Notes under the pieces: generated by a model | Databases searched by the model: none | Told to the model about the DNA's origin: nothing | What the model saw: only the letters and a program-made list of their open reading frames with translations | Made by a program: the position numbers and the translations under genes | Shown: positions 1-24,002 of the stretch, piece after piece | How positions within the stretch are numbered: position 1 is the first letter of the stretch | How the letters are laid out: every line of letters begins with the position of its first letter | IMG/VR virus record: IMGVR_UViG_3300031669_000232 | Span: 1 to 24,002 of that record | Direction: 5' to 3' (one strand) | Length of the DNA: 24,002 nt | DNA from: a virus

Positions 1-187
1 TATTAACACTGAGATTATTTGCAACACCTGCGTTCAAGTCAATGAGCAGAGCACCCACACTTGAATCAGTGAAGTCACTAAGTACTTCAGGATAGGATTG
101 TTGAATCAACGAAATTAAATCAGTCCTGATTTCTCCGAAGGTTCTACTTCCGTATTTAATTACATTTGTTGTTGTGTCTGTTGCCAT
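1..187 (-). CDS. Baseplate wedge protein, gp6 / baseplate-J-like, N-terminal fragment
   Basis: The ATG is at 187-185 and the gene runs off the left edge, so only the first 62 residues are visible. They begin MATDTTTNVIKYGSRTF, then GEIRTDLISLIQQSYPEVL, and end near SVGALLIDLNAGVANNL. This pattern (a short lead, a helix, 'YPEVLSDFTDSS', then a hydrophobic 'ALLIDLNAGVANNLS' helix) is typical of the start of T4 gp6 and baseplate J-like wedge proteins, which join the wedges into the baseplate ring. It begins 10 nt after the stop of the gp25-like gene, so the two are surely co-transcribed, and the pairing of gp25 with a gp6/J-type protein is usual in contractile-tail phages. No Shine-Dalgarno is visible; the leader is A-rich. 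The family call is by pattern recognition on a short fragment. Confidence 0.75.
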   Translation of the reverse strand, partial: MATDTTTNVIKYGSRTFGEIRTDLISLIQQSYPEVLSDFTDSSVGALLIDLNAGVANNLSVN

Positions 188-197
188 GTCTTTTTAA

Positions 198-596
198 TTA
201 AAAATTTAGTTCTAATTCACCGCTTTCACTAAACGCATCCTCACTATATGTGAATTTAATAACAACATTTAATTGTGTTTCTGAAATCGGATTGCCCTCT
301 GAATCCAAATTCCAATTAAATTCGATACTGTTTATTGTCAATGCAGGAATATATAATGAAATCGTTCTTTTTATTTCTTTTTCGACTTCCGTTGCTGTTA
401 GATTATCGTTTGGCTCAAAAACGTATTTCAATAAATTTGTTCCGAAATCCGGTTCCATATATCTTTCTCCTTTCTGAGTCAATAAAAGGAATATTAGGTC
501 AGAACTAAAAGCATCCTTTGTCACCTTTGTCATTTGAAAATACGTGTTTGTCGTATTATCATCATTAAGCGGAAACTGGATATTATACGATACCAT
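198..596 (-). CDS. Baseplate wedge protein, gp25-like
   Basis: This 132-residue protein has the gp25/GPW fold signature: 'TQKGERYMEPDFGTNLLKYV' (residues about 40-59), followed by a helix with 'EVEKEIKRTISLYIP' and a strand region 'INSIEFNW' leading into 'LNVVIKFTY'. The E-P-D-F-G-T-x-L core is the conserved gp25 motif. In T4, gp25 is a core wedge protein that contacts the sheath and starts sheath polymerisation; related proteins have the same place in contractile injection systems. Length matches T4 gp25 (132 residues). It is the first gene after a strong terminator and carries its own GTATTTATA motif 15 nt before the ATG, so it probably starts a new late unit continuing into the gp6-like gene. 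A small plus-strand open frame across it is a shadow. Confidence 0.93.
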   Translation of the reverse strand: MVSYNIQFPLNDDNTTNTYFQMTKVTKDAFSSDLIFLLLTQKGERYMEPDFGTNLLKYVFEPNDNLTATEVEKEIKRTISLYIPALTINSIEFNWNLDSEGNPISETQLNVVIKFTYSEDAFSESGELELNF

Positions 597-611
597 TATA
601 ATTGAGTTTTC

Positions 612-620
612 TATAAATAC
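612..620 (-). promoter_or_regulatory. GTATTTATA motif before the gp25-like gene
   Basis: The minus strand reads AAGTATTTATAGAAAAC, exact to the window-wide motif, 15 nt before the ATG. It lies between a strong terminator and the gene, where a promoter would be needed. I infer a phage late promoter or an equivalent phage-specific signal. Confidence 0.55.
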
Positions 621-623
621 TTA

Positions 624-659
624 AACAAAAAAATCCCGACAAAATATTTGTCGGGATTT
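624..659 (-). terminator. Rho-independent terminator after the 719-1195 gene
   Basis: On the minus strand a perfect 13-bp stem (AAATCCCGACAAA with TTTGTCGGGATTT; arms 647-659 and 631-643) closes a 3-nt loop and runs into a continuous T tract (630-624 extended by the stem's own T residues). It ends the upstream unit (glycosyltransferase to the helical protein) before the baseplate genes. This is the strongest terminator in the window. Confidence 0.9.
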
Positions 660-700
660 GTCTGAACTTGTCGGGACTTGTCTGAACTTGTCGGGACTTG
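651..700. repeat. 20-bp tandem repeat, 2.5 copies, joined to the terminator
   Basis: The plus strand reads a 20-bp unit, tcgggacttgtctgaacttg, at 671-690, with a near-identical copy at 651-670 (one T for C) and a half copy at 691-700. Each copy contains the ttgtcggga sequence that forms the 5' arm of the adjoining terminator, so three alternative 5' arms lie next to a single 3' arm. It probably arose by slippage or local duplication of the terminator arm. Confidence 0.9.
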
Positions 701-718
701 TTATTATTTATATTAATT

Positions 719-1195
719 TTATTTCACGAGAAGTGAATCGTATCGATTTCGAATCAACGCAATTTGACCCTTCAAATCAAAATATTCTTTATCGTCTTCG
801 TTAATTTTTCCGTCTTCCATCACTTTATCAACATCAACTTCCTTGAACTTCTCAGCAAACTTTTCTTCAAGACCCTCAATAAACTCAAACAAGTCAATAA
901 TACTTAGTTTAATTATGTCATCGATTTCAATCAATGTAGCGAGTTGTGCATTGACACCATCCCTCTCTTTAATCTTTGCCATCTGTTCTTCGTATTGGGA
1001 ATTGAGAGCGACAGCTTCTTCTGGACTTACGTTCTTAACACCAGCAGCTTCAAGTCGTTTATCGAGGTCGCTTTGTGAACCAGCAACGGTTTTCTGGTCA
1101 GCCAGTTCATCTATCTTATTAATTCTTTGTGCTGCATCTGAATTAAAAACTTCATTTTCCACAGCGTCTTGTAGTTTCTTTAAAAATTCGCTCAT
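719..1195 (-). CDS. Helical protein of unknown function, baseplate-proximal
   Basis: I do not recognise this 158-residue protein. It is almost entirely helical and charged: heptad-like stretches occur at 1-35 ('FLKKLQDAVENEVF'), 55-80 ('PEEAVALNSQYEEQMAKIKE') and 130-155, with one more hydrophobic helix at 86-107 ('IEIDDIIKLSIIDLFEFIEG'). There is no signal peptide or membrane segment. It starts 8 nt after the stop of the 1204-2091 gene and ends just before the strong terminator, so it is the last gene of the unit headed by the glycosyltransferase region. A position immediately before gp25 suggests a tail or baseplate assembly role, but that is inferred from neighbours only. Confidence 0.88.
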   Translation of the reverse strand: MSEFLKKLQDAVENEVFNSDAAQRINKIDELADQKTVAGSQSDLDKRLEAAGVKNVSPEEAVALNSQYEEQMAKIKERDGVNAQLATLIEIDDIIKLSIIDLFEFIEGLEEKFAEKFKEVDVDKVMEDGKINEDDKEYFDLKGQIALIRNRYDSLLVK

Positions 1196-1203
1196 AACTA
1201 ATC

Positions 1204-2091
1204 TTATTTAATTGTTTCCATTTCAATACCATGAAATATCCAAACTTCATGAGTATCGTCATAATTTATTCTTTTCTCGAAGGAGTCTACACGAAATCCT
1301 ACCAATTCACCATAATCATCACTAACATAGATAGACTTCATCAGTATCAGTTCACTAAAAATTTCAGTACCTTCGGTTATACCCGTTGTTTTATATTTCA
1401 AAGGTATGAAAAATTCTAACTGTCTGTGTTCAAAACCAATTTTTTTGATATGCATTGCTTCAGCAAGTTGTTCAATCTTATTGATAACGGTAATTGGAGT
1501 TCCATCAGCATTTCGTTCTTCACGAGTTATTTTAATTGGGAATTCCAATGTCTTGGATTTATTCAACATATCATTGACATGTAATTCATCATCAACGACT
1601 TCCTGTATTTTAGATAACCCGGTTTCAATTGGTTCATTGTTAATAATAGCCAGAAGTTCGTAGTCATCATCATTTGTTCTACGTTCCAACAACTCGGCTT
1701 CCAGTACTTCTTTCATTGTTTTCCCAGCATGTTTATGCTTATCATCAAAGAAACCAACATGGTCATATCGTCTCCCATATTTATCTTTTATTCCAACATT
1801 CATTCCCCATCTATCAGCAGCTACTGCTTTTTGATGTGCAGTGGCATTTAACATAAACTTATCTGCTTTCTTCAGGAGTTCATAATAATCTTGAACATAT
1901 TTTTCATCACGTTGACCTTGTTCGAATTTTTGAAGTAACTGACTTCTAATCATTCTTTTATTGAACTTCTTCTTCTCGTCAACATCGAAACTGAACGCAG
2001 CTTCGTCTTGCATGGCAAAACCAAGATTAATGAATAAGGTGTGTACCTTAATATACGTCCACAAGATTATCTTAAATAAGAACTTTTTCAT
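1204..2091 (-). CDS. Unknown late-type protein with hydrophobic N terminus
   Basis: This 295-residue protein is unrecognised. Residues 1-27 (MKKFLFKIILWTYIKVHT then LFINLGFAM) are hydrophobic with a positive start and could be an amphipathic or membrane-associated helix; I see no clear signal-peptidase site. Residues 38-75 are a charged helix; 175-235 look like strands ('EFPIKITREER', 'LEFFIPLKYK'); the C-terminal third is mixed alpha/beta ending 'HEVWIFHGIEMETIK'. Its ATG overlaps the upstream stop in a TAATG junction, so the two are translationally coupled and probably work together. A structural or baseplate-hub role fits the position before gp25/gp6 but nothing in the sequence proves it. 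Confidence 0.88.
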   Translation of the reverse strand: MKKFLFKIILWTYIKVHTLFINLGFAMQDEAAFSFDVDEKKKFNKRMIRSQLLQKFEQGQRDEKYVQDYYELLKKADKFMLNATAHQKAVAADRWGMNVGIKDKYGRRYDHVGFFDDKHKHAGKTMKEVLEAELLERRTNDDDYELLAIINNEPIETGLSKIQEVVDDELHVNDMLNKSKTLEFPIKITREERNADGTPITVINKIEQLAEAMHIKKIGFEHRQLEFFIPLKYKTTGITEGTEIFSELILMKSIYVSDDYGELVGFRVDSFEKRINYDDTHEVWIFHGIEMETIK

Positions 2092-2633
2092 TATGCTTCC
2101 GGCAAATAATGTTGATAGGCTTCAAACATTCTCTCATCCTCATCACTATCTTTAAAATCAACTTTCTTAATGATACCTAATTTTCCCATCCTTTTCACTC
2201 TATCTTCTATTGATGTTTCGGCAAGGTATTCATCTATTTTCTCATCCAGTTCTACAGTACCTTTTGAAATGGTCTCGAACCTCTTAACCATTTCATATAG
2301 TTCCTTATCAAACAAACGAACATATTGCTTTGCGACCCAATTACCTAACATATTCCACATGCGACCAAAAAATCTTTTTGGTTCAACAACAGAAATCAGT
2401 GTTGGACTTTCAACATTGTATTGAACAGCAGAATAAAAATAATTTTTGTATGATTTCGAATTCAACATCTTCATAATATCAATTCGTTTTTTATTAGACA
2501 ACTCTTTGGTTAACGAAAATGAAAATAAATTTCTGGATTCAATTAACTTGTAAAATTCAGGATGACAATCACCCACGTATTTCTTACTAAGTTTTTTGCC
2601 GATGTCGTTAATTCGTTTTTTTAGTTTTTTCAT
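2091..2633 (-). CDS. Unknown basic late-type protein, coupled to the next gene
   Basis: This is a 180-residue soluble protein I cannot assign. The first 20 residues are very basic (MKKLKKRINDIGKKLSKKY). The middle has aromatic-rich text ('YKNYFYSAVQYNVESP' and 'KRFFGRMWNMLGNWVAKQYV'), and the C-terminal 70 residues are charged helices. Translation of the following gene is coupled through TAATG at 2093-2089. A GTATTTATA motif lies 31 nt before the start. It may form a pair with the 295-residue protein downstream, both being present between the glycosyltransferase and the baseplate wedge genes. Function unknown. Confidence 0.88.
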   Translation of the reverse strand: MKKLKKRINDIGKKLSKKYVGDCHPEFYKLIESRNLFSFSLTKELSNKKRIDIMKMLNSKSYKNYFYSAVQYNVESPTLISVVEPKRFFGRMWNMLGNWVAKQYVRLFDKELYEMVKRFETISKGTVELDEKIDEYLAETSIEDRVKRMGKLGIIKKVDFKDSDEDERMFEAYQHYLPEA

Positions 2634-2664
2634 GATTACTTGTTTTTGTGTACGTTATTTTTGT

Positions 2665-2673
2665 TATAAATAC
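2665..2673 (-). promoter_or_regulatory. GTATTTATA motif before the 2091-2633 gene
   Basis: The minus strand reads GTAGTATTTATAACAAA, exact to the motif, 31 nt before the ATG and just after the glycosyltransferase stop. Flanking TTTTTGT and ACAAAAA form a weak inverted repeat around it. Promoter function is inferred from recurrence. Confidence 0.5.
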
Positions 2674-2686
2674 TACAAAAATCTCG

Positions 2687-4069
2687 TTAAGTCACCGCTA
2701 ACGTCTTAGCGACCACTTCCTTATAAAAAGCAGCACGCTTTTCAGTAACGTTTTTCAGGTTATAATCTTCCTTGAAATCTTCGTATAATTGCTCACCCAA
2801 ACGTTTCCTTAAATCAGCATCTAACACCAACTGTTTCAGGTACTTCTTCCAATATTTGTGTGCGTTTTTCTCCGCACGAATTAACACGCAGTTTTCCATA
2901 TGTCTACCATGCACATTATATGGTGGGATGTCACTGCAAACAATTGGAAGTTTTCTTGTCCAGCATTCAACTTGCTTCAGATTTGACTTCATTCTGTTAA
3001 ACTCGTTGTCAGCAAGTGGTGCAATAACGATATCGGTTTCATCCAGTACATTTGCATACGCATTTGCTTTCTGGGTCCAACGTCTCGCAAAGTTACCTTC
3101 ATTGTCATACTTCACACCTCTTTCGAAGTTCGTAAGCCAATTCATATAATCTTCGTTTTCAATAATCCTGTGATTATCTGTCAGGAGTTTTTCATAATAA
3201 AGATAAACGCTTTCTTCGGATTTAATATCCCTTTGTTTACTATCGAATACCTTCTCTCTATACTTATCTTTTATTTTAGCTGGGAGTGTAGGCATCTTGT
3301 CAACATCACCTCTGGTGTTATTAATTATTTTCACCAATTTCTGATTCCAAAGACCCATTTTCTGAAGTTCGTCTGCAAAATCCTGATTAAATGTAACATC
3401 AGTCGTACTACCTTCAGTATCCCAACCAGCAATAGTTACCTTGAACTTACCCTTGGTATCAGGACTGCTATTAAGAAAGTTTACTACACCTTCCAGTTGT
3501 TCGACATCGACCATGTGAGAACTACCTGCCATATAAGTAATCCTAACCAAATCATCTGGGTCTGGTTTCCATTTATCTTGGAACTGTTTCATCCATGTCG
3601 GGTCAATACTGTTATAAAATACACTAACATTATCCCTGCCAGTAACCTTACGAATTTCATCAGCAAATATATCTGTCGTGGTTGTAACGTAATCAGCAAT
3701 TTTAAGGTTCTCCTTAATTGGAACATCCATTTGCTTCTCTTTGCTCATATTATAAAACGGGTGCTTTGGGTGTAATTTCCAGTAGTCATCAATATCCACA
3801 ATAAGTATTGTACCTGATTTTTTTAGTTCTGCTGCTAAATTCATCATTATCTTGCTGTCTTGAATAAGTTGACGATGATAATGAACAATATGAAATGTTT
3901 TGAGGTAATCGACATATTCTGGTTTTGTAAAGTCGATTTGTGGATTGATTTCCACATAAAAATCATCTGAATGAAATCGTTCAAGTTCCATTGCAGGTGT
4001 CTGAGTTCTGAAATAATTTACCCCCGCACTATCGAGATTGTAAAATAAAATTCTGATTTTGCCGTCCAT
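2687..4069 (-). CDS. GT-B glycosyltransferase (family 4-like)
   Basis: This 460-residue protein looks like a GT-B fold glycosyltransferase. The N-terminal Rossmann half starts 'IRILFYNLDSAGVNYFR' (residues 5-21) and includes 'ILIVDIDDYW' (88-97) and 'ADYVTTTTDIFADEI' (125-139), followed by the interdomain signature 'FYNSIDPTWM' (151-160). The C-terminal half has 'RITYMAGSSHM' (176-186), 'KVTIAGW' (210-216) and the donor-binding stretch 'IVIAPLADNEFNRMKSNLK' (347-365) with E368 and 'LPIVCSDIPPYN' (374-385). Residues about 250-330 form a less typical insertion between C-half strands. No signal peptide. Donor and acceptor cannot be read; virion protein, hydroxymethylated or other modified DNA, or host surface glycan are all possible. 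The weak motif at 4077-4085 may drive it. Confidence 0.88.
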   Translation of the reverse strand: MDGKIRILFYNLDSAGVNYFRTQTPAMELERFHSDDFYVEINPQIDFTKPEYVDYLKTFHIVHYHRQLIQDSKIMMNLAAELKKSGTILIVDIDDYWKLHPKHPFYNMSKEKQMDVPIKENLKIADYVTTTTDIFADEIRKVTGRDNVSVFYNSIDPTWMKQFQDKWKPDPDDLVRITYMAGSSHMVDVEQLEGVVNFLNSSPDTKGKFKVTIAGWDTEGSTTDVTFNQDFADELQKMGLWNQKLVKIINNTRGDVDKMPTLPAKIKDKYREKVFDSKQRDIKSEESVYLYYEKLLTDNHRIIENEDYMNWLTNFERGVKYDNEGNFARRWTQKANAYANVLDETDIVIAPLADNEFNRMKSNLKQVECWTRKLPIVCSDIPPYNVHGRHMENCVLIRAEKNAHKYWKKYLKQLVLDADLRKRLGEQLYEDFKEDYNLKNVTEKRAAFYKEVVAKTLAVT

Positions 4070-4076
4070 AAGTTTT

Positions 4077-4085
4077 TATAAATTT
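4077..4085 (-). promoter_or_regulatory. Degenerate ATTTATA motif before the glycosyltransferase
   Basis: The minus strand reads GAAATTTATAAAAAC, sharing only the ATTTATA core with the exact copies elsewhere. It sits 7 nt before the ATG, closer than the others, so it is the weakest member of the set and may be chance in AT-rich DNA. Confidence 0.25.
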
Positions 4086-4148
4086 CTATAATATAATTAT
4101 CACATATATTACTTATACGGATTTTGGGGGAGAATCTTGAATTTGCAA

Positions 4149-4176
4149 TAAAAAAAGCCAGCAGATTTGCTGGCTT
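4149..4176 (-). terminator. Rho-independent terminator after the 4205-4576 gene
   Basis: On the minus strand a perfect 9-bp stem (AAGCCAGCA with TGCTGGCTT; arms 4168-4176 and 4155-4163) closes a 4-nt loop and runs into a T tract ending near 4149. It closes the enzyme cluster (1706-residue protein to the small basic-tailed protein) ahead of the glycosyltransferase. Confidence 0.88.
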
Positions 4177-4204
4177 AATTACTAAATCATGGAAATTATA
4201 TCAC

Positions 4205-4576
4205 TTACTTGGCACTATCTTTTTCAGTATCAGCGACTTTAGGTCTACCTGCTGATTTTTTCTTAGCAGATACTGTTTTCTTTTCAATGGTAGTTGGTTT
4301 CGGTACAACTACCTTCTTATTAGATGTGTTTGGTACAGGTGCTTTCTTTGGAAGGTCAGCAGGACTGACTTCAACAACAGTTACCAATCCCTTTACTCGA
4401 AGTCTATGAACTGAGAGTGGGAGAGATGTTACTGTAAGAAACACACTATCACCGGGTTTTATTTTCATGGTTTTTTTAACCATATTATCAACGACTGTAA
4501 TATCTAATTCAGAGTTGAATTTAAAATCACGTTTACCTACGAGATTTGTTCTGTTTGTTATTTTATATATGCTCAT
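4205..4576 (-). CDS. Small beta-rich protein with basic Pro/Ala/Lys tail
   Basis: This 123-residue protein has two parts. Residues 1-72 look like a compact beta domain ('YKITNRTNLVGKRDFKFNS', 'KIKPGDSVFLTVTSLPLSVH', 'RLRVKGLVTVVEV'). Residues 73-123 are a low-complexity tail rich in K, P, A, V and T that contains 'KKSAGRPKVAD', whose GRP core surrounded by Lys resembles an AT-hook. It starts 6 nt after the ParB/ART-like gene and is followed by a strong terminator. The tail could bind nucleic acid or anchor the protein to the virion. I do not recognise the family, and the AT-hook reading rests on a 4-residue core. Confidence 0.88.
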   Translation of the reverse strand: MSIYKITNRTNLVGKRDFKFNSELDITVVDNMVKKTMKIKPGDSVFLTVTSLPLSVHRLRVKGLVTVVEVSPADLPKKAPVPNTSNKKVVVPKPTTIEKKTVSAKKKSAGRPKVADTEKDSAK

Positions 4577-4582
4577 AATATT

Positions 4583-5416
4583 TTATTTTAATCCTTGTAC
4601 TATTGTGTCACCGTATTTAATTCCATCATATCCCATTTTCATTGCTTTATTTGCAACTGCTTTATTCATTAAATTAACTGATGGCATATCATATTGCCCA
4701 CTTATTTTTTCAAAATTTACGTTAGGGAACCAGATTCTTGCCAATATTTCAACAGGCACTTGTCCCTCTTTATAACTAACACCCAACTTTCCAACATCAA
4801 GAAGATTATCGAACTCGATTTCATATTTTCCAAAACCATCCTGTGGCTTCAACATGAAAAAATTACCAACAACACTGTTTTCTTTAACAGGTTCTTTTCG
4901 ATATGCAATAAGTTTTTTGTTATTCAACGTTGGTTTTTCTGATTGAACTGCTGAGTTGTCTTCTTCAAGACTCATGAGAAATTCTTCATCACTAAAACCA
5001 GCATCCTTATCGTTATCCACGACATTGATTGCATCCTGTGCCACAACCTCTTCCATTTGTTGCGCTTCTTCGTATTCGTAGATGTCCTGTATTTTATTTA
5101 GATGTCTACAAGCGTCTTTGTCATTCATGTGAAGTTTAACTACCATAATGGGTTGTTGGTCAAGCATTGATTTAACCCATCTATGATGACCATCAAGAAC
5201 TTTCATACTTTCACCCACCCAAATAGGTTTTTCATCCTTCAAATCTACCTTCCCAACTTCATCACTGAAAGTAACGCCTTGGGATGCGGTTAATTCATTC
5301 GGGTCAACTTTAAGTATTTCATATTCGATACCTTCGTCATCAAGTTTTTGTAATACAACATCGAAAGGCATGTGTACCTGTGGTAAAAAATATGGTTTAT
5401 ATCTCATGTCAATCAT
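4583..5416 (-). CDS. ParB-like domain fused to a possible ADP-ribosyltransferase domain
   Basis: In this 277-residue protein, residues about 34-98 fit a ParB/Sulfiredoxin-like domain: 'KVDPNELTASQGV', a strand 'KPIWVGESMKVLDGHHRW' (63-80) with the GHHR box, and 'QPIMVVKLH'. Residues 99-165 are an acidic linker ('YEYEEAQQMEEVVAQD', 'GFSDEEFLMSLEED'). Residues about 168-277 resemble ADP-ribosyltransferases of phage polyvalent proteins: 'LIAYRKEP' with an Arg at the start, 'VVGNFFML' with 'GKYEIEF' after it, and near the end 'AMKMGYDGIKYGDTIV'. The ParB-like call is fairly firm; the ART call is tentative because catalytic residues beyond R173 and the GYDGI element are hard to place. It could modify or bind host or phage factors early after injection. 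GTATTTATA precedes it by 13 nt, overlapping the HAD gene stop. Confidence 0.85.
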   Translation of the reverse strand: MIDMRYKPYFLPQVHMPFDVVLQKLDDEGIEYEILKVDPNELTASQGVTFSDEVGKVDLKDEKPIWVGESMKVLDGHHRWVKSMLDQQPIMVVKLHMNDKDACRHLNKIQDIYEYEEAQQMEEVVAQDAINVVDNDKDAGFSDEEFLMSLEEDNSAVQSEKPTLNNKKLIAYRKEPVKENSVVGNFFMLKPQDGFGKYEIEFDNLLDVGKLGVSYKEGQVPVEILARIWFPNVNFEKISGQYDMPSVNLMNKAVANKAMKMGYDGIKYGDTIVQGLK

Positions 5417-5429
5417 TCCGAGAATTTTA

Positions 5430-5438
5430 TATAAATAC
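5430..5438 (-). promoter_or_regulatory. GTATTTATA motif before the ParB/ART-like gene
   Basis: The minus strand reads ATAGTATTTATATAAAA, exact to the motif. Its first base is the last base of the TAG stop (5440-5438) of the HAD gene and it ends 13 nt before the next ATG. Confidence 0.5.
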
Positions 5439-6010
5439 TATGATTTGAAATTATTAATTTCTTCAAGAATAATACCCAATAACTTGTTGTTGGATTCCAA
5501 TAGACTAATCTTGCCATTATCAACAAAAAACAAATGGTAGTGGATGTCCTGTGGTAAGTCGTCTTGGATTTTGGTATACTCTGCAATTTTGGCTGCGTTC
5601 TTATTCATGAAATCGTCATAAACCAGAATTTCTTTAAGGTCCGGGTTGTATTTCACGATGTTCATAATCACATCACCCTTGGATTCACCACCCCTTTTCA
5701 ATATTATATCATCGACATTAATTTTATTGTTCTTAAGTATTTCCTCGACTTTTGAACGCAACTTTTCCATTCTGGAAGTCAGGATTATCACAGTAGTATC
5801 TGGAATACTCTTTTCTTGCTCCAATTGTTTTTTAATGCTTGGGAATGCTTTGATGTCAAACACTTCGGTATCAAGACTTTCTGGACGACCCCACCATCCA
5901 TCATATGGATAAGGTTGCCCTTTTTTCTGTTCCCATTCCAGCTTTCCACTTTCCTTTTCCGGGGAATCAATCAACGTGCCGTCAAAATCAAATACAGCTA
6001 ATCTTTTCAT
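5438..6010 (-). CDS. HAD phosphatase, Swiss-Army-Knife RNA-repair type
   Basis: I place the start at the ATG at 6010-6008, giving 190 residues, because it forms an ATGA overlap with the stop of the 1706-residue gene and puts the HAD motif I at the N terminus; a frame opening 51 nt earlier adds only atypical sequence. Motif I is 'LAVFDFDGTLIDSP' (D8, D10), motif II 'VIILTSR' (T78), motif III K111 and motif IV 'ILVYDD' (D132, D133). Between I and II, 'GWWGRPESL' (38-46) resembles the GGWWHxPxxL block of the HAD domain found in fungal and phage 'Swiss Army Knife' RNA-repair proteins. The likely reaction is removal of a phosphate from an RNA end or small phosphoester. Coupling to a protein with nucleotidyltransferase and 2H domains strongly supports an RNA-repair job. 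Confidence 0.9.
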   Translation of the reverse strand: MKRLAVFDFDGTLIDSPEKESGKLEWEQKKGQPYPYDGWWGRPESLDTEVFDIKAFPSIKKQLEQEKSIPDTTVIILTSRMEKLRSKVEEILKNNKINVDDIILKRGGESKGDVIMNIVKYNPDLKEILVYDDFMNKNAAKIAEYTKIQDDLPQDIHYHLFFVDNGKISLLESNNKLLGIILEEINNFKS

Positions 6011-9000
6011 TCTTCGCTTACTTTTCCAGTTAATTCCAAAGGAAATCCAAGTGGTTTCCATTCAGTTAATTTATTTGACATGAATGGTTTTCCACCATCG
6101 GCTCTATTAACAGCCAATGTGATATGTGCTTTGGCATTCGTTGAATGATATCCTTCAACACCCACAGCCATTACCTTGTCATCCATTCCATAATCCACAA
6201 CATTTAATATGATTTCAGTATTACCTGACATATCTTCTTTTTCCTTAGTGCCAATATCAAGCGGTCCCATCTTAATTGTCATGTGATGTGCAATGACTTC
6301 CCAGCCTTCTGGAATCATTGGGGTAAATACCTTGAGCAACTTGGCTCTTGACATGTCATCAAGAACAACTGCACTATAACTTACCCTTTTCACATTATCT
6401 TCTTTAAGTAAATCTCTATCGGTTAACGTCCAATACAATTCCTTTTTCAATCTTTCATCTGTTGAAAAATCTTCGTAGTTGTTCTGAAGAAATTCCAATA
6501 CAGATTCTTTCGATGGGTCTGGATATCCGAGTGTTCCACCTTGGGTGTTCCAGACATCGTATTCCTTCATAAAAAATTCTACATCAACCATTTCACCATT
6601 AACATCCCAAACAGGATTTTCGTAGTTGTCCCAACCTTCTTTAATGTCAGTAGGACTTTGTTGTACCAAAGATAGTAATTCTTCCTTATTATTTCTAATT
6701 TTGTCGTCATATACTTTCACCAGCATTTGTTTCAATGCATCACCAATCTGCTTTCCCTGTAATCCAAGTCCCATTAAATCATTGCCGTTAACAGCGAGTT
6801 CCCCAAGTGTTTTTGGGTATTTACCACCGAGTAATTCTTGTGCTGCGACAGTAATTGCTTCAGGAAGAATCTCACTTTGAAGCATATCTTTTGAAGTCAC
6901 ATACACATTATGTGCTGCTGTTCTCGTTTTCATAACATCAAATTCGTTGGCAGCATCATATGCGTGTTGAAGTGCCTTTATTTGTTTTTCGGTCACCAAA
7001 TCACCCTTCAGGTTGTTTTTCACGAACCCAACAGGGTCTCGTAATAAACGTGTTAACAAGAACAGGTATTCACCCATTGTCTTCACACCTTCGAAATCAC
7101 TGCGGTCAATGGTTGATGTTTTCAAGTCATAACCGAAAATCTGCTTAAACAAACCTGTGTTCTGTAACAATTGCGCACCAATTCGTTTATTGCCTTTCTT
7201 AACAATTTTATCTAATTCGATTAAGATTCTCTCAGCAGGAATTTCCTTGATTTTTTGTGCATTGGTCTTAATCATTTCCATTGTTGTTGGTTCAATTACG
7301 AACCCGAAACGACTTGCGAACTGCACAGCACGTAACATTCTCAATGGGTCATCGCTAAACGCCACTGGATTAACAATTCTGATTATCTTGTTCTTAAGGT
7401 CTTCCTGACCACCATATGGGTCAACAATATTACCTTCACTATCTTTACCAATAGCATTGATGGTAAAGTCTCTGCGCTCCAAATCTTTTTCAATTGGTAA
7501 TTCATGGTCAGAGGTAACATCAAAATCTTTGTGCCCACCACCACCAGTTGCTCTTTCGGTTCTGGGAATCGCAATATCAATTTCTTCAGTACTACCTTTA
7601 GGCACGAACTTAATAACACCAAAACTTGCACCAACAGTATTGACCTTTCCATATTTAGAAAGTAGTTGTTCAAGTTCATCCATAGGAATGCCAGTGATAA
7701 GAATATCAAGGTCTTTACTTTCCTTACCCAGAAACTCATCACGCACGGCTCCCCCAACACTATAAATCTTTCCACCGAGACTCTCGATTTCCGATTTAAA
7801 TGGTAGGTCACCCAATTGCATTATGTCGCCTTCTATCATCAATTTACTATAATCTGTTTTTTTTGTCTTTCCGTATGTCGGTAAAAATTCGTTAACAAAA
7901 TCAATTTTGGGATTCCTACGTTGTGCAGCATCCATGAATTTCTGATAAACAGGTGCTGCTTCTGCATGTGTGGGGTAACCCTCGAAACCCCAATCAGGTC
8001 TTAATTCATCAGGATACATTGCCTGATTACTTTCCCCAAGCAATATTTTATTAGTGTCATCTAATCTCGTTACTGTCACATAATCTGTTGGTAACGTATC
8101 ATCCAGAGATGACATATAATCTTTATGAAGTAGTCTGCGACTATTTAAAACATCAATAATTATTTTATGAATATGGTGGCTTCTCTGCTCAACGAAAAAA
8201 TTACCTGCTTTATCAATAACACCCCTAACATTTTTTCCTATATTATCAAGTGTCTGTGGATTCTCTATGATTTGCCAATCAATTTTGGGGTCGTTATAAA
8301 TAACTACATTTTCTTCACTACTCTTTTTTTTTCTGTATTCGTCCTCAAAGTTATCAAATTCCGGTTTAACACCAAACTTCTCAGCATATTTATCTCCAAC
8401 ACCTTCCTCAATATCTTCTTCAGTCAAAGCACTAAACTCTAAGTTATTGATATCACCTTGATTACAGGCATCTGAAGTACCATCGGCTTTACCACCAAGA
8501 CGACATCTTTTTTTAACGGTCACGGCTTGTGAACCGGGAACCCATGCTTTCTTACGGTCTTCTGTCATTTCAAATTCATCATCAGTAGCATCACCAACCA
8601 CATGATTATATTCAAGGTCTTCATCCAGACCATCACCACCATACATTGCTGAATTGGCATCCAGATTATTTTGATTCATAGGAGAACTATCCTCACCATT
8701 ATTATATGCCGGGAAACCATCTTGTCCCAAGTCGCTATCAGTACTGAATTTAGAACTACCGTCTTCATCAACATTAACATCAATTTTTTCAGCATCCGTT
8801 GGTTGCAGAAATCCATTACCAAATCCAACATCAAAGAGACCAATCGCACCGCTTTTCTTGTAGCCAAGATTATATGGATTATAATATTCAATTACGGACT
8901 CCACACCGTATTTTTCAAGTTCTTCGGCAATCCTTAATATGCTGAAAAAGAATTCAGCATCTTCGCTGTTCTTTTTAAAATAACGGTCAACATCATCCTT

Positions 9001-11127
9001 ATTAACGTCATGGTCAAATTGATAACCATAAAGATAGGCTTCAAGAGCTTCTTTATAATCGATATCAAAGAAAGTCTTGAAAGCGTATTCAAGTCTGTCA
9101 TACATACGTTTGAAATAAGCAGCATCTGTTTTCAATTTTTCCAGAATAATTGCATACGTTTTAGGGAAATCGGGGTTTGTCTTAGACTCTACCTTATATA
9201 CTTTGTATGGTTGTGCGATATATTTTAATGGTTTTCCTATGAGTTCAAGATTCTCTGCTGCCTCACTATTGTCACTGGTTATTTTCAAGACCTTATTATC
9301 ACCAATATCATATGCCACACCAAACAATCCATGTCCGAGATAATGTGGTTCAACACCAAGTTTTTTTCCGATTTGAATAGCAACTGCATCAGCACGTTCT
9401 CTGGGATAGTCTTCGTTAATTTGACCTTCAGTAACGTTCTCCGGTAACGTTATTACGTTTTTACCAACATTGGGTTCTGGTTCAAAGTGACCTCCAACAT
9501 CAAAGAATTTTAACGCACCATTACTATACCCAAGATTTGAATTCGAAATATAATCAGTTGACTTGATTCCTAAATCAATTAATTCTTGTCTGATATTCGT
9601 TATTCCAACAATAAGGTCATGTGCTGCTTTTCTATCGGCTTGTGACACATTCGCTTCGGGGTTTTCAGTTAACAAGGTCTTGGCAAATTCAATGCTTTTA
9701 TTATAATCGAATCTATCTTTTTTTCTGATGCCAGATAAAAAATCTTGATAACTATATTCAGGAAATATTTTATTGATATCTGCTTCCATTTTTATAAACT
9801 TATCAAGTGGTTTGTTGATAATGTTTTCTTGAAGAATGGCGAACACCGATTTATTCTTTTCAGTATCAACTACCTTGTAAATATTATATATGTCAGCAAG
9901 ATATTTAGCTCCGTTTCTCAGTACGATAAATGCTGCATCGGCTTCACCCAAATCAGTAGTTAGTTTCAACACAACCCTATTGTTTACTTCAAACGCAACA
10001 CCATTTCCACCATACCCCAGATAACCAACACCACCCAAATCTAATTTAGCAGCAACTCCTTGTGCTAATTCAATCGCATATGATTTATCATCCAATGTAT
10101 CATAATCAACTGGTGGTATTGGAGCGTCTTCATTAATAACATATTCCTCTTTCATCAGAGGGTCTCTATCATAATATCCTTGCTCAATAAGATATTGTTG
10201 GAGTTCAAGAAGATTGTTGAAAAACTGTTTTTTGTTGTCAACACTATTTAACGTTTCTTTAAGGTTGTTAACACATTCGTGGAAACAATCACTTAAGAAT
10301 GGTAATGAACTAACTGGCTTTTTAGGGTACTTACGTTTTTTTGATACGAAATCAACGAACCGTTCATTGATAACACCCGGTCCATCACTGACACTATAGG
10401 GCATGAGACCCCACATACCATGTCTTTCATTAGCACCTACGTTTCCGATGTCAGAAAGTATGTCATCATTCCCATCTTGGAAACCATATAGCTCATACAT
10501 CTGATGTCTTTGTTTTCTCTGTGGACTGTAATGGGTATTAAAGACTTCATCATTCAAGCCGTAATCCGTTAATACAATTGTTGGTTGACCATCACGGAGA
10601 ACCTCACCATATGTGCTGGGTCTTCCCATATCACCGGGAGTCTGACCGTAATTAACAACAAAAGTAATTAAATCGCTTGCAAACTCATTTTCCCAAAAAA
10701 ATTCCTCAACTTCTTTGTCCTGACCAAACATTTTTCTCCCACCTTTATTTTGGTCAACAGTATTTCTTAGGAAATAATATAAATCATTAAGACTTGGAAT
10801 TCCTGTAAGTTCTTTGATTCTTTTTTCATTAACCATTTTAGCCTGTTCTGAAACCAACCAACTATTATCATCGGCACTATCAAAAATTTCAGTAACAACA
10901 TGCAGTGTATCTGCATAATAACCAACACCAGCTTCTGCTTCGTTCTGTGCAATACCTTTGGCATTTTTCGCTAACTTAAAAACCTTTTCACCATCAATAT
11001 CATATACAACTCTACCACTCCCACTACCAATTCTTTGTAGATGTTCGTTGGCGAAATCCATTCTTCCCTTAAATGAACGAATTTGATTGAATCCTTCTAA
11101 GAATTTTGGAAAGTCTTCGTATTTCAT
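6007..11127 (-). CDS. Giant multi-enzyme protein: 3 kinase-like repeats + CCA-adding-type nucleotidyltransferase + 2H phosphoesterase
   Basis: 1706 residues. Three protein-kinase-like modules: (1) about 30-250, loop 'GSGSGRVVY' (34-42), Lys near 51, 'LTDYGL' (186-191); (2) 350-548, loop 'GYGGNGVAF' (371-379), K388, D525 with N531, and 'FFDVG' (D543); (3) 578-768, 'GHGLFGVAY', K615, N753, 'LFDVG' (D766), with Glu where module 2 has catalytic Asp. Residues 775-860 are an acidic linker. A segment with 'CRLGG' and 'CNQGDIN' (875-894) and a domain with 'RGVIDKAGNFFVE' (968-980) are unassigned. The class II nucleotidyltransferase head spans about 1105-1335: 'GGAVRDEFLG' (1125-1134), D1139-x-D1141, 'RRDFTINAI', 'DPYGG', 'DPLRMLRAVQFA'. 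The C terminus (1582-1700) is a 2H phosphoesterase with H1615-M-T1617 and H1668-I-T1670. It ends in an ATGA overlap with the HAD gene. Probable RNA end repair. Confidence 0.95.
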   Translation of the reverse strand: MKYEDFPKFLEGFNQIRSFKGRMDFANEHLQRIGSGSGRVVYDIDGEKVFKLAKNAKGIAQNEAEAGVGYYADTLHVVTEIFDSADDNSWLVSEQAKMVNEKRIKELTGIPSLNDLYYFLRNTVDQNKGGRKMFGQDKEVEEFFWENEFASDLITFVVNYGQTPGDMGRPSTYGEVLRDGQPTIVLTDYGLNDEVFNTHYSPQRKQRHQMYELYGFQDGNDDILSDIGNVGANERHGMWGLMPYSVSDGPGVINERFVDFVSKKRKYPKKPVSSLPFLSDCFHECVNNLKETLNSVDNKKQFFNNLLELQQYLIEQGYYDRDPLMKEEYVINEDAPIPPVDYDTLDDKSYAIELAQGVAAKLDLGGVGYLGYGGNGVAFEVNNRVVLKLTTDLGEADAAFIVLRNGAKYLADIYNIYKVVDTEKNKSVFAILQENIINKPLDKFIKMEADINKIFPEYSYQDFLSGIRKKDRFDYNKSIEFAKTLLTENPEANVSQADRKAAHDLIVGITNIRQELIDLGIKSTDYISNSNLGYSNGALKFFDVGGHFEPEPNVGKNVITLPENVTEGQINEDYPRERADAVAIQIGKKLGVEPHYLGHGLFGVAYDIGDNKVLKITSDNSEAAENLELIGKPLKYIAQPYKVYKVESKTNPDFPKTYAIILEKLKTDAAYFKRMYDRLEYAFKTFFDIDYKEALEAYLYGYQFDHDVNKDDVDRYFKKNSEDAEFFFSILRIAEELEKYGVESVIEYYNPYNLGYKKSGAIGLFDVGFGNGFLQPTDAEKIDVNVDEDGSSKFSTDSDLGQDGFPAYNNGEDSSPMNQNNLDANSAMYGGDGLDEDLEYNHVVGDATDDEFEMTEDRKKAWVPGSQAVTVKKRCRLGGKADGTSDACNQGDINNLEFSALTEEDIEEGVGDKYAEKFGVKPEFDNFEDEYRKKKSSEENVVIYNDPKIDWQIIENPQTLDNIGKNVRGVIDKAGNFFVEQRSHHIHKIIIDVLNSRRLLHKDYMSSLDDTLPTDYVTVTRLDDTNKILLGESNQAMYPDELRPDWGFEGYPTHAEAAPVYQKFMDAAQRRNPKIDFVNEFLPTYGKTKKTDYSKLMIEGDIMQLGDLPFKSEIESLGGKIYSVGGAVRDEFLGKESKDLDILITGIPMDELEQLLSKYGKVNTVGASFGVIKFVPKGSTEEIDIAIPRTERATGGGGHKDFDVTSDHELPIEKDLERRDFTINAIGKDSEGNIVDPYGGQEDLKNKIIRIVNPVAFSDDPLRMLRAVQFASRFGFVIEPTTMEMIKTNAQKIKEIPAERILIELDKIVKKGNKRIGAQLLQNTGLFKQIFGYDLKTSTIDRSDFEGVKTMGEYLFLLTRLLRDPVGFVKNNLKGDLVTEKQIKALQHAYDAANEFDVMKTRTAAHNVYVTSKDMLQSEILPEAITVAAQELLGGKYPKTLGELAVNGNDLMGLGLQGKQIGDALKQMLVKVYDDKIRNNKEELLSLVQQSPTDIKEGWDNYENPVWDVNGEMVDVEFFMKEYDVWNTQGGTLGYPDPSKESVLEFLQNNYEDFSTDERLKKELYWTLTDRDLLKEDNVKRVSYSAVVLDDMSRAKLLKVFTPMIPEGWEVIAHHMTIKMGPLDIGTKEKEDMSGNTEIILNVVDYGMDDKVMAVGVEGYHSTNAKAHITLAVNRADGGKPFMSNKLTEWKPLGFPLELTGKVSEE

Positions 11128-11150
11128 ACCATCAATATTTTTACTATATT

Positions 11151-11159
11151 CATAAATAC
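11151..11159 (-). promoter_or_regulatory. GTATTTATG motif (one mismatch) before the 1706-residue gene
   Basis: The minus strand reads CTGTATTTATGAATA, one change from the consensus, 23 nt before the ATG. With the terminator-like hairpin at 11184-11211 it marks the start of the RNA-repair-type unit. Confidence 0.45.
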
Positions 11160-11183
11160 AGAATTAATGGTAAAACAGATAAG

Positions 11184-11211
11184 AAAAAGCAGAATGATTA
11201 TTCTACTTTTT
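11184..11211 (-). terminator. Probable terminator overlapping the stop of the 11203-11880 gene
   Basis: On the minus strand AAAAAGTAGAAT pairs with ATTCTGCTTTTT over a 4-nt loop: 12 pairs including one G-T, ending in five T. The TAG stop (11205-11203) lies within the 5' arm. The stem is AT-rich, so efficiency may be modest, but it separates this gene from the next motif and gene. Confidence 0.65.
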
Positions 11212-11880
11212 TGTTTTGTTTTGTAGTTTCCTGATGGTTTGGTACACAATCTTTTCTATCAGGTCAGTGTTTTCATTTAGAACGTCTTTGATTCGTTCCA
11301 CGGCATACATCTCAATAACCGTATTTTTAATTGCGTCTTCCAGTACAGGAGCAAAGTTCTCAACTAAATGATTATTAACGATTAATCTAACACTTTCAGT
11401 TAACGCAGCTTCGTTTATTTGTACACCCCCGGCTGACGTTCCTGCTGGCAAAGATGTCAACATTTGTTGTCCACCATAATTAACTGTTGATGGCATTGCA
11501 GCAGTTGGTGCATTACCTGTAATAGCGTTAAGTGAGTCTGCCAGTGTCTGCTTTCTCATCTTTTCCATGTCCTCAAACAACTTATGGTCCCTTTCTTCTG
11601 ACTCTTGTATGGGTTGAGGTCGAGCTACAGGTGTTTGTGCGGGTGTAGGTACAGAGTCTCGAATCGGGAGAACTGCCTTTTCACCTTTCTTTATAGAAGC
11701 TTCATTTCCAACAGTTTTTATTAGACTTGATGAAGCTGTCTCATGACCATGTTCCAGTGATTCCAATAAGCCATGTAGAAACACATCTCGTGGTGCTGCT
11801 CCAGAACCTGCTGGAGTTCTCTCCTTCTTTCTACTATCAATTTCGTTTTTGAGTTTATCTAAATTAACCTTCTGTGCCAT
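11203..11880 (-). CDS. Putative scaffold/internal virion protein, unknown family
   Basis: This 225-residue protein is not recognised. The N-terminal 30 residues are basic and helical (MAQKVNLDKLKNEIDSRKKE), residues 60-160 are low-complexity and rich in P, A, T and G ('VPTPAQTPVARPQPIQ', 'GNAPTAAMPSTVNYGGQQM', 'LPAGTSAGGVQ'), with a short charged helix around 92-112, and residues 163-225 are a long helical tail ending in Lys. This helix, Pro/Ala linker, helix layout is common in phage scaffold, prohead-core and linker-type structural proteins, but no family motif backs that. It has its own GTATTTATA motif 23 nt before the start and ends inside a terminator stem, so it is probably a single-gene transcript, consistent with a protein needed in high amounts. 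Confidence 0.88.
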   Translation of the reverse strand: MAQKVNLDKLKNEIDSRKKERTPAGSGAAPRDVFLHGLLESLEHGHETASSSLIKTVGNEASIKKGEKAVLPIRDSVPTPAQTPVARPQPIQESEERDHKLFEDMEKMRKQTLADSLNAITGNAPTAAMPSTVNYGGQQMLTSLPAGTSAGGVQINEAALTESVRLIVNNHLVENFAPVLEDAIKNTVIEMYAVERIKDVLNENTDLIEKIVYQTIRKLQNKTKK

Positions 11881-11903
11881 TATTATAATATTTTATATTT
11901 TTT

Positions 11904-11912
11904 TATAAATAC
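11904..11912 (-). promoter_or_regulatory. GTATTTATA motif before the 11203-11880 gene
   Basis: The minus strand reads TTAGTATTTATAAAAAAA, exact to the motif, 23 nt before the ATG. A 12-nt palindrome TTTTTGCAAAAA lies a few bases upstream. Confidence 0.5.
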
Positions 11913-11948
11913 TAAATTTTTTTGCAAAAACACTATCTATTAATAATT

Positions 11949-12863
11949 TTATTGAAAAAGCGTTGGATTTTCTACATCGCTACTAACGCTTTTATCGAAT
12001 TTTTCCTTCTCCCTTCTAACAAAATCTTGTTCTGCTGATGTTTTTTGTCTGTTATTTAATACAAGTTCATCATACAATTGTTTAAGATTACCAACAATTG
12101 CGTTTTGTGGAAATCTATCCCTGATTGTTTCGGGTCTGAAATGATATTTGTTTTTATCATCAACCGCAACAAACAAATCTCCGGTCTTCTCCTTACGAAC
12201 ATTCATTGCGATATCATATAACTTCTGAATTGTCGCAGCATTCATTGGTCTTCTTGCAGCATTGGCATTGTAAAATGGTTCCCATCTTTTTACTTGCTGA
12301 ACATCCGGTTCTGGTTTAGGAACCACCGTTGGTTCATCTGTAGCTCCTGCTTTCGCAAAACCAATCTTCAACTGCTGCGTTGAAACCCATGCAATACGTC
12401 CACCACCCATTTGCTTATCACCACTTTCATCATATTTTGGTGGAATAAGCACATTTCCATCATCATCTTCAAACTTATCACCTGTGGGATATAATTTCGC
12501 TATTTTATCTACACGAAATAATCTCCAACCCGGCTTTGTTGAACCATCAGTATCAGTCCATCTTTCATGGTCATCTTTCGGTGCTGGTGGTCTTGGTGGA
12601 CGTTTGGCGTGCGGACCCAGACTCTGGCTTCTACCTTTGTCTTGCCATGCACGAAGTACGGTATGACCCTTTCCAGTCTTACCGAGAACAAATGGTCTTA
12701 TTGTACGATAACCTTTTTCAACATTATCATCCCCATTGTAGTAGAGATAGACATATTCATGATTATCAATGGCATCTTTAATAACATTTTCACCGACAGC
12801 CTCAGTTAAAAGGTGACGAAGACTCCTGATGTGGTCAAATATTATTTTTGCCTCGCTAATCAT
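11949..12863 (-). CDS. WYL-like domain protein without a DNA-binding domain
   Basis: In this 304-residue protein, residues about 26-132 match the WYL layout: 'VIKDAIDNHEYVYLYYNG' (27-44), 'GYRTIRPFVLGKT' (51-63) with R53 and P57, 'HTVLRAW' (67-73), then after a Pro-rich insertion (82-108) 'GWRLFRVDKIAKLYPTGDKF' (112-131), which is the fRldRI...F end of the family. WYL domains bind nucleic acid or small ligands and usually sit behind an HTH in regulators such as those of CRISPR and anti-phage systems. Here no HTH is seen; instead there is a helical start (MISEAKIIFDHIRSLRHL) and a 170-residue C-terminal part with a Pro-rich linker and charged helices. It sits 2 nt after the small 91-residue gene, among virion-type genes. 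Regulator, decoy or structural use are all possible. Confidence 0.88.
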   Translation of the reverse strand: MISEAKIIFDHIRSLRHLLTEAVGENVIKDAIDNHEYVYLYYNGDDNVEKGYRTIRPFVLGKTGKGHTVLRAWQDKGRSQSLGPHAKRPPRPPAPKDDHERWTDTDGSTKPGWRLFRVDKIAKLYPTGDKFEDDDGNVLIPPKYDESGDKQMGGGRIAWVSTQQLKIGFAKAGATDEPTVVPKPEPDVQQVKRWEPFYNANAARRPMNAATIQKLYDIAMNVRKEKTGDLFVAVDDKNKYHFRPETIRDRFPQNAIVGNLKQLYDELVLNNRQKTSAEQDFVRREKEKFDKSVSSDVENPTLFQ

Positions 12864-12865
12864 TC

Positions 12866-13141
12866 TTACTCAACTACTGTACCTCTACCACTAACAGAAC
12901 CATCTACTGAACCAGCATCATATTGTCTGTTTGTGTTATATCTGTTCTTAGCTGCTGCTGTTTCACGTGATTTGATATCCGTAGCACCACCAACTTGATT
13001 GTTCTTCTCGCCCTTACCCTTTTCATCACCATCAGATAATGCATTGGCATGACCTAATTCGTAAGAATCGTTCTGGTCGTAGCTGTTTCTTGCAACTTCC
13101 TTCTTTCTGAACTCAACACTAATTTTTTCTAAATTACTCAT
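12866..13141 (-). CDS. Small Asn/Gly/Asp-rich repeat protein, unknown
   Basis: This 91-residue protein is hydrophilic, without hydrophobic segments and probably disordered or surface exposed. It contains two similar halves: 'ARNSYDQNDSYELGHANALS' near residue 17 and 'AKNRYNTNRQYDAGSVDGSV' near residue 63, each followed by a Gly-rich stretch. I do not recognise it. It is preceded by an exact GTATTTATA motif and followed by the WYL-like gene after 2 nt, so the pair share a transcript. The composition would suit a small virion or capsid-decorating protein, but this is a guess from composition and position. Confidence 0.82.
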   Translation of the reverse strand: MSNLEKISVEFRKKEVARNSYDQNDSYELGHANALSDGDEKGKGEKNNQVGGATDIKSRETAAAKNRYNTNRQYDAGSVDGSVSGRGTVVE

Positions 13142-13173
13142 TTTTTCTGTTTTAGTTATTCAAATTATTTTTA

Positions 13174-13182
13174 TATAAATAC
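13174..13182 (-). promoter_or_regulatory. GTATTTATA motif before the 12866-13141 gene
   Basis: The minus strand reads TTTGTATTTATATAAAA, exact to the motif, 32 nt before the ATG and immediately after the Nudix gene stop. Confidence 0.5.
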
Positions 13183-13185
13183 AAA

Positions 13186-13962
13186 TCAATCGTATTTTTT
13201 AAACACGAGCATAATGTATTCAACTAAATTTGGCACAATGTCCAGATAATCCATTTCTTCAACATCGTACCAGCCATAGCCAACATTTTCTTTACCATCA
13301 AGCTCAATATCAGTAGGGTCACCATCATATCTACACGCAAAAATGTGCTCAATACTCTCTGGTCTTCTTTGAATCGTGAATGATTTAACAAATTTTTTAA
13401 TTTCCAAACCAGTTTCTTCCTTGATTTCCCTTTTACAAGCTTCTTCGGGACTTTCACCCTTTTCAATACCACCACCAACAAGTGCCCATTTGTTTGGCAT
13501 CCATTGTTTTTCGTAATCCGAACGTTTTAACAACAAAATCTTATTATCATCATTAATAATTACAGCAACAGCATTTTTATCAAGCTCTTTTTTTGCTTCA
13601 TTTAGTTCCGGTGCATCATAACCAATACTGATTCCCATATCTACATCAGCATCCATATCCTGTCTTCTTTCCTTAGACGTTTCAACAGCATCTCTGTCGG
13701 CTTGCAGTGTCGAATCAACGAAATTTCTCATCATATCACCACCCGCAAGTGCATGTTGTATCCTATCACCAAAATCAGCATTGTAGTTATCAAAGAAATT
13801 CTTCAATCTCTTCATTGCTTGATACGTAATTTGACCCGCTCTAAGGATGTTTTTAGCTCGTTTTACGCCTTCTCCCTGCGGATTGGATACAAGGGTTGCC
13901 TGAATGCTTTTTAAGACCTCTGGGGGAACCTTGTAGGTTTTATTGTAAAGTTCTGAATTCAT
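13186..13962 (-). CDS. Nudix hydrolase with a phage-type N-terminal helical domain
   Basis: In this 258-residue protein, residues about 127-258 are a Nudix domain: strand 'AVAVIINDDNKILLLKRSD', 'WMPNKWALVGGGIEKGES', and a complete Nudix box from G164 through E170, R178-E179, E182-E183 to G185-L186. These bind the metal for hydrolysis of a nucleoside diphosphate linked to another group. Residues 1-120 are a separate helical domain ('YKVPPEVLKSIQATL', 'GVKRAKNILRAGQITYQAMK') with an acidic linker. Phage Nudix enzymes have been linked to mRNA decapping, NAD or (p)ppGpp-type turnover and nucleotide cleaning; substrate cannot be told here. The N-terminal extension is unusual and could target the enzyme to the virion or another protein. 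It overlaps the upstream gene by one base (TAATG), so both are coupled. Confidence 0.94.
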   Translation of the reverse strand: MNSELYNKTYKVPPEVLKSIQATLVSNPQGEGVKRAKNILRAGQITYQAMKRLKNFFDNYNADFGDRIQHALAGGDMMRNFVDSTLQADRDAVETSKERRQDMDADVDMGISIGYDAPELNEAKKELDKNAVAVIINDDNKILLLKRSDYEKQWMPNKWALVGGGIEKGESPEEACKREIKEETGLEIKKFVKSFTIQRRPESIEHIFACRYDGDPTDIELDGKENVGYGWYDVEEMDYLDIVPNLVEYIMLVFKKYD

Positions 13963-14594
13963 TAGTCAGTTTCTAATAAATTTATGATTTTCTTTTTCTT
14001 ATCAGCATCTAATTTATTAATAAGACCAGCAATTTTCTTGAGCTTTGCGTCCTGAACTTCACCATCCTCACCCTTCTTTGTAAATTCATCGTTCTTTTTA
14101 TCAACCATCTTATCTTCAAACATAACGGCTTCAGCAAGATTCTCCTTGAATTGCTCGTCAAGATTCTTTAATGACTTTTCAAAATGTTTTTCGATTGCTT
14201 TAAGAATTTTATCGGCACAGATAACACTATGTTTCATAGTTTCATCTGAAATTTCATCATCAGTAACGTGTTTACGATAATCAGGTTTTATTTTTTGTGG
14301 ATTTCTAAAATAATGGCTTAGAATATCAACATATCTTTGATTTAATAAGTCAACCAAATCGTTCTCAAGTTCTGCTTGCCCTTCATTTTTATCTTCACCC
14401 TCCATAAAAGGAAGTAATGTGAAACCGAAACGACCCAACATGTCATATCTGAATGGCTGTTGACCCACCTTTGCGTTATAGTCAGTTGTATTGTTTGCTT
14501 GTGATTCTAAGTCAGAACCATTGGTTGGGATGTCATCAGCACCAATCAAGTCATCGTTACCATCAACTATTTCATTAAGATATTTTATTTTCAT
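13962..14594 (-). CDS. Acidic helical protein of unknown function
   Basis: This 210-residue protein is unrecognised. Residues 1-45 are acidic and N/D-rich ('EIVDGNDDLIGADDIP'); 48-70 hold a short hydrophobic segment 'RYDMLGRFGFTLLPFMEG'; the remainder is helical and charged, with 'LENDLVDLLNQRYVDILSHY', 'MKHSVICADKILKAIEKHF' and a Lys-rich end 'KLDADKKKKIINLLETD'. It follows the polymerase gene after 33 nt and has an exact GTATTTATA motif 15 nt before the ATG, so it starts a fresh unit separate from the replication genes. It is translationally coupled to the Nudix gene (TAATG at 13964-13960), which suggests the two products act together. A structural or internal-virion role is possible. Confidence 0.87.
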   Translation of the reverse strand: MKIKYLNEIVDGNDDLIGADDIPTNGSDLESQANNTTDYNAKVGQQPFRYDMLGRFGFTLLPFMEGEDKNEGQAELENDLVDLLNQRYVDILSHYFRNPQKIKPDYRKHVTDDEISDETMKHSVICADKILKAIEKHFEKSLKNLDEQFKENLAEAVMFEDKMVDKKNDEFTKKGEDGEVQDAKLKKIAGLINKLDADKKKKIINLLETD

Positions 14595-14609
14595 TGCGGA
14601 ATGTTTTCA

Positions 14610-14618
14610 TATAAATAC
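14610..14618 (-). promoter_or_regulatory. GTATTTATA motif before the 13962-14594 gene
   Basis: The minus strand reads TCAGTATTTATATGAAAAC, exact to the motif, 15 nt before the ATG and about 10 nt after the DNA polymerase stop. It marks a change from the replication unit to the next unit. Confidence 0.55.
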
Positions 14619-14627
14619 TGAAGAATA

Positions 14628-17600
14628 TCAATATGCACCATCTCCACCATCATCTAAATATTCAGATGCAGCAGATTCTGTTGCGGTTTCAGTATTTTCT
14701 ATGAATTCATCCAACATTTTAAAACCATCTTGCTGTTCTTCAAGCATTGCTAACGTAAATTTCGACACATCAAAATTAAATAGCTTAAGGAATGCCTCGA
14801 AATATTTTTGTCTTTTTTCCATCTGTGCCTTCTGGAATAGTTCAGCATCGGTTTTCTTTGCCATTGTAATTTCAAGTTCTTCTAACTTACGCTCTTCCAC
14901 TTCCTTCTTTCTATCAATTTCAATCTGAATTGGGTGTTTAGGGATGTCAACGTTTTCTCTTACAATTTTCATGAACGTACCGTCATACGAACCAACATTG
15001 AAAGTCCCACCGTCTTTAATCAGAACCAAATCACCAGCACCATAATCATCATTTATTGATTTGATGTACTGCTTACCACTGGCAAGCATTTTTTCATTAA
15101 GGTAATTTAACGCATCGTCATATATCTCGAAATACACTTCATTACCATCACTCATCGTGAACCCATCCCATATTTTTCTTGGGTCATATCCTGTTTTATT
15201 CCAGAATCCGACTTCAAGTTCTTCCAAATTCATACTATCATTAAAATCATCAGAATTATAATTTCCCATTTCCAATTGGTCACTGGTAAACATTTCCTTT
15301 TTCAGTTCACCTTTAACAATTCTTGCCAGAATTTTCTTCTGAATCTCTGGGTCAAACCCAACAAGTATTGATTCCACACGTTTATTAAAGGCATCAAGAT
15401 ACTTTTCGAAATTATATGTACCAGTCATTTCTGGATTTTCCATAAGGTTTTTGGCATTAATTAGCTTGCAACGCAATACAACTTCTTTAGTTTCTGGGTC
15501 TTTCTTTACATCACCATGTGATTTGCGTTCACCAGTATTGACGTAATACACTACACTATCCAATTCCGGTTCTTGTGGCATGTAATTAACCACGAGTTTC
15601 ATTTTATCGGCAGCAGTAAGATTTTCTTCCTTTTTTTGAAACCCAAGATTTTCTTTATGTTCTTCAAACAACTCACATGCAATCTTTTCCCGGTCCTGAA
15701 TCAATAATTCCATATGTGCCTGACTTGCTTTAGGTTTACCATTCTTATCAGTACCACGTTTTTTATATGCACTCAATTTCAACTTGACCTTACTCTTACT
15801 CGCAATCTTTTTTAATGGAATTTGTTGGTAGAAAATATTCTCGGCATAATCATAATACCTTTCAACAAATTCTTTACCCTTACCATGAAGAATTAATTCC
15901 ATTGCTTCATCAATAAAGTCTTCGATATACTCTGGCATTACCTTGGACTTAATTGTGTTACCTGTTAGCTTGATTTTCTCCGTGATTTCCCCGGTCTTCT
16001 TATCCTTTTTGGGTGAGAGCGTAGCATAGTTAATTCTTGAAAGATTAAGACATGATGTTGACTCACCATCGTTATCAACAGCCATAAATGGTGGTGTCAT
16101 TTCTTCCACATTAAACTTTTCGATAAGTGCGTTTATGCCCCTTATGCCCCTATAGTGCCACATATCATTTGGTGACCCACCTTGTAACATCTCTTCCTCA
16201 CCTTCATCACTTACCCGGATATTTGTCGTCACTGGAATCTGGAAGTTAACACCATCAGTTACTGCAAGCAAAGCAACACACCCATATTTACTGAACCACG
16301 AAATTGCGTGACGGAGTTCAATCCTACCACTACAAGTAATTTTGGCAGCACATATATTATCTGACCAGTTAAAGCTGATGTGTGAACCCAGAGCACCAAA
16401 TAACGAGTTGTTCAGAATCTTGATAGGCAACTGCTTGATTTTCGCCATAGCCATTTCTTTGGCAGTTACGTCACCACGCATAACTTTGTGATGAAGTTCA
16501 TGGTCGATTTGCTGAAGCAATGAAATTTCCTCCTTGTTTAAGTCATCACCATTTGCGATTTTCTTGTAAATGTTACGGGTAGTTGTGAGATACAATAACA
16601 TTTTCTTCATAACACCCGTGATGTCAAACATCGGGAAGATGTCATGAGTCAATTGAAGCATGGGATAAAGTGAGGCAAAGTCAATTTTAATGATGCCTGT
16701 CGTATATCCGACCTTATAACATCTTGCCAGACCACCACTAAACTTTTCATATACATCGGGAATCGGAATAGCCAAATCATTCTCGTAACTCCATGCAGTA
16801 AGCAAGAGATTCCAGATACTGGCAGTACCCATTGTACAAACTCGGTGATATGTAGTTGGTACAATCTTGGCAAGCATGAATGACGACTGATTATAGGCTT
16901 CATCCACTTGTTCGGTTTCCCAGAGGTCATCGAGAAGATAGGCTCTTAAGAGTTTCTTGCCACTAATAAAAATCGTATGCTCCTTGGGTTGTGGTACTTC
17001 TCTAAACCAGCCAATAAACCCACGATTTTCTTTAAGATATTTATCCCTTAGAAGTTTATGTTCGTCATCACTCAATTTTCCTTTGTTCGCCTGAAGCTTA
17101 TATAAATTCCTACCAACTTGCTGCCATTCATCAGGTATTTGAGTATATTCGTTCTTCTCGTTCATGAGAAAAATCTTATTCTCAGCATAGAACTTACTGA
17201 TATTACCACCCTCTCCTTCAATATATGTTCTATTGGGTTTGGCAATCTTTTCGAATTGCGCTATGTATTTTAGTTTGGTGTTCTTAATATCGCTATTGAT
17301 TGCCTGAGTTTTCTTTGCTGCGTGATGAATATCAATAACAGAAAATCCCCACATGAACGTGGCAGTATATTTTTCAGCAGTATTACCGTACTTCACAGAA
17401 GTATTGGGTTTTCTAAACAACTGAATACCGGGTTTCAACGAAGTAGGAACTCCTTCCAGACTTAATTTAAGCACTTTTACTCGACCCATTATAAAATCAA
17501 AGTCGAAATCCTCTGAATTATAACCTGAAATAATTGCGGGTTTGATATAATTGATTAGATTAAAGTAATCCAGAATTAACTTCTTTTCAGCTTCATCATC

Positions 17601-18269
17601 ATTGAGTTTCTCGACTTCCAATATGGTTTCAAATCCCCGGTTATCTCTAACACCAATAGCAAACAATCGATGTATTTGATATCTAAGACCCTCTGTTTCA
17701 CAGTCAAACGTAAGTTTATGAACATCAGAATATTCTTCGAACCCCTTATAAAGTCGGCATTGATTCACAATGAAGAATTGTTCTTGAAGACTTGGATTGA
17801 AAAATAATTCACGATTTGGGTAAATATATCTGTCTTTGTCATCCTTTATGAAGTTGCCATCAATATCTCTGGCTTTTTCAAATGGGTTAATTCCACCATC
17901 ACTGAAATAATTAATGAGGTCGTTCTGGGATTTACTGCTTGAATATTTATAACAATAGCCATCAACAAGTCTTTTTTGATTACCAGTTTTTAATTTCTTA
18001 ACCTTGATACCATACTTCATACGTTTACTATGAATCATGTCCTCGGTTTTGCCGTGATAAAGCACGTACTTGGTGTTCGTCAAGTCTTTCATATACATGA
18101 ATGGCTCGTAAGCTACTTTGACAATTTTCGATGGTTCGCCCGGTGGGTGAATGATGCATTCCGCAACATTGGTTCTGGGGTCAGTTTCTACGTTAACCAA
18201 ATACTTTAGGTCGTTATTATATCCTTCAAGGAAACCCTTGATTTCACTTAAGACGTTTAATTTATCCAT
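14628..18269 (-). CDS. Family B DNA polymerase, T4 gp43-like
   Basis: This 1213-residue replicative polymerase has a proofreading exonuclease. Exo I is 'LTFDCETEGL' (D189, E191), Exo II 'ISGYNSEDFDFDFIMGR' (247-263). Polymerase motif A is 'IIKIDFASLYPML' (D530, S533-L-Y-P), motif B 'KILNNSLFGALG' (K617, N621, S622, G625), and motif C 'ALLAVTDGVNF' (D672). Motif C is unusual: the common DTDS is V-T-D-G, so the first Asp is Val while the catalytic second Asp remains. The protein is about 300 residues longer than T4 gp43 (898), with much of the extra length after the palm/thumb, from about 880 on, including 'AGDLVLIKDGGTFNVGSYDG' (1077-1096) and a helical C terminus that may carry clamp contacts. 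The ATG is 4 nt after the QueC-like stop, so it is the last gene of the helicase-QueC-polymerase unit. Confidence 0.98.
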   Translation of the reverse strand: MDKLNVLSEIKGFLEGYNNDLKYLVNVETDPRTNVAECIIHPPGEPSKIVKVAYEPFMYMKDLTNTKYVLYHGKTEDMIHSKRMKYGIKVKKLKTGNQKRLVDGYCYKYSSSKSQNDLINYFSDGGINPFEKARDIDGNFIKDDKDRYIYPNRELFFNPSLQEQFFIVNQCRLYKGFEEYSDVHKLTFDCETEGLRYQIHRLFAIGVRDNRGFETILEVEKLNDDEAEKKLILDYFNLINYIKPAIISGYNSEDFDFDFIMGRVKVLKLSLEGVPTSLKPGIQLFRKPNTSVKYGNTAEKYTATFMWGFSVIDIHHAAKKTQAINSDIKNTKLKYIAQFEKIAKPNRTYIEGEGGNISKFYAENKIFLMNEKNEYTQIPDEWQQVGRNLYKLQANKGKLSDDEHKLLRDKYLKENRGFIGWFREVPQPKEHTIFISGKKLLRAYLLDDLWETEQVDEAYNQSSFMLAKIVPTTYHRVCTMGTASIWNLLLTAWSYENDLAIPIPDVYEKFSGGLARCYKVGYTTGIIKIDFASLYPMLQLTHDIFPMFDITGVMKKMLLYLTTTRNIYKKIANGDDLNKEEISLLQQIDHELHHKVMRGDVTAKEMAMAKIKQLPIKILNNSLFGALGSHISFNWSDNICAAKITCSGRIELRHAISWFSKYGCVALLAVTDGVNFQIPVTTNIRVSDEGEEEMLQGGSPNDMWHYRGIRGINALIEKFNVEEMTPPFMAVDNDGESTSCLNLSRINYATLSPKKDKKTGEITEKIKLTGNTIKSKVMPEYIEDFIDEAMELILHGKGKEFVERYYDYAENIFYQQIPLKKIASKSKVKLKLSAYKKRGTDKNGKPKASQAHMELLIQDREKIACELFEEHKENLGFQKKEENLTAADKMKLVVNYMPQEPELDSVVYYVNTGERKSHGDVKKDPETKEVVLRCKLINAKNLMENPEMTGTYNFEKYLDAFNKRVESILVGFDPEIQKKILARIVKGELKKEMFTSDQLEMGNYNSDDFNDSMNLEELEVGFWNKTGYDPRKIWDGFTMSDGNEVYFEIYDDALNYLNEKMLASGKQYIKSINDDYGAGDLVLIKDGGTFNVGSYDGTFMKIVRENVDIPKHPIQIEIDRKKEVEERKLEELEITMAKKTDAELFQKAQMEKRQKYFEAFLKLFNFDVSKFTLAMLEEQQDGFKMLDEFIENTETATESAASEYLDDGGDGAY

Positions 18270-18273
18270 TCTT

Positions 18274-19152
18274 TTAATTTAATTCAGGTACTTCACATTC
18301 TTCAATACACTCCGCTTTTCCCTGAAGGTCAATACTATCCGTTTCAATCCTATCAAATTCAATTGTCAATTGGTGTGGTTCCGGTACACATTTCACACTT
18401 TCCCATGCATCAACTTCGTTCCCCTTTTCATCAATTATTTTATAACCTTCTCCACTTAATTTACGAATTCGTTTCTTCGTTAACTCTTTTTTATATATTT
18501 CAGGAAACTCCCTATAATAATAATCACTTGCAATTATTGTTCTGCAAGGCGTGCATTCACAACATGGTTCGTATTTCACGAGTTCTGCGTCTTCAGACCC
18601 AATAATTCTGGCATTTTCACAACTAAATATCAACTCAAAATATTCATCTGGTAACACTTTCGCCATATCATGCTTTCTTTCCTTGAAAAGCGGAAATGTC
18701 AAAGGTATTAATTTCTCCGACATTAATTGATAGGTTTTATAAATCTTCTGAATATCTTGAAGATATGCAATAGCGTCATCATTTCCAACATATCCAATTT
18801 GTATTTCATCAACTTCAAGACCCTGACAATATAATACACCAAGAATCCAAATCGGTACTTGTTTAAAATATAGACTTTCTTCATGGGCACAAACATCTAC
18901 AGTCAACACGAATTCAATATCCTTTAAGGGACATTCAGAATATGGTTTATCGGTATTAAACTGCTTGGCGAATTTCTTATGTAACAAACTAATTCGATTC
19001 TTTTCCAAAACAGTTTTTACCTTATTATTACCAATCTCAATATATATTGGCACAACAGTGTTACCATCACTGAGATTCTTCCAGACCAAATAAGTGGAAT
19101 CCAGTCCACCCGAAAACAAAACACCAACCCTTTTATTCTTTAGTTTTCCCAT
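18274..19152 (-). CDS. queC: QueC-like PP-loop enzyme (7-cyano-7-deazaguanine synthase type)
   Basis: This 292-residue protein begins with an N-type ATP pyrophosphatase loop, 'VGVLFSGGLDSTYL' (9-22). Near the C-terminal half it has the cysteine set of QueC: C178 in 'IFSCENARI' and 'CCECTPCR' (C197, C200, C203 with C-x2-C-x2-C spacing), the zinc site of the bacterial enzyme. QueC converts 7-carboxy-7-deazaguanine to preQ0 with ATP and ammonia; phages use this pathway to make 7-deazaguanines in DNA or tRNA. Residues 40-110 are not a close match to cellular QueC, so another adenylating PP-loop enzyme is possible. It has about 60 extra C-terminal residues. It overlaps the helicase gene by 20 nt and ends 4 nt before the polymerase, so it belongs to the replication unit, which favours a DNA-modification role. 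Confidence 0.88.
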   Translation of the reverse strand: MGKLKNKRVGVLFSGGLDSTYLVWKNLSDGNTVVPIYIEIGNNKVKTVLEKNRISLLHKKFAKQFNTDKPYSECPLKDIEFVLTVDVCAHEESLYFKQVPIWILGVLYCQGLEVDEIQIGYVGNDDAIAYLQDIQKIYKTYQLMSEKLIPLTFPLFKERKHDMAKVLPDEYFELIFSCENARIIGSEDAELVKYEPCCECTPCRTIIASDYYYREFPEIYKKELTKKRIRKLSGEGYKIIDEKGNEVDAWESVKCVPEPHQLTIEFDRIETDSIDLQGKAECIEECEVPELN

Positions 19153-22111
19153 GCTTTTCTTTTATTTTGTTAACAACCTCACTAAACACAGATTCCGCAA
19201 CAACAGACTCATAATCTTCGTTATCCATTACTTTCACGATTTCTTTTCGCTTGCCTTCGATTGCCGAAAACACATAATCATCAATGGTGTCTCTGAACAC
19301 CAGTGGATAGATATTCACAGCAGCTTTCTGTCCGATTCTATGTAGTCTATCAGCCACTTGGTCATATTCACCTACCGAATATGGAAGTGTGATGATAAAC
19401 AATTTACTTGCAGCAGTAAGAGTCAAGCCATAATTACTGGTTTGAATTGTGCCAAGGAAAACCTTCAGGTCACTATCCGGGTCTTGAAATCTTTTTATTA
19501 TCCCGGCACGTACTTCCAAGTCTTTTTCGTCACCAGTGTGTAATTCAGCAACATCTCCCAGAGCCTCTTTCAATTCATAAAGACTTTCCTTGTAATAGTC
19601 AACAATAACAACCTTTTCCCCGGTTTCCAAAATATTTTCAATTAATTCAAGTAAAGGCTTGACCTTTAGATGTGCCGTATATTGTCTCAGGCGAATCATT
19701 ATTGTCAGGTGATTACCTGAAGGACGTTCAACGAACTCATTTGCCACATTGTTTTCAATATCATCATAAGTGCTGTATTCTGCATCATCCATTTCCATCA
19801 TGACCTTCTGATATGTTTTATCAGGTAGGTCTTTAAGCGCATCAATTTTTCGTTTTCTGTGAGTATATGGTGCTGTTTTATGGAACAGTTCTTCAAGTCG
19901 CTGTTCTGCACTGTTTGTCCTATATCCCCACCCACTCTCATGGTCATAATCCATACCACAATAATATTTTTGGAAATATGTTTTCGTTGCGAAGTCCAGA
20001 GGCGATACCTGATTTAATACAGTATATAATTCATGTGCCCGGTTTGGTGCGGGAGTTCCTGATAAGAAAATCTTACTGATTTTATCAGCTTTAAATATAT
20101 TCTTATTGAACGTCCTCTTGAAATTCTTATATGTATTGGACTTGGTGTTTTTAAGTTTTTGACAATTACTCACCAATATACCGTTCGCAAAAAAATTATG
20201 ATTATTTGCAATTTCTAAATCATATGTTTTTTTATTTTGGCAACCACCATTTCCAAATTTTCGTCTATCTCCCAATTCCAAAACCTCAACACTTTCCACC
20301 CCAATAATTTCAAGATTTCTGTCTTTCTCTTGTCCAGAAATTTCCATTTCTTTGTTTTGTGTGTTTTCCCATCTACCTCTATTGCCAATTTTATGCTCAG
20401 TATCCCTATATCCACTTTGTAATGTGTTGGTGGTGAAATTATGTTTGCATTCATTTCTTTGAGCGGTAATAACACAGGAATTGCTAATTCCATTTTCATT
20501 TGAGTTATTCCCGATAATTCCGTGAATAATTTTATTTGTTGCGTTGTTAATTGTCCATTTCCACCTCTTGAAAGAAAAGTATATTTCCCTCTTTTCTTCT
20601 TCATTTTCTCTACGTTCATTTGTTTGAACATTGGATTGTTCGATTTCATACGTTCTGATAACCGGGTTTTCAATTCCGGTTTGTTTTTGTAACTCTTTAT
20701 TAACGCCTCCGAAATTTTTTTCCCAGCTTCCTTGGAATATATCTTCTCCCTTATTTCCGTTTTCGACATCCTCCATTTCGCAGAGCAATTCGTTGAGCAG
20801 AACCTTTGTGTTTTTCTTTCCTGAACAGAGAATTCTTTTTTGCAATATTGACAATTCCTCGTCACAATCGGTGATATGTTCCCATTCAATCTTCTTGTTT
20901 CGACTGCTTTTAATACTGTTTCTTTTGATGTAAAAATTGCTGAACACTTTTTCGAACATAGTTTTTGTGAACTTCTTTTTTGCTTGAATTTCATCCCACA
21001 TTGTAGACATATCAAAATCTTCGTTGGTATTTTCTTTCTTCTCGTATTTATATAGTCTTTCCCCATAATTAAAATCTTTAATTGGTATATATTTGTCTCT
21101 ATCAACAGAATAAAATTTATGCTCTGGCGTACATACAATGATTTCACCATTTAATAATTTTACTTTAATAACATCATTATTACCTCTATATAAATACCTA
21201 TTAATTGCATTATATTCAATTTTCTTTAGCTTATGATTATAGGATAGTACCTTAACATCAAGTTTATTTTCAATAATATCACCAATTTTAAGCTCACCGA
21301 TATTTGTTTGGATTAACGTATCATAAGGAAAACATTCATCACATATTATGGAATCGATTCTACCAATATCGAGCTTCTGCCACTTAGGGTCGAACCTCTT
21401 ACTTTTTATATTTGGATTAAAGAAATCGTAATTAACAATAACGTATTTCGCATCTTCGATGGTACAGGTGTTTCTACGCCAATTTACAATATATGCATTA
21501 CTATTTGTAAATTTTTTTACTTCCTCATAAAAATTGAACTTCAGGGAATTTGGTGTGATAACCACAACCTTTTCGAAACCATTCATTTCGACAAACAAGA
21601 TGGCACTCAGGGTTTTACCCAATCCCATTTCATGAGAAATTAAGGTGCTTCTCGTGACATTCATGAACATCGAAGCCACGATTTGATGTGGATACAGCTT
21701 TACATCACCATCCAGAAGTGCATGCAGTTTATCGCTGTATTGCTCGTAATTCTTTTCCAATTCATTCTTGAACCGGACCCAATTTTCTTTCTTGACATTG
21801 AGTTCTGCAATAAATTTGCGCTTCTCGGCTTCAGCAAGTTCAATTTTTTTGATTTGTTGTACGAATATCTTTCTGCTTTCATCAGACCCGAAATCAAATC
21901 GGATTTTATTGCTGCCCCGGTATCGTCTAATTAAAATGAGTAGTGAGGATGCATGAATTTCCCACGCCCTTTCCAATACCCTCCATTTTCTGGTCTCTTC
22001 AGGAAGTTCTTTTATTCTCTGGATTAACTGGTCGTTAATTGGAAATCTTACATGGTAGGTTAGTGTTCTACGAATCCTTTCACAACTAACTATGAATATT
22101 GGTTCACCCAT
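19133..22111 (-). CDS. SNF2/SMARCAL1-like helicase precursor with in-frame intein
   Basis: This is a 992-residue precursor; removing the intein (260-649) leaves 602 residues. Extein motifs are those of SF2/SNF2 ATPases: Q-type 'LYPHQIVASMFM' (139-150), motif I 'SHEMGLGKTLSA' (159-170), motif II 'IICDE' (255-259) joined after splicing to 'CQKLKN' (650-655) giving DECQKLKN, motif III 'FLSGTPAPN' (682-690), 'KVVIVDYY' (833-840), motif V 'TSNYGLTLTAASKLFII' (891-907) and motif VI 'DQVADRLHRIGQ' (917-928). The first 90 residues resemble the HARP-type region of annealing helicases. The probable role is fork remodelling or recombination-dependent replication, like T4 UvsW. It is the first gene after the Bacteroidetes-type promoter and overlaps the QueC-like gene by 20 nt. 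Confidence 0.95.
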   Translation of the reverse strand: MGEPIFIVSCERIRRTLTYHVRFPINDQLIQRIKELPEETRKWRVLERAWEIHASSLLILIRRYRGSNKIRFDFGSDESRKIFVQQIKKIELAEAEKRKFIAELNVKKENWVRFKNELEKNYEQYSDKLHALLDGDVKLYPHQIVASMFMNVTRSTLISHEMGLGKTLSAILFVEMNGFEKVVVITPNSLKFNFYEEVKKFTNSNAYIVNWRRNTCTIEDAKYVIVNYDFFNPNIKSKRFDPKWQKLDIGRIDSIICDECFPYDTLIQTNIGELKIGDIIENKLDVKVLSYNHKLKKIEYNAINRYLYRGNNDVIKVKLLNGEIIVCTPEHKFYSVDRDKYIPIKDFNYGERLYKYEKKENTNEDFDMSTMWDEIQAKKKFTKTMFEKVFSNFYIKRNSIKSSRNKKIEWEHITDCDEELSILQKRILCSGKKNTKVLLNELLCEMEDVENGNKGEDIFQGSWEKNFGGVNKELQKQTGIENPVIRTYEIEQSNVQTNERRENEEEKREIYFSFKRWKWTINNATNKIIHGIIGNNSNENGISNSCVITAQRNECKHNFTTNTLQSGYRDTEHKIGNRGRWENTQNKEMEISGQEKDRNLEIIGVESVEVLELGDRRKFGNGGCQNKKTYDLEIANNHNFFANGILVSNCQKLKNTKSNTYKNFKRTFNKNIFKADKISKIFLSGTPAPNRAHELYTVLNQVSPLDFATKTYFQKYYCGMDYDHESGWGYRTNSAEQRLEELFHKTAPYTHRKRKIDALKDLPDKTYQKVMMEMDDAEYSTYDDIENNVANEFVERPSGNHLTIMIRLRQYTAHLKVKPLLELIENILETGEKVVIVDYYKESLYELKEALGDVAELHTGDEKDLEVRAGIIKRFQDPDSDLKVFLGTIQTSNYGLTLTAASKLFIITLPYSVGEYDQVADRLHRIGQKAAVNIYPLVFRDTIDDYVFSAIEGKRKEIVKVMDNEDYESVVAESVFSEVVNKIKEKHGKTKE
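20165..21334 (-). mobile_element. Intein in the DEAH-type box of the helicase
   Basis: The intein is residues 260-649 of the precursor (390 residues). It starts with Cys at 'CFPYDTLIQTNIGELKIGD' (block A), has block B 'IIVCTPEHKFYS' with T328 and H331, and ends with block F/G 'TYDLEIANNHNFFANGILVSN', terminal N649, followed by Cys as the first C-extein residue. The penultimate residue is Ser, where His is usual. Splicing regions are about 260-357 and 600-649. The 242 residues between are polar and low-complexity in this frame and show no LAGLIDADG or HNH endonuclease; the same DNA encodes a different endonuclease in the +1 frame. The insertion splits catalytic motif II between DE and C, so splicing is required for activity. 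Confidence 0.95.
20215..21066 (-). CDS. Homing endonuclease nested out of frame inside the intein (zinc-finger + Vsr/DUF559-like nuclease)
   Basis: The frame is open from an ATG at 21150, but I prefer the ATG at 21066 (283 residues), which leaves the intein block B region single-coded and starts just before the first finger. In numbering from 21150: two Cys4 fingers, C48-x2-C51 with C65-x3-C69, and C100-x2-C103 with C118-x3-C122; a NUMOD3-like segment with 'SNNPMF' (170-175); and a C-terminal PD-(D/E)XK nuclease, 'YKVDIGILSIKLAIEVDG' (244-261) with D247, E258, D260, H264 and D273, then 'LGWKVLRFWNWEI' (283-295). This matches the Vsr-like class of phage homing endonucleases. It reads +1 relative to the intein frame on the same strand. 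Expression would need internal initiation; the leader is A/T-rich with no Shine-Dalgarno. It probably cleaves intein-less helicase alleles. Confidence 0.88.
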   Translation of the reverse strand: MGKDYINTRRKKIPTKILICLQCGMKFKQKRSSQKLCSKKCSAIFTSKETVLKAVETRRLNGNISPIVTRNCQYCKKEFSVQERKTQRFCSTNCSAKWRMSKTEIREKIYSKEAGKKISEALIKSYKNKPELKTRLSERMKSNNPMFKQMNVEKMKKKRGKYTFLSRGGNGQLTTQQIKLFTELSGITQMKMELAIPVLLPLKEMNANIISPPTHYKVDIGILSIKLAIEVDGKTHKTKKWKFLDKRKTEILKLLGWKVLRFWNWEIDENLEMVVAKIKKHMI

Positions 22112-22125
22112 TGTGTATTATACAA

Positions 22126-22163
22126 TTTCGAACAAAGATACGAAAATCTGGGTTTAATGCAAG
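22126..22163 (-). promoter_or_regulatory. Bacteroidetes-type promoter for the helicase unit
   Basis: On the minus strand TTG (22162-22160) is followed after 19 nt by TATCTTTG (22140-22133), matching the Bacteroidetes -33 TTG and -7 TAnnTTTG elements. Transcription should begin near 22126, giving a leader of about 15 nt before the helicase ATG. It indicates use of the host's primary sigma factor and an early or middle expression time. Confidence 0.75.
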
Positions 22164-22184
22164 AATATTTTATTTCGGAATGTT

Positions 22185-22212
22185 TTCAAAATATACTTTA
22201 GTATATTTTGAA
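22185..22212. repeat. AT-rich perfect inverted repeat after the BppU-like gene
   Basis: A perfect 12-bp stem (TTCAAAATATAC with GTATATTTTGAA) with a 4-nt loop lies 5 nt after the stop of the 22218-22631 gene. The T tract (22213-22219) follows it on the plus strand, not on the coding strand, so as a classical terminator it would face plus-strand transcripts. It may still end or stabilise the minus-strand transcript. Confidence 0.8.
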
Positions 22213-22217
22213 TTTTT

Positions 22218-22631
22218 TTAGACCACTGTCGTCTTGGTAAGACTGTCGGAAATCATGATATTGATGAAACCGTTTGTGGGGAGTGTTATTTTGCCACAAT
22301 TTTCGCCAAGGAAGTCAACCTTGAACTCGCCAAGGAACCTCCCGGCTTTTGCTGTTTGTGGTAGTTTGAATTTGTACATCAGCGTGTACTGAAGTTCGTC
22401 CGGGTACTCTGCTCTTTCGTTGCTAATAACAAGGTTAGCAGCCACATTAGCAATGCGATACAGACCCGTGTTAGCATCCATCATTGAGAACGTCACTGCA
22501 ACATTTTCCAGCATGTCATCCGTCAAGTCATATTGTTCCCTTACCTTCTGAGTAAGAGGATACTTCAATTCGGGAAGCGTGCTGTCCTTCTTTATGAAGA
22601 AGTCATTAAGTCTGAAAGTACTGTAATCCAT
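22218..22631 (-). CDS. BppU-like N-terminal domain protein (baseplate/tail)
   Basis: In this 137-residue protein, residues 36-130 fit the all-beta BppU/rhamnosidase-type domain at the start of many phage baseplate and tail-fibre proteins: 'YDLTDDMLENVAVTFSMMDA' (34-53), 'YRIANVAANLVISN' (58-71), 'LQYTLMYKFKLPQTAKAGRF' (80-99), 'LGEFKVDFLGENCGKITLP' (100-118) and a closing strand 'GFINIMISD'. The usual pattern 'tG.v.f.m.d..G' and 'dt..aG.y.~EF.v....g...tfP' is visible. Here it is the whole protein, whereas in Gram-positive phages it is a domain of a longer one, so it may be a short adaptor between baseplate and fibres. It overlaps the holin-like gene by one base (TAATG). Confidence 0.87.
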   Translation of the reverse strand: MDYSTFRLNDFFIKKDSTLPELKYPLTQKVREQYDLTDDMLENVAVTFSMMDANTGLYRIANVAANLVISNERAEYPDELQYTLMYKFKLPQTAKAGRFLGEFKVDFLGENCGKITLPTNGFINIMISDSLTKTTVV

Positions 22632-23047
22632 TATCCTACGTCTTCATTTACATCATCATCAGTATCACCTGAAATTATTTTTTCGGCTTCCATTAGTTTC
22701 TCCCTATTGGCTTTAACCATATTAATTCTTTTCTTGGTAGATGCCCCAATACCATCACCAATAAGACCCATCATAAGTGCTTCAAAGTAAGTGAACTCAT
22801 GTCCCACGAATTCCACGTAAAACCTGAACATCACATATGTTGAGAGAAACGTTACCAGATATCTACGCCAGTTATCATGAAACCAGAACTTCCACCTCCA
22901 TTTCCTCGGAGTTGCCTGACTTAATTTATCACGTGTGCTGGTTTCGTCAAAACCATAAATTAGGTAACCTATCAATAAGAACCACGAGAATCCAAAAATC
23001 TGAATCCACGTATACGCACCAAAAATTACTTCAAATAATTCACCCAT
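22631..23047 (-). CDS. Holin-like membrane protein
   Basis: This 138-residue protein has three probable membrane segments: about 11-32 ('AYTWIQIFGFSWFLLIGYLI'), 62-81 ('RYLVTFLSTYVMFRFYVEF') and 86-102 ('TYFEALMMGLIGDGIGA'), separated by a basic, Trp-rich loop ('PRKWRWKFWFHDNWRR', 47-62). The C-terminal 35 residues are charged, ending in Asp/Glu-rich text. Size, segment number and hydrophilic tail fit class I-type holins, and it lies among tail genes as lysis genes often do. No endolysin is visible in the window, so the call rests on topology. An exact-core motif with one mismatch lies 13 nt before the ATG; the BppU-like gene is coupled after it. Confidence 0.85.
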   Translation of the reverse strand: MGELFEVIFGAYTWIQIFGFSWFLLIGYLIYGFDETSTRDKLSQATPRKWRWKFWFHDNWRRYLVTFLSTYVMFRFYVEFVGHEFTYFEALMMGLIGDGIGASTKKRINMVKANREKLMEAEKIISGDTDDDVNEDVG

Positions 23048-23060
23048 AGCCTTTGTTTTT

Positions 23061-23069
23061 CATAAATAC
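23061..23069 (-). promoter_or_regulatory. GTATTTATG motif (one mismatch) before the holin-like gene
   Basis: The minus strand reads AAAGTATTTATGAAAAAC, one change from the consensus and identical in that change to the copy before the 1706-residue gene. It lies 13 nt before the ATG. Confidence 0.45.
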
Positions 23070-23071
23070 TT

Positions 23072-23329
23072 TTATCTATCCCGTTTACCGTGAATCTTTT
23101 CTTTATTAGGAACAATTTTACTGAAAACCGCATCTACTTCAAAATCGTAATTCTTATCCAATCTCATTTTTTGTGAATTACTACCGGATTTAATATATAT
23201 GTGTTTAATCATTGGGTCATAATTCAATTCCTCTATCACAACAGGAATGTCGTCATCATCATATATCGTCATCCCAATCAATAGGTTACGAAATAATATT
23301 TCCAAAAAATTTGTTTCCTGTTTAGCCAT
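23072..23329 (-). CDS. Small hypothetical protein
   Basis: This is an 85-residue protein I cannot assign. It begins with a short amphipathic helix ('FLEILFRNLLIGMTIY', 8-23), has an Asp cluster 'YDDDDIP', strands around 'MIKHIYIKSG' and a basic end 'KEKIHGKRDR'. It overlaps the end of the 23322-24002 gene by 8 nt, which supports real coupled translation, and lies 24 nt before the holin-like gene. An exact GTATTTATA motif lies 21 nt before its ATG, inside the upstream coding region. Confidence 0.82.
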   Translation of the reverse strand: MAKQETNFLEILFRNLLIGMTIYDDDDIPVVIEELNYDPMIKHIYIKSGSNSQKMRLDKNYDFEVDAVFSKIVPNKEKIHGKRDR

Positions 23330-24002
23330 TATCTAAGTCTGTATATATATTATAAATACCACAAACAAGAACATTATTCAATGCAGTTTTAAAGTCTACC
23401 CATGTTCCTTGTAATAAAGTATAATTATTTTCTTCAAGTCCTTGTCCGGTAAATCCATGTATTGAATAAACGTAATCAATAATACCGTCACTACTATCAT
23501 TGAAATCAACACCAAGAATACCGACTTCAATATATAAATCAACAAGAGTCTTCACCGTGTTAAAAAGGTCTTCACCATCTTCACGACTAAGATATTGTAA
23601 TACAGTGAATTTAGCGTAGTTCCATCGTTGAGTGTATGCCACGATATTCTTTAAGTGATGTTTATGCCATGACTGCAACACAAATCCCTGTGCTTGTGCC
23701 TGTGACATGCCCTTGGTTGTCATAAGATAAACAACGGCACTTGTAGGGTCGGGATATGCATAGTATTTAATTGCTAAGTCTTTTTCGGTATTCGTTAAAC
23801 CTGTCCAACCAAGAATTCCTGCTATGTCTTTGATTTCAAATTTCACAACACTATAATCATTAGCCACCTGTAATCCAAACCTGTTCCAATTTTCAATTGT
23901 ATCTATCTCAGTATATCCGCTTGGAACTGTTGTGCCACTACAAATAACTTGAAACGCAGGATTACCATTTAAGTCGGCATCATTCCAACCACTCAAGTCA
24001 AT
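23322..24002 (-). CDS. Unrecognised tail/structural-type protein, C-terminal part
   Basis: The frame is open to the right edge (226 codons visible). The first possible start would be a TTG at 23996-23994, but the two codons before it (I, D) are also open, so I treat the gene as cut by the window. Visible text begins 'IDLSGWNDADLNGNPAFQ' and includes 'SWHKHHLKNIVAYTQRWNY' in the middle and 'GFTGQGLEENNYTLLQGTW' near the end. It is mixed alpha/beta with many aromatic and Asp/Asn residues and no membrane segment. I do not recognise the family. Its neighbours (BppU-like and holin-like genes) suggest a tail or fibre component. Its last codons hold the GTATTTATA motif for the next gene. Confidence 0.8.
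   Translation of the reverse strand: MDLSGWNDADLNGNPAFQVICSGTTVPSGYTEIDTIENWNRFGLQVANDYSVVKFEIKDIAGILGWTGLTNTEKDLAIKYYAYPDPTSAVVYLMTTKGMSQAQAQGFVLQSWHKHHLKNIVAYTQRWNYAKFTVLQYLSREDGEDLFNTVKTLVDLYIEVGILGVDFNDSSDGIIDYVYSIHGFTGQGLEENNYTLLQGTWVDFKTALNNVLVCGIYNIYTDLDNG
23351..23359 (-). promoter_or_regulatory. GTATTTATA motif inside the end of the 23322-24002 gene
   Basis: The minus strand reads TGGTATTTATAATATAT, exact to the motif, 21 nt before the ATG of the 85-residue protein. Unlike the others it lies in coding sequence, which argues either for real function under double constraint or for a chance match. Confidence 0.4.

Follow-up and report, generated by a model that had tools for sequence, protein, structure and literature searches.

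A putative homing endonuclease gene nested in the +1 frame of a viral helicase intein

The question raised by this locus is whether the middle of an intein in a viral helicase gene carries a second, complete gene in another frame of the same strand and, if so, whether this gene encodes the homing endonuclease of the intein. The sequence analysed (IMGVR_UViG_3300031669_000232:1-24002; 24,002 nucleotides in total) is referred to below as the window. An initial annotation, made without database searches, had placed an open +1 frame (20215-21150, same strand) inside the helicase intein and had interpreted it as a separate, out-of-frame homing endonuclease made by internal initiation. The first claim held on the basis of the ORF, the intein profiles and a DUF559 match; the second is supported as probable, without expression data. 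The insert is very likely a mobile intein with its homing endonuclease encoded as a separate +1 gene within the intein linker, with translation, cutting, splicing and homing all being inferred.

Intein, nested frame and predicted nuclease

The features of the locus, all on the minus strand, are as follows (a slash in sequence motifs marks an intein boundary or insertion point):

19133-22111, minus strand: helicase precursor ORF (992 codons/aa, SNF2/SF2, phrog_62) with an in-frame intein
21335-22111, minus strand: N-extein, ending ...IICDE (tblastn of the spliced helicase: uninterrupted relatives)
20165-21334, minus strand: intein of 390 aa, C1 to N390, with Cys as the +1 residue (profile matches and fold match)
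21035-21334, minus strand: N-terminal splicing half of the intein, residues 1-100 (TIGR01445; pLDDT about 88)
20321-21034, minus strand: host-frame filler, intein residues 101-338, coinciding with the nested gene (pLDDT below 50 throughout, predicted to be disordered)
20215-21066, minus strand: nested nuclease gene in the +1 frame, ATG at 21066, 283 aa (ORF, DUF559 match, conservation, selection and model)
20944-21009, minus strand: Cys4 finger 1 (C20, C23, C37 and C41), read from the translation; only part of the family has this finger
20785-20853, minus strand: Cys4 finger 2 (C72, C75, C90 and C94), supported by conservation in 55 relatives
20224-20430, minus strand: DUF559 / EDxHD-type nuclease domain (profile and fold matches; conserved D219, E230, D232, H236, D245 and K248)
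20165-20314, minus strand: C-terminal splicing half of the intein, residues 341-390 (TIGR01443; pLDDT high except for residues 359-365)
19133-20164, minus strand: C-extein, beginning CQKLKN... (tblastn with the spliced helicase: uninterrupted relatives)

The precursor was matched by the profiles SNF2-rel_dom (1e-19), Helicase_C (8e-8) and phrog_62 (1e-74), and the intein is inserted at DE/C within the DECQ (Walker B) box (IICDE/C...N/CQKLKN). The N-terminal splicing blocks of a class 1 intein, including Cys1, are present in the host frame (intein_Nterm, NCBIfam TIGR01445, 4.8e-12; start CFPYDT), as is the C-terminal block (intein_Cterm, TIGR01443, 2.6e-7; end LVSN, then C). When the AlphaFold model of the intein was compared with solved structures by use of Foldseek, inteins were retrieved (1zd7, Npu DnaE; best E value 8e-7), which supports the Hint fold. 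The insert is thus a class 1 intein with the Hint fold; protein splicing itself is inferred from the sequence and the model. The penultimate residue is Ser, not His. An intron was rejected, a comparison of the whole window with Rfam having given no intron match. The claim that the middle of the intein in the host frame is filler without an endonuclease held, this part being predicted to be disordered.

The nested frame is open from an ATG at 21150 to 20215 (minus strand, 311 codons), shifted by +1 relative to the helicase ORF, and the remaining third frame is closed by 37 stops. On a profile search of the 283-residue frame, DUF559 (Pfam PF04480) was found with an E value of 5e-14 (52.5 bits, curated cut-off 20.6). 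The AlphaFold model of the nested protein (pLDDT 90.5) gave the catalytic domain of I-Bth0305I (3r3p; E value 3e-3, probability score 1.00) as the best fold match in the PDB and a DUF559 protein (3hrl) as the second, and the sequence profile of the nested family matched the same solved structures (3hrl, 7e-14; 3r3p, 4e-5). In the alignment of 55 sequences, D219, E230, D232, H236 and D245 are invariant among the nested relatives, as are C72, C90 and C94 of finger 2, with C75 nearly so. The model predicts that the nested protein shares the core fold of EDxHD / Vsr-like nucleases; the catalytic residues are inferred from conservation, and cleavage is inferred. The conserved Glu of the EDxHD name was sought in helix 1 of the nuclease domain and was not found in the window protein, and a residue-by-residue equivalence to the catalytic set E, D, x, H, D is not proven. 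The fingers read CxxC..CxxxC (nested residues 20-41 and 72-94). Of the domain order that the initial annotation had proposed, the two Cys4 fingers and the Vsr/DUF559-like nuclease therefore held and the NUMOD3-like segment failed, NUMOD3 not being among the Pfam matches of the nested frame at E<=1. A motif of the form SxRMKxNNPM is nevertheless conserved in the nested protein.

An in-frame nuclease, as part of the intein polypeptide, was rejected: the nested frames found stop within the intein, and none continues into the exteins.

Chance, selection and stop codons

According to a first rival reading, no gene is present, and the nested frame is open only by accident, owing to base composition or to the amino acid content of the intein. 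The DNA is AT-rich, long chance frames exist, and many non-coding ORFs are found in the window. Against this reading stand homologues in very different phages, the Pfam and fold matches with the high-confidence model, and the codon-position signature, stop depletion and shuffles detailed below; chance is all but excluded, and the corresponding claim of the initial annotation held.

When the synonymous codons of the nested frame of the window were permuted, a mean of 13.8 host-frame stops was obtained (minimum 5 in 20,000 shuffles; observed 0). In the reverse permutation, of synonymous codons in the host frame, the nested frame stayed open in a fraction of only 0.00015 of the shuffles. Across 96 distinct nested genes, no host-frame stop was observed, as compared with 1,158 expected from synonymous codon permutation and 1,553 expected with extein codon usage as the null. 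Free-standing relatives contain 11-39 stops each in the corresponding host frame.

Substitution rates per codon were pooled by host codon position (1/2/3). They were 0.34/0.26/0.53 in the exteins, 0.29/0.22/0.45 in the N-terminal half of the intein and 0.41/0.26/0.26 in the nested part, where host position 1 is the wobble base of the nested frame. The nested wobble position was the most variable one in 53 of 55 pairs; not all of these are independent, a few being the same contigs fetched twice. Between the window and its closest relative (L009), 113, 56 and 39 substitutions were counted at host positions 1, 2 and 3, respectively, of the nested part. Because substitutions favour the nested wobble base, the nuclease protein is under purifying selection, and it follows from the codon-position pattern that the host frame in this stretch is constrained mainly to avoid stops. 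Both frames are conserved, homologues are present and purifying selection acts on the nested frame, as required of an overlapping same-strand +1 pair. The collection supplies a large, clean set of fully nested overlapping genes under two very different selective regimes.

Start signals and proposed expression

The ATG at 21066 and its context are kept in L009, by which an internal start at this position is supported; translation from it is inferred. In almost all nested genes a start codon, usually ATG and rarely GTG or TTG, lies shortly before the first finger. An ATG within 15 codons upstream of this finger was found in the nested frame in 176 of 206 cases, versus 81 and 16 in the other frames; in one member (L042), ATG, GTG and TTG were sought before the first finger and none was found. 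A Shine-Dalgarno sequence of at least 5 nt at the right distance precedes 56 of 156 nested starts (6-10 expected), clear examples of sequence and start being aaggaggtattcattATG (L066), aaggaggaaataaATG (L054) and aaaggagatatattgATG (L105). In Vibrio phages the GAGGT is supplied by the intein's own "DEV" codons. No Shine-Dalgarno sequence was found at the nested start of the window itself. The helicase gene of the window is preceded by a TATCTTTG box. Such a box is similar to the -7 box of Bacteroidota, a group that makes little use of Shine-Dalgarno sequences. Since many nested genes have their own Shine-Dalgarno sequence and start, the nested nuclease is likely to be made by internal initiation, translation being inferred from the sequence.

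Two other routes of expression were considered. The nuclease might be produced as a fusion with the N-terminal half of the intein by programmed ribosomal frameshifting; in the window (21150-21066) and in some relatives both frames are indeed open together. In four other members (L054, L002, L038 and L004), however, the nested frame opens only 0-4 codons before the ATG, so that no overlap for a slip is available, and in L054 a nested-frame stop lies directly before the ATG and therefore leaves no room for a frameshift fusion. Shine-Dalgarno sequences and ATG codons are, moreover, strongly enriched at the nested start, and frameshifting is regarded as very unlikely. Alternatively, the nested gene might have a promoter of its own within the intein or be read from a processed transcript, instead of being translated from the helicase mRNA. 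This route is not excluded, and free-standing relatives of the nested gene exist; it is considered unlikely in view of the many starts with Shine-Dalgarno sequences suited to internal initiation on a long mRNA.

The preferred reading, internal initiation on the helicase mRNA, leads to the following model. One transcript would be read in two ways. Ribosomes starting at the helicase start would produce the helicase-intein precursor, the intein halves of which would fold together and excise themselves, with the linker being discarded as a floppy loop. Ribosomes starting at the internal ATG, just past the N-terminal splicing half, would produce the zinc-finger/EDxHD nuclease, whose frame closes shortly ahead of the C-terminal splicing half. 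The nuclease would then cut intein-less helicase genes at the DE/C site, and repair would copy the intein, together with its hidden gene, into the cut helicase. Directly shown are the open frames, the selection on the nested frame, the intact intein halves, the start signals, recent transfer and empty sites; that the empty DE/C site is the target of the nuclease is inferred from its distribution.

Distribution, mobility and relation to known systems

A protein search of phage records gave 43 relatives of the nested protein, the full-length ones lying inside genes annotated as helicase, coil protein or hypothetical in Vibrio, Corynebacterium and Pseudomonas phages. A nucleotide search of phage records with the window gave no match, and plasmid matches consisted of the bare DUF559 domain only. 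All eight GenBank phage loci opened carry the nested frame in +1 to the annotated gene, within an intein at the same DE/C site, and the nested gene is annotated in none of the eight, only the host gene being given; the arrangement is common yet unannotated. Scans of IMG/VR and GTDB added about 110 full-length members (E values from contig scans are relative to the candidate stretches); relatives are present in hundreds of viral contigs overall. The host frame spans the nested ORF in 109 sequences, the window included, all of them in +1 and nearly all with both intein halves; a search with the splicing halves alone as query gave a further 104 nested cases, again all in +1. These two sets overlap, some contigs being present in both. 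Altogether 156 distinct nested proteins (>=170 residues each) were collected; many of the loci are metagenomic contigs, some of which occur twice. Host genes include SF2/SNF2 helicases, AAA+ clamp-loader-like and terminase-like proteins, as assigned by sequence and motifs without profile searches, and nearly all insertion points lie within or adjoin the Walker B/DEAD motif. The out-of-frame arrangement is thus widespread and ancient, not a one-off, and always +1 in contiguous inteins. Both new splicing domains and new site-specific nucleases can be drawn from it.

Two candidates (L010 and L011) were rejected as family members, having only the zinc finger in common and an HNH domain at the end. 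One locus (L085) contains a single host-frame TAG, which could reflect a sequencing error or a genuine interruption; stop recoding was rejected for it, TAG terminating another gene there.

Mobility was assessed from third-position divergence. This was 0.14 in the intein versus 0.50 in the extein for one pair (L022/L220; p 2e-11), 0.32 versus 0.56 for the window and L009 (p 3e-6), and 0.02 versus 0.29 in the helicase for a third (L353/L358). In many pairs the intein and nested gene are far less diverged than the surrounding helicase, as expected for homing and recent transfer; homing itself is inferred. In most of the close relatives of the window helicase, the insertion site is intact and unoccupied (CDE/CQKLKN or CDE/SQKLKN). 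In four members (L206, L216, L277 and L302) the nested gene is shortened by internal deletion with the intein frame kept, and mini-inteins occupy the same site in four more (L282, L299, L309 and L327). Free-standing copies of the nuclease were also found (L067, L081, L087, L090 and L094), as was a further one (L110) that abuts an intein-less helicase. The stages of a homing cycle (empty, full, decayed, mini-intein and free-standing) are represented, with homing as the inferred process. Fractured versions of an SNF2 helicase, in which the two parts of the intein are encoded by different ORFs that flank a nuclease of this family, occur in L255/256/258, with a weaker case in L232/233. In a quick, unrooted tree of 134 nucleases, the nested forms are interspersed with free-standing, fractured and broken ones; L255 is on a long branch, and the direction between nested and fractured forms is not proven.

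Homologues with a broken nested frame and an intact intein had been named in the initial annotation as evidence that would refute its reading. Such homologues exist (the four deletion forms above and, for an HNH-type nuclease, L360); they are likely to represent a stage of degeneration in the homing cycle rather than a refutation. A further rival holds that the nested protein is a former homing nuclease kept for another job, such as attacking competitor phages or regulating the helicase. DUF559 nucleases are indeed found outside mobile elements as well. The intein travels with its nested gene between diverged helicases, however, many sites are empty, and where the nested gene has decayed by internal deletion the intein remains, which is the pattern of a homing cycle; this rival is considered very unlikely, and a mobile intein with a nested homing nuclease remains the preferred reading.

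Several parts of the arrangement were already known, namely class 1 inteins, EDxHD/DUF559 homing nucleases, fractured genes and hidden out-of-frame HNH insertions. In canonical large inteins, with LAGLIDADG or HNH domains in frame, the nuclease likewise lies between the splicing halves and the element is mobile by homing; here the nuclease is a second gene in +1 and not part of the intein polypeptide, the linker of which is filler. The textbook mobile intein, one polypeptide with a nuclease domain, thus becomes two overlapping genes. Group I introns with a homing endonuclease ORF also carry a separate ORF inside a self-removing element, whereas removal would here occur at the protein level. 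Out-of-frame HNH endonucleases have been described in mycobacteriophage methylases (ShiLan domain and Pacc40 insertion; PMC11855218, 2025) and likewise represent a homing endonuclease gene hidden out of frame with the host frame left open. Those insertions lack splicing domains and are believed to remain in the methylase (PMC11855218), and the ShiLan nuclease is read in the third frame instead of +1 (PMC11855218); the nuclease of the window, in contrast, is of the DUF559 type and is flanked by splicing halves, so that the locus is not of the ShiLan type.

Fractured genes with split inteins reportedly contain free-standing Vsr-like (EDxHD) homing endonucleases (Dassa et al. 2009, doi 10.1093/nar/gkp095). 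They share with the window the same kind of nuclease between intein halves, the location in phage replication or packaging genes and the zinc-finger plus nuclease layout, and L255/256/258 are fractured forms bearing the nested-nuclease family itself. A fractured gene has its precursor in two separate ORFs, whereas the intein of the window is contiguous and a single uninterrupted frame of 992 codons runs through the nuclease gene, with complete overlap rather than an end-to-end arrangement. The proposal that the locus might be an intermediate or alternative route related to fractured genes is therefore borne out as to the link and corrected as to a one-off intermediate, and it suggests a testable way in which fractured genes and natural split inteins could originate. 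No example of a contiguous splicing intein overlapped by a complete nuclease gene was found in the literature searched, which excluded one preprint (10.1101/2025.01.02.630785). This preprint (Gosselin 2025, "Actinobacteriophage Inteins: ... Non-Canonical Architecture") may describe similar inteins, and its priority is not excluded.

The preference for +1 was analysed by codon phase. With the nested frame in +1 to the host, each host codon consists of nested bases (n3,n1,n2); a stop in the host frame can then arise only where a nested codon ends in T, and any such codon can be exchanged for a synonymous one ending in C. Dynamic programming showed that all 157 nested proteins can be encoded stop-free in +1 without a residue change, as compared with only 4 of 157 in +2, where a mean of 3.3 stops (7 for the window protein) is unavoidable, mostly from Met followed by codons starting with A. 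The computation thus shows that, of the same-strand phases, only +1 allows any protein to be kept free of stops through silent changes, which gives a general rule for the favoured phase; the rule is permissive and not absolute, as the third-frame case of ShiLan shows (PMC11855218). Nesting in +2 was rejected for the family: the host +2 frame never spans a nested gene of the DUF559-nuclease family, and apparent +2 spans reflect brief open segments at matches to the bare DUF559 domain or to a finger only.

A bolder reading would combine these points: nesting would be a major and ancient mode of phage intein mobility, a single intein family would have retained its +1 nested nuclease across many bacterial phyla and several ATPase gene classes, +1 would be kept for its silent avoidance of stops, and fractured split inteins would arise when the host frame breaks. 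Taken jointly, this is favoured by a narrow margin only.

An unrelated nuclease of the HNH type was found nested in +1 in a terminase intein (L280), with 0 host stops versus 13.7 expected, which suggests an independent second origin of +1 nesting. In its relative L360, the intein frame is kept and a stop is present in the nested frame.

Nested HNH nuclease and nested-frame variants

The out-of-frame arrangement was also recorded in the intein of a terminase gene (locus L280), where no host-frame stops were observed across the nested gene, against 13.7 expected:
4148-5036, nested HNH nuclease with several Cys fingers, in the +1 frame of host ORF 3437-6103

This nuclease differs from the DUF559-type nested nuclease of the window, and L280 is likely to represent a second origin of out-of-frame nesting. 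In its relative L360, the nested frame is broken by a stop and the intein frame is unbroken.

A single host-frame break was found in the clamp-loader gene of L085:
4249-4251, lone in-frame TAG between the intein halves

The nested gene is unbroken despite this TAG, which may be an initial step toward a fractured gene or, alternatively, a sequencing error. The nested gene of L042 (3704-4477) has no ATG, GTG or TTG upstream of the first finger, only ATT/ATA-type codons.

Fractured genes, a free-standing nuclease and additional inteins

Fractured SNF2 helicase genes with split inteins are present in L255, L256 and L258, and the nuclease between the halves belongs to the family of the window's nested nuclease:
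3287-4321, N part
4361-5164, nuclease
5112-6215, C part

L227, L278, L253, L257, L279 and L348 contain further genes of the fractured type (terminase-like, ribonucleotide-reductase-like and helicase), in which the two parts of the split intein are separated by ORFs that are either HNH or unrecognised.

A free-standing family member lies on a Spirochaetaceae contig (L110), overlapping the start region of a helicase whose intein site reads VDE|SHH, without an intein:
3971-4585, free-standing nuclease
4546-6039, intein-less helicase

In L204, L206, L055, L177 and L191, helicases of this kind have additional in-frame inteins at different motifs, namely the Walker A region (GLGK|S) and motif VI (DR|C), and some of these genes carry two. 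Separately, helicases with the nested-gene intein lie within one open frame of >2,400-2,900 codons in L023, L024, L026 and L032, these frames being truncated at the locus ends.

Other features of the window

The following features were located in the window:
22133-22140 (-), TATCTTTG, -7-box-like, a short distance upstream of the helicase start
18274-19152 (-), QueC-like protein, helicase neighbourhood
14628-18269 (-), family B DNA polymerase, helicase neighbourhood
13186-13962 (-), NUDIX hydrolase, helicase neighbourhood
6007-11127 (-), 1,706-aa protein

TATCTTTG resembles the Bacteroidota -7 box (TAnnTTTG), which suggests a Bacteroidota host for the phage. The 1,706-aa protein, a fusion of unusually large size, contains a tRNA nucleotidyltransferase / poly(A) polymerase head domain within its second half.

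Follow-up and report, generated by a model that had tools for sequence, protein, structure and literature searches.

Can one segment of DNA carry conserved parts of two unrelated proteins in two reading frames, and if so, what sort of element would be organized in this way? The question is raised by a helicase gene in the 24,002-nt stretch of viral DNA analyzed here, which we call the window. The initial annotation had proposed that the C-terminal region of an intein and the core of a nuclease are read there from the same bases. The open reading frames, together with profile matches to inteins and to DUF559, bear this out. Very probably, we conclude, the element is a mobile intein served by a homing endonuclease that is encoded as a separate gene, overprinted in the +1 frame, and not as a fused domain.

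Helicase, intein and nuclease in one segment

The features of the locus are collected in Table 1. The splicing motifs are all present in the window (Cys1, TPEH in block B, Asn390 and the +1 Cys), and by these motifs and its modeled Hint fold the element is classed as an intein, with protein splicing presumed. It differs from a split intein, whose halves lie on separate ORFs, in that a single ORF reads through it. It differs from canonical inteins in that there is no endonuclease domain fused in frame; both in the window and in every nested locus described below, the nuclease occupies the +1 frame. Intein motifs are found, which sets it apart from insertions of the ShiLan type, in which a splicing domain is undetectable. 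The nuclease frame matches DUF559 in a profile search (5.2e-14), with the CxxC modules standing N-terminal of the DUF559/Vsr-like part. Its fold, the conserved E, D, H and D residues and the GWxVLRF motif place it in the EDxHD/Vsr-like (DUF559) group, in agreement with the Vsr-like assignment made initially.

Table 1. Features of the helicase locus, in window coordinates.
Feature	Position	Strand	Evidence
SNF2-type helicase gene, exteins plus intein, one 992-aa ORF	22111-19133	minus	SNF2-rel_dom 9.8e-20, Helicase_C 8e-8
Intein, 390 aa, between Walker B Asp-Glu and +1 Cys	21334-20165	minus	intein_Nterm (TIGR01445) 4.8e-12, intein_Cterm (TIGR01443) 2.6e-7; Cys1, TxxH, terminal Asn
Hint splicing domain, N-terminal half, residues 1-100	21334-21035	minus	pLDDT ~90-96; mini-intein match Z 21
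Nuclease ORF, 283 aa, +1 frame, ATG at 21066 (frame open from 21150), wholly inside intein	21066-20215	minus	DUF559, EDxHD/Vsr fold
Intein-frame filler, residues 103-336, open, mostly predicted disordered	21028-20327	minus	mostly pLDDT <50, no excess conservation
Nuclease frame: CxxC modules, putatively zinc-finger-like	21009-20785	minus	conserved Cys pairs
Nuclease frame: catalytic-site stretch E230-x-D232...H236...D245	20379-20332	minus	invariant columns
Intein frame: Hint strand LEIIGVESVEVL, residues 341-352	20314-20279	minus	strand, pLDDT ~93; aligns with 7cfv VESIEKL
Doubly constrained core: nuclease GWKVLRFW on intein GVESVEVL	20301-20278	minus	conservation, codon choice, third-position divergence, model
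Intein blocks F and G (TYDLEI...NHNF...VSN)	20227-20165	minus	intein_Cterm profile, conservation, model

The nuclease and intein overlap for 852 of the 1,170 nt of the intein. The nuclease stop codon is at 20217-20215 and the intein ends 50 nt beyond it, exactly as first annotated, with the first 13 nt of the blocks F and G segment also encoding the C-terminus and stop of the nuclease. At the motif, the intein frame reads LEIIGVESVEVLELG (20314-20270) and the nuclease frame reads ILKLLGWKVLRFWNWEI (20316-20266). Nuclease codon positions 1, 2 and 3 fall on intein positions 2, 3 and 1, respectively, so the placement of nuclease position 2 on the intein wobble position was correctly described at the outset.

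The openness of the intein frame is far beyond chance, since it contains no stops where resampling the nuclease protein with its own codon usage predicts about 28; the third frame contains 31. A locus on another contig (L001) with a 71%-identical nuclease has both frames open in the same arrangement, which rules out a sequencing error. An ordinary intein with an in-frame endonuclease, split into two frames by sequencing frameshifts, is likewise rejected by the roughly 90 loci, several of them in deposited phage genomes.

Structure models were built from alignments from which phage-record sequences had been left out. The AlphaFold model of the intein is a Hint domain, confident at residues 1-100, 341-352 and 370-390, with most of residues 103-336 at pLDDT <50, and it matches the splicing domain of the Mtu RecA mini-intein with Z 21.4 over 137 residues. 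Within it, the segment described initially as a lead-in to block F is modeled as a genuine Hint strand, and in a sequence alignment its VESVEVL pairs with VESIEKL of the Spirulina DnaX mini-intein (7cfv). With another mini-intein, L114, as the phmmer query, the strand was not clearly aligned. In the nuclease model (pLDDT 89.6), residues 258-263, KVLRFW, form a strand, and the fold matches 3hrl (Z 12.5), I-Bth0305I (Z 11.3) and Vsr (Z 10.5). As the strand predictions for the two proteins coincide, some 17 common bases (20295-20279) would encode beta-strands of two unrelated folds.

Elsewhere in the window, the ORF adjoining the helicase gene (18274-19152, minus strand) starts with a GGLDSTYLVWK motif, which we take to resemble that of QueC/ExsB-type enzymes; it has no Pfam match at 1e-4. 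A 1,706-aa ORF (6007-11127, minus strand) has a tRNA nucleotidyltransferase-type poly(A) polymerase head with RNA-binding domains at residues ~1121-1331, and repeated unassigned segments ahead of these domains.

Constraint on the shared bases

Shifting the reading of the nuclease core G-W-K-V-L-R-F-W back by one base yields G-V-E-S-V-E-V-L; the nuclease strand KVLRFW lies at 20295-20278. Two motifs can share bases in this way because the third positions of the nuclease are the first positions of the intein. R-V-x-S-V-E-V of the intein and G-W-x-V-L-R-F of the nuclease are accommodated together by GGG for Gly, TTR for Leu and AGR for Arg, codons that suit both.

Comparison of 88 non-redundant loci, together with tests of codon choice, finds both frames constrained at the motif. 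Along G345 to L352, the excess intein-frame conservation has z values of 20, 3.6, 1.3, 5.7, 38, 36, 8.6 and 4.5, where z comes from resampling synonymous nuclease codons under a no-stop rule and takes no account of the relatedness of the loci. Most other columns are below about 4, and the same resampling found no excess at RGGNG and EVDG, two nuclease motifs that are just as invariant. At the core, the nested nucleases encode Gly as GGG in 71 of 88 cases, Leu as TTR in 72 of 79 and Arg as AGR in 68 of 86, compared with 28, 42 and 40 expected from the usage of the same nucleases. This extends to high-GC nested genes, in which TTR and AGR are disfavored (17/17 TTR and 17/20 AGR at the core). No such bias was seen at GWxVLRF in a control set of 47 non-redundant free-standing DUF559 genes, where the shifted reading is mostly [RG][LM][DA]x[APS][AS]xLE. 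Nuclease third-position divergence is also lower in the core (0.30 vs 0.47).

Two loci place the intein strand elsewhere. In L110 (~4150-4300) and L112 (~3990-4150), it is encoded over the nuclease tail instead, some 30 codons downstream (RVTSV... and EVIAVERV..., respectively), and their GW sites, RVDRAAVLE and GLDRTPVLE, resemble those of the free-standing genes. Over the set, distances between splicing halves and between nucleases are significantly, if only moderately, correlated (Mantel r 0.30, permutation maximum 0.13), a signal of co-inheritance. The double constraint had been proposed to cover 110 nt; it does not hold throughout but is concentrated at 20302-20270 and at the lead into block F (~20238-20224), separated by a linker that varies over most of its length. 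The alternative posed along with it, that the intein-frame segment is filler, fits intein residues ~103-336 and much of the linker before TYDLEI, and fails at the motif.

That the nuclease alone is constrained, with the intein motif arising as a side effect of the resemblance that GW-x-V-x-R-F, shifted back by one base, automatically bears to [RGW][VLM][ED]x...xLE, is a proposal we consider quite improbable. It is partly true, in that intein motif positions i0-i2 and i7-i8 are dictated by the nuclease motif regardless of any requirement of the intein, and some AT-rich free-standing genes (L167 and L174) read WLESIEILE by chance. It is rejected for the unforced residues, which carry signal of their own: i4 is V or I in 75 of 90 nested loci versus 7 of 47 free-standing genes, and i5 is E in 61 of 90 versus 4 of 47. 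The departure of codon choice from each nuclease's own usage, the lack of excess conservation at its other invariant motifs, and the placement of the segment in the Hint fold by both the model and the PDB alignment also speak against it.

It is similarly hard to credit that programmed frameshifting makes the nuclease part of the intein, and hence a fused domain after all. The nuclease frame is indeed open upstream of its ATG, from 21150, and no clear Shine-Dalgarno sequence was found at the nuclease start in the window. Against this, a strong and properly spaced Shine-Dalgarno sequence is 12 times commoner at nested nuclease starts (15/63) than in background windows (20/1,025), and reaching block F would take a second shift, back into the intein frame. 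Still more remote is an intron-borne endonuclease removed by RNA splicing, for which there is the precedent of Vsr-like nucleases in phage group I introns (PMC11878797; I-Bth0305I, PMC3943268). A group I or II intron is rejected by the absence, at E up to 1, of any match between the gene and the intron families of Rfam, by the N- and C-terminal intein motifs and Hint fold, and by the host frame, which is preserved across the element in about 90 loci although an intron would have no need of this.

Distribution, alleles and a homing model

The +1 arrangement of an intein and overprinted nuclease recurs at 108 loci in phage and bacterial contigs (90 non-redundant at <80% identity), gathered by scans of viral and genome contigs, and the relative frame is identical in all of them. 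Over the 90 loci, codon resampling predicts 1,281 intein-frame stops and none occur, partly by construction since loci were selected in part for having that frame open. Only three other candidate loci have stops in that frame, one or two each (L044, L085 and L104), and L104, which also has no intein C-terminal end, looks degenerate. Where the host gene was tested, it encodes an SNF2/DEAD-type helicase or a clamp-loader subunit. Among 83 loci with both ends placed, Cys1 and a +1 Cys or Ser are present in every one, and the insertion is after the D-E of Walker B, or up to 4 residues further on, in 79, two of the 83 site assignments (L013 and L049) probably being pattern-matching errors. A subgroup with a fixed distance of 54 residues from GW to the intein end (L048-L051, L056, L058, L060, L061, L064, L072, L074, L076, L078, L106 and L109) appears to be borne by clamp-loader genes, with Pfam run on L051 and L074. 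Homologous nucleases are also found in the +1 frame of uninterrupted helicase coding sequences in Vibrio, Pseudomonas and Corynebacterium phages. Nested matches in phage records carry only annotations such as helicase, coil-containing or hypothetical protein, and the arrangement is both common and easily overlooked under such annotations.

At a single site, Vibrio phages variously have the full element, a mini-intein or an empty allele, the pattern expected from homing. The helicase coding sequences of phages K389 (L182) and K458 (L184) have mini-inteins of ~150 aa with no nuclease, at the same Walker B site where related Vibrio phages have the full element; L185 is empty, reading DE-CHH, and L183 reads DEAHH. 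From these presence and absence alleles, the nuclease is probably a homing endonuclease. In a spirochaete contig (L121, 3471-5536), a helicase gene, apparently without an intein, has a free-standing relative of the nuclease immediately upstream, which runs slightly into the helicase open frame. This is possibly an ancestral or adjacent-target state.

The frames, the homology, the double constraint at the core, the distribution and the allele states are all seen in the sequences themselves. We infer the following sequence of splicing, internal initiation, cleavage and homing for the overprinted element. The helicase frame would give one precursor, from which the Hint domain, interrupted by ~235 mostly disordered residues, would excise itself and so restore DE-C of Walker B. 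An internal start on the same mRNA would give a stand-alone EDxHD/Vsr-like nuclease with zinc-finger-like modules; one mRNA likely has two products, the spliced helicase and a separately initiated nuclease. The nuclease would cut intein-less alleles at Walker B, and the element would be copied in. The nuclease ORF extends beyond the usual endonuclease insertion point and takes on the coding of the Hint strand that precedes block F.

Selfish intein endonucleases are expected to decay after the intein is fixed. Whether these loci are a widespread and old class of overprinted mobile inteins, with nuclease and splicing domain locked together by bases that encode a beta-strand in both proteins, is to us an evenly balanced call. 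If they are, the intein could not drop the nuclease reading there without rebuilding its own strand, and the lock would be the reason for the long persistence of an otherwise disposable endonuclease. Overprinting would thereby offer a testable reason for persistence, by linking the nuclease to a splicing-essential piece. Given the predicted strands, it would also be a clear example from nature in which two unrelated folds draw core beta-strands from one DNA segment.

Relation to known systems

Dassa et al. reportedly described, in 2009, fractured genes with split inteins, in which a Vsr-like endonuclease lies between the two intein gene halves. There too, a Vsr-like nuclease is tied to an intein in phage-type genes; the difference is that the intein is in two genes there and in one continuous ORF with an overprinted nuclease here. 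The catalytic fold and conserved residues are shared with I-Bth0305I (PDB 3r3p) and DUF559 (PDB 3hrl). However, I-Bth0305I is intron-encoded and the DUF559 control genes are free-standing; neither overlaps an intein, and the free-standing set is without the codon bias at GWxVLRF.

Ordinary inteins carry their endonuclease at one highly conserved site (PMC6801210). Canonical endonuclease inteins of the PI-PfuI and PI-SceI type (PMC6801210) resemble the present element in having a Hint domain, entry near the usual endonuclease site and insertion in a conserved host motif. Their endonuclease is an in-frame domain, whereas here it is a separate +1 ORF that also extends over the next Hint strand and into the beginning of block F. 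The ShiLan domain, described in 2025, brought out-of-frame endonucleases to light in phage insertions that lack splicing domains (PMC11855218). Both it and the Pacc40 insertion, an out-of-frame HNH in a phage methylase (PMC11855218), likewise hide an endonuclease in another frame while the host frame stays open. They differ in being HNH enzymes with no splicing domain, whereas the present loci combine a recognizable intein with a Vsr-like nuclease under common constraint at both cores. A 2025 preprint about non-canonical inteins of actinobacteriophages (10.1101/2025.01.02.630785) is cited in the same paper, also for overlapping frames, and may already cover overlapping inteins.
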